Shown piece after piece: positions 1-64,000 of a stretch of DNA of 64,000 nucleotides (within the stretch, counting starts at the first letter, position 1; every line of letters begins with the position of its first letter). Source of the stretch: Jaapia argillacea MUCL 33604 (taxonomy: Eukaryota > Basidiomycota > Agaricomycetes > Jaapiales > Jaapiaceae); contig KL197712.1 of the NCBI GenBank assembly GCA_000697665.1, forward strand, positions 1,817,592-1,881,591. The letters run 5' to 3'. Made by a program: the position numbers and the translations under genes. A model generated the notes under the pieces. The model had not been told where the DNA came from. It was given only the letters and a program-made list of their open reading frames with translations, and ran no database searches.

Positions 1-228
1 AATGAGGTGACGGGGATGTGGGTCGTCAAGCCGGAGTACGAAGGAAATGGACGACGTAGTATGGCCGTCATCCATCTAGATTGTATTGCTCGCGCTGCTC
101 ATCTCATTGGCGTCTATGGGTCCAGCTTTCTCCCGGAAGACTTTCATTTCTCGTATACATTAGATGCTTTCCGTGCCTTCTACGTTAACAAGTACGGTGA
201 TCATCACCTTCACCAATTTGTAGTCTAG
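1..228 (+). mobile_element. C-terminal remnant of a Plavaka-like DNA transposase
   Basis: The frame opens before the window and ends at 226-228. It reads as the tail of a Plavaka-type (KDZ-related) transposase gene: a stretch like AVIHLDCIARAAHLIGVYG, then a DAFRAFYVNKYGDHH-type motif. I know this ending from Agaricomycete Plavaka genes and recognised it from memory, not by a search. Only about 73 residues are present and the catalytic core would lie to the left, outside the window, so I cannot say whether the element is complete. No terminal repeat or target duplication is visible on the right side. It could be part of an intact gene or a stranded fragment. Confidence 0.6.
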
Positions 229-609
229 ATAGCTTAGAAACAACCACTGCAAACCTTGATTCTCGAGCCACCGGCTCTGAATCTCTGGCACTCTGGTGAC
301 TCTGAAAACACCTTTTCCTATGGTGCATCAAGCGCCAGAGCGCCAGAAATTTGGGGGAATGCTGATGCCATAGACGCGCATGATAAAAGTTGTGACATGG
401 ATGTGACGGTTGCGTGACAACTCGCGTTGTCAATTCCCAAGGCCCGACCCAGGCCAACTACAGAGTCTGCTGTGCTTTCCCCGCACGAAACCTCCACCAA
501 ACACCATAAAAATGATTATAATTTTATCTCTGCAGATTTTCTTATATCCGCTTATTCTGATTCCTGGTTCTTGGTTCTTGATCGCAAGGATGGGAAGCCG
601 CCCGTGATC
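229..609. other. No gene seen
   Basis: About 380 bases between the transposase remnant and the duplicated gene fragments. Only short overlapping frames on both strands occur, none with splice structure or recognisable sequence. No repeat shared with the rest of the window was noticed. Confidence 0.5.
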
Positions 610-763
610 TAGACACCACAATGTCTATCAGAAGTCTCTCGTCCTTGCGCTACGAGCATCAGTGAGGTCCCATCCCCCCATTTCTCCAAAGAAAACCTGC
701 GCTTAGACCCCTCTGCAATTCCTGGTCTTGGCCGCGTCACAGTGGCGAGGAAGAGGACTCCAT
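610..763 (+). pseudogene. 5' fragment of the AlkB-like gene (inverted copy)
   Basis: This stretch matches the first about 60 codons of the AlkB-like gene at 17021-21193, in opposite orientation. The shared part includes the codons for AKENLR, the following LGR..TVAK region and the segment ending ...AGGACTCC. It has stops and indels in the parental frame and no downstream exons, so it cannot encode the protein. It runs straight into a phosphotransferase 3' fragment at about 764. The same chimeric order is seen at 29478-30142, which ties the two blocks to one rearrangement. Confidence 0.75.
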
Positions 764-1110
764 TCACTCCATCCACTCCTGCCTCTCCCATTTCAACCAA
801 ACTCCCTCCCTCCGCAACCTGCCCACTCCCGCCCAGGCACACCATCACACTGACACCTACACCTACACCTCCGCTTACCCTCCCATTCCCAGTCTCAACT
901 TAAGCTCCTCGAACCTCTCGGCGACGAAAGTAAACTCCTCAAAGAACTATTTGTCAAAGAGATAAAATCGTACCCCGTTTCGTGGATATAGTAGAGAGGA
1001 AAGAGAGTAGGGATCTGAAAGAGATGGGATGGTTGTTGATTGGGTGTTTAGGAGTCGGGAGGAAGTGAACCAGGGTGGTTCGATTTTAGAGGTTGGTGGT
1101 TATTGCGAGT
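764..1110 (+). pseudogene. 3' fragment of the phosphotransferase (APH-like) gene
   Basis: Decayed copy of the last third of the phosphotransferase gene at 37267-38691. It covers the His/Ser/Pro-rich insert, then the LLEPLGDE and LLKELFVKEI segments and the MGWLL..FRSR end. Base losses break the frame: after VKEIKS the frame shifts and meets a stop near 990. It is the remnant that travels with the neighbouring F-box pair and has no start codon of its own. Not functional as a kinase, because the HGD and DWD motifs lie upstream of the copied part. Confidence 0.8.
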
Positions 1111-1364
1111 GATGTTGGTGTTGGACATAGAAGTGGGAGTACGAGGGTTTAGTTACTCCGTCGTCATTCTATCCGTACTTACGATGGGATAAACGCACAT
1201 ATTCAGTGTACCAAGGTAGACACACTTACAATTACAAGCCAGAATGGCGAAACATCGTCGTAGCGTTGATATTCGTATACAGGGTATGGAACGAAGGTCG
1301 AGGAAGACAATCAGCACCGAGAAACGTACAGACTTGGAGAGGCATAAGTAAGTGCCCTTTATTA

Positions 1365-2977
1365 CTAATGGAAGTCGAGGCGAAGGCCCGCTGCGACACA
1401 CTCCTCCAATCGAGGCGCCAGCGTAGTGAAGAGACCTTTATTAAAGGAAGCAAAGACAAGCCTTGTCGTTGGTGATGTAACATCCGTGAACGAGTCTGAG
1501 GACTCGGAGGATAAGCCACATCGAAACCGAGCCATGGAGACGAGAGCTTCAACCACGGAGTGAGAATCGTGCGGGCCACTGATCGTGATGCTCTCCAACA
1601 TCGGGAGGTTTGGAGATCCGGATGTCTGATCCGACGGAATGGAATTCGGACCTGAGAGATACCGGATGATGTCCAAGGTATGCCTAGGAGATGTTGAACC
1701 AAGGTGGAGGCGAATATTCCGAATCGACGGAAGACAATCAAGGAATCGAAAGACATCGGGTGGAGTACCTTCAGGGGTGAACTCGAGTGTCGTGATGGCA
1801 CAGAGAGATCGTTGAAGGCAAGACTGGAAGCCCAACGTTGCGGACGCAAGTGAACTTTGGTCATAGTCGTCGACGTGGGGGACATATATGAATTGGTTCA
1901 AATTTGGGACTATGAGGTGACACAAGAGATACCCGTCTGGAAGAGTGTAATCAAGATGTAGGGATTGGAGTTTGGGTAAGGTGATGAGACCCCGGCTTCC
2001 AGGCGGGGGAAATGGTGGGTGATCTGGATCCCCATAGCGTACGGAAAATGAAAAGTGTGTCAATTGACTACACTTTGGTAGGATGTCGAATAGGTCGGAG
2101 ATGGAGTTGGTATGAAAGTAGCCACCTTCAAATTTGAGGTAGGTCAGTTGGCTCCAGGGTAGCGCAAAAACAGTCGGACGCCAGGAGAGTCCGATAGTGA
2201 CGCTGGTGAGGCTCGGAGCTGTTTTGAGTGCTGTAATTTCTTGGAGGAAAGAAGCGTGGGGCTGAAGGTCAATCTCTCGGAAGAGGCGGACTTCCTTGAG
2301 TTGATTCAACGCACCATCCCCTATTTGAAGAAGGGGCTCGAGGGGGGACCAATCTACATCCAAGCCTAAGTGGATAGAAAAGGAATTCCATCTAGGAGCG
2401 TGTCGTACAACACTGTCCACTAGATCTCTACCACCAAGAAGGTTTCGAAGGATGAGACAGGTCGAGAGTGGGGCAGTCCCAGAATGTACGAGGAAGCCAT
2501 CCAAGATCGGCCTTATCCGTGCTAATTCTTCGTCGTCATGTGGATCTATGATTAACGACGACCAAAGAGTCGACGTAGACAATGCAATCTGCCTCCAGTA
2601 GGAACATACGTGGGTGAGGAGAACCGGGAGGCGATGTATTGAGAGATGCACGAAACCAGAGCTCAGTGTGTGCGTGAAGATCTTGGAGAGAATCTCGGGA
2701 GGCAGACGCCGGATGGGGGCCAAGAGTGATAGAATGTTGGTGCATCGTGACTGTGTAAGATCCCTCTTCTCCTCGAGAGCACTGATCCATCTACGCAACT
2801 TCCGCAGCTCGACTTCGGCCTCGTCAAACTCCTCCCAAGCCTTATATAGCTCTGCATGCAAGTTCACTCCGGAGATGGAAGATTGATTCGAACGCAGAGC
2901 CTCCCAAATATCCGAGTCTGTTGTGCAAAGGTTAAAAAAAACTAGATACGTGGATGGACGAACCCACCAACGTCCAT
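1365..2977 (-). CDS. F-box protein, type B copy 1 (520 aa)
   Basis: Exons on the minus strand: 2968-2977 (10 nt, MDV plus one base) and 1365-2917, with a 50-nt intron. The start was chosen by comparison with B2 and B3, which share the same tiny first exon and phase-1 intron. Residues about 20-65 form a coiled coil rich in E, L, K and R. An F-box-like motif follows (IRRLPPEILSKIFTH ... LLTHVCSYWRQIALS, about 68-120), then leucine-rich strands to the end. Such proteins normally bind Skp1 in SCF ubiquitin ligases and select targets with the C-terminal part; the target is unknown. Reads open throughout. Divergent partner of A1 at 3840. The longer frame to 3008 would read through the intron and is less likely. 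Confidence 0.85.
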
Positions 2978-3839
2978 CTTGACTCGAAAACGAAGGGCGA
3001 ACCACCACCGGGATTCGACAGGGTCGTCCGTTAGGCTACAGAAGGGCGATCGATGACAGATGTGATGAGAAGTCGAATAAAGTCAAAGCGATGGCAGAAC
3101 TTTTGAACTTTCGATTCACGGAAAGCCAGGAGATCATGGTGAGAGATTCAGCATTTCTAGCTTACGACGCAGCCCTCAAAAACATACGTACCAGATCCTG
3201 ACTGTAGGTGCTGTTGGACGGTGCAGTTGCTCTGAGCAAGCACTTGAAAACGTGGTAAGGACAAAGTTCGAAAATGGTAAAACCTATTCGAATCCTTATC
3301 CTCCGCTTCCGACTCGCTTCAACTTCAACCGAGGCAGCGAGTCTTGAGATTCCCAGCAATGTACAAGGTATCAGTGAACTGTATCCCGCGAAATGGTCAT
3401 TGTGTCGGGCGAGGACCGTGGCAGTGATAAAGATCACCCGGTCGAATATACATCGAAGTCCGGTGAGTCACTTGGGCCGCTCGGCGATGTCAACTGGCTA
3501 TTCTGAACCAAATTCTGCCTCAAACTTTTCTTTCTAGAAACCCATTTGGTTCTATGTCGAATGTCAGAACTTCATCCTCTCGGTAAAGCTGTGTGGTCAG
3601 GTCGAGAAACGAACATAGCCTCGGCCTGTAGCAAATGCCAGGCTCTTCCGCTCGTCTTCCATCGAACGTAACAACGAAGGTTCAGGCTTTCGAACTAGAG
3701 TCACAACCCGTCGATACACTGCCCGTTGTCAAGTTGTCGCAGCCGAAGTATCCTCACCCCGCTCGAGTAGGAATAGTATATAATCCACTTGACTTTGAGA
3801 GCACTCCAACCCATCTCACCCTCCAGCTCTCACTGGAGG
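2978..3839. promoter_or_regulatory. Shared divergent promoter of F-box B1 and A1
   Basis: Intergenic region between two divergently read F-box genes. Parts of it align with the equivalent regions 26859-27610 and 34664-35399, which shows that the promoter was duplicated with the genes. A TATA-like TATATAAT lies at 3777-3784, about 56 bases before the A1 start, followed by a pyrimidine-rich leader (CCATCTCACCCTCCAGCTC). Frames inside it (for example 3162-3437 minus) are not conserved in the other copies. Confidence 0.55.
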
Positions 3840-5108
3840 ATGTATAACGATACCCAATCCACTTACGATACCTTCACTATCACCCGTATCCCTCCCGAAG
3901 TCTGGATCCTCATTTTCCAACCCCTCGTCACCCACCCGCCAACCTGCAATGCGCTCACCCTGACTTCCAAAGTCTTCCATGACATCGCCACCACCATCCG
4001 CTTCTCGACTCTCGTCGCTTCATTTGACATCTCCAAACCTACGTTTCCAACGCTCCATGCGTTCGTGAGGATGCTGGAAGGGATCCCAGACGAGAAAAGG
4101 AGAGTGGCGCATTTGTTCGTTAGGTTCTATAACACGAATGAGGAGATGGTGCAGAGGACGAGATCGTGGCAACTGCTGAACCGCAGCCACGTTGAGGAAT
4201 GGACTCATACCTTTAACGAACTCACTCACCATCTAAACCGCGTTCTCGCACTCATCGCCCCGACCCTTCGTTCCCTCACTATCTTCCTCGCGCCATACAC
4301 CACTCTCCCTGCTTTGACTGCCTCCCTCCCCCACCTACATGAACTCACCTTCTTCGTTTCCTTCCCAATCGCTCGCCCTCCCTTCCCACTCATACCTCTT
4401 CTCCCCCAAACACCCTTCCCAACCCTCAAACGAGTCCATCTAGCCTATCGAGATGGCGTCCTGTCACGAAACACGCCAGAAGGTGGCGCCCTCTCCCACC
4501 ACCTCCACAAACTCCCGTCATACGCACCCAACCTCACCCACCTATGCCTCTCAGGTCCTCAATGGGACCTTCCCCATCCCTCCCACTTCGCTGTCGCTCT
4601 GGGTTTACGGTCCGTAGCAGACCCTCATCACGCCAATCCATGGGACAACCAAATCGGCGAACCTCTACTCCAACCGTTCCCCGAAACTTTCCAGAAATTG
4701 GTCGTGAGACACCGGGTACCCAAACATGGGAGGTGGACTACTGGGCATATGATGAGGATGTGGCTGGATAGACTTGTGGTTGAGGATAGGGATCTTGGAA
4801 AGGGGGGAGTTGAAGGAAGGGTCGTAGTGAGGGATTTCGATAGGGAGATTTGGGCGGCTTGGAGGATGACTCATCCTCGCACTCGTGGGAGTGAAGATGA
4901 AGAGGTGGTCGAGGGGAGAGTGAGGAGCAGGGACGGGCCGTATAGTTTTGAGGAAGCGAGAGAGGAGTGGGAGGATAGAGTTTGGGGCGGGAGGGGTTGT
5001 TGGGGGGAAGATGGGGTCTGGGATTCGAAGGAAAGGGACGACGACGAGAGGGGAGGCTACGGGTTTGCACTGGATGGTTTGAGAAAGTTGTTCGTTCACA
5101 GTGCCTGA
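3840..5108 (+). CDS. F-box protein, type A copy 1 (422 aa)
   Basis: Single exon. The ATG at 3840 aligns with the starts of A2 and A3 (MDDTQST...), so the in-frame ATG at 3789 is probably leader. Residues about 10-50 hold an F-box-like motif (ITRIPPEVWILIFQPLVTH ... TLTSKVFHDIATTIR). The middle has leucine-rich segments (IAPTLRSLTIFLAPYTTLP) and the C-terminal 100 residues are acidic and Trp/Gly-rich. No coiled coil precedes the F-box, unlike types B, C and D, so A is a separate family. Frame intact. Expected to act as a substrate receptor of an SCF ubiquitin ligase; target unknown. Sequence similarity to the other blocks fades within about 50 bases after the stop. Confidence 0.82.
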   Translation: MYNDTQSTYDTFTITRIPPEVWILIFQPLVTHPPTCNALTLTSKVFHDIATTIRFSTLVASFDISKPTFPTLHAFVRMLEGIPDEKRRVAHLFVRFYNTNEEMVQRTRSWQLLNRSHVEEWTHTFNELTHHLNRVLALIAPTLRSLTIFLAPYTTLPALTASLPHLHELTFFVSFPIARPPFPLIPLLPQTPFPTLKRVHLAYRDGVLSRNTPEGGALSHHLHKLPSYAPNLTHLCLSGPQWDLPHPSHFAVALGLRSVADPHHANPWDNQIGEPLLQPFPETFQKLVVRHRVPKHGRWTTGHMMRMWLDRLVVEDRDLGKGGVEGRVVVRDFDREIWAAWRMTHPRTRGSEDEEVVEGRVRSRDGPYSFEEAREEWEDRVWGGRGCWGEDGVWDSKERDDDERGGYGFALDGLRKLFVHSA

Positions 5109-5612
5109 TTATATGTTTTACAACTGGCTCAGTATGAGCATGCTACTATATTCCAGCCATAACAATACAAATGATTCTAGTCAACGATACGACACTTGGG
5201 TATGATTCCGAGACAGGTACCCAAAGGATTCCCAGCACACCAGGCAAGAAAACACCTGAATAGGAGGTCGACTACGGACAAGCCTAGGACTGAAGTTTGC
5301 GAGTGGTCCGGCGCAGGAGGGAGTAAACGTTCGAAACAGGATTCCATGTCCACGCCTTCCCCGAACTGGCAGGTGGCAGGCGCTCCGGAGCGACAGGCAA
5401 ATTACCTGGGGGACTGTATGACCAAACGAATGACCCCATGACGGCGCTCGTGGTGGCTTTAGACGCAGCAAGGGAGACAGGTGCAACGAGACTGGGAGGC
5501 CCACGAGAGGGACTTGCGACCCCTATAATCCCCTGAGCCTTCTCATCAAATTGAATTTCCTCGGTTTCAGCCCATCCTCCCTACCCAAGAAGACAAAAGC
5601 GAGATCGATGCG
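5109..5612. other. No gene seen
   Basis: About 500 bases between A1 and the convergent gene at 5613. In the other blocks a type C F-box gene follows here, but none is present, so the copied segment ends close to the A1 stop. Open frames on both strands (5181-5504 minus, 5196-5441 plus) overlap each other and show no recognisable domain. Confidence 0.5.
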
Positions 5613-6478
5613 TTAATCGACAACTATAAAAGAATTGCTTACGAGTTGAAACACAGTTGACTGGGCATTCCGCAGAAGCTGCGGTCGAGAAGCCTTTCTC
5701 TCGGCTCGTATGCGACGAGCCTCATTCTGCAAAGGTGATTTTTCAGTGCGAGGGTAGAAGAAAAATCTGGCGAAGGATAACTCACAATATCAGCAACGTA
5801 TTGTGGAGGCTGGAGGGCAGTCGCTTCAGCCTCTCTCCGCTCCCTTTCCATCCCTTCCTTATGGACGGAAGGCCACTCGTTAAATTTAATCTTCGCTAGG
5901 CCTTCCAGCCTCCGCATCTGCCTATATCTCACGCAGTACTTTCCACGTTTCCCCCTCCAAAATCCCAATTCCGAGCCATAAACGGTGACGGGGTATGCAA
6001 CCACCCACTGGTTAGGACACTCGGTCCATGGAGGTGTAGTCGCAATCCGATTGTCTGGATCTGGGGCGTGGGATGGATTCCAAGTCACAATGGGAACCGC
6101 CCAGTGTGCCTTTCTCCATTCCAAATCCTCCAGGGATTGTAATCGAGAAAATGTGGTCATGAGGTAGACGAAGGGTCTCCACTCGATGAGCTTTCCATTT
6201 TGAGTACGGTCGTCCTCGAACTCTGAGCCAACCACGCATGGTCGACAAGGGAGTTCTTTGGAAGGACGGTTCCAGCCTTGATATGTCGAAAAGTCATCTA
6301 CATCCACGCTGCGACGTAGACTACCGAACTGCGCATTGAAGAGGGCATCTTGCACAGATGCTTCAACGGCCGCGATATCACCATAATTTAACCGAAAGTT
6401 TCCTGAGGTGGGCCTTGGAATGAAACGCTCGCGATGGTAGCTGGGTGTTGGAGATGGTGGTGTAGTCGGAGTATCCAT
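5613..6478 (-). CDS. Hypothetical protein (268 aa)
   Basis: Two exons: 5786-6478 and 5613-5726, with a 59-nt intron (GTGAGT...TTTGCAG) that keeps the frame. Without splicing the frame drifts into different sequence; splicing gives a basic helical end (NEARRIRAERKASRPQLLR), which favours the model. The protein opens with a Pro/Ser/Thr-rich stretch, then a Trp-rich globular part (EWRPFVYLMTTF, WRKAHWAVPIVTWNP, PPWTECPNQWVVAYPVTVYG) and a charged C-terminus. I see no signal peptide, membrane segment or known catalytic motif and do not recognise the family. A second intron at the GTAAGC near 5642 is possible and would alter the last few residues. Confidence 0.6.
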
Positions 6479-7000
6479 GACAAAAAGTTAGGAAGAGATA
6501 GAGTGAACTGGGGCGTGGTGGTGTACTGATCGTCGGGGAGATATGATAGTCTCAGATAGATATACCGCCAGGATCTTGACCGGTAACCATTCAACGTCAG
6601 TTGCGTGCCTCTATTCACAAAGCTCCATCAGATGGCAGTGTGAAACAACAAAGTCGTGTTTGTTGGGTGTATCGAGAGACGACTTGGATACAACAACATG
6701 ACAAGCGGCCAGAGGAACAACGGCGAAATCGTGGACAACGGATGGACTGAATTGGCTTAGTTCGGGATTGACGCTGAGGTGTTTTAATGCAGAGAAGTGG
6801 GTCCTTGTAGATCCACGTGGCTCCACAAATACAATCTCCGCGGCGTTGTAATTGTTGCTCTGATGCGCGGAGATGAATTTCAAAGTCTGTCAAACAGGCT
6901 TCCTGCAACTTTATCCCCCTTGTTCTTCATTACAAGCCTCCACGAACTGAACGACATTGTTCTGTTGTTCGAATCCTGACCACCTTTCACCCTCCCCGCC
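6479..7000. other. Divergent intergenic region, no gene seen
   Basis: Lies between the starts of the genes at 6478 (minus) and 7001 (plus), so it should carry both promoters. The minus-strand frames at 6611-6908 overlap in two registers and match nothing I know. A CT-rich stretch (CACCTTTCACCCTCCCCGCC) directly precedes the ATG at 7001. Confidence 0.45.
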
Positions 7001-8472
7001 ATGTCCACCACCGCAGAACCTGAACCTGACTCACAGATCGTGGATGGTCTGGCACTTTGTGAACCTGGTGCTTTGAATCTGGGCGCGTATGTTGCCCTAC
7101 GCTTGGATACGGCCGCCACCGTCGCCCCCATGCGAGATCCTGTTGTTGACCTGCAGGCCAGCGCCGTCTCACCGAAGATTTATGTGGGGGTAGTCACCAG
7201 GGTGCGTACCATTCCACTGGAGTAATCTCCTTCCCCGAATCTGACCTTGGAAATATGGCTCTAGTTGTATCCTTGGTGGGATGCAAATCGACCCTTGCTC
7301 CAAATTGGACTGATGCTGATCGGCCAGGGATTGCCTACTCCCCGTGAGGGTGCTGTTGTCGACCCGTCCATGTGCACCCCTATATTCCCTGCCGCCGAAC
7401 ACCCTCATTCGCGTGAACCAGTTCACCCCTCCAAGCCACTCCCGTGGTCCAATTGCTATCACCATTCCTTCATGAATACGACCGCATTCGTTTCACGCAT
7501 TCATAAAGCAAACGACTTTGACATCCATATATCTGAAGATGAAGTGGATTTGATTATGGATAATGCTCATGACGATCGTCGGAGGGAGGACGAATTGATT
7601 CAAGCTCGAGACGAGGCGCAGAAGGCCACACCCGAGGGGTTGCCTTCTGCCGAACCATTAACGCCACAGCCTGTCGCCGAGCATCTGGATACAACACTCC
7701 CGCCGACCCCTCGCTCAGAATTTTATCAGCATGGTTCCGAGACCCGAACATCTCAACTTGACGGGTCCATGCCTTCCGAAGTTCCTGACTATCCAGATGA
7801 AGCTGCAGACTTTCATATTTTGGATCTCATGCCCACTGGACAGACTCGCAACACTATCGAGTTGTTCCTTGACCTAACAATCGTATCAGAGCTTCCTAAT
7901 CCTCGCGAATATTTTCAAGATATCTACACCCTTAGAAGGTACGCTCCCACATCTATATTCAGTTTTCCTCCCTGACTCAAGAACAGATTTGAATCGGAAG
8001 CAAACGCGAGACTAAAAGCTGAGATCACTCAGAGTAAACAGAGGAACGAGGACAGAATTCAGAATTGGATGAACCGCGCTGATCCTCAAGCGCCGGTGGG
8101 AGACACTATCCCAGAGTAAGTCACTTATGACCACTATAACGACGATGTCTATTCTTAATCGGCGGCTTTCAAGTCCTCAGGGAACAGCGAGATCTGAAGC
8201 GGAAGCCCCTCCAGTAGTGACCGGGACGGAGGACGTTCTGGCACCACCTATTGGTGGATCTCCTCCGGAAGATGAAGTGGATGGAACAGGTTCGTAACCT
8301 TTTCTTCGATAGTTGATCAGCCCTCATTTGAGCCTGTGCAGTTCGACCGTACCCTCCGCCAAGTCTCTGGTCAAGATTGAAAGCTGGTGTTCTGAATCTA
8401 TGGACTACGTTGAAGGGATGGATGTTTTCGGTCTTTCGGATATCTCGTTCATTGCCGCAACCTGAGCCATAA
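7001..8472 (+). CDS. Hypothetical protein (416 aa), five exons
   Basis: Exons 7001-7201, 7265-7938, 7987-8115, 8174-8289 and 8342-8472; all introns are 48-63 nt with GT/AG ends and the frame closes cleanly at TAA 8470-8472. The N-terminal 65 residues are Ala/Val-rich. Residues about 70-290 are acidic with many Pro, Asp and Glu. A charged helix (FESEANARLKAEITQSKQ) follows, then a Pro-rich linker. The C-terminal 40 residues have a short hydrophobic, basic segment (SLWSRLKAGVLNLWTTLKGW) that could associate with a membrane. I recognise no domain. Consistent splicing and codon order argue for a real gene; function is unknown. Confidence 0.65.
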
Positions 8473-9015
8473 CACTCAAATGTCGATCTTTTTGATTTGG
8501 TTCGTGGCTTTGCCCCTGATTTCCCTCGATAGGTTGGACTAAAGTTTGGGGATTTAAACTGTCCGTCGTTCATCTACAGTGATTTTCAAGCCAGTCACAT
8601 ATCGCACCACTTGGGTCGCTTGAGTGGTAAGAGTGGCACCGCTCAACGTGAACAGTCACCTAGAATTTCGGCGAGGTCGTAGCACTTGGAATGATGGCGC
8701 ACCTTACTGCTTGCTCCAATTCACGGCGGAGACTTACCATGAGTGTAATTTTCCGAGTGGGGGAGGAAATAGATGGGGTGGAGTACAAACTGGATTACAC
8801 ATATACAACCTATGGGCTTCGGTAGTCTCTTGACTTCCGAGGTCACATTTACTTTCCCCACGACGCCTGCAACAAACCCTTCATCTCCACTAACCTGAGT
8901 GCCTCTACGAAACATCCCTGCCCCACAACAGAGACCAATTCGGGGAGGATAAAACACTAGTTGAAGCAAGGGTGGCTTCGAAGGGATGAGTAACTTCGAA
9001 GCAGGTCTAAAGTGC
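8473..9015. other. No gene seen
   Basis: Convergent intergenic region between the hypothetical gene ending at 8472 and the F-box D1 relic ending at 9016. Only overlapping short frames. It should hold the 3' ends of both transcripts. Confidence 0.5.
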
Positions 9016-10712
9016 TCAAGAGAATGACCACGATGGAAGATTCCCAATAGGTGTCGCCTGTGAATCATGTGGTATCTGAGATGTGATCTCAAGTCCCGCT
9101 GCGATGCAGTCCTGAAGACGAGGCTCAATCTCAATCAACAATTCCTTGTCGAGGCAAACGAACATAAGGCGAGTCGGGGACCCTGGAGCGAGGGATTCGC
9201 TCGATGAGTTCGCGTATCGGAACTGGATCATGGTGACAAGAGCTTCGATGATGGAACAGGATGTAGTGGTCTTCAGAGCAGGAGGAAATGTTTCGAATGT
9301 GTACGTCATGGTAAATCTCTCCATCATTGGTAGCCTGTAGCTGAGGAGTCCATCTTGGGACGTTGTGGAGAAGTAGTTGATCAAGGTCCCTCCGTATTCT
9401 GCGGTATGTCGCGGGACATGGAGATGAAGGTCCCGGAGAGATGGGATACATTCAAGCCATCGAAAGACGTCGTCGTATTATGCGAATCGAACGTTCAGCG
9501 ATAGGATGGTGATGGTACAACCAGACTGTGCATGACATAACTGGAAAGCCGGCAACGACGAGGAAAGTGAATATATCTCTTCACTGGAGCGACGATCTCG
9601 AAAGGGATTATAGCTGAACTGATTCAACTCTGGAACGACGAGTCGAGATAAGAGCAAATCATCTCGATGAGCATTTCCCAGGCACAGAGATCGGAGACTC
9701 GGCAAAACGATGGGATGGTGTTGGAGAATTGGTTCGTCCAGTACATCTGAGTTACCGGTGAAAGTGAAGCTGGTCAAATGGGTACACAATCGTAGCGTTT
9801 CGAAAACGTCGTAGATGGGTATGTCTGTAGGCATGATAGCGGTCCCAATAGTGAGGTGAGCTAACTGAGCCCATGGTAGAGGGAGCGCGTTCGGCGGCCA
9901 GGCATAATTGAGAGTGACGCTCGTGAGGATCGGTGCTGAAAGGAAGCATCTGACGTATCGGGGGAATGCCAGAGCGAATGGGTTGGTGCGTGGGGTGGTA
10001 TCAAAGACAAACTGGACACGCTCTAGTTGTCCCAAAGTACAATCGTCGATGCGAATAAATGGATGTAGGGTAAACCAAGATCCTCGCAGACGCAGAGATA
10101 TGCTCTGCCATCGGGAAGCATGAGGGACGATGGTATTGATCATCGACCAGTCATCTGCCACCTCGGACAAGCCGATGGAGATTGAGAGAGGAGTGGTGCC
10201 GGAGCGAGCGAGGAAGTGATCCAATATCACCTGATGGCGCGCCAATTGTGCGTCTCCTGATGGCCAAAGAGTGATCGTCGACCATAGCTGTGATACCGAC
10301 ATCGCCAGCTGTCGCCAGTAACGACAAGTTTGTGTCAGGCGAACCGGAAGACGATGAGAATGGGAGTTTATAGGTTGCAGATCGATTGCACACTTGAATA
10401 TCACGGCGAGGATCTCTGGGGGTAGACGTCGGATTGGAGAGGATAGTAATGATTGGATGTTTGAACATCGCGATTGCAGGAGGTCTGTCTGTTTCTCCAG
10501 TTGACTCGTCTGAGATCGGAGCTCGCTGATTTGAGTTCCGAGTTCAGCGACATCCGTTTGAGCCCTAGAGAGCTCCCGGTGGAGGTCCAACCCGGATGCA
10601 AGCGGCAAGCTGGAGTGGAGGGCATCCTGGATGGCCAAGTCTTAACGACAAAAAGGCGTTGTACGTCGAAAGCTCATGAATTTGGAAACTGGATGCACTT
10701 ACCAATGTCCAT
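9016..10712 (-). pseudogene. F-box protein, type D copy 1, one nonsense codon
   Basis: Exon 1 is 10703-10712 (MDI plus one base), the intron 10641-10702, exon 2 runs from 10640. The layout is the same as in types B and C: coiled coil (about 20-60), F-box-like motif (IRRLPPEILAVIFKCA ... RLTQTCRYWRQLA), then leucine-rich strands. A TAA at 9478-9480 interrupts the reading frame; D2 has a Leu codon there. Beyond it the same frame continues with family sequence (YDDVFRWLECIPSLRDLHL) to the usual end near 9016. As it stands the gene would give 390 aa lacking about the last 150. It may be a recent nonsense pseudogene, a truncated protein, or a sequencing error. An ATG three bases upstream (10715) is also in frame. 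Confidence 0.75.
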
Positions 10713-11655
10713 CATAAAACCGCGAATGCGTCTTGTTTTAGGCAGGATATGTTGTTCCTTGGGTTTTGCAGGAGTCTGAGGAATGAGGAACAGGAAGAGG
10801 CATGAGATTGTTTTCTCACGATCCTCATCCTTCACCAGCACCCTTTCAACCACAACTCCGTTCTGCGTTTCCCAAGAACCTCCATTGTCTGGCCTCGTCG
10901 ACATCCTGATGACATTCGAAGCCTCCCTTGACGTACTTTCCTTCAAATGAAGCCGAATACACAATAATGTTTCAACTCCTCTCTATTCTGGAAGTAGCTT
11001 GGCGCACTGGCAACGGGAAACCTCCAGATGCTAGGACCGGCTTGTTCCAACCACCCTCCAAGCCTATATCATCAATCCCAATCTGATTTAGCCTCCTGTA
11101 CTTTTCGGTCCTTGTGGATTAGCTCTGTGTCTACTCCCTGATGTTCCGAACGAAAGTCTCATACGAGTGGGACCTTACAATCGCTCTTGGAAAAATTCTT
11201 GCCATGACTTACTCTGGTTTCTGGTGGATATTCTACGTCCTGACCTTTTGGGCCTACCACCTTTCTGTTGGTTGAGTCCTTCCAACGAGGGGTGCCAGTC
11301 ACGCCCAGCCAGTTCTTTCAGAGACTCTTCAAGTGTTATCTGGATATTCCTCGATTGACAGACAAGTATCATGGCACGGCTGTGGATGGGTCGTACCACT
11401 CCTCGTGTTACTGGAGGAGAACTTATTTGGCGGTGGGCAAAAGCGCCCCGAGACGGGTCCTGTGTATATCTGAAAGTGCTCTCCTCAACTCTGGCACCTC
11501 ACATTAGCTAGCAGTAGAATAATTGTACATTGTCAAGACGAAGTTGGTGATTACGGCGAAAGTTGGTTGCCATACCGTATTCGGGTCACACGTCGGTCGA
11601 TATCCAACCATGGGAGCATTTCTCGAACTGCCGGGCGAAAGTTGAACAGTCAACT
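10713..11655. other. Divergent intergenic region, no gene seen
   Basis: About 0.94 kb between the D1 start and the RCC1 gene start. A minus-strand frame at 10674-10964 runs through the D1 leader and first intron and is not supported as a separate gene. Frames at 11167-11507 lie on both strands over the same bases. The region should hold the promoters of both neighbours. Confidence 0.45.
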
Positions 11656-14447
11656 ATGAGCGCCGCGTCGTCGTCAACTCAACAACACCCCGCCACAACC
11701 GTCCCATCCTCGGACGACCAACAGAATGAACCAAAATGGGGTCGAGGTAAGGCTCTCTTCCCTCTTATCACTCAAAAACCCGGCCACCAGAACTCACTTT
11801 TTCGTTTTGCTGTCAAAGTCTTGATTTGCGGTGGTACAGATTGGTGAGTGCTTATTATTATTACCTTTCACTTTCAAGAGGCGTGCGAGATGGGCTTGGC
11901 CGGTAGCGTGCTCGACCTTCTTCTTCTATACAGCGGTCAGAGATAAGGACAAAGACTCATTTTAATTTTCATATTCGCATGTATGCAGGCCCAAACTCGG
12001 TCGAAAAGAGCGCGGAGGTGCTAAAATCGAGAATCCAGAGCAGTAAGTCGTCTCCGCCAGACCTCAATCTCTTCAGCCTCTCATCCAAACACCTTCTTTC
12101 TCATCCATTCTGTACTTAGCCCAGATTTACTGGAACCACACATCCTTCGTTCCCTCCTAACAGTCAAAGTAACCTCCATCCACACATCATGCTGTTCATG
12201 CCACTGCATCGTCCTCGATACTTCGGGCAACGCCTGGCTCTTCGGTCGTAACGAGAAATCCGCTCTAGGCGTCCCATATGCAGACGAAGAATATATATCG
12301 GAGAACGCACCAAGGAAGGTCGTCGCAAGTGAGTTGGGAGGAAGAGGACGAGGAACGAAAGGGGAGACCTTTGTCAGTGCTGCTTGTGGGAGGAATCATA
12401 GTTTGTTGATCACGAGTGGGGGTGACGTGTGGAGTGCCGGCGCGAATAATTTGGGGCAGGTGAGTGTATTGTTTACTGTTTCAAGGTGGTTTGGGTAGCT
12501 CGTTGACGTTCGAGGTGGGTTCGTAGTGTGGTCATCATGTATGCCCAGAAGTCACCACCTTCAAACTCGTCCACGGACCTTGGACCTCGGGCGCTAACGG
12601 CAAAGACAAAGTCATCAAAGCCGCCGCCGGCGTCACTTTCTCCATAGTCCTAACCGAGAGTGGCAAAGGTAAATGTCTACATTTCCTCACCCAAATTCCA
12701 ACTTTTTGAATTAACAAACTGGTTGGAACGATAGTTTACTCGTTTGGTAGTGGCGAACATGGTCAGTTGGGAAATGGGAGGACCGGTGAACATATCGTCA
12801 CAGGGAACAAGACAGCCTACGATATTGAGACTGAGCCGAGTACGTCCCCATTCCAACTATCCTAGCCTGAAGCGTACACTAACCCTCACCACTTCCCTAT
12901 CTCTAGTCCTAGTCAGGGGCCTCGATGACAAAAAGATTGTCCAAATCGCTTGCGGCCAACAACATTCCATCGCTCTTGATTCAGACGGGTATGTCTCCCC
13001 TCCTTCGCCACCTATCCCTTCTCATAACCCTCCGTTATCACAGAATTGTGTATGTATGGGGTTTCAACGGTTACTGCCGTCTCGGTCTCGGGAACCAACA
13101 AGATGCCCTCATCCCGAAAGTAGTCCCCCAAGTCCGTATTTCTCTCCCACTCCTATCTGTTCCCACATGTTTGATGGAAAGACTAATCCCCATCGATGTG
13201 TGTGTTTGTAGTTTGCTGGCCCCAATGAGATGACGATGGGTAGGCAGGTCGTAGCTGGACCTACGAATAGCGTCGTCATCGATAAACAACAGATGTTTTG
13301 GATGGCGGGGAAGGTGTGTTCCATCTTCTTCTCACCCCCTATCCGTCTTTCTCATTCATTCTTTGCACTGGTAGTGGAAGAATACTGGTGAAGGTATGTC
13401 GCCTACCTTTTTATCACACATACCCAGGCTTAACAACACTCATCAAAGGATCCTCTGGCTCTCCATACTCTTCTTTCCGTTATATCCAAGATATAATGTT
13501 CGTCCCCATCGTCCCCTTCCCCTTCTGCTTCCAGCCCGAATTGACGCTTTTCGTATGTGTAGGGGTTGCAAGATGACACATGCAAATTGTGGAGGCGTCA
13601 CTCATTGGGCTCTGGCTCCCGATGATGACGGTGGGGTAATGACCGTTACGTGGGGACAAAATGCTGCAAACGGTCCGTCTCTCATTCAGGTTCTCTCTCC
13701 TTTGCGGAAATGGTTTTTGATGCTATGTGTTGTAGGCGAGTTGGGGTTAGGCCCTGATGAACCGAAGAGTGCTACTAAACCAGGGAGGAACCAACCTCTG
13801 ATCGGGATCGAAATCCTCGAGTGCGTATCCTCCCCACTTTCTTTCCACCTCAAGTTTTCTTTGCTAATGCGATTTCGCGATTCACTCCGAACAGTGTCGC
13901 TGCCTCTCAAAACACGACTTTCTTCCTCGCCAAACCCAACGATAAGTTCTCGGACTTGCCACGTCATCCAGCCGACGTCCACCCTCCCGATCTATGTGTC
14001 AAATGTGGAACGGAAAAAGGCGAGGATGACTCGCCTTTGGAATGTGACAAGGTTGGTCTGACCATTTCGTTCCTTTTTTCTGGACACTGATCGATCAACG
14101 TCGTGTCGTCAGTGTGACTCGCCTTACCACCTCAAATGTCTGAACCCACCATTGGACGCCGTCCCAGACGGTGAATGGTTCTGTCCTCAATGCCAACGTG
14201 AACCTGGCTCGCCAATCGGAGCTGTACCCGTCAAGAAGGGTCGAGTGGTCAAGGCTAGTAAACCGAAACCGAAAGCCGAGGTGCAGGAGTATGATGAAGA
14301 TGAAGAGGATTATGATGAAGATGAGAACGGGGGACATAAGAGGAAGGCTCCTGCTAAGTCGAAAGCTTCCTGTGAGTTCGTTTTTTGGATTTCATTCCCC
14401 TTCGGCTTGGTCTCATCATATCCTCAGCGTCGAAGCGCAAGAAATAG
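11656..14447 (+). CDS. RCC1-repeat protein with C-terminal PHD finger (575 aa)
   Basis: Sixteen exons: 11656-11746, 11819-11843, 11989-12042, 12120-12459, 12527-12668, 12735-12839, 12907-12988, 13044-13131, 13212-13313, 13375-13393, 13449-13497, 13563-13672, 13736-13820, 13895-14051, 14113-14371, 14428-14447. Every junction keeps phase. Residues about 30-440 contain RCC1/BLIP-II-type blades ([44 protein letters not shown]), a beta-propeller fold. Residues 465-510 form a PHD finger with the full C4-H-C3 set (CVKC ... [12 protein letters not shown] ... WFCPQC), which usually reads histone H3 tails. The tail is acidic, then Lys-rich ([15 protein letters not shown]), probably a nuclear signal. 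A chromatin role is likely; whether it has Ran exchange activity cannot be judged. Confidence 0.92.
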
Positions 14448-14625
14448 GCTTTTTGGGCGTTTATCAACCGTCGATGTTCACTCGATGTTGGTGGTGTATA
14501 TGTAAATATGGACTCTAAAGCTAGGACTGTAAACAAATTTTGTCTTATGTCTTATTACTGGTTGACCTCGTCAAAATGATGTATTATATCGATACCCGTA
14601 TGTCCATCCTCAAGGCCTAAAACAC

Positions 14626-16590
14626 CTATTCCTCTGTGCCATACACCTTCAAGATAGTATAAACCACCCCTAAGCTCAACACCAACACGAGTGCCAGCGC
14701 ACCCGCAGCAAACGCCATAATCTCCCACGAACTTGTAGCCTCGTACTGAATTGCGGGTACGCCGCCGTTCTTGAGCCTTCGCTGTTCAGTGGAGATCTGG
14801 AGGTCACGTTTTTCGTCGAGTTCGACGATGCGGGTTCGGGCGTCGGAGGGGTCGAATATTTGAGTTGGGGTTGCGCCCATTGATGATTCGGAGAGGCGGA
14901 CGAAGGACGGGTAGTGGCGTTCGCACCATTGTTCGATCTAGAGTTAGGAGGACGGGTTAGATGATGGATGGAGAGAAGGGTGGGAGAGCGCCGCAACGTA
15001 CCTTGCCGCAAGCAACTGCTATCCGTAAAAAGTTGGGGTCGGCGGGGACGGCCCTCGAGTGGATCTTCCTAGCATAGTCCCTGAACATGATAGATACTTC
15101 CCTCGGGTTCGTCGAGCGCATTATCAACTACAAGCACGATCAGCACAGAACCACCAATACAAGACAAGTGGAAGAGGGACCCACGTTAGCAGCTTCAGCC
15201 TTCCTAATCTTGATATTCCTCTGGAACATGGCAGGGTTCATAAAGCACAACTCCAAGGTAGCCATAGCCATAGTAGCCGGGATGGCACAAAAGTTGAAAA
15301 CCGTCTGGTTCTTCAACAACCTCAAATAATCCAACGCGTCTACCGCATGTCTCAACGCATCAACCACCATCCCACTCTGAACCCACATCGCCCTCTTCTC
15401 ATTCTCCGGCGCGTACATCTCCTTCATCTCTTTGAATCCCGTACCCTTTTCACCACTACTGGCACCGTAGCCGTATTCGTCGGAACCCCAGATTTCGCGA
15501 GGCCAGAAGAACCGACCCTGTTCGACGTCTTCGCGGTAGTCACGGATGATGTTGGTTTTTTGGAGGAGGATGCCCATCGAGTTTGAGAGTTCGAGTTGGT
15601 TTTGCATCCAGTCTGCTTCTTTGCCTGAGGCTGACCAAAGACGGGAGAGACCCTCGCCTACGAGGCCGGCAACGTAGTGACAGTATAGGTCGTAATCTGT
15701 AGGGGAAGGATTAGGAATTGAGATGGGAGGCACAGGATACGGACGTACCGGCAACCGACTCGAGGTAGATAGACCCTGTCGTTGCTGCTTTATGAGCGTA
15801 ATCTGCCATGCCGGCTTCCATCTTTAAGGTGATATCGATAATCACATCTCGGAACCTACGAAGACCCATCATATTCCATGTCCACTCTTCCCTTGAGATA
15901 AAAACTAGCGACTCACCCTGCGTCCAACCGATTCAGTTCCTCTGTTACAACGTCGTACTCGACCAACAACTGCCTATCCTTCTCCTGTTCACCGTTACCA
16001 GTGAACGTCCAACCGGGAGTAACGGTCTTTTCGTGGAATGAACGGAGGAGGGGCTGTTTGACCGAGTCGGGGATGGTCATGTCGTCTTCGATCGTGTCGA
16101 GGCCACGGAGGACGAGGTAGAATAAGCAGATCTGGTAGAGGTGAGGGAGGTGAGTTAGCGGGAAGATAAAAAAATTGAATGGAAATAAAAGGTGTCGTAT
16201 ATTCGCGTCCTGGCCGCCAGCTCACGCTCGCGCGTAAAGACAACAGGGTGTACAAGAAGATGCAAGCTCAGAACTTCTAGCAACAATACTTCCACCCATA
16301 TTAATCCCCAAAAACGTGACAGAGAAGACCGGCAAGAAAACCAAGGGGGACGAACTAACCACTCTTGCCAAATCTCCATCCAACTCCTTGATAACAGCCG
16401 AGAAACTCCTACTGGTCATATCCAAGAAGTCCCAACACCGTTGCATGGATTTCCTATCATATCCAGACGTCTTGTGTTCACTCGGCGAAGTGATATCCCT
16501 CTTTTTGTCGTGATACAGGTAGAATTGAACAAGGGTGCGGAATTCGAGAGGGTGCGTCACAAGCAGAGTTAGCATTGAGAGGGCGGTCAT
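14626..16590 (-). CDS. ERG9: Squalene synthase (500 aa)
   Basis: Exons (minus): 16360-16590, 15917-16131, 15749-15855, 15185-15696, 15002-15127, 14626-14937. The enzyme joins two farnesyl diphosphates to presqualene diphosphate and reduces it with NADPH to squalene, the first committed step to ergosterol, at the ER membrane. Both Asp-rich metal sites are present: DTIED at residues 89-93 and DYRED at about 237-241, within NIIRDYREDVEQGRFFWP. Other landmarks are the SRSFSAVIKEL helix, the YCHYVAGLVGEGLSRLW block and a C-terminal membrane anchor (MAFAAGALALVLVLSLGVVYTIL). Length is normal for fungi. Intron 1 is long (228 nt) compared with the others, but exons 1 and 2 join without a gap relative to the family. 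Convergent with the RCC1 gene. Confidence 0.97.
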
Positions 16591-17020
16591 GATGATGGCG
16601 GTGTGGGTTCAAGGAGAGCAGGAGCACAACAGAACAAGAGAGATACGTAAAGAGATGAAGGAAAAGGTCGTGAGCAGGGGCCGTGCACGTTTGAAGGTGC
16701 TTTTAGTGTTGGAGTCCGCAAAGTTCTGTTGGTCGACACAGTCGTACGACGGGTGAAATTCAATTTCTCCACGGCGAGCGCCCCGCAAAACCCGCCTTAC
16801 GACATGTCACTTGACTCTACCCGGGCACCATGTGATTCCATCGCGACGCCACACGATGGAGAGAGAATTCAAGAAACAAAATAGAGGTGATACGCAGAGC
16901 ACAAAAGCTGTCGACAATATGATAGCAAGGCAAAGCAGGATATTAGAAAAAGAAAGATATTAAGTGGCATTACGCAAAGTATGATCGGAACAGAGGAACC
17001 CCACCACGGCCCTCACCCTT
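16591..17020. other. Intergenic, promoter side of squalene synthase
   Basis: Between the squalene synthase start and the stop of the AlkB-like gene, both on the minus strand. No supported frame. It should carry the squalene synthase promoter and the 3' end of the AlkB-like transcript. Confidence 0.5.
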
Positions 17021-20000
17021 CTACAAACTCGCCCATAAGCACTTCAAACTCACCCAATCAGCATACAACAAGATGAAAAAACAATGCAAAAACTTACAAA
17101 TACTCATCCCATGCCTCTTCATGGAGTACTTAACCACAACCACCCAACACAAATACTCAGACTCGATCACCGCAAGAAACGAGGAAAAGGCTCACCTGAA
17201 AATCACCACCACCCAAAATCATAAGGTCCCCATGAGTCAACGTTACGAACAACGGCTGCTGAGTCGGTTGCTTCACACTGGTAGGCAATTTCGATGAGAT
17301 GGATGTCGGCTCGTCGACGGCGACACCAGTTGTGTCCATAACAGTTTCGTCTTGCTCTGTCGAAGGTACGACATCTTCTAAAACGTCCACATCCAGCTCT
17401 CCAGTTGACTCATCCTCAATTTTCGCCTTGGATTTAGCCTGAACCGAAGAGGCGTGCGCGCCCTTGTTCGAAGATGCCGACAAAGACGAGATGGTCAAAG
17501 ACACATCGTTGCCAAGACACAGAAACACCAACGGTGTCTTACTCGCCGATACAGGCGGGCACTAAAACCCATCAAACCTGGATCAGATTCCTCGCTCCAA
17601 AGAAAGAAACATTGAAACGAAATTCGACGCACTTTCTTGTTCCCAGCAGCAACCCAAGCATGAAACCCAAGCCTATTAATCTTCACACTCTCATCTTCCC
17701 CATAACACCTCGCACAAAACTCCATCATCTCCCTCGCTTGAGTGACACACTGCGGTACGTCCTCCCATCGCGTCATCGGCGCACCCTTATCAACTCCTTG
17801 ACCTGCATAATACTGAAACGCCGATATCCCTGCAACCAAAACCGTCACACATGAACTGAGGACCAATGAGCCACAAAGGGTCCAAAGATACATACCAGCG
17901 TTGCCCCGGACTGAAGCCAGCTCGACGTTAACCTGTATATCTCTAAACAACTCCTCTACCTCTTCCTCGAGCGCCTTTGACTTACGCATAACCACATGTC
18001 GCACCACAACCCCATTCTTTCCGACTTGACAATCACGACCACCAGATCCGGCAGTAGATGTGCTCGCCTCTCCCTCAGTTAGTGACACTAGCACTGTGTC
18101 CTCAACATCTTGTGACAAGGAGTCCGAAGAATAATAATAAGAATAAGTACAGACCCCATCCGCCCAAGTTTCCAAAGAAGATCTCATCGAGGGAGGATAA
18201 ACATCCCAGGCGCTGGAGGCAGACTCACGCGAACTCGAACGGATTTGTTCAAGCTCCAGCGCGTAACCCAACACAGCTTCACTCGCAGGCTATACGAAAA
18301 ACAAGACGAGCCCATCAGCGTTCCAACTTTCTGGCAAGAAGAAATTGATAAACGTTAGTTACCTTACACCCATCACATCGTCGATGCCTCAACGAGCTGA
18401 TCACGCTAACTTTACCACAATTCCTACAATACCAAGCTCTACCGAACAGAGCACTGTTGAGTGGAGGGAGGGTAACTTTCGAGATAGTGAAACTGTTAAC
18501 GGGGCGGGGGAAAGCGGGTTCCGGTGCTTGAAGCGTGGTCGAAAGAGAAGCGGATGTGGAGATGGAGATGGAAGGGTGATGAGCGGACTCGTTGGGTACG
18601 ATTAGTTCGCCCGATTCAGTGAATCCTTGGAGTTGACCCTGTCCATCGGGTGGTGGAACTTGAGCGGATTCCGAAGGGAGTTTGGGAGGTAGCCACCAGG
18701 GTATCGAAGACTTGATATCTTCCAAACCTTCAGGTAGAGGAAGCAGGCAATCTGCCTGTGGATCCCATTCAAACCTGATGGTCCATTTGACACGACTTCC
18801 TATTGAATCGAGTTCTTTAGACTCATGCACGTCCATCTCATTCCTCTAAGAAACCAAGTGTCAGGATAATCACGACGAAGCGTAACCTGCACCCTACCTT
18901 CCACGAAGCCACCGAAAAGACTCCCAGCATCGTATATCCACATTCGGCCGGTACATTCAAGGGAGCTAGAGGTGAGTCCCGGGAGATGATGATGATGACG
19001 GGTGTGTCGGTGTTATGTGAATCAATCAGGGTTTGGATTTCTGGGGGAGAGTTGGTTCTGAGTTGTAATGTAGGGCCGATGAGGGAAAGTGGTAGTTCAT
19101 CCTCCGACTCGCTCTCGTATTTGATAGGAGGGACAAGTAGCGGCTTGAGAAGAGTCGGGTCTGTATCTAGGGGGAGCCAAACAAACGTAAATCAACGAGA
19201 GTTGCGAGCATATATTTCAGGATGCCAACCTTGTCGAAGTAGCGAGTCTGCCAGTGGATGGAAGATTGCATCCTCACTGCCCCCACCAAAATGCCATACA
19301 GAGTACATGATATTATCAGGAGTCACGTAAGAACATTCCTTCTCCGCACCATCGATTCGACTGGTGGAAACGAACCCCGAGGCGCTCAACCATTCCTCAA
19401 AATCTTCGTCTGATGACTCTGGATCTTCGAGGAGAGAGGGCGGGGTAGAATGAAGAGTACGGGATGGGGAAGGAGGTGGCGGAGATGTATGACAACTGCA
19501 CATCGGGTCGAAATGGTATGCACTACAGCAGCATGACGCAAGTTGAGGGACACTATCCTCCGAGATGGGGGCCGCTCCTGATGTCGACGGTTCGTGTGGA
19601 GGTCCATTGGAGGTGAAAATAGAGGGATATGGCGGTACTGACGAGGTCATAAACGATGGCGGCGGTGGTGTTTCCGGATAGTTTTCAGCCAAAGCAACTG
19701 TCGTGAACTGAGAAAGAGCGAGAGTGTCTTGTTTCAGATCGTTATTCAGAGTAACAGTCGACCTCGTCTGTCTTCCATCTCGCTTTATCTTCATACTCCC
19801 TACTCTAGATCCGGAACGAACAGGGGTCGAGTATTCTCTAACCCTAAAAAAACAGCCCCATTCGTCAACTCATCGCTCATTGGCATCCAAGATTAAGTTC
19901 GAGAAACACACATATTCAGCTCAATGGCGTTCGAACCATCCCATCGATCATCTGGCCAAGCTGAGCCCTCGATTACCAGTATCGGGGTTTCCAAGTTCGA

Positions 20001-21193
20001 ATCTACGTCCCAGTAAACCCCATTTACCGCTTTTGATAGCTCTGGAAAGACGTCAAGAAGCTCTGCCCGAGTCTTTGAGACAGTCAGTGTGGGAGACGAG
20101 AAGGACAGAAGATGAAAACTACCTTTGCCCATATTCGTATTTTCGGGCGAGGCAGAGTTGAAGTCGAAGGTTCAGAACTGAGGTTCTCGACTGTTGGGGG
20201 TGCCGAAGTGGAGGGAGGTGGTTTGACAAGATTCCAATGTGGGAGCGCAGGTCGCGTTGAAGTTGGCTTCGAAACTGGTTGAATGCCCGGTTTTGAGGGG
20301 TCTAGTCACAAATACACAGGAGGAAACTCACGAGTACTCTGATAGAGCTTGAGTTCGACCTCAGTGTCTGTCTTCCGTCGTTTACGTGGTCGTTTCGATG
20401 GATCCGCCTCCTGATCGTCACGGATTTGTAAAGAGGAACTCGATGCTCCCCGCCTCAAGGTTTTCGTAGCCGATTTCTTCGTCTTCTTCTGCAAAACTCC
20501 TGGAATTGGCTCATCCACAGCTGGCACGTTGGGCGACGGTATAACATCGTCGGTGACTTTCGCCTTTCCCTTCCCCCTCTTCCGCTTCAAGGGATCCAAA
20601 TCCGACTTCGACGCAAGCTCCCGAGTTCCCTCCATACCTTCTTCACACACAGCTGTACCTTCTCCAACTCTCAGACCCTCCTCCAATACCTTTTTCCGTG
20701 AGACTCTCGTCTTCTTTGCCGGCTGCACCGAGGGCGTCTCATCTTGAGCTTGCCTCTTCGACTTCCTTTTCGAAGGTGCGGACGCAGAAACAGGAGGAAT
20801 CGTTCCTAGCGAGCCCAAGTCTAACTCTCCGGACGTCATGACTCGCGAAGTAACCTCAGACTCGGAGTCGATCTTGGTCTTCGAACCGGAGGAGCTCGAT
20901 GAACGTTGGGGAGAATGAAAACTTGGCTTCTTGGCTGTTCGGGCCCGCGGGAACATTTCGGTGGGTATTTCGATGCCCTGAGTTGGCTGAACTGCTCCCG
21001 CCTTCGCGTTAGCGCTCCCCAGAGTCCTCTTCTTCGCCACTGTGAAGCGACCAAGACGAGGAGCTGCGGAGGGGTCAGAGCGCAGGTTTTCTTTGGCGAA
21101 ACGGGAGGATGTGATATCGCTAAGGCTAGCAGCACAAAGGTCGAGACATTTCTGGCAGACATTGCGGAGCCTAGAACATGGGCAGTCTGCCAT
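17021..21193 (-). CDS. AlkB-like / 2OG-dioxygenase-type nuclear protein (about 1201 aa)
   Basis: Ten exons (minus): 20332-21193, 20123-20274, 19912-20072, 19230-19843, 18898-19166, 18363-18845, 17896-18289, 17633-17829, 17196-17561, 17021-17128. The N-terminus is Cys-rich (MADCPCSRLRNVCQKC), followed by basic, disordered, nuclear-type sequence (KRKRGKGKAK, RPRKRRKT). Residues about 290-800 follow a pattern I know from a large Agaricomycete family related to AlkB (IWAKTRAELLDVF ... VKWTIRFEW ... PWWLPP). A zinc ribbon (WYCRNCGK ... CDGCK) sits near 825-846. The last 350 residues look like the double-stranded beta-helix part (NGVVVRHVVM, LTHGDLMILGGGDFQ, YSMKRHGMSIC). I cannot find the iron-binding HxD pair, so it may be catalytically dead. 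Copies of its 5' end occur at 610-763 and 29932-30142. The exact last exon is uncertain. Confidence 0.75.
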
Positions 21194-21459
21194 CTTTGAT
21201 CTCGAGAGACAAGAACCAGAAATAAGCCAAGAACAAGCGGATATCAGAGCTCAACACGAGTCTGAAGAAACAGCATTATAATAGCCTCATCGTTTCTGCT
21301 GGAGGTCTTGTGCAAGGAGAGCGACAGACCAACGCAACGTGGTCTATCACGGGTTGTCACATTCTGTCACGTAGCAGGATAGTGTCGAACTTACCGTGAC
21401 ACAACGTGTTCTTCTCTTTAAAACAACAACTTCACATACACTCAACTTCTCAAGGTCTC
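21194..21459. promoter_or_regulatory. Divergent promoter of AlkB-like gene and F-box C1
   Basis: Only 266 bases separate the two starts. The stretch after the AlkB-like start (CAGCATTATAATAGCCTCAT and onward) recurs in front of the fragment at 30142, so the promoter was included in the duplication. AT-rich TTATAAT lies near 21275. A Py-rich leader with TTCACATACACTCAACTTCT precedes the C1 start. Confidence 0.5.
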
Positions 21460-23072
21460 ATGACGGACGTAGGTGAGCGGTTAACCGATTTATTACAACC
21501 CTCCCAAACTCCCATTGACTTGTCTTGCAAGACGCCACAATTCTCGAGTCCTTGCGCTCGAATTTCCTCGTCGTTCCCGAGGTTTTCTTGCATCAGGAGC
21601 TATCGATGGCACAGCAGGAAACCGTTGAGATTGATGTTGAGATTTCAGCGCTTGAGGCACAAATGTGGGCCCTTCAGGAGATGAGAGAGCTCTCCCAGTC
21701 CCGTTGCGCCAACATCGAATCCCTATTCGCCCCCATTCGACGGTTACCTCACGAGGTCCTATCGGGAATATTCGAGCACCTGGTTACCACGGACGCAGGA
21801 GACTCCGACGAGTTTCACTTTATGATCCCGCTCCGCCTCACACATGTCTGTGCTTATTGGAGATCGCTGGCGAATTCGACGCCATCCTTGTGGTCATCGA
21901 TATCTCTACGGCCGACAAATCAACTCCAGCTCCGACAATATGTACCAATATTGGATCATTTCCTCTCTCATTCAGCAGCTCTCCCACTTTCTGCCTCTAT
22001 ATCGCTGTACTGTGTTTCTCAGGGTGGATATCTCCTAGACAAGCTTATGGATCACGCTTTTCGTTGGAAAGATATCCGCATTCAATTGGGATGGGATGAG
22101 GATCTCCTTCAATCCCTCCTTCGAATTCGAGGGGCCAGTTTTCCCCAGCTCAAGGCATTCGAACTACTCTCGGATGAAATTTTCGACCGAGATACCTTCC
22201 TTTTCCTGCGGGACATCACCTGCTTTGAAGACGCACCCATGTTGACTCACGTCACTCTCGGGCATCATTGGTTGCCAGCTGATTTGGCTATGCCCTGGAG
22301 CCAGCTCACTCACTTCGCGTTTGGTAGAAAGGGCGCACTCACACACATTTGGCCGGAGAGTGTCTTCGAATCTCTCCGTAAATGCACCGGGTTGACCCAT
22401 CTCGATATCGTGTGCTTGGAAGTGGGTCACGACTTTGAAGCGGAAGTCTCACCTCAGGATCTCATCGTTCTTCCCAATCTACAATCCTTGCGTCTCCTAA
22501 ACGTCCACCGAGCCGATCTGCTTTTCCAACAGCTCATCTTCCCCAACTTGGCTCATTTAACCTATGAACCATACTACAACTATTCGCTTGAAACATCCTC
22601 ACTTGAAACGTCATTGCCAGCCCTACAAACGTGCATCACGCGATCCCAATGTACCATCACCTCATTCGATTTGAGTCCCGCAGGCGAGCCACCTCAGGTT
22701 CTTGTCGATTGGCTCGATTCCCTTCCATCGCTTCGAGAGGTCACTATCGATGCGGCTGATCTTGACCCGGAATCCCAGGAGGCCATCATCGACTACTTCC
22801 AGCCGGGCGGGAGTTGTATATCACCTAAACCCGAGGATGGCGATTACAAACTACGCCTGTTGGAGCGAATTACCATCAAGGGGTTTCTCAGCTCTCCATT
22901 CGCCGCCAAATATCTCACCTCTGTGATTCGCTTTCGATGTGGTTTCGGTTCGTCGACCGACCTTCCCGTTCGTCTTGTCGTTGCCGCGTTCAACGAAGAC
23001 CTTTGCACTATGTTGGAGACTCGGTTGAAGGATTGCATAGAGGCGGGACTTCACCTCGAAGTCTGTGAATAA
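21460..23072 (+). CDS. F-box protein, type C copy 1 (517 aa)
   Basis: Exon 1 is 21460-21472 (MTDV plus one base), then a 59-nt intron and exon 2, 21532-23072. C3 has the same start and intron, which fixes the model. After a short head (ILESLRSNFLVVPEVF) comes a coiled coil (residues about 25-60), the F-box-like motif (IRRLPHEVLSGIFEHLV ... RLTHVCAYWRSLANS) and leucine-rich strands, ending in the family signature RLKDCIEAGLHLEVCE. The frame is open to the end. Expected to be an SCF substrate receptor. It is divergent to the AlkB-like gene and followed by the broken copy C2 in tandem. Confidence 0.85.
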
Positions 23073-23648
23073 TGGGAGAAACATGTCTAAGAGATGTAGT
23101 GATTTTCGTTGCTATCGGTCGGTTATGGTGCTTCTTGCGTCTGATTCGATTTCTGATCTTTTGAGAGCCCGTTTGTTCACGTACGATCTGTCATCTTCTG
23201 TCCATGTCATCTACTTTCTGTGACAGTTGCTTCAAAAATCCTCCCATTTTGCTCTTCAACTTGCTCACCACCAACCCTCTGAGACTCCATAATACGTGTC
23301 TGTTCTACGTCTATTCTATTACTGACGAAGGGCTCCCAATCAACCAAGGGAACGCCGACGTTTGGTGAGCCTAAACAGTATTTCTTTCGGTGGTGCGTGA
23401 GCTTGGAGCAACATTCTACATAACTGCCACTTCTCGAGCTGCGAGAGATGATAGTCTGCGCAAGAATCAGAGGTCGAGAAACGCGGGCGAACACAAGAAA
23501 TGTGAGTAATGTTACGCATTGCGTGTGACGTCGAGTCACTAGTCGCTCCTGGACCGAGGAAAAGCGACCTTTAGAACGCCAGTCTTGTTAACTTTTCGCG
23601 TCACTCAGCTTGCACTCGGTGTTCATTTGGGCAACCTCTCAAGGTCTT
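23073..23648. other. Intergenic between F-box C1 and C2
   Basis: Holds the C1 3' end and the former C2 promoter. No supported frame. Short T-rich and CT-rich stretches only. Confidence 0.5.
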
Positions 23649-25246
23649 GTGGCAGATATAGGTAAGTTGCATATCCCACGAGCATTCACTGGCGTCCTGC
23701 TGACGTTTCTTGCAGACTCCGTGATTCTCGAGTCTTTGCGCTCGAATATCCTCGTCGTTCCTGAAGTTTTCTTTCACCAGGAGCTGTCAAAAGCACAGAA
23801 AGACCTCTTTGATTTTGAAGCGCAAATCTCAGCGCTTCAGAAGAGGAGAGAGCTTGTCCAGTCCCGTTGCGCCAACATCAAGTCCCTATTCGCACCCATT
23901 CGACGGTTACCTCCCGAGGTCCTATCGGAAATATTCCAGCACCTCGTTATCACGGGCGCCGGAAACTCCAACGATTATCACTTTTTGTTCCCGCTCCGCC
24001 TCACACACATCTGTGGTTATTGGAGATGGCTGACGAAGTTGACGCCATCCTTGTGGTCATCGATATCTCTATACCCAACAAGTCAACTTCAGCTACGACG
24101 ATATCAGGCAATATTAGATCATTTCCTCTCTCATTCAGCCACTCTCCCACTTTCTGCTTCTATAACGCTGCGCAATGTTTCTCAGGGTCGATCCCTCTTG
24201 GATAAGCTTGTGGATCAAGCTCCTCGCTGGAAAGATATTCGCATTCACCTAGGAGACTCTGAGGATCTACGACCCTCCTTCGAATTCGAGAAGCCAGCTT
24301 GACCCAGCTCGAGGCACTCGAATTCCTCTCCGACGAGTCTCTCCGCCCGAATAACTTCCCTTTCCTACGTGACATCACATGCTTCGAAGACACACCCATG
24401 CTGACTCACGTCACTCTCGTGCGTTTCTGGTTTCCGGATAGTTTGCCCATACCTTGGAGCCAGCTTACCCATCTTACGCTCGGTAGTGAGGACGAACCTC
24501 TCTGCGTCCCACCGTATGAGTTCTTTGAAACTCTCCGAAAATGCACCGAGTTGACACACCTGGATATCGTACACGAGAATAATGGTGATGATGATGATGA
24601 CGACGACTATGATGATGGGGAACAAGCCTCACCTCAGGACCATATCGTTCTTCACAACCTGCAATTCCTGCGTCTCCTGGAGGTTCCCAGGGATGATCAG
24701 CTCTTCCTACAGCTAGTCGTCCCCAACTTGGTCAATCTTACTTATGCCCCACCCAACGATTCCCTTGGAACATCCACGCCCACATCTTCATTGCCAGCCC
24801 TACAAAAGTGCATCACACGATCTGGCTGCACCATCACCACATTTGAATTGGGTCCCACGGATACATCTTCGCAGGATGTGTTCGGCTGCCTTGACTCTCT
24901 TCCATCACTTCGAGAGCTCACTATTGATGTGGCCGGGCATTTCCCGAGATTCCAGTCGGCCATCATCGACTACTTCCTGCCAGACGGGAATCGTACATCG
25001 TCCGACTCCGTAGCTAGCGATTACAAGCTACCCATGTTGCAGAGAATTACAATTATGGGACTTAAAGAATGTGAATTCGTCGAATCTCTCGTCTCGATGA
25101 TCCGCTTTCGATGTGGTTTTAGTTCGTCGACCGACCTTCTCGCTCGCCTTGTCGTTGCTGCGTTCGACAAAGACCTGTACGCTGTCTTGGAGACTCGGTT
25201 GAAGGATTGCATAGAGGCGGGACTTCGCCTCGATGTCTGTGGATGA
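23649..25246 (+). pseudogene. F-box protein, type C copy 2, start lost and frameshifted
   Basis: The sequence matches C1 and C3 along its whole length, including the tiny first exon (23649-23661) and the intron (23662-23715). Two lesions are visible. The ATG of C1 and C3 is GTG here (23649-23651). A net loss of 4 bases near 24266-24272, in the codons before the SLLRI region, throws the frame to a stop at 24300-24302. Family sequence then resumes in another frame (24299-25246) to the normal end RLKDCIEAGLRLDVCG. The coiled coil is about seven residues shorter than in C1, and an acidic run of Asp codons (GATGATGATGATGACGACG, near 24586-24610) has expanded. It cannot make the full protein. Confidence 0.85.
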
Positions 25247-25580
25247 TGAGAGAAACATCTCCAAGAGACGGAGGGATTCTCGTTATCGGTAGGGTCATGT
25301 GCCTGTTGCGTCCGATTCGATGCTCATGTGTCTCTGACCCTTTGGGGGCCTTTTTGTCCATGTACTTACTTACAATCTGTCGTAGTGTAACCGGAATCCA
25401 ATCGCAAGCCTTCTCCGTTGTGACAGTTGCGCCATAATCACTCTTGCAACCCCGACCCTTCAGCATACTCAAGTGTGAACCTTTGGACGGTTGCCACCAC
25501 ATCCTCGCCTTGACAAGATTCATCGATGTTCATCATGGCAACAGTGCTTACATGTCATATCGAGCCGGATGTGAACATAG
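25247..25580. other. Convergent intergenic C2/A2
   Basis: Shared 3' region of C2 and A2. It is clearly related to 33071-33397, so it belongs to the duplicated block. No gene seen. Confidence 0.55.
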
Positions 25581-26858
25581 TCAGGCACTATGAGCGAACA
25601 ACTTCCTCAACCCGGCCAGTGCAAACCCATAATCTCCCCTCTGGTCGTCGTCCCCCTCCTTCGAATTCCAGACCCCATCTTCGCCCCAACAACCCCTCCC
25701 ACCCCAAACCCAATCCTCCCACTCCTCCCACGCTTCCTCAAAACTATACAGCCCGTCCCTGTTCCTCACTCTCTCTTCGACGACCTCTTCATCCTCACTC
25801 CCACAAAGGCGAGTATGACTCATCCTCCAAGCCGCCCACATCTCCCTATCGAAACCCCTCACCACAACCCTCCCTTCAACTCCCCCCTTTGCGAAGTCCC
25901 TATCCTCAACAACAAGTCTATCCAACCCCATCTTCATCATATGCCCAGCAGTCCACCCAGCAGTCCACCTCCCATGTTTGGGTACCCGAAGTCTCACTAC
26001 CAATTTCTGGAAAGTTTCGGGGAATGGTTGGAGGAGAGTTTCGCCGATTTGGTTATCCCATGGATGGGCGTGATGAGGGTCTGCGATGGATCGTAAGCCC
26101 AGAGCGACAGCGAAGTGGGAGGGATGGGGAAGGTCCCATTGAGGACCTGAGAGGCATAGGTGGGTGAGGCTGGGTGCGTAGGATGCGGTTTTGTAGAGGT
26201 GGTGGGAGAGGACGCCACCTTCTGGAGTGTTTCGTGATAGGACACCATCTCGATAGGCTAGGTGGACTCGTTTGAGTGTTGGGAAGGGTGTTTGGGGGAG
26301 AAAAGGTATGAGTTGGGAGGGAAGGCGAGTGATTGGGTAGGAGATGGGGGAAGTTAGTTCGTGTAAGTGGGGGAGGGAGGTGGCCAAAGCAGGGAGAGTG
26401 GTGTATGGCGCGAGGAAGATAGTGAGGGAACGAAGGGTCGGGGCGATGAGTGCGAGGACGCGGTTTAGGTGGTGAGTGAGTTCGTTAAAGGTACGAGTCC
26501 ATTCCTCCACGTGTCCGTTGTTCAGCAGCTGCCACGATCTCGTCCTCTGCACCTTCTCCCCATTCGTGTTATAAACCCTAACGAACAAATGTGCCACTCT
26601 CCTCTTCTCGTCTGGGATCCCTTCCAACATCCTCACGAATGCATGAAGCGTTGGAAACGTAGGTTGCGAAATGTCAAATGAAGCGACGAGAGTGGAGAGG
26701 CGGATGGTGGTGGCGATGTCATGGAAGAACTTGGAAGTTAGAGTGAGCGCATTGCAGGTTGGCGGGTGGGTGACGAGGGGTTGGAAGATGAGGATCCAGA
26801 CTTCGGGAGGGATACGGGTGATGGCGAGGGTATCTTTAGTGGATTGGGTATCGTCCAT
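25581..26858 (-). CDS. F-box protein, type A copy 2 (425 aa)
   Basis: Single exon, start MDDTQSTKDTLAITRIPPEV. The F-box-like motif lies at residues about 12-50 and leucine-rich segments fill the middle. Very close to A3. It differs from A1 and A3 by a 12-base tandem duplication that repeats the residues WTAG (near 25945), an in-frame change. The frame is open, so the gene looks usable. A TATA-like element is at 26915-26924 on the minus strand. Paired head to head with B2. Two long plus-strand frames over its 3' half are mirror artefacts of its Pro/Ser-poor, GA-rich coding strand and are not genes. Confidence 0.82.
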   Translation of the reverse strand: MDDTQSTKDTLAITRIPPEVWILIFQPLVTHPPTCNALTLTSKFFHDIATTIRLSTLVASFDISQPTFPTLHAFVRMLEGIPDEKRRVAHLFVRVYNTNGEKVQRTRSWQLLNNGHVEEWTRTFNELTHHLNRVLALIAPTLRSLTIFLAPYTTLPALATSLPHLHELTSPISYPITRLPSQLIPFLPQTPFPTLKRVHLAYRDGVLSRNTPEGGVLSHHLYKTASYAPSLTHLCLSGPQWDLPHPSHFAVALGLRSIADPHHAHPWDNQIGETLLQPFPETFQKLVVRLRVPKHGRWTAGWTAGHMMKMGLDRLVVEDRDFAKGGVEGRVVVRGFDREMWAAWRMSHTRLCGSEDEEVVEERVRNRDGLYSFEEAWEEWEDWVWGGRGCWGEDGVWNSKEGDDDQRGDYGFALAGLRKLFAHSA

Positions 26859-27610
26859 TTTCCAGTGAGAGCTGGAGGGTGAGATGGGTGGAAGTGCTCT
26901 CGAAGTCGAGTAGATTATATATAAATCCTACCCAAGTGGACTTGGCTTCGGCTCCGACAACTTGACAACGGGCGGTGTGCCGGTGGGTTGTGACTCCATT
27001 TCAAGCCTAAAGTTCGTTGTTACGTTCGATGGAAGATGAGTGGGAGACTCGGAGAGCCCGGCGTTCGCTATAGCTTGGGCTAATATGCTCGTTTATCGAC
27101 CCGACGGTCCCGATCACACAGCTTCACCGAGAGGATGAATTCCTGGACTGACGTACGGAACCGAACGGGTTTCCAGAAAGGTCAGTTGGACGCAGATTTG
27201 GTTCAGAGTACTAGTATCCAGGTTGACATCGCTGAGCTGTCCAAGCGCTCGAGTCTGAAGCAGAAGATGAGAACAGGTTCAAAACAGGTTACTATTTTCG
27301 TCTTACATCTCCACTTGAAGGCCACAATCTTACAACAGCTTCTCCAGCCTCAGGGCCACTGCATCGTCCAACAGTAGTTGCTGTCAGGATCTGGTGTGTA
27401 TGTTTTTGAGGGTTGCATCATTAGCCAGAAACGCTGAACTTCAAATTTCATTTTCGTCATCCTGTCGCTTTTCGTGGGTTGTTCAAAAGTCCTGCCATCG
27501 CTTCGACTCTCTACTCGACACATCGATCGTTCCTCTGTGTCGAACCCAGCGACCAACGGACTACCCTATTTGAATCCTGATAACGATATACACATCGGTT
27601 GAGAGTCAAG
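26859..27610. promoter_or_regulatory. Shared divergent promoter of F-box A2 and B2
   Basis: Strongly similar to 34664-35399 over its full length, and in parts to 2978-3839. TATA-like element for A2 at 26915-26924. Just before the B2 start is a conserved stretch (GAATCCTGATAACGAT and CGGTTGAGAGTCAAG). Inside it lies an 80-codon plus-strand frame (27135-27377) that is kept in the third block despite 6- and 12-base length differences; see the findings. Confidence 0.6.
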
Positions 27611-29222
27611 ATGGACATCGGTAAATCCCTCCATCCCCCGCGTTATCCAGTTTTTTCTTGACTTTTTTGCGAAAGACTTGGACCTTTGGGAGGCCCTACG
27701 TTCGAATCAAACTTCCATGTCCGGCGTGAACTTGCACGCGGAACTGTATAAGGCTTGGGAGGAGTTTGATGAGGCTGAAGTTGAGCTTCGGAAGTTGCGT
27801 AGGCGGATCAGTGCTCTTGAGGAGAAGAGGGATTTCACACAGTCACGATGCACCAATATCATATCGCTATTGGCCCCCATCCGACGTCTTCCTCCCGAGA
27901 TTATCTCCAAGATCTTCGCGCACACACTGGGCCCAGGTCTTGTGGATCCGTTAAAGCATCCCCTCCCCGTCCTCCTGACCCATGTGTGTTCTTACTGGAG
28001 ACATATTGCTTTGTCGACCCCGACCCTTTGGTCGTCATTGTCCGTAGAACCTAGGTACGACCACAACAGTGCGCAAACCAAGCAGATCTTGGACGAGTTC
28101 CTTGCACGGTCTGGGACTGCCCCTCTCTCGATTTTCATCCACTTGCGACATTTTGAGGGCGGAGATCCACTGGGTACCCTTGTAGAACATGCACATCGAT
28201 GGAAGTCCCTTTCTATCTTCCTAGATGGATCCCATCTCCGACTAGATCCTCTTCGAATCGAGGATGTTCGATTGGCTCAACTCGAGCAAGTCCACCTCGA
28301 AAAGTACAGAGAATATCAGTCCGACCCTCCGTTCTTACAAGAGATCACAGTCTTTCAAACAGCTCCGAACCTCACCAGCGTCACCCTCGCAGAATTGTGG
28401 CGTCCGAATATCTCACCTCTGCCCTGGAGCCAACTTACCCACCTCGCTCTCGGAGACGCAGACAGTTTTACTGTCCTTTCTATTGCCGATCTTTTTGACA
28501 TCTTGCCACGATGTAGTCAATTGACACACTTTACCTTTGCCTCCCTCTGTGGAGACAATGACGAACCAGGTCGCCACCCTGGGATGCCGAATCTCATCGA
28601 GTTACCCAAACTTCGGTCTCTAATCCTTCGACGTACTCGTGGAGTCGGGTACTTCTTACGGCAGCTCAGAGTCCCGGATTTGAACAAGTTCATATACCAG
28701 GCCCCCTTTGGCTCCTCGACCCCGCGTTGTGATCTTGCGTTCACGACGTTGGGCCTCCAGTCTTGCCTTCAAAAATCTCGCTGTGTCATCACGACACTAG
28801 AATTCACCCCTGTATCTGCCACACTCGATGACGTGCTTCGATTCCTTTACTCTCTACCGTCGATTCGGAATGTTCACCTCCACCTTGGTGCACAATCTTC
28901 TGAGCACGACTTGCACATCATCCGATATCTCTCAGGTCCGGATTCTATTCCGTCGGATCGGACATCCGGATCTCAAAAACCCCTGATGTTGGAGAGCATC
29001 ACGATCACCGACCTGCACGATTCTCTCCCTATAGTCGAAGCTCTCGTCTCCATGATTCGGTTCCGATGTGGTTTGCCCTCCGAGTCCTCAGACTCGTTCG
29101 TGGGTGCTACACCACCAACGACAAGGCTTGTCTTCGCTTCATTTGATAAGCGACTCTCCACTACGCTAGTGCCTCGATTGGAGGTGTGTGTCGCAACGGG
29201 CCTTCGTCTCGATTTCCATTAG
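27611..29222 (+). CDS. F-box protein, type B copy 2 (518 aa)
   Basis: Exon 1 is 27611-27620 (MDI plus one base), the intron 27621-27675, exon 2 27676-29222. Coiled coil at residues about 20-65 (AELYKAWEEFDEAEVELRKL). F-box-like motif (IRRLPPEIISKIFAHTLG ... LLTHVCSYWRHIALS). Leucine-rich C-terminal part closing with CVATGLRLDFH. Open throughout. Compared with B1 and B3 the coiled coil and F-box are almost unchanged, while the region between about residues 90 and 210 varies most, as expected if that part contacts a changing target. Head-to-head partner of A2; the phosphotransferase relic follows on the other strand. Confidence 0.85.
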
Positions 29223-29477
29223 TCAAAAGGACCCTCACTTACGCCTCTCTAAATCTGTACATTCCTTGTACTGTTTGTCTTCCTCGAGCTTCGTTTCCAC
29301 ACCGTGTATATGAATACTTACGCTACGACCTCGTTTCACCATTCTGGCTTGTAAATGCGTCTACGATTGTATAGTGAATATCTGCGTTTTTCCCATCGGA
29401 AACGCGGGTAGAACGAGGTCAACCATCGACGGAGTAACTAAACCCTCGCGCTTTCGCTCCCATTTCCAATAGCAACA

Positions 29478-29931
29478 TGGCTTCCGAATAACCCCCGACC
29501 TCTCCAAAATTACAACACCTTCAACGCCTCCCTCTCGACTCCTAAACCCCCAAATCAACAACCATCCCATCTCTTTCCTCTCGACTATAACTACGAAATC
29601 GGGCACGACGGCTTTGATATCTTTGACAAATAGTTCTTTGAGGAGTTTACCGTCGTCACCGAGAAGTTCGAGGAGGTCAAGGTGAGAGGGGAAATGTGAG
29701 GGTGTATGTAGGCGTGGGTGTGGGTGTGATGGAACGCCTGGCCGGAGTGGGCAGGTGTGTGGAGGGAGTGGGGTAAGGGTTGAAATGGGCGTTCAAGGAG
29801 GGTGGATTGAGTGGGGGGTGGGCGATGACGGTGATGGTGATTGGTACGGATCGGGTTCGTCCCAATCGCATTCCAATTCCATAAAAAGACGGGGTCAGAA
29901 TAGGCTGTCGGTGCAGGAAGGACATAGGATC
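29478..29931 (-). pseudogene. 3' fragment of the phosphotransferase gene (tandem-duplication scar)
   Basis: Copy of the last about 160 codons of the gene at 37267-38691. It starts at the APMAYSYPDFLWNW segment and includes the His/Pro-rich stretch and the MGWLLIWGFRSRE end. It has frame breaks and lacks the HGD and DWD kinase motifs. Its upstream edge near 29931 is fused directly to AlkB-like 5' sequence. A 190-codon frame across the fusion (29677-30249) is out of register with both parents and is not a chimeric gene. Confidence 0.85.
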
Positions 29932-30142
29932 GGCTGAACTACTCTGCCTCCCCATTAGCGTTCTCCGGAGTCCTCTTCTTTGCCACTGTGACGCGGCCAA
30001 GACCAGTGGTTGCAGAGGGGCCTGAGAGCAGGTTTTCTTCGGCGAAACGCGAGGAGGTGATCTCGCTAACGCCAGCGGCGTAAAGGGCGAGACATTGCTG
30101 AGAGACATTACTACGGAGTATAGAACACGGGCAGTCTCCCAT
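29932..30142 (-). pseudogene. 5' fragment of the AlkB-like gene (tandem-duplication scar)
   Basis: Encodes a degraded version of the first about 67 residues of the AlkB-like protein (MGDCPCSILRSN ... CLALYAAGVSEITSSRFAEENL ... TVAKKRTPENA), then stops at the fusion with the phosphotransferase remnant. Promoter-side sequence matching that of the intact gene continues to about 30240. It could make a 67-residue Cys-containing peptide if transcribed, but there is no sign that this is selected. Confidence 0.85.
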
Positions 30143-30343
30143 CCCTGACCTCGAGACGCAAGAACCAGAGATAATGAGCGGATATCAGCACGAGTCTGCC
30201 GAGAGAACATTATAATAACCTCATGGTTTATGCTGGAGGTTTTACGCAAGGCTTAGGGAAACACCAGACCGACCGGAGACTAAAGTCGCTGAACACGGTC
30301 TGTGACGAACCGTCACAACCTGTCACAGGGTTCCTCTGAGTCT

Positions 30344-31385
30344 CACTGCAGACGGGTGAGGATAAACCCTCCTGGCATATTGTTGACATAGCCATCCAAA
30401 TTTGATGAAGATATACATGCCTGTGGCGCGTGAACGCAGCCAATTGTACTTATAGTTTACTTATACCGATGAGTATTCCCGTGTGCCTCAGCCACATGGC
30501 GGAATCTTAACTATGTTTCAAAATATACCACTTGCCTGTGTCGAAAGGACGTATTATAAAAATAACCCTAAGGATATGGCCCAAGGACCAAGCCATGCAG
30601 TATTTTTTGAATATGTCAGTGTGCTACTGATCTCCCCTCGGCTCGCTAATGGTCCTGCTACTTGCACGGTACGGATATATTCAAAAAATACTGCATGGCT
30701 TGGTCCCTGGGCCATATCCTTAGGGTTATTTTTATAATATATCCTTTCGACACAGGCAAGTGGTATATTTTGAGATATNNNNNNNNNNNNNNNNNNNNNN
30801 NNNNNNNNNNNNNNNNNNNNNNNNNNNNNNNNNNNNNNNNNNNNNNNNNNNNNNNNNNNNNNNNNNNNNNNNNNNNNNNNNNNNNNNNNNNNNNNNNNNN
30901 NNNNNNNNNNNNNNNNNNNNNNNNNNNNNNNNNNNNNNNNNNNNNNNNNNNNNNNNNNNNNNNNNNNNNNNNNNNNNNNNNNNNNNNNNNNNNNNNNNNN
31001 NNNNNNNNNNNNNNNNNNNNNNNNNNNNNNNNNNNNNNNNNNNNNNNNNNNNNNNNNNNNNNNNNNNNNNNNNNNNNNNNNNNNNNNNNNNNNNNNNNNN
31101 NNNNNNNNNNNGATATATTCAAAAAATACTGCATGGCTTGGTCCCTGGGCCATATCCTTAGGGTTATTTTTATAATATATCCTTTCGACACAGGCAAGTG
31201 GTATATTTTGAGATATGGTTTAAATTCCGCCATGTGGCTGAGGCACGCCGGAATACTCATCGGTATAAGTAAACTATAGGTACAATTGGCTGCGTTCACG
31301 CGCCACAGGCATGTATATCTTCATCAAATTTGGATGGCTATGTCAACAATATGCCAGGGGGGTTTATCCTCACCCGCCTGCAGTG
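30344..31385. mobile_element. CACTA-like non-autonomous element with long inverted arms
   Basis: The ends are CACTGCAG (30344-30351) and CTGCAGTG (31378-31385), flanked by TCT at 30341-30343 and 31386-31388, a 3-bp target duplication typical of CACTA (EnSpm/CMC) elements. Inward of the ends the two arms are reverse complements over about 270 bases (30344-30614 and 31115-31385), with few mismatches. There is no transposase frame, so it would need enzyme from elsewhere. The central spacer is about 60 bases. The N run inside is probably spurious (see the gap entry); without it the element would be about 604 bp. It sits between the copied AlkB-like promoter and C3. Assignment to CACTA rests only on the end sequence and the 3-bp duplication. 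Confidence 0.7.
30779..31111. other. Assembly gap (333 N), probably two overlapping contig ends
   Basis: The 105 bases before the gap (30674-30778) are identical to the 105 bases after it (31112-31216). This suggests that two contigs overlapping inside the hairpin-forming element were not merged. Frames drawn across the N run are meaningless. Confidence 0.85.
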
Positions 31386-31450
31386 TCTCCACCTCTTCCT
31401 CTCTTCAAGCGCTTCAAAAAGGACCTTATACTCAAACATTTCAACGTCTC

Positions 31451-33070
31451 ATGACGGACGTAGGTAAGTACTGGACCGTTATTAAAAGCAATCTAGCCTC
31501 CCATTGACTTATCTTGCAAGACGCTGCAATTCTCGAGTCTTTGCGCTCGAATATCTTCGTCGTTCCCGAAGTTTACTTGCAACAGGAGCTATCGAGAGCG
31601 CAGCAGGACGTCATTGAACTTGATGTTGAAATTTCAGCACTTTTGACACAGATCCGTGTCCTTAAGAAGAGGAGAGAGCTCTCCGAGTCCCGTTGCGCCA
31701 ACATCAAGTCCCTATTCGTACCCATTCGACGGTTACCCCCCGAGGTCCTATCGGAAATATTCGAGCATCTCGTTATTACGGGCGCCGGTAACTCCAACGA
31801 TTATCACTTTTTGATCCCGCTCCGCCTCACACACATCTGTGGTTATTGGAGATGGCTGGCGAAGTCGATGCCATCCTTGTGGCCATCGATATCTCTATGT
31901 CCAACAAATCAACTCCAGCTACGACGATATCAGGCAACATTGGATCATTTCCTCTCTCATTCAGCCACTCTCCCCCTCTCCGCCTCTATAACGTTATCCA
32001 GTGTTTTCCGGGGTCAATTCCTCTTGGATAAGCTTGTGGATCACACTTTTCGCTGGAAAGATATTCGCATTCACTTGGGAGGGGATGAGGATCCACTTCG
32101 ATCCCTCCTTCGAATTGGAGGGGCCAGCTTGACCCAGCTCAAGACATTCGAATTCCTCTCGGATGAAAATTTCGACCCAGATACCTTCCCTTTCCTGCGT
32201 GACATCACATGCTTTGGAGACGCACCTGTGTTGACTCACGTCACTCTCGGGCTCAATTGGTTTCCTGCTGATCTGGCTATGCCTTGGAGCCAGCTCACTC
32301 ACCTTGTGCTTGGTAGGGAGGGCGCACCTACATACCTTTGGCCAGAGGGTGTATTCGAAACTCTCCGGGAATGTACCGAGTTGACACATCTTGATATCGT
32401 ATTCTCGGATCAGGGCCTCGACTATGATCAGGAACAAGTCTCGCACGAGGACCGTATCGTTCTTCACAATCTACAATCGCTACGCCTCCTGGGTGTCCCC
32501 AGAGATGATCTACTTTTCCAACAGCTCATCGCACCCAACTTGGCTCATTTTACTTATAAAGCATACTCCCACTATTCACTCGAAACATCCATGTTTGTAT
32601 CTTCATTGCCATCCCTACAAACTTGCATCGCACGATCCCAATGCACCATCACTTCATTCGATTTGACTCCCACGGACGCACCAGCGCAGGATATTCTCGA
32701 CTGGCTTGACTGCCTTCCATGCCTTCGAGAGGTCACCATCGATGTATCCAGGTGTCTCCCGCAATTCCAGGAGGCCATCGTCGACTACTTCCTACCAATC
32801 GAGGTCGGCCTATCGTTTAAGCCCGAGCATGTCTATTACACACTACCCATGTTGGAGAGGATTACCCTCAAGGGCCCTGTCGAGTTTCCATTGGTCGCCG
32901 AATATCTCTTCGCCATGATCCAATTCCGATGTGGCTTCAGTTTGTTGACCGACCTTCCCTCTCGCCTTGTCGTTGCGACGTTCAACGGCGACCTTTGCAC
33001 TGTCTTGTCAACGGACACTCGGTTGAAGGATTGTATAGAGGCGGGATTTCACCTCAATGTCGGTGAATGA
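31451..33070 (+). CDS. F-box protein, type C copy 3 (520 aa)
   Basis: Exon 1 is 31451-31463 (MTDV plus one base), the intron 31464-31520, exon 2 31521-33070. Coiled coil (residues about 25-65), F-box-like motif (IRRLPPEVLSEIFEHLV ... RLTHICGYWRWLAKS), leucine-rich strands, and a slightly altered end (RLKDCIEAGFHLNVGE). Intact frame. The F-box region resembles C2 (VITGAGNSNDYHF), while the start and the second half resemble C1 (NYSLET/HYSLET region, LAMPWSQLTH), so it looks like a mosaic. Its promoter has been interrupted by the CACTA-like element ending 66 bases upstream. Confidence 0.84.
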
Positions 33071-33397
33071 CGGGAGAAACATATCTTAAAGATAGACCGA
33101 TTCTCGTTGTATCGGTAGGGTCATGTGCTTGTTGCATCCGATTCAATGCGCATGTGTCTCTGACACTTTGAGCGCCTTTTTGTCCATGTACTTACGATTT
33201 GTAGCCGGAATCCAATCAGAAGGATGGTCCCATTATACAGTATCAATGACATCACAATCACTCTCGTGAACTCTTCAACATACTTGAACGCGAACGTTTG
33301 AACGGTTGCAATTCACAAATCCTCACTTTACAAGATTCATCAATGTTCATCACGGAAACAGGGCTTACTTGTCATATCGAGCCGGATGTGAACATAG
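33071..33397. other. Convergent intergenic C3/A3
   Basis: Counterpart of 25247-25580 in the left copy, with long identical runs near the A3 stop (CATATCGAGCCGGATGTG). No gene seen. Confidence 0.55.
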
Positions 33398-34663
33398 TCA
33401 GGCACTATGAGCGAACAACTTCCTCAACCCATCCAATGCAAAACCATAATCTCCCCTCTCGTCCTCGTCCCCCTCTTTCGAATTCCAGACCCCATCTTCG
33501 CCCCAACAACCCCTCCCACCCCAAACCCTATCCTCCCACTCCTCCCTCGCTTCCTCAAAACTATACGGCCCGTCCCTGTTCCTCACTCTCTCTTCGACCA
33601 CCTCTTCATCCTCACTCCCACAAAGGCGAGTATGACTCATCCTCCAAGCCGCCCACATCTCCCTATCGAAATCTCTCACCACAACCCTTCCTTCAACTCC
33701 CCCCTTTGAAAGGTCTCTATCCTCAACAACAAGTCTATCCAACCACATCTTCATCATATGCCCAGCAGTCCACCTCCCATGTTTGGGTAACCGAAGTCTC
33801 ATTACCAATTTCTGGAAAGTTTCGGGGAATGGTTGGAGGAGCGGTTCGCCGATTTGGTTCTCCCATGGATGGGCGTGATGAGGGTCTGCGATGGATCGTA
33901 AGCCCAGAGCGACAGCGAAGTGGGAGGGATGGGGAAGGTCCCATTGAGGACCTGAGAGGCATAGGTGTGTGAGGTTGGGTGCGTAGAATGCGATTTTGTA
34001 GAGGTGGTGGGAGAGGACGCCACCTTCCGGCGTGTTTCGTGATAGCACACTATCTCGATAGGCTAGATGGACTCGTTTGAGGGTTGGGAAAGGGGTTTGG
34101 GGGAGAAGAGGTATGACTTGGGAGGGAAGACGAGTGATTGGGTAGGAGACGAAGAAGGTGAGTTCGTGTAGGTGAGGGAGGGAGGTGGTCAAAGCAGGGA
34201 GAGTGGTGTATGGCGCGAGGAAGATAGTGAGGGAACGAAGGGTTGGCGCGATGAGTGCGAGGACGCGATTTAGATGGTGAGTGAGTTCGTTAAAGGTATG
34301 AGTCCATTCCTCAACGTGACTGTTGTTCAGCAGCTGCCATGATCTCGCCCTCTGCGCCTTCTCCCTATTGGTGTTATAAACCCTGACGAACAAATGCGCC
34401 ACTCTCCTCTTCTCGTCTGGTATCCCTTCCAACATCCTCACAAACGCATGGAGCGTTGGAAACGTAAGTTGCGATATGTCAAATGAAGCGACGAGAGTGG
34501 AGAGGCGGATGGTGGTGGCGATGTCATGGAAGAACTTGGAAGTTAGGGTGAGTGCATTGCAGGTTGGTGGGTGGGTGACGAGGGGTTGGAAGATGAGGAT
34601 CCAGACTTCGGGAGGGATACGCGTGATGGCGAGGGTATCGTTGGTGGATTGGGTATCGTCCAT
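33398..34663 (-). CDS. F-box protein, type A copy 3 (421 aa)
   Basis: Single exon with the same start (MDDTQSTNDTLAITRIPPEV) and F-box-like motif as A2. It lacks the 12-base duplication of A2. Differences from A2 are scattered single residues. Intact frame. TATA-like sequence near 34719-34727 on the minus strand, about 56-64 bases before the ATG, as in A1 and A2. Head-to-head with B3. Presumed SCF substrate receptor; no other domain recognised. Confidence 0.82.
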   Translation of the reverse strand: MDDTQSTNDTLAITRIPPEVWILIFQPLVTHPPTCNALTLTSKFFHDIATTIRLSTLVASFDISQLTFPTLHAFVRMLEGIPDEKRRVAHLFVRVYNTNREKAQRARSWQLLNNSHVEEWTHTFNELTHHLNRVLALIAPTLRSLTIFLAPYTTLPALTTSLPHLHELTFFVSYPITRLPSQVIPLLPQTPFPTLKRVHLAYRDSVLSRNTPEGGVLSHHLYKIAFYAPNLTHLCLSGPQWDLPHPSHFAVALGLRSIADPHHAHPWENQIGEPLLQPFPETFQKLVMRLRLPKHGRWTAGHMMKMWLDRLVVEDRDLSKGGVEGRVVVRDFDREMWAAWRMSHTRLCGSEDEEVVEERVRNRDGPYSFEEAREEWEDRVWGGRGCWGEDGVWNSKEGDEDERGDYGFALDGLRKLFAHSA

Positions 34664-35399
34664 TTTCCAGTGAGAGCTGGAGGGTGAGATGGTTTGAAGT
34701 GCTCTCGAAGCCGAGTAGATTATATACTAATCCTACCCGACTCAGTGGACTTGGGTGAGGATGTTACTTCGGCTCCGACGAGTTGACAACGGGCAGTGTG
34801 CCGGAGGGTTGTGACTCCATTTCGAAAGCCTAAAAGTTCGTTGCTATGTTCGATGGAAGATGAGTGGGAGACTCGGAGAGCATGGCGTTCGCTACAGCTT
34901 GAGGCTATGCTCGTTTGTCAACCGGACAACACAGCTTCACCGAGAGGAAGAATTCCTGGACTGACATAAGAGACCGAGCGGGTTTCCAGGAAGGACAGTT
35001 GGACGCAGATGTGGTTCAGAGTGTCCAGGTTGACATCGCTGAGCTGTCCAAGCGCTCGAGTCTAAAGCGGAAAACCAGAACGGGTTCAAAACAGGTTACT
35101 ATTTTCGTCTTACACCCAACAGTCTTACAACAGCGTCTCCAGCCTCAGGGCCACTACATCGTCCAACAGTAGTTGCCGTCAGGATCTGGTGTGTGTGCGA
35201 TTTGAGGGTTACATCGTTAGCCAGAAACGTTGACCTTCAAATTTCATTTTCGTCGTCCCGTCGCTTTTCGTTCAAAAGTCCTGCCATCGCTTCGACTCTC
35301 TACTCGACACATCGATCGTTCCTCTGTGTCGAACCTGGCGACCAAAGAACTACCTTATTTGAATCCTGATAACGATCTACACCTCGGTTGAGAGTCAAT
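34664..35399. promoter_or_regulatory. Shared divergent promoter of F-box A3 and B3
   Basis: Aligns with 26859-27610 along its whole length. It carries the TATA-like element for A3 (near 34719-34727) and the conserved GAATCCTGATAACGAT block before B3. It also holds the second copy of the short plus-strand frame (34915-35172). Confidence 0.6.
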
Positions 35400-37016
35400 A
35401 TGGACATCGGTAAGCACCTCCATCTCCCGCGTTATCTAATTTTTTCTTGACTCTTTGCCAAAGATTCGGACCTTTGGGAGGCTCTACGTTCGAATCAAAC
35501 TTCCATCTCCGGCGTGAACTTGCACGCAGAGCTGTATAAGGCTTGGGAGGAGTTTGATGAGGCGGAAGTTGAGCTTCGGAAGTTGCGTAGGCGGGTCAGT
35601 GCTCTCGAGGAGAAGAGGGATCTCACACAGTCACGATGCACCAATATCATATCGCTATTGGCCCCCATCCGACGTCTACCTCCCGAGATTATCTCCAAGA
35701 TCTTCGTGCACACAGTGGGCCCAGATTTTATAAATCCCTTAAAATATCAGCTCCCGGTCCTCCTCACCCACGTATGTTCCTACTGGAGGCAGATTGCATT
35801 GTCTACGTCGACCCTTTGGGCGTCTTTACTCATAGCCCCTCGTGACGGCGGGGAAATAGCACGGATGAGGCCGATCTTGGACTGCTTCCTCGCACGCTCT
35901 GGGACTGTCCCTCTCTCGACTCACGTCGACTTGCGGCTTCTTGGTGGCGGAGATCTGGTGGATCGTCTCTCACAATACGCTCATCGATGGAATCTCTTTT
36001 CTATCTTCTTGGGTGACAGTTTGGACCCCCTCCGGCCCCTTCGTCAAATCCGAGATGGTGCGTTGACTCAACTCAAGGAAGTCCGCCTCATCCGAGACAG
36101 TGGACTTCAGCCCCGTGTCCCCTTCCTACAAGAGATTACGGCATTCCAAACAGCTCCGAACCTCACCAAGGTCACACTCGAACTCAGTTGGGGACCAAAT
36201 ATCTTAGCTCTACCCTGGAGCCAACTTACCCACCTCGCTCTCGGAGACACAGAGAATCTTACTGTCATTTCAACTGCCGATCTTTTTGACATCTTGCCAC
36301 GATGCAGTCAATTGACACACTTTAGCTTTGCCTCCCCCTGTGGAGACAATGACGAACCAGGTCGCCGCCCTGAGATGCTGAATCTCATCGAGTTACCCAA
36401 ACTTCGGTCCCTAACCCTTCGACATGCTCGTGGAGTCGGGTACTTCTTACAGCAGCTCAGAGTCCCGGACTTGAACAAGTTCATATACCAGTCCCCCTTC
36501 CAATCCCCGACCCAACATTGCGATCTTGCGTTCACAACGTCGGGCCTCCAGTCTTGCCTTCGACGATCTCACTGTGTCATCGTGACACTGGAATTCACCC
36601 CTGTATGCGCCGCACTCGAAGACGTGCTCCGGTTCCTTCACTGCCTACCGTCGATTCGGAATCTTCACCTCGACCTTGGTACACAATCTGCTGATTACGA
36701 CTTGGACATCATCCGATATCTCTCAGGTCCGAATTTTGTTCCTTCGGATCAGACACCCGGAACTCAAAACCACCGGATGTTGGAGAGCATCACGATCACC
36801 GACCTGAACGATTATCCCTATGTAGTCGAAGCTCTCGTCTCCATGATTCGGTTCCGATGTGGCTTGCCCTCCGAGTCCTCAGACTCGTTCACGCGTGCTT
36901 CACCGCCGGCGGCAAGGCTTGTCTTCGCTTCATTCGGTAGACAACTCTCTGCTACACTTTTGCCTCGATTGGAGGAGTGTGTCTCAGCGGGCCTTCGTCT
37001 CGATTTCCATGGGTAA
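35400..37016 (+). CDS. F-box protein, type B copy 3 (520 aa)
   Basis: Exon 1 is 35400-35409 (MDI plus one base), the intron 35410-35463, exon 2 35464-37016. Same plan as B2: coiled coil, F-box-like motif (IRRLPPEIISKIFVHTVG ... LLTHVCSYWRQIALS), leucine-rich part, end CVSAGLRLDFHG. Intact. The ATG at 35514 inside exon 2 would miss the conserved head, so the spliced start is preferred. Shares with B2 the downstream region leading to the phosphotransferase 3' end, 250 bases away on the opposite strand. Confidence 0.85.
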
Positions 37017-37266
37017 CCAAAGACGCTCAGTTACGCCTTCCAAATCTGTACGTTTCCCCAGACTGCTTGTCTTCCTCGAGCTTTGTTTCCCTACCGTGTA
37101 TAAGAATACTTACGCTACGATCATCTTTCACCATTCTGGCTTGACTGTGTCTACGATTGTACATTGAATATGTGTGTTTATCCATCGTAAACACGGATAG
37201 AATAGAAACACCCAGTGACGAAGAACCTAAGCCCTCGTACTCTCACTTCCGTTTCCAGCACCAATA

Positions 37267-38691
37267 TCACTTCCCAATAACCCCCAACCTTTCTAAAATC
37301 GCATCGCCCTCGTCCCCTTCCTCCCGACTCCTAAACCCCCAAATCAACAACCATCCCATCTCTTTCAAATCCATACTCTCTTTCCTCTCTACGATATCCA
37401 CGAAATCGGGTACGACGGCCTTGATCTCTTTAACAAATAGTTCTTTGAGGAGTTTACCTTCGTCGCCGAGAGGTTCGAGGAGATTGAGGTGAGAACGGGA
37501 ATGAGAGGGCGTGTGGAGGTGTAAATGGAGGTGTGAGTGTGATGGTGTACCCGGGCGGGAGTGGAGATGTGAGTGCGGTGAGCCAGGACGGGAGTAGGCA
37601 GGTGTGTGGAGGGAGTGGGAGTAAGGATTGAAATGGGCGCGCGAGGAGTGGGCGGAGAGAGTGTGGTGGTGATGGTGGTGGTGATGGTACGGATCGGGTT
37701 CGTTCCAATCGCTATCCCAATTCCATAAAAAGTCGGGGTAGGAATAGGCCATAGGTGCGGGTAGAGCACAGGATCCGTCCCAATCGAGTAAACCCGACAC
37801 TTTCCATGAAAGCGATTCCCCGTCAGACGACCGAGAGACGAGGATGTTCTGAGGAGAGAAGTCTCCGTGGTAGAGAGTGATTTGAGGAGAAAGTGTTTGG
37901 AGTTTAGGGAGGAGTTTATCTCGGAACGTAGAGGCGAACTTGTCGAGATTGGGGTATGTATACGTCTCGTCGTTCGCTGTTTGTAGTATGTGTGCGACTT
38001 GGATATCGAGGAATGAGGAGATGTCGATAGCCACAGGTGTCGGAGAACTCCCGGGCTTGCTATCGTCGACGAGAACATGGAATGGCCCCACAGAGAGCCC
38101 ACTCGAAGGATCCTTCTTCGTCTTCGCGTTCAAATACCCTATACTCTCGAAAGTAATGCCACACAACTGCCCCATCAACTTTACCACCTCTTTCACAATC
38201 TCTGACTTCTCTTCGAAGGTCATCGAAGGGTATACGTCGCACAGCGGTTCCCCAGGTAACATCCGCTGAATGACATATGGATCGCCGAGAGGGTTATCGG
38301 AAGTAAGATCGAGCTTCAATACCGAAGGGACTGGTATCTTGGAATGCGACTCGAGGAAAGATATCACAGCTGCCTCGTCGTCGGCTTCTCTCCCGAGTTC
38401 ACTAAACTCGGGACGCGGCACGCGAATTACGATGTGGTCTCCACGTTCGGATTCGGATGAAGAGGTATTACCAGAGTCAGACAGTGAAGCTCCGATGACT
38501 CGATGGTAAGACCCTCCGTTGATATGCCAGATAGGTGTCGATTCAGAGCATTGATTAGGAAAGAGAGCGACGAGGAGCGAGCGGACTTTATCGACATAAG
38601 AGTCGAAAGGTTCGTGATTGTAGATGATGGTAGATGCATCCGATCCTGCGTGTGCTCCGCCGGATGATGGAGGACTTGAGTTTGTCGACAT
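37267..38691 (-). CDS. APH/choline-kinase-like phosphotransferase (474 aa)
   Basis: Single exon. The fold is that of aminoglycoside-phosphotransferase/choline-kinase proteins: an N-lobe with IVIRVPRP and an ALKLDL-like strand (VPSVLKLDL), the segment GDPYVIQRMLPGEPL, the Brenner catalytic loop YHGDFSPQNIL (H about 270, Asp and Asn present) and the metal-binding SGLLDWDGS. Mushrooms have many such genes and the substrates are usually unknown. After the kinase core there is an unusual insert of about 80 residues rich in His, Ser and Pro, with eight consecutive His near residue 335, then a helical tail (LLKELFVKEIKAVVPDF). Its last third was copied twice elsewhere (764-1110 and 29478-29931). All catalytic motifs are intact. 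Confidence 0.88.
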   Translation of the reverse strand: MSTNSSPPSSGGAHAGSDASTIIYNHEPFDSYVDKVRSLLVALFPNQCSESTPIWHINGGSYHRVIGASLSDSGNTSSSESERGDHIVIRVPRPEFSELGREADDEAAVISFLESHSKIPVPSVLKLDLTSDNPLGDPYVIQRMLPGEPLCDVYPSMTFEEKSEIVKEVVKLMGQLCGITFESIGYLNAKTKKDPSSGLSVGPFHVLVDDSKPGSSPTPVAIDISSFLDIQVAHILQTANDETYTYPNLDKFASTFRDKLLPKLQTLSPQITLYHGDFSPQNILVSRSSDGESLSWKVSGLLDWDGSCALPAPMAYSYPDFLWNWDSDWNEPDPYHHHHHHHHTLSAHSSRAHFNPYSHSLHTPAYSRPGSPHSHLHSRPGTPSHSHLHLHLHTPSHSRSHLNLLEPLGDEGKLLKELFVKEIKAVVPDFVDIVERKESMDLKEMGWLLIWGFRSREEGDEGDAILERLGVIGK

Positions 38692-39118
38692 CGCGAGCGG
38701 GCAGCAGGACGAGGGCGGAGGGGGAAGAACACGTCGGCTGCATTGTTCAATTTAGAGATTGGCAGAGAACAGACCTGGATCATGGCTTTTCAAATATTGT
38801 ACAGCCACTGATGCGCTGATGGACGGTCCTGCCCTTGCGAATGCAACACCCTCCTACATACCATACCATGCCGTTTCCTCAAATCCATCTCCCTGTCAAT
38901 AGCACAACGGTTCACAATCAACAAGCGCTCGGGATTAAAAAATTGTACGTTCGCTATGCGTATTGACCACAGCCAAAAGCATCTTTGAGCCACCCGCGAC
39001 ACCATCGTCTGCGCTTTTTCCATTGCTCAAAGCCAGGTAGCATGGATCCAGTGGCCAACCTCGTGTTCGTCTCCTTAAACATGCCACGTCCTCGTCCACA
39101 TCCCTGCTTCATACCACC
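38692..39118. promoter_or_regulatory. Divergent promoter region, phosphotransferase / zinc-finger gene
   Basis: 427 bases between two divergent starts. No supported frame. No clear TATA element; the region is mixed in composition with short CT-rich leader stretches near both starts. Confidence 0.4.
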
Positions 39119-40453
39119 ATGTCCTATCCCCCTCCTGATGCGTTCGCTTTTCCAACAGATTCTTCACAATTTTGTTACAATGTTGTCGACGGCCATGATA
39201 TACCCATCTGTGGTTTTCATCGACAACAATATATGTTGGGTTATGACCCCCTTGCTGGACGGGGGAATCCTTACCCCCAATGGAGTCACGATCCTCTCCC
39301 GATGCATTTCACCGTTCCGCAATGGTACTTGAATCCAGATGAACACCCTACATTCCAGCCAATCCACCAGCAATACCATGCACACCCCCCACAAACCATC
39401 TACTATCCCCAACTTGCCTTTCCCCAAACGCAAATGGAATTCCTCCATCTTCACTACCCAGCACCGCGCCCATCGAGACCTCCCACCCCACCCCACCAAA
39501 TGATTCACGAATACTTCCAATACCTCAACATCCCAGCAGAGCGAGGATTCCCCGTCAAAGCCGAAAACCCTTGCTCTATCTGTGGTCTGTTCTTCCAGCA
39601 AGGAACAAACGAACGCACACGGGATTTCTTCTTTCGGGCCCATAAGCATTTGGCGGTTTGTCAGGGGAAGTTGGTGAAGGTGGCTAAGATGTTGCACGTG
39701 AGGGAGGATGGGAAGCCGAAGGGGAAGGGTGGAGAAGGTGATGGGAGTAAGTTGGGTATGATGGCCCCATTGAGCAGGCGGGCGGTGCCTAAATTGGAGG
39801 AGCGGGTTGTGGATACTGGCGGCATCCTGACAACGGGTGGGAGTTCGACTTCTACAAGTGTTGGGGCTCTGGCGCTATCATCCATTCCGAAACCGCCCAA
39901 ACCACCGTCAGCCAAACAACTCGCCCAGATCCTCTTGACGAAATCTTCCCTCGAAGCCGATCCCTATGCGACCAACGTCCTCCCTCGGTCCATCGATTGC
40001 GTTGCTTGTGGTAAAACGATTCCATCACAGTTCAAGAGAGATTATTCAATTACGGCGTGGAATTATCACAAGTCTCATTGTCCGGAGATTAGGGTGCGTC
40101 GGGTTCTCTTGGATGAAACTTTTTTGCAAAGCTGAAAATCATTTTCTTCATAGAGAGGGGAGAGAGCTAGAAGAGAGCCAGCCGCCCTCGCAGGAGATGA
40201 TGAAGCGAAAGTCCAAACGAGCGACGTTCTCGGTGGCTCAGCAGTCGATTCAGAGAAGACTCCACAACCACCCCCGCTCACCGTACCTGAGGAAGATGCA
40301 TCGACGCCTCGAATCCCGTCCATGAGCGAGATGCACGAGTTCCTGCAAAGTCGTGGTCAACTGACCTCTTCCTTCAGCGATAGTGCGCCCCTTGCTCATA
40401 GACGAATGCAGGTTCCGTTGGCGAAGGACCTATCGAATTTGAGAGATTCCTGA
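39119..40453 (+). CDS. Two-finger CxxC...H...C zinc protein (424 aa)
   Basis: Exons 39119-40093 and 40154-40453, 60-nt intron. The splice keeps a frame that continues for 100 codons (AREPAALAGDDEAKVQTSD ... LAKDLSNLRDS). The first 180 residues are rich in Pro, His, Tyr and Gln. Finger 1 is CSICGLFF ... FFFRAHKHLAVC and finger 2 is CVACGKTI ... AWNYHKSHC, each with CxxC, then His and Cys about 20-25 residues later. This finger type recurs in a second gene at 59032-60351 and in other Agaricomycetes, where it may bind DNA; the function is not established. Pro-rich linkers and an acidic C-terminus suggest a nuclear regulator, which is inference. Confidence 0.78.
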
Positions 40454-40760
40454 TGGGGAGAGGAGGTTTCCGACAAAGTGGAGTTTTGATGAAGAGTTCT
40501 CGATAGAATGGACCTGATGTGTCGATGTGTGGAATGTATTGTTTATGTTTTATGTGGAAATTATGTCGATTTATGCAAGACGATTGGATCACGAGCCAGC
40601 GAGATCGGAATTGAGCGAGGGGGGGTGATAGAATAGCGGTTCATCTACAAGTTGGTTCCTGGCGAGGAGAACGCGCTGATCGAAACGAGACAGGCTTCGA
40701 ACTGATTGGTAATTTCGGAGCAGGTCTCAATGGAAAGGCCGAGTTCCCAACAGGCGTCAT
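40454..40760. other. No gene seen
   Basis: Between the zinc-finger stop and the D2 relic. The right part is the former 3' flank of D2 and resembles the sequence after D1. Confidence 0.45.
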
Positions 40761-42325
40761 CTAAGCGTCAGTTGGCATGGGAGATGTCATCTCCAGCCCT
40801 GCCGCGATGGGGTCCTGAAGACGAGGCTCAATTTCTGCCAGCAGTTCCTTGTCGAGGCAAACGAAGCGAAGGCGGGTCGGCTGTCCTGGAGCGGCGGGAG
40901 ACTCGCTTGACGAGTTCAATGAAGTGAGCCCGAACCGGAATCGGATCATGGTGATACGAGCGCTGACGAAGGAAACGGATTGAGAGGCTACGAGCGCCAG
41001 GAAATGGTCCCGTGGCGTACGTGTTAGAATACGTCATGGTAAATCTCTCCACCATTGGTAGCCTGCAGGTGGCAGATCCATCTTGGGACGATGTGGGACA
41101 GGGCTGGAGAAGTAGTTGAGTAACGGCTCTCCGTATTTGGGATATGCGGTGGGATATGGATACGAACATCCCGGAGGGACGGCATGCCTTCGAGCCATTG
41201 AAGGAAATCATCGTACAGCGTGGATCGATGGTTCAGTGATAGCATGATTTCAAGGTCGACAACGACGAGGAAAGTGAGTTTGTCTCGCCGGAAGGGTAGC
41301 GGATGGGAGCATAGGAGAGATGGTTCAACTCTGGGACTATGAGTCGAGCGAAAAGCAAATCATCCCGATCAGTATTTTCCATACGCAAAGATCGGAGCTT
41401 CGGCAAGATGATGGGAACATGTTGGAGGATTGGTTCGTCCACCGGCCTTGAATTACAGCTAAAAGTAAAGCTGGCCAACTGAGTGCACAGTTGTAACGTG
41501 TCGAAAACATCGTAGATAAGTATACTGTATCTGTCGGCATGATAATCGTCCCGATGATGAGCTGAGTTAGCTGGGCCCACGGTAGAGGGATAGTATTCGG
41601 ATGCCAGAAACAATTAAGAGGACGTTGGTAAGGCTTGGTGTTGCAAGGAAGCCTGTGATTTCTCGCGGGAATGAGAAGGCCGATGGGCTGGTACTGGCAC
41701 GACAGATAAGTTGGACACGCTCCAGTTGAGCCAAGGTACTATCTGCGATGTGAAGGAGGGGCCGAAGGGCACACCAATCTCCCCTCAGACGTATAGATAT
41801 ACTCTGCCATCGAGGAACGACAGTGTTTAGCATCGACTGGTCATCGACCACATCGGACAAGCTGATGGAGATTGAGAGAGGAGCGGCTCCAGAGCGAGCG
41901 AGGAGGTAATCTGGAATCACCTGATAGCGCACCAATTCCGCCTCTCCTGATGGCCAAAGCGTGATCGCCGACCATAGGTGCGACACCGACATCGCCATAT
42001 CTCCAGTAGTAGCATGTCTGCACCAGGCGAACCAGGAGAAGATGACAATAAGTATCCACAGGTTGCAGATCAATCACACACCTGAATATTCTGACAAGAA
42101 TCTCCGGGGCTGGACGTCGAATGGGAGTGGACAGTGATAGGATGCTTGAACACCGTGATTGTATTAGGGCTCTCCGTTTCTCAAGTGCACATATTCGAGA
42201 CCGTAGCTCACTGATTTGAGCGTCGAGGTCATCGACATATATCTGAGCCCCAGAGAGCTCCTGGTCGAGGTTTAACCCGGATGCAACGGGTATGTTGGAA
42301 CGCAAGGCATCTCGGATGGCTGCGT
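40761..42325 (-). pseudogene. F-box protein, type D copy 2, heavily frameshifted
   Basis: Matches D1 along its length but in at least five frame segments: 41841-42325 (coiled coil and first half of the F-box, IRRPAPEILVRIFRCV), 41567-42073 (LWSAITLWPSGEAEL), 41233-41613 (VFDTLQLCTQLASFTF), 41024-41245 (SLNHRSTLYDDFLQWLEG) and 40761-40949 (LRFVCLDKELLAEIEPRLQD). One break lies within the F-box, near 42000. The MDI first exon found in D1 cannot be seen upstream, so the start is gone too. An old pseudogene that marks the right edge of the F-box cluster. Confidence 0.85.
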
Positions 42326-42917
42326 CTTGGCAAAAAAGGGGGGGTTGTATGTACATAAGTTGGAAGCTCAGGATTTTAATGCGTCGGATTTGAAATCAGA
42401 ACTCGTATGTTGGCGTGAGGGAACTTGAATGGTTCCGTGGGATGGGTGATACCAGTTGGCAAAGACATAACGCTGAGAGCAACAGGCAACCGCGTTGTAA
42501 TAAATACGTGAAGCGCCGTCCGCCAGTCTGAGGCTGTGCAAATTTGGAGCGTTCGCGCGAGCTGGTCACCGGGTAGCACAAGAGCCGCAAATGGTTAAAA
42601 ATACCGACATTCTTTCTTCTGCTGTGCAAGTAGTCTATAGTTCTGAATTCAGCTATCATGTCGTACAGATTGCCTCCGCTACCCCTCAATTCATTCTGCG
42701 CAGCTTGATACATTCAGGCGGGCTAACCATGCAAATTTCATTTCAGTATTCGGCCCAAACCATCATGTTGTCGTAACTAGCTGAGGTGAACATGCCAATG
42801 TCTTGACGTCTCGACATCCCTGATTCAAGTTGGGATAGCATATAAAGCAACAGCATTTGGCGGGTGAAATACCACCGGATCCCCCCCTTACTTCGTACCC
42901 CTGATCAGCGCTCCGCC
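42326..42917. other. Divergent intergenic region, no gene seen
   Basis: About 590 bases between the D2 relic and the DUF6534-type gene. Frames such as 42396-42713 minus have no recognisable content. A possible TATA-like ATATAAA lies at 42840-42846, about 75 bases before the ATG at 42918. Confidence 0.45.
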
Positions 42918-44574
42918 ATGTCGTACATCGCCGCCTTGCAAGCACATCCGGTCGCGTTCCTCGCCCCTACATTGACTAGTTTGACCGTGCAAGCTTTTCA
43001 GACGGGCTTGCTTTTCGATCTTTCCGTCCAGTTTTGGGCTCGGGCAGATCAGGAACACAAATTGATCAGGACGATGGTTGCCTTTGTCTCCGTTGTTGCA
43101 ATGTACGTTCGTGATTTGGGTCCGGCTTCTACTGTATATTTATTATCTGTCGACAGTTATCAAACCACGGCAACATTTGCCTCCCTCTGGCGGCTCGATG
43201 TCGCTCATTTCGGAGACTGGGTAGGTCTCCGACTGGGTATCGAACCGTGTTGCTGATGTATTCCTGTAGAATGAACAGCTTGTCCTCACTAACCCGGATA
43301 GGCTTCAAAGTGCAGTGGTCAGTGGTCTCCCCGATAATCACAGGTGGTTGGGGCGCTCAGTGTGCTTCTCCCTAAGACTGCAGCATTGGCCTCTCCCATT
43401 CAAGCTTTCTTGATTCGACGATGTTGGATTGTATGTATTCCTAAGGCAACTTCCCTCAATTATAGCTTACTGAAACAGTCGACAGCTCACTAACAAGAAC
43501 TCTCCTCTGCTGGTACGTCGATTGTCGGCACACGTGTTGTAGATCACACCCATCCGATTCCCGGCAGGTCTTTCTATCCTCGTTGCTGCTGTCAACGATT
43601 GGCTTGAGCGTCTATCTTTGCATTGCCATGTTTACTTTGTCTCTGGCCCGCGGCCGAACATCCACACTTCCGGTATAGTTTTCATTTGCCTATCAGAAAC
43701 GAGTACTAATGGTGATACAGCTTAACGCACCTTGTGTGTTCGGTCATTTACTTTGATAGAGACATTTCCTGATAGTTGATATTCAGATATCTGGAGTCTC
43801 ATATTATCCGCAGGTGTGTTGACCCCCCGACTTACCATCAGCTCGGCTCTGAATACTTAGGTGCAACCAGTACTAGATTTAACGCTCACAGTCGTTCGTG
43901 CGTCCTCTCCCAATTTCCAATTCTCCAACTAAAGTCAAAGGCAGTTTTTGTTTTCCTCTGGCGCTCTCGATTCGACGCTTTTTCTCCCCGCGTTCGCCGT
44001 GTAAGTACGGACTGGGATAGTCCCCACCATCTAGCACTTGATACCCTTCTCATAGACCATCCGTCGAGTCGTCCTGATATCTTGGGAAGCTGCGGCCCTC
44101 CCAGCTGTCTGTGCAGTCCTGGCTGTGCTTATGTATACAACAATGGTATACTTTGTTTATCGTTCCTCTCTCCTATCCTCTTATATATTCAACCACAGGG
44201 AACTCACAATAACTGGACCTTGTTCTTTCACGCCATCCTTGGCAAGTTTTACGCCATCTCATTGTTGGTCACCTTGTGAGTTCTCATCCAGAACGGCATT
44301 GATTGGGACCACCGCCAAACATTTTTTGGTTGCTAGAAACGCCCGCGCTGATCTTCGACGATCGAACCGTGTCCAGGTGCTCCAACCTGCTCCTCGTGCA
44401 GAGGCTCATCTTCCTGTGTGTCGTCTTTTCCTTTTCGATTCAACCCATTATTGTCGGCTGACCATCTCTTCGAAGGTGTCAATTAGAGATGAGGGTCTCC
44501 ATATTAGTATCTCATCACCAGCTCATCATGACGCGAGTGGAGATTCGTCAACACCAAAAGATTCCTATCCATAG
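42918..44574 (+). CDS. DUF6534-type multi-pass membrane protein (317 aa), 14 small exons
   Basis: Exons 42918-43102, 43157-43220, 43270-43324, 43384-43430, 43486-43512, 43568-43672, 43721-43733, 43787-43813, 43871-43890, 43935-44000, 44056-44145, 44199-44275, 44337-44415, 44476-44574. The spliced protein follows the family pattern known from mushroom proteins: LAPTLTSLTVQAFQTGLL, WARADQEHKLIRTMV, WRLDVAHFGDW, PIQAFLIRRCW, SAVLDLTLTS, RSRFDAFSPRVRR, WEAAALPAVCAV, FFHAILGKFYAISLLVTLN. About seven hydrophobic helices and a polar C-terminus suggest a receptor-like membrane protein of unknown role. Exons of 13, 27, 27 and 20 nt were placed by family fit, and a few boundaries (the donors at 43325 and 43891) use weak sites. 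The last intron (60 nt) could be retained without breaking the frame. Confidence 0.75.
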
Positions 44575-44732
44575 TAGAGATGTTAGGAGGATACTCGGCC
44601 TCCAGGTTGATAGATAGATGGTGTCCATCCTACGAGAGCAACAGCAGTTCATTCAAAGGGACGTCGAAAGCATGAAGGCATTTGAGAGCAAAGCGAAAAA
44701 ACAGTGTAGAGTACAGAATCCCGCCAACGTAT

Positions 44733-47700
44733 TCACACAATGCTGATACCCCCCACACATCCCATAAGCATCGGGTCGACAGTCCCCCCTGTCGTCTCCT
44801 CAAACCACGCGTCCATCTTCTCAAACAATCTCATTGCCGATCCACCCGCCTCCTTCTCTGCCTTCTTCCCAGGCCACATTGCTTGCTCCTTAATCCCAAC
44901 AAAATTGATAGGCAATCCTCGAGAAGTCGGTTCAGGAAGCTTGATGACCAAGTCGACGGTCCACCTGTCCATGCCGTAGAACGATCCTTCCTTGATATGA
45001 TGCCGTGCGTATTCATCTGGTGGGTTATCGTCTAGAGTCCATTTCAGGACGTGAGCATCAAACGCAATTGCTGGACAAGCAAAGTCAGCTAGAAGCACGG
45101 ACGCAATAGAAAAGTGACGAACAAGTCCAAATCACACCAGGGTGATCAACGACAAGGGTCAAACTCCTTGTCCCATTCTCTCGGTCGACAAAGTCCCTCT
45201 CTGCTGAAACCGTGATAAACTTCCCAGCCGCGACACTCGACTCGTTCGCATACGCTCTATCCACCGCCATGTCGATGAGGAAAGGGGATAAAAAGGCCGA
45301 AAACGGGTATAGAACATCCCAATCACTGTTATATTCGTCCATGATGACGGAGGTCGGGTGATTGCCTTCAGCGTCGTATTCAGATGCGATCGCGGAGACG
45401 AGTGAGTTGAAGCCCGGAGCGCCATCTGCGGATGCGATATGGAGGTGTTGTTCCCCAGTTGTTATCTTTAGAACGATCAGGGGCGAGACGTGAATCATGT
45501 AACGAGGATACTCACATTCTCCATATGCAAGACAAACAATCGTTTCTGGTGCATATCATCAAATGGATTTCTCATCGCGAAAACACCCATAAGGACAACC
45601 GAAATAACACCCAACGTCACAACTGCCCTCGACGTCACTCCCCGACCAAACCTATGAGCGAAAGGTAAAGCGAGAGGGACGGTGTACGCGCCGGTGAGCG
45701 CGACGATGGACGCGATGACATGATCGGCAGGAGCGTCGCCCCCGATACGGCCAGTCTGTAAAGATGTTATCCGTCAAGGAATGATAGATGCAAGATGGAA
45801 CCAAAATAAACGCACCAACGGAACGAAGAAATCCAAGATCGCACAAATCGTCTGCGTGCCGGTTAAGAGCGGCATAGTTTGCCCTAGTACATACGTCCAC
45901 AAGGAAATCTCCTTCCCAGCCTTGCCATGTCTCGCAGTGATGCCCGAGTAGTGCAATGTGAGGGAGATGAATAGAGGGAACGCAGTGAGGAAGAGTAAAA
46001 CACAGGACCCAACGCCGGAGAGTTGGATAGCGAAAGCGAATAGTGATTGCACGAGGAGGAGGGAAGTGAGTAGAGTTTGTTCATGGATTTTGCCAATGAA
46101 AAGTTGAGATATCAAGGCACCTGGATCGTTCAAACGAACATTAGCATAACAATATGAAGCGGAAAGATGGTACATACCGGCAAGGCTAGGGGGTCCATAA
46201 AGAACCAAACATGAGAATTCTTCCTTGAACCAACTCATGCCACTTCTCAGAACCTTGCTCATCAAGAAGGCGACGACGTTGGCGCCAACAAGGGCACCCA
46301 GCACACCCGCCATATACGCAGCAAGCCCTCGAACTTGTTCCCACCAAACCTTCCCTATAAGTTTCTCAAACCCTTTCGCCTTGAGCGCTGGCGATGGATC
46401 GATAAAGGTTACGTAGATGAAACCGAGGGAGAGACAGAGGAGCGACGAGTAAAGGATGAGCGCAGTGCGGAATGAATAGAGGAAGAAGAAGCCCATGAAG
46501 GAAAAGTAGACAGTGCGGGGGCGAGTGTAGCCGGCATCCAAGGACAGAAGGTTGGAGTCTTTCGAGGACAAGTGAAGGAGGAGCGCGAGCGCATTGTCGG
46601 CCATGTGCTAGATGGCACAACGAAGGTCAGTTTTGAGTACGAATCGCTAGAGCGACACATACTTGGGCGACTCCGGGTTGGATATGTTCTACGAGATCCT
46701 ACGAGATGACCAAAGGTCAATAACGGTACACGTCAAGGAGAAGAGATGAAGAACTACCTTCCGCATGTGGTATAGGTAACTGTTCCCGACGACAGCCATC
46801 TAAGCAGAATAGTCAGTCTCGACTGCACCGAGAAGTGGCGGAACGAATGACTCACGTCGAGCCCTGTAACGTTTAGGTATTGTTCGAATTGTCGAAAGTC
46901 AGTACTTAAGAAGGGACGATAGTCAGATCCTACGAGGATGGAAGGAGCGGAACACTTACTCGGATAGAAGGATTCCTGAGCTGAAGATCTCGTTCGCGAC
47001 GATGGTTCCAAATGGTCTGGCACGTCCATTAGTCTTTCGATGGGGAGGAGCATGGGGTCAAGAGGATTACCTTGGGACATGCGAGTAGGCTTCTATCATT
47101 TGTTCCGATGTTGCTTGGAACAGTAGTTCCGGGCCAGTCGTCCCAGCCGCTATTGGAAGGAAGTCAGCGATAGAGAAGATGAGGGAAAGCGTACGTTCAC
47201 ACCTTCGAGATTGATCGCAGCTCGTACACTACAAAAGCAATGTTAACGGGTTCCAAAGCAAACGCACGAAATTGACATTGATACTCACGTGTTCGCAATG
47301 GGATGTTGTGTAGAGAACAGATGAGAACCATCTTGTAAAGATTCCTCGGCGTTGTTGAACACTACCGAGAAACCCTTCAGCGCGTGCTGCAAAGACATCA
47401 TGGTCCCCCGACCAAGGGAGACAAACACTTACAGAAGATGACTGCATAACCCGGCTCCCACTTTCCAGCTGCTGCGAGACCAACCATCACTCTTGCACAT
47501 TCCAACATCACACCTACACTCAGGGCGTCATCCGCCGCACCGGGACTAGGCAATGTCGAATCCAAGTGAGCGTTAATGAGGACGGCGTGAGACTTGGAAT
47601 CAGGGGTGCCGTCCGAGATGCGCAGGACTATGTTCGTGAGGTTCACGTATGTCTTGTATAGGCGTTTCGACATCATATCGAACCTAGGTGCAAGAACAGT

Positions 47701-48219
47701 CCAGTTAGAAAACATAAGAAACGAACTTGAGAGGAAACCACGCACCGATGACTTCCGCTTCCAACCTGTCTCCAAACCTCGCATTCGAGCTTCCGCTCAC
47801 CTCCACTCTCCCTAACGACCCTCTCACACTCCTCCTGGATCTCTTCCACCTTCTTCAACATCCACGCATCTCCAAGTGCATGCTCCCTCGTCCCAACGGT
47901 TCTGTACCCGATATCTTCGGAAAGGTACTTGGCATGCGAGAGGATAGCGGTCTCGGAGAGTTGAGGGAGATTCGTTTGCGGGTTAATACTGAATAAAAGG
48001 TATCAGAAGAGGACAGGAAATACGGCCGCTGGCAGATACATACAGCTCTGTGATGGGTTCTGGCAATGCTGAACAAGAGTGGAAACATATAGTAGCCCGT
48101 ACGTCAGATACGGGGATATAGGACTCACAGTAATGCTGTCGAACAGCTAGAAAAGGCGCCCCGATGAGGAGTGGAGCCAAAATCAACAACGACCTTATAG
48201 GTCCCCAGCGCCGCGTCAT
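44733..48219 (-). CDS. M28-family membrane zinc metallopeptidase (870 aa), Pff1/ERMP1-like
   Basis: Sixteen exons (minus): 48129-48219, 48044-48068, 47746-47988, 47433-47683, 47289-47361, 47203-47228, 47071-47149, 46960-47016, 46856-46904, 46758-46799, 46663-46698, 46178-46607, 45816-46120, 45516-45755, 45138-45465, 44733-45070. An N-terminal membrane anchor (SLLILAPLLIGAPFLAV) precedes an M28 aminopeptidase domain. The zinc ligands and catalytic residues are visible: INAHLDSTLPSPGAADD (His and Asp about 158-172), NNAEE (catalytic Glu and ligand Glu), AAINLEAAG (ligand region). About eight membrane helices follow (residues 330-590), then a lumenal C-terminal domain. Architecture and length fit vacuolar/ER M28 proteases of the Pff1/ERMP1 group. 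Substrate not known. Convergent with the gene ending at 44574. Confidence 0.92.
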
Positions 48220-48801
48220 AACAATGGTATACGCTGCTCAGTCTTAGTACTTGGAACAAAGCAGGCCTGAACTTGGGAAATAACAACCAACACGAGAGGC
48301 AACCCTCGGCGAACAGAACAGAGAAAACGAGGGAGAATGCAACGCTTCAAACACCCGCAGTGCTCAGTTCAGCGATCGGCGTACAACTTTCCAGCGCAGT
48401 GGATCTTAGGCTTTTTCACGGGCGCTCACAGTTGACGGCATTTTTGGAGACGAGGCCCGCTCGGAGACCGGGACGTTGACTGGTGATCACTTCATCAGCT
48501 TGGCGGGTACAGTGCGGGTGCATGTGGTACTCGAGCACAGTAGCAGACAACAAGAGGATGAGTTGGGAAGACGTGCTAGGTCAAAGTGATGGGTAGATAG
48601 CACGAAAGGAGAGAAATAATTAAGATGGGAAGGTTCTCGTCGCGAAGCAAACTATTCAGCGATGCGGAGATCCGATAGGGAGGTGATGGTTCAGGTGACT
48701 TCGGTTTCAACCTCCATGCGTCCCGCTCACCGCATCAAGCACATCGCGAGGTCGATCTTGGGATTAGACTTCACTTCGAGCCCGAAACCTTACTCAATTT
48801 C
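48220..48801. other. No gene seen
   Basis: Upstream of the M28 gene and downstream of the NOP8-like gene, both on the minus strand. It carries the M28 promoter. The plus-strand frames (48273-48479, 48662-48940) overlap the 3' end of the next gene or have no recognisable content. Confidence 0.45.
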
Positions 48802-50955
48802 CTACTCCCCTGCCCCTACACCTCCACCCCTCCTCCCTGCTTTCCCTCCCTCCCTCCATCTCCTCTTCCAGTCTCTCGTCAACTCCAATTTATTCTCCTC
48901 CCATTTCTTCCTGATATCTTCTTCGGTGTCGGTACGATAGAAGGAGAAGGCAGGCGAGGATGGATGCCAGCCTTTCTGGTATGCAATCGACATGAAGTCC
49001 TTTGTGTTCTTGGGGTTGTACCTGTTTGGATGTATGCCGGTTGAGGACGATGAGGGAAGGGGAAAGAAGAGTGGGAGGCTCGGGTCGAAAGTCTGGGTTG
49101 GTCTTGTTGTCTGAGTGGCAGGCATGGATTGGTATGTCGGAATGGGTGGAGCCGGGCGTTCCGAGATAGTTAGATGAACTGGTAATTGATGTTGTGAGAA
49201 GTCGACTAATTCTTCGTCTACTTCGATGTCGAGATCGAGGTGCCCGAGTAATGAGAATCCAGCTGAAGGAATGATGGGTCAGTCAGGATGACATAGAGTA
49301 CGATCAAATCGCGATAAAACGAGTTGGACGGAGAAGTGGGAATTTGACCAGCAAGGAAATTCAAAGAACGAAGAAACCTGGGAGCCAAAAGCGAGAAGAA
49401 CAGCCAGCAATAATAATGAAAGGAGAGGTACAGATAATCGGAACAGACGAAACCAGATGCTTACCCTCTTCCTCCCTCGGAGCGAACAAATCCTTCAATT
49501 TTGTGACTTGCGAAGAGCCTTGGTCTTTCTCCCCTCCCTTCCGAGTCTCTCCCTGAACCACCGGCGCTTCCTCAACCGAAGACGACAGCCCTTCACCCTC
49601 CTCTTCAGAATCGGACTCAACCTCGCCCTCAACCTGGGCCACCTCATCGTCTCCTTCGGATATCTCATCCTCAGCTTCACCCATCCCGCCCTCACGATCA
49701 TGCATCTCGGTGTCTTCAACATCACTCCCAACACTCTCCTTCCCTTCCCACTCGTCCTTATCTCCGAATAGAGAGGCGAGAATTCCTAGAGACTTCTTCT
49801 TTTCTCGATCAAGGTCGCTCGTTGTTCGGGAAGCGACCGGAGTCGTCGCAGCAGGAAGAGGGAGATGCGTTGGAACTGGAGCCGGCGTGGGCTTCGTGGG
49901 CGAAGACACAGGTTGATTCGATGATTGTGCGGGAACTTCGTCTTCACCTCCTGCGTCGCTAGAGTGATTGCCGTCTTGATCGGCTTCGGCCTCAATGGCA
50001 GACTCGACTTTGTCATCCAAATCTTCCCCGCTCTCGTCCTCGTCCTCATCACTCTCACCCGCATCATCCAGGTCAACTCTCGCAATCACACTTCCCGACA
50101 CAAGTAGCAAACCTCCTCCACCCAAAAACGCACCCTTCAGATGCTCCGATCCCCACCTAGTCGGATCAATCGTCCTCCTACGAGCCCTAGTAGGTGGCTC
50201 CCTCCTCTTCACCTTTTTCACCTTACTTCCCTCGGCGATTTTCTCCGTCTCTTTCCCCTTTCCCTTCCACCCTCTCTCTTCCTTCCCTTTACCCTTATCT
50301 TTCCTGGCTTTCTCTCGGGCACTTGCGGGTAATGGTGGAAGCGGATGTTCGGGTCTCATTCGAACTGGACGGACGACTGTACCTCCGGGTGTGATTCTCC
50401 ATCCTTTCGCTTCGCCTGACGAGACCGCTGCAGGAGTGATGGGGTCCATTATAGGTGCATGGATACCTTGAACCCCGCGAGGGAGGCGACGTTTTTTTGT
50501 GGGTTGAGATATGGATGACGGGGAAGGCGAGCGATCTCGCTTTAATCTAGGAGAGGGCGGTGAGGAAATGTCATCGATTGATACATGTGAATATGGGGAA
50601 CGATATGATCGTGAAACGTACCTTTGTTGGTAATCAGGTTTCGCTTCTCCGATCCTTAGTTTTGCACCCTTCCAAGTCACACCACTCAATAAATTCATAC
50701 CTGATACCACGACTGAGTTAACCGTCCTCTGTCTCATCGTATAACGAGCAACTCACATCGAGCCAATCCACTTTTCGTTCCCTCGACCGTTACATAGCCG
50801 AACTTTCTCGGTACTCCTAATGCATCGAGTAAACCAAATCCGTCCAGAGACTTGACGGTTCCGAAGGTCGAGAGACGTGTCTGTAGGTCGGCAGGAGTGA
50901 TTGATGGTGTCAGTCCGGAGATGTGTAGGCGTTTGGTGATCAAAGGATCAGACAT
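48802..50955 (-). CDS. NOP8: RRM protein resembling ribosome-assembly factor Nop8/NOL8 (606 aa)
   Basis: Exons (minus): 50757-50955, 50622-50700, 49465-50546, 48802-49262. An RRM fills residues 7-95 (RLHISGLTP ... KFGYVTVEG ... WKGAKLRIGEAKPDYQQR). The middle is long and low-complexity: basic (KGKGKEERGWKGKGK) and acidic (DEDEDESGEDLDDK) tracts with a TRARRR motif. The C-terminus has the Nop8/NOL8-like module: SLLGHLDLDIE, then FSFYRTDTEEDIRKKWEENK and LTRDWKRRWRE. Nop8-type proteins act in the nucleolus in 60S subunit assembly. The 75-nt intron 50547-50621 keeps the frame if retained, giving a 631-residue form. Assignment rests on domain order and the C-terminal motif. Confidence 0.8.
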
Positions 50956-52799
50956 GGGCGCGACGGGCGGGTGTGGTGAGGGTCTGTGTTATTGAAACGG
51001 TTGGGTCGCGAAAAAAGCTCGAGAAGATTGAAACAAACGTTGTGCGTTGCCGTCAGAAACAGAATACAGTTGAATAAGTTCCACTGTAGGAGATTTCAAA
51101 TTTCGTCCTTTGCTCGAGTTCGTCCTGACATCGAGTTTTTTCGTCGAAGGTGACTGGCAGGAAATTCAAATGTTGTCTCCATCAGAGGTTGGGAATTTCC
51201 CACAGTTACGACTCTTCGAGTTGTTTGTTCAAGACCAACTTATATCATCGTCTCCATCGAAAACCGAGAGGATTTTGTTCATGTTGCATTCATTTCACGG
51301 TGAATGACGCCTCATACCCGTGTTGTCAGCGACTCCGAGTTGTGTCAGCTCTGTCGACTGGGTCGACAGAGGCCGATTGTACTCTTTGGCGGCGTGCGGA
51401 ACTCCAAAGAGCTCCAAAACCATCCGACAGTCTACCAGAGTACTCGCTTATCAGGTGAACTCCTTCTGCGTTTGTTGACTTTACGAAGGTAAGCCCAACA
51501 ATTTTGTCTCTCTAGATGTCGAATAACCGTAACGCCCACCTTAGCATCCTTTGTTCCTGGTAAATCCCATGAATGCCCTCCGAGAACCCATAGCAAAGCC
51601 ACAAGACTTCGAGTCCCAACTTCTCTTCATCGAACCCGCGTCACAAGCGGTGCCGCTCGATTAGTCTCCACCTCCAATGTCTTGCTGCGTTGGATGCAGA
51701 GCTTGATTTACTTTGCATCGACGGACGATGGTAGTTGGTGGTGGCTTCGTGAAGTTCGTAACTTCGCGTTTCCCTTTCCCGAAAGGGAAGCCTGTGTGCT
51801 GGACTACACATTCTTTAGTACATCAAGCACCATTCTATTCGGGCTGGACAGGTTGTGGAAGTCCCTCCATTTATCTCTTCCCTTCTTGGCCCACTGCGTT
51901 GGTGTCGAAGTCGCCTCAACTTCTCTTCCATGGAGCTTTGAGGTAATCCCATCATTCTTTATGGAGTGAAACGAACCAATGGCATCTGCAGCCCACGAAT
52001 CGATATTCGACTCAGCTACTCAACCCTAGTACCATTGACATCCTATTATGTTTTCGGGAATATCACACGGCGCAGCTAGCTGGAACTCGACAATCACCGA
52101 TTGACCTACGTTTTATGTCAAACAATCTTTCCCTCAGATTGGTCTCTCTCCTGCTCGTCTCCGTCGAGCCTCTCGCTTCCCGGCGCCATCGTAACGCTTC
52201 GCCTTCACGACTTCAGACGCTGTATTGCGGGCGAGCTGCCTGCGTGTTGATAGGGACGAGAGTTCGGATAGTGGAAAGAAGTCAAAATGGTCGGAGGAGG
52301 ATGATCGAGGAGTAATGATGGGTGATGATTCGAATTTGTAAACTTTACGACGTCAATAGTCGAAGGCAAGTCGCGGACGAGTGCAACGCGACTGTCTCGA
52401 TACTAGAAGTCCGCGCGAAGCACACCGAGATTTCAAGGGGGAAAGTAAGCTGATTATTTGTGCGACTGTAGCGTAGTCTATATGAGTGAGAGGAGAAAGG
52501 ATCGTAGGTATGAAAGAAATGCGAAGATAATGGAGCACAATGTGATAATAGCAAGTAGTTGCCTCGGGGTGATGATAAGGAGAAGTGGACGAGTACGATA
52601 ACAGGAGAGATTTGAAGAGGTGAAGGAGAAGAGAATGAAATGAAGGCGAGAAAGAAACGTGACGATTTCGATGGTGATGGCGTGCGCAGTCGATCCTCTG
52701 CGACACTCGGCTTGACCTGTGTGGCATCCCTCCAAATACCCTGATCGTACATGTCGAGACTCCCGGACTTCATACGGATGTCGAATCCCGAGGCATTGC
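50956..52799. other. Intergenic, 1.8 kb, no gene seen
   Basis: Short overlapping frames on both strands (for example 51150-51458 plus, 52345-52773 minus), none with splice structure or known motifs. A G/A-rich stretch lies on the plus strand at 52555-52660. It may contain degraded sequence I cannot recognise. Confidence 0.45.
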
Positions 52800-54701
52800 C
52801 TAGTCCTTTTTCTCTTGTTTGACATACACAAGGAGGTCCGCTTCGGGATCGAGCCCCTTCTCCGGATCACGGAAGAGGAAGACGGCGATCATGACGACGG
52901 ACTGCAAAAATCCAAGAGAAAAACAGTCAGAATCGTTCGTTTTACGGACGACGAGGTTTAAACGGTATAGACTGACGCAGAAGGTGAGGATGGCAAGGCA
53001 AGGCAATATTCCAACGAAATCTATGCGAGACATGGATGTGTGTTCGAGGCTACAGATGGTTCAGCCGCGTTACTCACCGATAATCGCACCTGCAACGGAA
53101 GAGTAACCTTCATCAATAACGAGACATCTTGAGACATAAAATGAACACACCAAAGCCAGCTGGGGCTCCAGGTAACGTCGATCTCAGCTGCGTAAACGCA
53201 AACAGCGCGGCGACGGGTAAAGCAAGAATAGCCGCTGGCATTGCCATTCTGAAAAAAATGACGGCGATACTCGCCGCCAAGAAAGTTAGAGTGACGAGCC
53301 CTGGATGATATCAATTAGGAGAGGAAACATGGAAGGTGGCTGAGGACACACATATCGCAATGACGATGAACAGCGCGTAAACTCGGACAACCTGACCCCT
53401 CGTGATCTCAATGTCAGTGAAGATGGCAGGCTCCGATATGGTGTGTGTGGCTGTGAGCTCTGCGTTGAATCCGCTGAGAATAACAATGAACATTTGATCC
53501 TGGTAGAGATGGAGAAATACCAACACTGCGATACCGGTGGTTTTGCAGATGTTCACTGGCACGAAGTCACTCGTACTGTTGATGACTCGAGCGAACATGA
53601 AAATCGCAGCTTTGTATCTGGCAATAAGTACCAAAGATCTCAACAACAGGCCGACTCTCCAACGAGACCGAAAACATACTTGTCGAATGGATAGGACTGA
53701 GTCGTTCGATGAGTATCGTAGTTCGTTATGACGATGTTGGTCCGGAAAAACGCGGAGTTCGCTAATTCATTCTGTGATGCAGCGAAGGTCCCGTTCAACG
53801 TGAAGATGGGCGCGAAGGGAAGGTTGTTGTCCGATGGCCCAGTACTATCATTGCTGGGTCGTACTAAATTTCTAACATGGAATTCAGACGGGTTGAGAAA
53901 ATGGAGGCGAAAAAATGTGGGCGAGGAAAGAGCGAAGGATTGAGGGAACTTACTGGTCAAAGTAGAGATTTACGTCCGGGCAAGACATCGATGGGGTTTG
54001 CTGGCCACAGCCGTAGGCAACGATGATCCAATCCATGACCATGGTCTGCTGGTCAGCATCAATAGAGACTAAATTCGACCACAGGAAGATCTACAAAGGG
54101 CGAGATTAATTAAATAGGTATCAGAGTTTGGTGTAAAGGCTCGACGTACTCCAGTGCTGTACGGACTATCCGCCCCATCAAAAGTGTGAAGCCTCAACGC
54201 CCATCCCACGCCAACACCGATCGCCGAAATCGAAAGCACGACGAAAGCGCAAAATATTCTCCAGTGCCGCCGGAAAAAAATAATCTTCTGATGCCCTTCC
54301 TTTTCAGCTTGGACTATCTCACTGACTAAATCAGATGAACATTCCTCCACTCTTGCCTCAGATGTGCCTGGGGCAGGTGCGGGACGGCGTTTGATGAAAG
54401 TTGCGATTAAGCCAGCAGTGGCGAACGAGAGACCTGGTGGAGCATTGGGTTTGTCCGAAGTAAGTGAGGCTGGCGGTGGAGATGACGAGGCGAGAATCTG
54501 GTCGTTATTGCCACTATCGGGGGTCAGAGAGCCCGGCGGAACTGTCGGTGAAGATTTTTCGAGGCTTGAAGTGAGTTGATCTTCGTGAGAAGCGGTCATG
54601 GCGGTAGGGGATGCAGGGAGCAGGTTTGGAACCATTTCCCCAGGATGAGGAGTGGTGAGAGGACGAGGAATGGAGGTGGAGGATGACGCAGAGGGGTCCA
54701 T
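52800..54701 (-). CDS. DUF4436-type membrane protein, copy 1 (484 aa)
   Basis: Eight exons (minus): 54150-54701, 53954-54090, 53680-53871, 53352-53617, 53151-53300, 53078-53089, 52977-53020, 52800-52901. The N-terminal 130 residues are Ser/Pro/Thr-rich and cytosolic in character. A membrane helix (FCAFVVLSISAIGVGVGWAL) precedes a Cys-containing outer domain (DWIIVAYGCGQQT ... SCPDVNLYFDQ, SYPFDKY). Three to four helices follow (VRVYALFIVIAI, LVTLTFLAASIAV, FVGILPCLAILTF). Order and spacing fit DUF4436 proteins; function unknown. Exon 6 is only 12 nt and present in both copies. The last intron uses GTCAGT where copy 2 has GTAAGT, and could be retained in frame. Tandem paralogue of 55859-57662. 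Confidence 0.82.
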
Positions 54702-55858
54702 GCTAACTGAGCACAGGATAGGTTACAGGCAAGGTTGTTAAAAGATGGGAGCGTGAAAACTGAGAGTCGACAGAAGTGGGCTGCGGCATATTTATTGTTC
54801 AAGTTGTTGAATATGACGACAGTTCCGGCTCAGCGCCTAGATAACACATCGTCGAGAGAAGTCGGGAGTCACGACCAGAGCGTAGCTCCGCTGTGGGCAA
54901 GGTTGCCAGAGGTATCCGCACCGAAGCTTCTCTCGGGATGCCGCAGGACAAGTTTGGAACGAAGCGTCGAGAGGTGCCAGTCAAGATGAGTGTGAAACGC
55001 CCAAAGTTTGGTACGTTAGATAATGGGACTATGGAGTGAGACTTTTGGGAGATTGCCATGAGGGTAGAATCCGGCGATGTCTTTTCCTCAGACAGGGGGA
55101 AGACGTGAGTATCGTCAGGAAAACGTACATGGGGTGTTCTCTGCAAGGCTCTGTTCCCAGCAGTGGAGGCACTATACTTGAATTGCATCTCCACAGCAGA
55201 CACGAGGACATGTAGCCCAGCAGAGAGAGAGAGAGAGTTCTTCGTTCTCCAGAGAATCAATCGTTCATTCTCTGAGAACTTATTGTGGATCCCAGCACCA
55301 ACTTAACGCTGCATCGTCAAGAGTTGGAAGGTGGAGGCGGAGACGAGGGAGATAACGAAGGTGACCAGAAGGTGAGGGTGAAACGAGAACCAAGGCCGAC
55401 GAGAAGCCGATGACGTTTACGTCGAGATGTGAGGATGGCAAGAAACTGATTTGCCCTTCACCAACTCCTCAATTTGCTGCTTTTCGTTCCATAACGACAA
55501 CCCGGAGGATTTTCTTCACCTTGTATGCGCACGGGACGGTTCTACAGTGTATCATGCCTGATTCTCTCTGTGATTCGGCCATTCAGTACTGCGGAATCCG
55601 TTGACGTTTCCCTTTCCACGAAAAGCCTCAGGCTGGCCGCGTTGGGGCCACAAAACAACTTTAGCACCGGGGAGTAGTACTTCGTACGGAAGGATCGCTC
55701 AGGCAGGATTCCCGGAAGTATCATCTATAGGAACTCGAACCTCCACCCTTTTACAGTTGCCCTATGTATCATCCCTACAAACGAATCCGTCCCGAGACCT
55801 TACAGACTCCATACAGACGCTGAAGCTCATAATTGACAATCCAAGTCCGAGTCAGTTC
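54702..55858. repeat. Upstream region of copy 1, duplicated in front of copy 2
   Basis: Stretches match the region after 57764, in the same order. Examples: TATCGTCAGGAAAACGTAC near 55110 and again near 58155; CGTTCTCCAGAGAATCAA near 55250 and 58254; a GACGAGAAGCCGATGACG-like block near 55400 and 58500. Minus-strand frames here (54799-55260) and in the copy (57893-58399) share only pieces, with shifts between them, so the conservation looks like promoter or leader and not protein. A (GA)n run lies near 55222-55236. Confidence 0.6.
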
Positions 55859-57662
55859 CTAGTCATGTTTCTCTTGTTTCACAAGTACAGTGAAATCCCG
55901 TTCAGGATCGAGCCCCTTCTCAGGATTACGGAAGAGGAAGACGGCGATCATGAGGACGGACTGCGAAAACCCAAGAGAGAAATAGTGAGAATCGCTCGTG
56001 TTGAGGACGACGAGCTTGAACGGTACTGAGACTTACGCAAAAGGTGAGGATGGCAAGGCAAGGCAGTATTCCAACGAAATCTATGAGAGGTGTGAATGAG
56101 TGTTCGAAGTCACAGATGGTTCAACCACGCGTTTAGGTTACTCACCGATAATCGCACCTGCAACAGAGGAGTAACGTTCATCAGTAACGAGACATCTTGA
56201 AACATAAAATGAACGTACCGAAGCCAGCTGGAGCTCCCGGTAACGTCCCCCTCAACTGCGTGAACGCAAATAACGTAGCAACGGGTAAAGCGAGAACAGC
56301 CGAGGGCATTGCCATTCTCAAAAAAATCACCGCGATACACGCCGCCAAGAAAGTTAAAGTGACGAGCCCTACATGAGATCAGTTAGGAGAGGAAAGATGC
56401 AAAAAAGTCGGGGACAGACATATCGCGATGACGATCAACAACGCGTAAACTCGGATAACCTGACCCCTCGTGATCTCAATGTTGGTGAGTATGGCAGGGA
56501 ACTCCGAGTCGTAGTATTTGGCTGTGAGCTCCGTGTTGAATCCGCTGAGAATGCTAATGAACATCTGATCCCAGAGGAGAGGGAGATATACCAACACTGC
56601 GATCCCGCCGGTCTGATTGATGTTCACTGGCATGAACTGGCTATTATTGATGTCTCGAGCAAACATAAAAATCGATGCGAAGTACCTGTCAATACCGGAG
56701 ATCTCAGCAACAGGCCAACTGTCGAATAAAACCGAAAACATACTTGTCGAATGGATAGGACTGAGTAGTTCGACCAGTCCCAGAGTTCGATATGACGATG
56801 TCAGTCCTGAAAATCGGGCTATTGGCTAATACATTTTGTGACGCCCACTCGGTCCCATTCAACGTGAAGATTGGCGCAGAGGGAAGGTTGTTGTCCGATG
56901 GGCCACTGCCATTGCTGGGCCGTATTAAATTTCTAAGATGTAATTCAGACTTGTTGAAGAAATTGGAAAGGGAGGTAAAGAAATTTGGGCGAGGAAAGGG
57001 CGAAGGTATGGAGGAGCTTACTGGTCGGAATATAGGTTGACATCTGGGCAAGGTGCCGATATGTTTTGTTGGCTGCAGGTGTAGCCAACGATCATCCAAT
57101 CCATAACCATGGTCTGCTGATCAGCATCGATAGAGACCAAATTTGACTGCAGAAAGATCTAGGAACAAACAAATTCCGTTTGAAAGGTGTCAGAGTTTGG
57201 TGTAAAGGTTCGACGAACTCCAGTGCTGTACGGTTCATCCGCCCCATTGAAAGTGTGAAGCTTCACCGCCCATCCAACACCAACGCCGATGGCCGAAATC
57301 GTGAGTACGATGAAAGTGCAAAATATCCTCCAGTGGCGTCGGAAGAAACTACTCTTCTGACGCACGTCCTTTTCAGCCACCTCACTGCTTGAATCAGATG
57401 AGCCTTCCTTCAAGGTTGCCTCAGAGGTGCCTGAGACGGGGGCCGGTCGGCGTTTGATGGCAGTCGTGACCAAGCCTGCCGTAGCAAAAGAGAGAGCTGG
57501 GGGAGCATTGGGTTTGTCCGAAGTAAGCGAGGCTAGCGGTGGAGATGATGAGACGAGAATCTGATCATTATTTCCACTATCGGGAGTCAGGGAGCCCGGT
57601 GGAACTGTCAATGAAGATTGTTCAAGGTTTGAAGTGAGTTGATCTTCGTGAGAAGCGGTCAT
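55859..57662 (-). CDS. DUF4436-type membrane protein, copy 2 (447 aa from internal start)
   Basis: Eight exons (minus): 57219-57662, 57022-57158, 56744-56932, 56420-56685, 56219-56368, 56146-56157, 56037-56080, 55859-55960, matching copy 1 exon for exon. The original ATG aligned with copy 1 lies at 57761-57763 (MDPSASSSTS), but one base is missing in the CTCCCT..CCCCTACC run just before 57662, so that frame stops at once. The next ATG (57662, MTASHEDQLTSN) is in the family frame and restores everything except the first 34 residues, which are disordered. The membrane helices and outer domain are intact, so the protein is probably functional. The internal start or a sequencing slip are both possible. 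Confidence 0.75.
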
Positions 57663-57763
57663 GGCGGTAGGGGTGGAGGGAGCAGGTTCGGAACCATGTC
57701 CCCAGGAGGAGGGGTGGTGAGAGGATGAGGACTGGAGGTGGAGGATGACGCCGAGGGGTCCAT

Positions 57764-59031
57764 GCTAGTTCAGCGCAAGGAGGAGTTACAGTCAAGTTGG
57801 TGGGGGATGAGAGCGTGAAAACTGAGAGTCGACAGAAGAGGGCTGTAGCACTTTTATTGTCGTTGGACATGCAGATAGTTCCGGCTTAGCGCCTAGATAG
57901 CACATGGTTCAAAGAAGTCGGGGGTGATGACCAGAACGTAACTCTGAAGCGGGCAAGGGTGCCAGAGGTGTCCCCACGAATGCTTGGAATGCCGCAGGAT
58001 AAGTTTGGAACAAAGCGCCGAGAGGGTGACCAAGATGAACGTCAGGACCAAAAGTGGTCGCGTTAGATGATGGAACCAGCGAGTGGAACTTTGCGGCAGA
58101 TTTGCCATAAGGGTAGACACCAGCGATGACTTTTCCTCGGGCAGGGAGAAGTAGTGAGTATCGTCAGGAAAACGTACCCCGCGTGTCTTTGATGCTAGAG
58201 GCTCTATACTTACGAGACACGAGGATAAGTAGCGCTCGGGACGAGAATCGTTCGTTCTCCAGAGAATCAAACGTTTACTCTCGGAGAAACGTGGTTCCAA
58301 CGCCAAACCATTTGGTCGTCGAGAGTTGCCAGCGGTGGCGTGAGGGAGGTAGAATCGGGGGGCGGAGACAACGGAGGCGACGGTGACGAAGACGACCACG
58401 ACGACAGTGAAGATGAGGGCGAAGGGAGACGACGAAAACTAAGCACGACGGGGACGACGAGAATACAGGTTGCTACGCTCAGGTAAGTTAAGCTACAAAG
58501 AGAAGCCGATGACGTCGACGTCGATATGTGATGATGCGAGAAAACGCTTTGCCGTTTATGGGAAGGAAGGGAGATGCCGAGTCCATCGCAGTAATTTCTC
58601 GCCTCGAGGTCTCCAGTCAATTCTCTTCCGGTGGACTAAGTATTCTGTCTGGCAGTGCTGATAGACACCTGGATTTTTGGCGACAATCCTCAGAAATTAT
58701 CTTAGCTGGTGAACGAACATGGACGGGGCACTGGCAGAAAAGGGCAGAAATTGCATAATCGAGATTCACCAAAACGATTGATTTTGATGGTGCCTGACAG
58801 AAGCAAGCTATCGATCGCGATTGACGAGAATATTTCGGTTACTCCCGAAGCCCTCCGAGTCATCACAGAATTGTTTCTTTGACTTGACCCGCTGGGCTCG
58901 CAACCATCGAGCTGGACATACATCGTCCCTCCGCACTTCGAAGTGAGGGAGGAATCCATTCACTGCCCTTCAATCCCCAGCAATGATCTCCCAGCTTGCA
59001 GCCCCTCTCAATCGAACCCCTTTGACGACCG
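57764..59031. other. Upstream region of copy 2, no gene seen
   Basis: About 1.27 kb. The left and middle parts are the second copy of the region described at 54702-55858. The right part, from about 58650 on, is unique and holds no supported frame. Confidence 0.5.
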
Positions 59032-60351
59032 TCAAGACTCGGAGTCGGCAGTTTCGACGTTTCCCCCTCTCGTCTCTCTCGGTGGCGTCAAGGAATCCAT
59101 TACTTGTCGACACAGGACCAGTGAGTTTTCTTATCTCTTCCGATCAGAACGCAAACACTCACCCCTTGGAGCAGTCGTATTAATACGGGAACGCGACACG
59201 GGTGATGGAGCCCACGCAAAGCTATGGGGATGATATCCATATCTGCTCGGCATGCTTCCTGGGCACGTTTGATCACGATACCAGTCAGTGATTGGTGGTA
59301 GTGACGGCGGCTCCTCATGATCACGGTGGGTAGTTTGTGAGCTTTCGCCGCTGGAGCCAACAAACTCACCCAAGTTTTCCCCCTCTGTCATTGTGATCTT
59401 GTCCCTTTCCGACGTCCCATTTGGCACCGAGTTAACTCCCCGCGGCGGTGAGGGTTTATCAGCCACTTTATTCTTCGAAATAGACGCCGCCCCCTGGTTT
59501 CCATTTCCTTGCTTTTTCGCCTGGTCGCATCCGCCATCAATCACGACTACTCTCGCAAATTCGACTCGGGAACACTCACCTCCATCATCGCTATCGACGC
59601 ACAATACCCCTTATGCTTCTTCCACAAACTCACATAATAACTTCCCCTCGCGTCTAACTTGATCTTCTGCTTGCACGCAACACACTCAACCCATTTCGCA
59701 TCGACCTCTCCCGTGTACTCGTCGGCTTCGAGGGCCGCCTTTCGTTCTTGATCTCTCTGTTCCCCTCCTCTATACAGTCTTCGGTGATTCGGTGTCGCGG
59801 TTGAATCTGGCTCCCTGGTCGGGGTGACCGATTTTTTCGATTTCTTTGCCGGTGGTGGACCATCGCTTGGTCGACTTTCTGGACCTTGTCTCTCGTCCGG
59901 TTCACGACTACGGCGATCAATAACTGATCCCTCTGCGGTTCCTGCTCTCGATATCTGGTCGTTTTCAGGAATATGCTTCTCAGCGACTCGTTCATCTCTT
60001 GATCGGAGGGCTCTGTGGGACGTTAGCCTTCGCCCTCGCCTACCGGATATGATCAATTGGCCAGACGGCCACTCACAAGGTGCTTCCAGGACATCGCTCC
60101 CAATGAGCGTTAACTTCCGGCCATACTCGATACCAGGGCGTTCCCGCCGGATAGCGGAAGATATGAGTACACCTCCGGCAAGGCATCTCGACCCAGATAC
60201 TGGGTTTCGCCATGACCGGGAGGTCGGTCAAGTCCTCTTCGTCGTACGGATATTCGTCCGATGCTTGTGGATTACCCGAATACAAGTGAGAGTTGTCTCG
60301 GTATACCGGTTGGGGCATCCTACTGGCAAAACGACAGGGCGTATTCGCCAT
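59032..60351 (-). CDS. Two-finger CxxC...H...C zinc protein (378 aa)
   Basis: Exons (minus): 60077-60351, 59580-60012, 59163-59520, 59032-59102, introns 59-64 nt. Finger 1: CRRCTHIF ... VWPEVNAHWERC (residues about 58-88). Finger 2: CVACKQKI ... SLWKKHKGYC (about 210-235), preceded by a basic segment (PAKKSKKS) that may be a nuclear signal. The C-terminal half is polar, with Ser, Thr, Pro and acidic residues. The architecture (two CxxC...H...C fingers separated by a long linker) is like that of 39119-40453, though the rest of the sequence differs. Probably a nuclear, DNA- or protein-binding factor; this is inference. The last exon (24 codons) is the least certain. Confidence 0.75.
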
Positions 60352-61953
60352 GACCGGTAGTGATGAGATGGGGAGGGAGAGAGAGAGGAAAGACGTTTGG
60401 TTGTGGCATCTCGACCGAGTGATACTTGATCAATCTCGAAGGTCAAAGCGTTGTGTATGTCACGTGATGGCGACGGTCCACGAGAACAATGGACCTTTTG
60501 TCTCTATCAAATGTACCTGTGGCCTGCGCTGCCTGCTCGATGATCTGCTTTGTCTCTGTCTCAGATGTTGACTGACACCGGGAGTCTTTCTCCCAGATTG
60601 CTGTTCGGTACGGGTTGGTGTTCCGCGTCGTACTAGGCACTGTCGAAATACCCATGTTCGTTGCCTCTCCCTATCCACACTACCGAACCTCTTTGAACTA
60701 CGACCCTCCGTTGAAATTTCAAGAACGGTCTCGGTAAACAGGTCTTGTTGTCCCCTCCTCGAGGAACCCTCCCTCGGTTAATCAGTTCTTCCACTATACT
60801 TTCACAGTTCTATCCGTCGCAATCTTGGAGCTCCTTTTCACCGACATGAGCGCCGGTGCGTCATCGTAATGTATGCACCCTTCGCCCATCCTTACGGCTA
60901 GCTGAACACCTGACAACTGTTCTCCTCGGATCCAGCATTTTTGGGTCACTTCCAACGGCGACGAAACATCATGCTTCCGCCGAACTCAAGCTATTGAAAT
61001 TATTCCACAGCATCCCTGAACAGGACGCTATCCGATAGCACAGTCACTACCATTGATGTATGTAATCGTCCATGTTGTTGTCGTGCGCAGCCTAAGAGCC
61101 GCGATGGCTACTGGATCACGGCTTGCGGTTTGTGATATCACCGGGGTAGATTCCACATTCATCTCTATTCTTCGCAGTTGCCTCGCGTTGCATCTAATCC
61201 GTGTCCTCCCGCGAACTTCGAAGTCGCCTCCCCGCAACGAAAGGTAGATCAAACCTTGGAACACCCTTCTTAACTCCTACTTCTCCCTGCGACCATCTCA
61301 CCGGTGCTCACCCTGAAACTGGGAGACTCATGGTCAGATACTAGTGAATTGGCAAATACCCGTGTCTGATACACCGGAGATGTTCCGTCAGGTATAGTTT
61401 AGCGACCGATCCTGTTCCCGTTTTACGCTCAAAGTTATTGTCAATTACGGTGGAACTACATCGCAAGCTTACTGATATAGGACGATTGTTTGGGCACATT
61501 GGTGCAGGGATAGGGTTCGATGCGACCGGGGGCTCGGGCCGTGGGTGAGTAAGACCTGTTTACGCTGGTCAAGGGGATGTTTGTGGGGCAGGACGCAGGG
61601 GATTGTTGTAAACGTCTATCAGATGGGCGGGTATTTACCCATTCCTGTCGCAATTGTTTCGGTTTTTGCGGCGAGGGGGCTGGATATGGTTTAGCATTGG
61701 TTTAGGAGTGACAAAGCGGGTGAAGGCTCGCATCGCGTGGGAACGGATGGCATGAAGGGGATTGGCTGGCTTGGACGGCTCCGTTTGAGTTTGAGTTCCC
61801 CATTGAGTGGCAGAGGTTTGTGGAATTGTTCCCAGAGGACCAGCCAAATGGTCACATATGGTCTTGCGAACGGAAAGAGGCAAAATAAACTGCCAGGGCC
61901 CATTCCTAAAACATCGCCCGCGCGACGATAACTGAGTCCTCCTCGTAACCGCC
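60352..61953. other. Divergent intergenic region, 1.6 kb, no gene seen
   Basis: Lies between the zinc-finger start and the transcription-factor start. Frames are short and overlap on both strands. It should contain both promoters; the length is unusual for this window, as often found ahead of regulatory genes. Confidence 0.45.
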
Positions 61954-64000
61954 ATGCCCGCAGACCTCACAAAACCTAGCACGTCTCGCAGTCGCCGGGC
62001 AAGTCGCAAAGAGACCGAGGAATGGCGCTTTGACGGCACGCACGCCCGCGAGATTGAACTCAAGCGAAGTCGAGGGGAGATATCATGCGCCGAGTGTCGG
62101 AGGTGCGATCAATCGCACTTACACCTTCACGGCTGCCGACATATTCACACCTCTTATAGGCTCAAGATCAAGTGCGACAAGCAAATACCCTGTCAGTCTT
62201 GTCAGGTATGTCCCTTGCAGATCTCCACCTCCCCGTGAATTCATGAACGTGTTGGGCAATAGCGGAGAGGATGTGCAGCATTATGTCCAAATGGTGAGCG
62301 CCTTCGTTGCGATCCTCGGTACAGATCCACTTACTCTAGAACAGGGAGTCTCGCGACAGGTCAAGGGACTCGGTATGGATTCGTGCCTCATTCCGAACCA
62401 TCGTCTGATATAGTGCAGGTTTGTCATTGCCGCCACCGAGCACCTCCATAGACGTATCGCGAGAATGAGCGAACGTATTCGCCAGTTGGAGGATGCTTTG
62501 GCTGCTCTCCAGGCCAAATCAACAACGGAACCCCATCCCCTCCTTCGAGATGACCTCTTAAGCGCCAACGACAAGGGTGAAGAGGACCTCGAGATACTGG
62601 AGGAGCCTGTCGCCAACCCACCAGAGTTGATTGACGCCTTCGGAACCCTATCAATCGCCGAGAACGGTATTGCTCGCTTTTTTGGTCCCACGGGGGGTTT
62701 GGAAGTATGTCGTGGTTCCTTTCTTTGGTCCCGCGAATTTGTCTAATCTTTCTTCGCTAATGACCAGAGTCTGCTATTGGTATATTTCCCTTGCCCCAAT
62801 CGCTAACACGTCTAACCACTCATTGGCAGGCCGAGAATGACACTTCACCTGCTCCATCAAGCGCCGCTTCTGTTGTTAACGACAGGCTATCGAGAAGCCC
62901 CGCTCTTTCCGACGAAATCACCATGTTCTCACAATCTTTCCCATTCACTCCTGTCGGTTCAACATCCTCCGTCAAAGTCATGATCGAATCGCACCTCCCT
63001 CCATGGGACAGAGCTTGCTCTCTTTGCGAGATGTATCACAAAGGTGCCGGCTGGATGTTCCACAGCGTCACCCCATCTCAACTTTCCGACGAGATGCTGC
63101 CCATGATCTATAAGAAGAACCCGGAGCTCGCTTCTGAGGTTTCTCACAGCGGACACGACCTCGCTCTTTTGTTCACCATCCTCGCTATTGGGGCTCTTGT
63201 CGACCTATCGCAGAATCCTTGTAATGCAGAGGCCGAACATTATTGTCAAATCGCAAGAGCGGCGTTTAGTCTGGAACCTGTACTCGAAAAGCCATCTTTG
63301 GTGACCATTCAGGCACTTCATGCGTTTAGCATTTATAACGCAATGAGCGGCAAAGAAGACGATGGTGGTGAAACTAGTATGGAGACCACTTGGTCTCTCG
63401 TCACGTTAGCTGCTCATCTCTCGCAAAGTGTAAGTGCTTCCCGACTTCCTCCTTACCGGAGCGATTCTCAACCAGTTCGGCTCAATAGATTGGTCTCCGT
63501 GAGTCGCACCTCCTACTGAAGTTGCTCGTAGCTGAAATCGGAGATTAGATCGTGACAGCGCGAGATGGGGACTCTCCCCGGCCATGACCGAAAGGCGTCG
63601 CGTCATCTTCTGGGATCTCTTCGTTGCAGACGTATGGCAGGTGCGTAAATTGGATTCCGGAACCTCGTCTCGTTCCTTAGCGCTCCCCACAGAGTTTATC
63701 GACTGGTCGACCCCCAGCATTTTCCCTTCCCTACGTAGACTGCAAATTCCCAGAAGGCGGTGGCGATGATATCGAGGATCAAGGTAAGGGGGAGTTGAAC
63801 TGTGAATGTTTTCTTCTATCCTTCTCCTTAACTCAGTCTCATACATGTTGCTTCGTCATAGTCCAATCCTGGGGATATCGCTTCGCATCAGAATGTGTAG
63901 CTGAGGTCGCTGCACGGACTCTAACTGCCGTCACACCTTCATACACGACGATTATGGAACTTGACCATAAAGTCCGCGAGTTCAGTATTCCCGAAGCAGC
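61954..64000 (+). CDS. Zn2Cys6 transcription factor, 3' end beyond window
   Basis: Eleven exons in the window: 61954-62102, 62160-62205, 62263-62293, 62360-62372, 62419-62704, 62768-62779, 62830-63429, 63489-63498, 63549-63640, 63693-63783, 63862-64000 and beyond. The binuclear cluster is at residues 45-73: CAECRRLKIKC, then CQSC and CAALC, split by three introns as is usual in this family. A coiled coil follows (RIARMSERIRQLEDALAAL), which typically mediates dimerisation. The fungal-specific regulatory domain begins near residue 250 (LLFTILAIGALVDLS, IQALHAFSIYNAMSG) with the classic IGLHRDSARWGLSP, RRRVIFWDLFVADVWQ and SLSTGRPPAFSLPYVDC motifs. Target genes cannot be deduced. The C-terminus is missing. 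Confidence 0.9.

Follow-up and report, generated by a model that had tools for sequence, protein, structure and literature searches.

The gene order of the region studied here, and the chimeric scar at its center, are accounted for by a tandem duplication of the segment between positions 20985 and 37775 of the window (the whole stretch of 64,000 nucleotides that was analyzed, comprising bases 1817592-1881591 of a contig of 1,898,765 bases; the genome searched contains 43.7 Mb in 95 contigs). It is highly probable that one such duplication, within a large F-box gene cluster, was combined with gene conversion between the copies, formation of an inverted copy, gain or loss of a C gene, and insertion of an element; we infer these reshaping steps in an order that is undated.

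Tandem units and novel joint

Comparison of the window with itself (blastn), together with alignment at the base level, reveals two adjacent copies of the unit, designated unit 2 (left) and unit 3 (right), and the joint between them:

20985-29931, plus strand: unit 2, the left copy of the tandem unit, with part of the first exon of the left-flank gene and its promoter, genes C1, C2, A2 and B2, and an APH 3' tail
29932-37775, plus strand: unit 3, the right copy of the tandem unit, with the left-gene 5' part and promoter, a foldback element, genes C3, A3 and B3, and an APH 3' tail
29931-29932, no strand: novel joint (scar) of the tandem duplication, whose parental breakpoints have no visible homology to each other

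Direct matches link 20985-21317 with 29932-30251 (77.7%), 21437-23150 with 31427-33147 (80.3%), and 23701-29931 with 31505-37775 (82.5%). At the joint, APH sequence equivalent to 37775 abuts left-gene sequence equivalent to 20985. A fusion of these two equivalents at about 29,931, arising by tandem duplication of the segment between them, had been proposed in the sequence-only reading; its coordinates prove to be exact, and the duplication is borne out by collinear direct copies with the scar as their novel joint. The continuous similarity that had been expected between the copies is present as direct collinear matches but is interrupted twice, by the foldback element with its assembly gap (30344-31385) and by an extra C gene in the left unit; both breaks have the look of secondary changes. 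Minus the element and the extra C, the units measure ~6.76 kb (left) and ~6.80 kb (right).

The units were aligned piecewise, as a single-register global alignment was misled by pairing C1 with the element and C2 with C3. In the resulting three pieces their identity is 85.0% over 6618 columns, a count that omits 21376-21436 and 23151-25321 in the left unit and 30344-31426 in the right unit. None of 200 random 333-bp windows taken outside the repeated blocks gave a non-self match at E<1e-5, and a search of 50 mononucleotide-shuffled versions of the window with the 333-bp left-gene piece gave no match at E<1e-3. The outer flanks of the duplication are single-copy and intact, both in the self-comparison and in searches of the genome.

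Flanking genes, scar and breakpoints

The breakpoints lie within two genes, parts of which meet in the scar:

17000-21192, minus strand: intact multi-exon left-flank gene, with its ATG near 21192 and an approximate 3' end (~17000)
37267-38751, minus strand: intact APH-domain phosphotransferase gene (PF01636) of 494 codons, with the breakpoint inside it at 37775
29440-30251, minus strand: chimeric pseudogene (scar), uniting the left-gene 5' part and the APH 3' tail on a single strand

Position 20985 falls in exon 1 of the left-flank gene; a genome search with the 5' part of this gene found the gene itself, two scar pieces and nothing else. This gene had been called AlkB-like; its open frames gave no relevant Pfam match and no AlkB or 2OG-Fe(II) dioxygenase domain, and a hand-spliced part of 209 residues (the splice being a guess) gave no relevant match in Pfam, NCBIfam or PDB sequences. 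The APH gene matches PF01636 at 49.3 bits (Pfam gathering cut-off 23.2) and has seven matches in the genome, namely itself and six tail fragments. On the minus strand the scar opens with the initial codons of the left gene, runs into a TAG immediately ahead of the join, and is broken in frame beyond it. These features rule out a working fusion protein.

The 201-bp surroundings of the two breakpoints have a single 9-bp match in common, which lies off the join; at the join itself not one base is shared, although an old microhomology of 1-3 bp could be masked at this divergence. Unequal homologous crossing-over, which the sequence-only reading had implied as the founding step, is thus at odds with breakpoints that lack visible homology, and end joining or template switching would be the likelier class of founding event.

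F-box genes and family

The two units contain seven genes of types A, B and C:

21519-23069, plus strand: C1, F-box gene, open frame of 517 codons, PF12937 at 35.8 bits
23592-25246, plus strand: C2, frame interrupted near 24263-24302; a mosaic whose parts meet near 24249
25581-26927, minus strand: A2, open frame of 448 codons, F-box-like below cut-off only
27603-29222, plus strand: B2, open frame of 539 codons, F-box-like at 23.0 bits (cut-off 24.3)
31508-33070, plus strand: C3, open frame of 520 codons, F-box-like at 17.8 bits, under cut-off
33398-34726, minus strand: A3, open frame of 442 codons, F-box-like below cut-off only
35451-37016, plus strand: B3, open frame of 521 codons, PF12937 at 25.1 bits

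The Pfam gathering score of F-box-like PF12937 (24.3) is exceeded by C1, B3, the B gene of an inverted block described below (27.4 bits) and 9481-10641 (30.5 bits); C3, B2, the first half of C2 (18.2), A2 (17.1), A3 (17.2) and the A gene of the inverted block (15.8) score below it. The C and B genes thus encode F-box-like proteins of ~520-540 codons with scores on either side of the cut-off, and by F-box family membership the F-box genes are probably, as a prediction from sequence, SCF ubiquitin-ligase adaptors.

Genome searches found at least 84 stretches matching the B3 protein (83 of 157 candidates scored) and at least 82 matching the C3 protein (83 of 139 candidates scored), these being stretches and not genes. 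Near the block, family matches extend from -66387 to 42338 in window positions (~109 kb of one contig), with a further fragment near 77.7 kb. A fourth B with an APH tail lies on another contig (contig C3, 1871178-1873370) and is closest to the inverted B; a genome search found no match to the left-gene 5' piece beside it. The F-box cluster is probably evolving by birth and death with exchange.

Divergence along the unit

Differences between units 2 and 3 number 57/317 in the left-gene piece plus promoter, 61/336 in the C-A stretch, 69/332 in the B 3' region and 88/474 in the APH tail, the last two overlapping by ~120 bp. Both halves of the scar correspond to coding sequence in the intact genes, in part only for the left-gene piece, and the C-A and B 3' stretches lie between genes; the four stretches are homogeneous at 18-21% divergence (chi-square p=0.78). 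The A-B interval, which takes in the edges of both the A and B frames, shows 76/804 differences (9.5%), half that of the rest, and its addition to the comparison gives p=2.6e-7; its JC distance is 0.10, versus 0.21-0.24 at the other stretches. As the ends and flanks are homogeneous and the middle is less diverged, the ends fit one date and the middle looks homogenized later. Ks (silent distance) is 0.15 for A2-A3, 0.26 for B2-B3 and 0.37 for C1-C3. The A genes are coding sequence, and their low A2-A3 divergence is due in part to constraint.

Unit 3 is itself a mosaic when compared with unit 2 and the inverted block. The best max-chi-square break lies near 35727 (0/2000 permutations); the test is for a single break, and further switches were read from partner bins of 25 informative sites. 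Most of 33316-35720 and of 36200-37000 in unit 3 is like unit 2, with one even bin near 34108; ~35771-36150 and the sequence from ~37160 lean to the inverted block. B3 gave 0/2000 permutations with each of two parent pairs. Exchange between copies is shown by these tests.

C genes

C1 and C2 recur in the self-comparison with a period of ~2.2 kb. Their identity is 75.1%, compared with 80.2% for C1-C3 and 78.6% for C2-C3; a C copy at -8.7 to -6.8 kb relative to the window shares 81.8% identity with C2. A simple recent C1-C2 duplication within unit 2 does not agree well with C1 being closer to C3 than to C2.

C2 changes partner near 24249, being C3-like by 96 to 43 before this point but no longer after it (96 to 193; 0/2000 permutations), and is a mosaic also with C1 and a copy at -66 kb as parents (0/2000). 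Its 5' half is like C1 and C3, and its 3' half is like the C copies outside the block. Trees agree in form: the 3' half unites C1 and C3 to the exclusion of C2 and the outside copies (100) and joins C2 to the -8.7 kb copy (86), and the 5' half groups C1, C2 and C3 (94; all values are ultrafast bootstrap, for which anything below 95 is weak by common usage). The frame break of C2 at 24263-24302 adjoins the switch point. C3 is C1-like upstream, C2-leaning over ~31660-32040, mostly C1-like in its body and C2-like downstream, with a break near 33095 (10/2000 permutations), and C1 too is a mosaic, with a break near 22720 (4/2000). The single-C parent of the sequence-only reading, in its simple form, is thus a poor fit to the C identities and to a mosaic C2; the pattern is compatible with two histories, in which either a parent with two C genes lost one in unit 3, or a parent with one C gene later acquired another in unit 2 that was overwritten from outside.

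Foldback element and assembly gap

The element interrupting unit 3 lies upstream of C3:

30344-31385, no strand: foldback element whose ends read CACTG...CAGTG, with 3-bp TCT at either side and long inverted arms

A run of 333 N occupies 30779-31111 inside it. A second copy, on the contig that carries the fourth B (973002-973602, CGT on both sides), matches 30343-30778 at 99.3% over 436 bp and 31112-31408 at 96%. Since 105 bp of this copy match both sides of the gap, the gap is probably false: the 333 N plus 105 repeated bases are probably an assembly error, and the true element is ~604 bp. The near identity of the two copies indicates that the insertion is much younger than the duplication.

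We take the element to be a candidate member of the CACTA-like class of non-autonomous DNA transposons. CACTA-type elements have CACTG/CACTA termini and a 3-bp target duplication, and both copies, with flanks TCT and CGT, carry them. The element resembles these transposons in its CACTG...CAGTG ends, 3-bp flanking direct repeats and long inverted arms; unlike them it has no transposase that could be seen in it, and the superfamily assignment is a candidate one.

An inverted block with a like fusion

A third block lies near the left end of the window:

470-5142, minus strand: inverted third block, with A (3777-5105, plus strand), B (1368-3035, minus strand), an APH tail and a left-gene 5' piece (761-470)

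This block, which was absent from the sequence-only account, bears the same kind of APH-tail/left-gene fusion as the scar. A 5.2-kb gap lies just outside the left edge of the window. About 150 bp are missing at its join (the equivalent of ~29813-29966 is gone but for a few bases), and its fusion ends lie within ~120 bp and 36 bp of the ends of the other joint. With ends so near to each other, a common origin followed by deletion is the simplest explanation. The JC distance of its A-B interval is 0.32 to unit 2 and 0.34 to unit 3; this interval and the left-gene piece form three-sequence sets with no outgroup, in which branch order comes from distances alone. The block appears, from such sequence comparisons, to have split at about the depth of the duplication, with exchange blurring the order.

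A variant of this account that differs in timing is somewhat unlikely, and has evidence on its side. In it the fusion would predate the present units: an earlier array would have held at least two units plus scars, the inverted block would be its relic, and units 2 and 3 would have been re-duplicated or homogenized. The fusion-bearing block falls outside (A2,A3) (support 68) and outside (B2,B3) in the whole-B tree (98; both standard bootstrap), and B2 and B3 again group without it in B codons 300-400 (96) and 400-520 (81; ultrafast bootstrap). Likewise the left-gene piece of the block stands at 0.28 from both the scar and the intact gene, versus 0.21 between those two. However, the block groups with B3 in B codons 120-300 (only 78), and the tree of codons 0-120 tends to this grouping but is unsupported and unresolved (40; both ultrafast bootstrap). 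Of the supports given here, 40, 68, 78 and 81 are weak. The B 3' region also brings it nearer unit 3 (0.21, versus 0.27 to unit 2), as does the APH tail (0.17 to the intact gene, versus 0.27 to the scar), and differences between such short pieces are near sampling error. The intact APH gene is under constraint, and distances to it are shortened. More tentatively still, the scar might be an inherited mark of a larger and older F-box array that shed the inverted A-B-scar block, and whose remaining units keep trading segments; new adaptor variants would then arise continually by re-assortment of the fast-changing B middle and of the C genes, with the A neighborhood kept uniform.

The sequence-only reading had one unequal recombination explain the whole block. 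Taken strictly, as a single event from one C-A-B block followed by point mutation only, this is very improbable. The geometry, the exact joint and the four homogeneous stretches remain in its favor, but it is contradicted by the non-uniform divergence, with half as many differences in the A-B interval as elsewhere, and opposed by mosaic units, by the lower identity of C1-C2 than of C1-C3, by an inverted block with a like fusion, by the element insertion, and by breakpoints devoid of visible homology. It is very improbable that the fusion in the inverted block arose independently of the scar at 29931; the absence of the joint proper from that block is what such an origin has to recommend it, but two events ending so close together within multi-kilobase targets would be improbable barring a hot spot (an argument, with no computed probability). 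An assembly artefact or collapsed haplotypes may be dismissed in spite of the doubtful gap ~850 bp from the joint, because each half of the fusion differs by 18-19% from its intact partner gene and a like fusion is present on the other strand.

Proposed history

In the preferred account, one duplication with further reshaping, a segment of ~6.8 kb (or ~8.9 kb for a parent with two C genes), reaching from the first exon of the left gene to a point inside the APH gene, would have been duplicated in direct tandem through the joining of two non-homologous ends, by a replication- or end-joining-type process. The outer flanks would thereby have been left single and intact, the joint would be a dead scar of APH tail and left-gene head, and each copy would have retained whole F-box genes plus upstream and downstream sequence. 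Gene conversion between the units may have acted on A, on the A-B interval and on portions of B; an inverted A-B-scar copy, now at 470-5142, would have formed at approximately the depth of the duplication, judging by divergence. Recombination among C genes may have produced the mosaic C2, together with gain of a C in unit 2 or loss of one in unit 3, and the foldback element would have inserted recently upstream of C3.

Relation to known systems

The locus is an instance of known clustered gene-family growth by tandem duplication and gene conversion, i.e., ordinary gene-family evolution, and it leaves the general picture unchanged. It offers a base-resolved case of growth in a clustered F-box family, in which a duplication with non-homologous ends spared the flanking genes and was joined by conversion and dispersal; the scar and its inverted relative are markers by which sister genomes could order the steps.

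Like other direct tandem segmental duplications with a chimeric joint, it has two collinear direct copies, single flanks, and a joint uniting the outer breakpoints; it differs in that the copies are blurred by conversion, C gain or loss, and an element, and in that the inverted block carries a like joint. A review (PMC3924818) treats gene conversion between loci that arose by duplication. The low-divergence tracts between tandem copies, with older-looking stretches around them, resemble such interlocus conversion, although it is deduced here from one genome and any tract ends and direction would be tentative. With the F-box birth-and-death expansions reported for plants (PMC3030570) and for primates and relatives (PMC3984280), this cluster shares a large, clustered, fast-changing family with broken members; it differs in its fungal host and in the spread of near-block members over ~109 kb of one contig.

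Among the open-access matches listed, judged by title and start of abstract, none reports tandem-duplication scars in fungal F-box clusters, which says nothing on whether this locus has been published, and for chimeric duplication joints only general papers appear. Other matches give F-box domain counts in a smut fungus (PMC4469406), include ubiquitination genes among conserved developmental genes (PMC8893723), and deal with a cold-shock gene (PMC3602538).

An assembly gap within the foldback element of the right tandem unit

The foldback element inserted upstream of the F-box gene C3 was delimited by its CACTG ends and by 3-bp repeats at its flanks, and it encloses an assembly gap:

30344-31385, foldback element
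30779-31111, assembly gap of 333 N

An arm of the element, each arm being counted singly, has at least 21 matches genome-wide, and one genomic copy is 99.3% identical to the element over 436 bp. The two sides of the gap have 105 identical bases in common; comparison with an intact relative, which lies on another contig, suggests a false gap and ~438 surplus letters in the assembly here.

Constraint on the A genes

The A genes lie in the two tandem units and in the inverted block near the left edge of the window:

25581-26927, A gene, left unit
33398-34726, A gene, right unit
3777-5105 (+), A gene, inverted block

Among the members, constraint is strongest in the A genes, with Ka/Ks of 0.22-0.29 versus 0.47-0.67 for the B genes. 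Another contig (C25) carries an A-gene relative that is 52% identical.

Flanking and related sequences

The intact left-flank gene is adjoined by an exon that could serve as a landmark of gene order, i.e. a synteny anchor:

15140-15823 (-), squalene/phytoene synthase exon (PF00494, 89.4 bits)

Two further stretches, 9041-10666 and 40744-42352, are 71% alike in direct orientation; the former contains an F-box-like frame (30.5 bits), and the latter, in which the frames are broken, matches C3 and B3. A 5,209-N gap, whose end coincides exactly with the window start, separates the inverted block from one more C gene. An additional direct tandem pair (52788-58177, 80% over 2.4 kb) has an inverted relative beyond the window, at ~75.2-77.3 kb.
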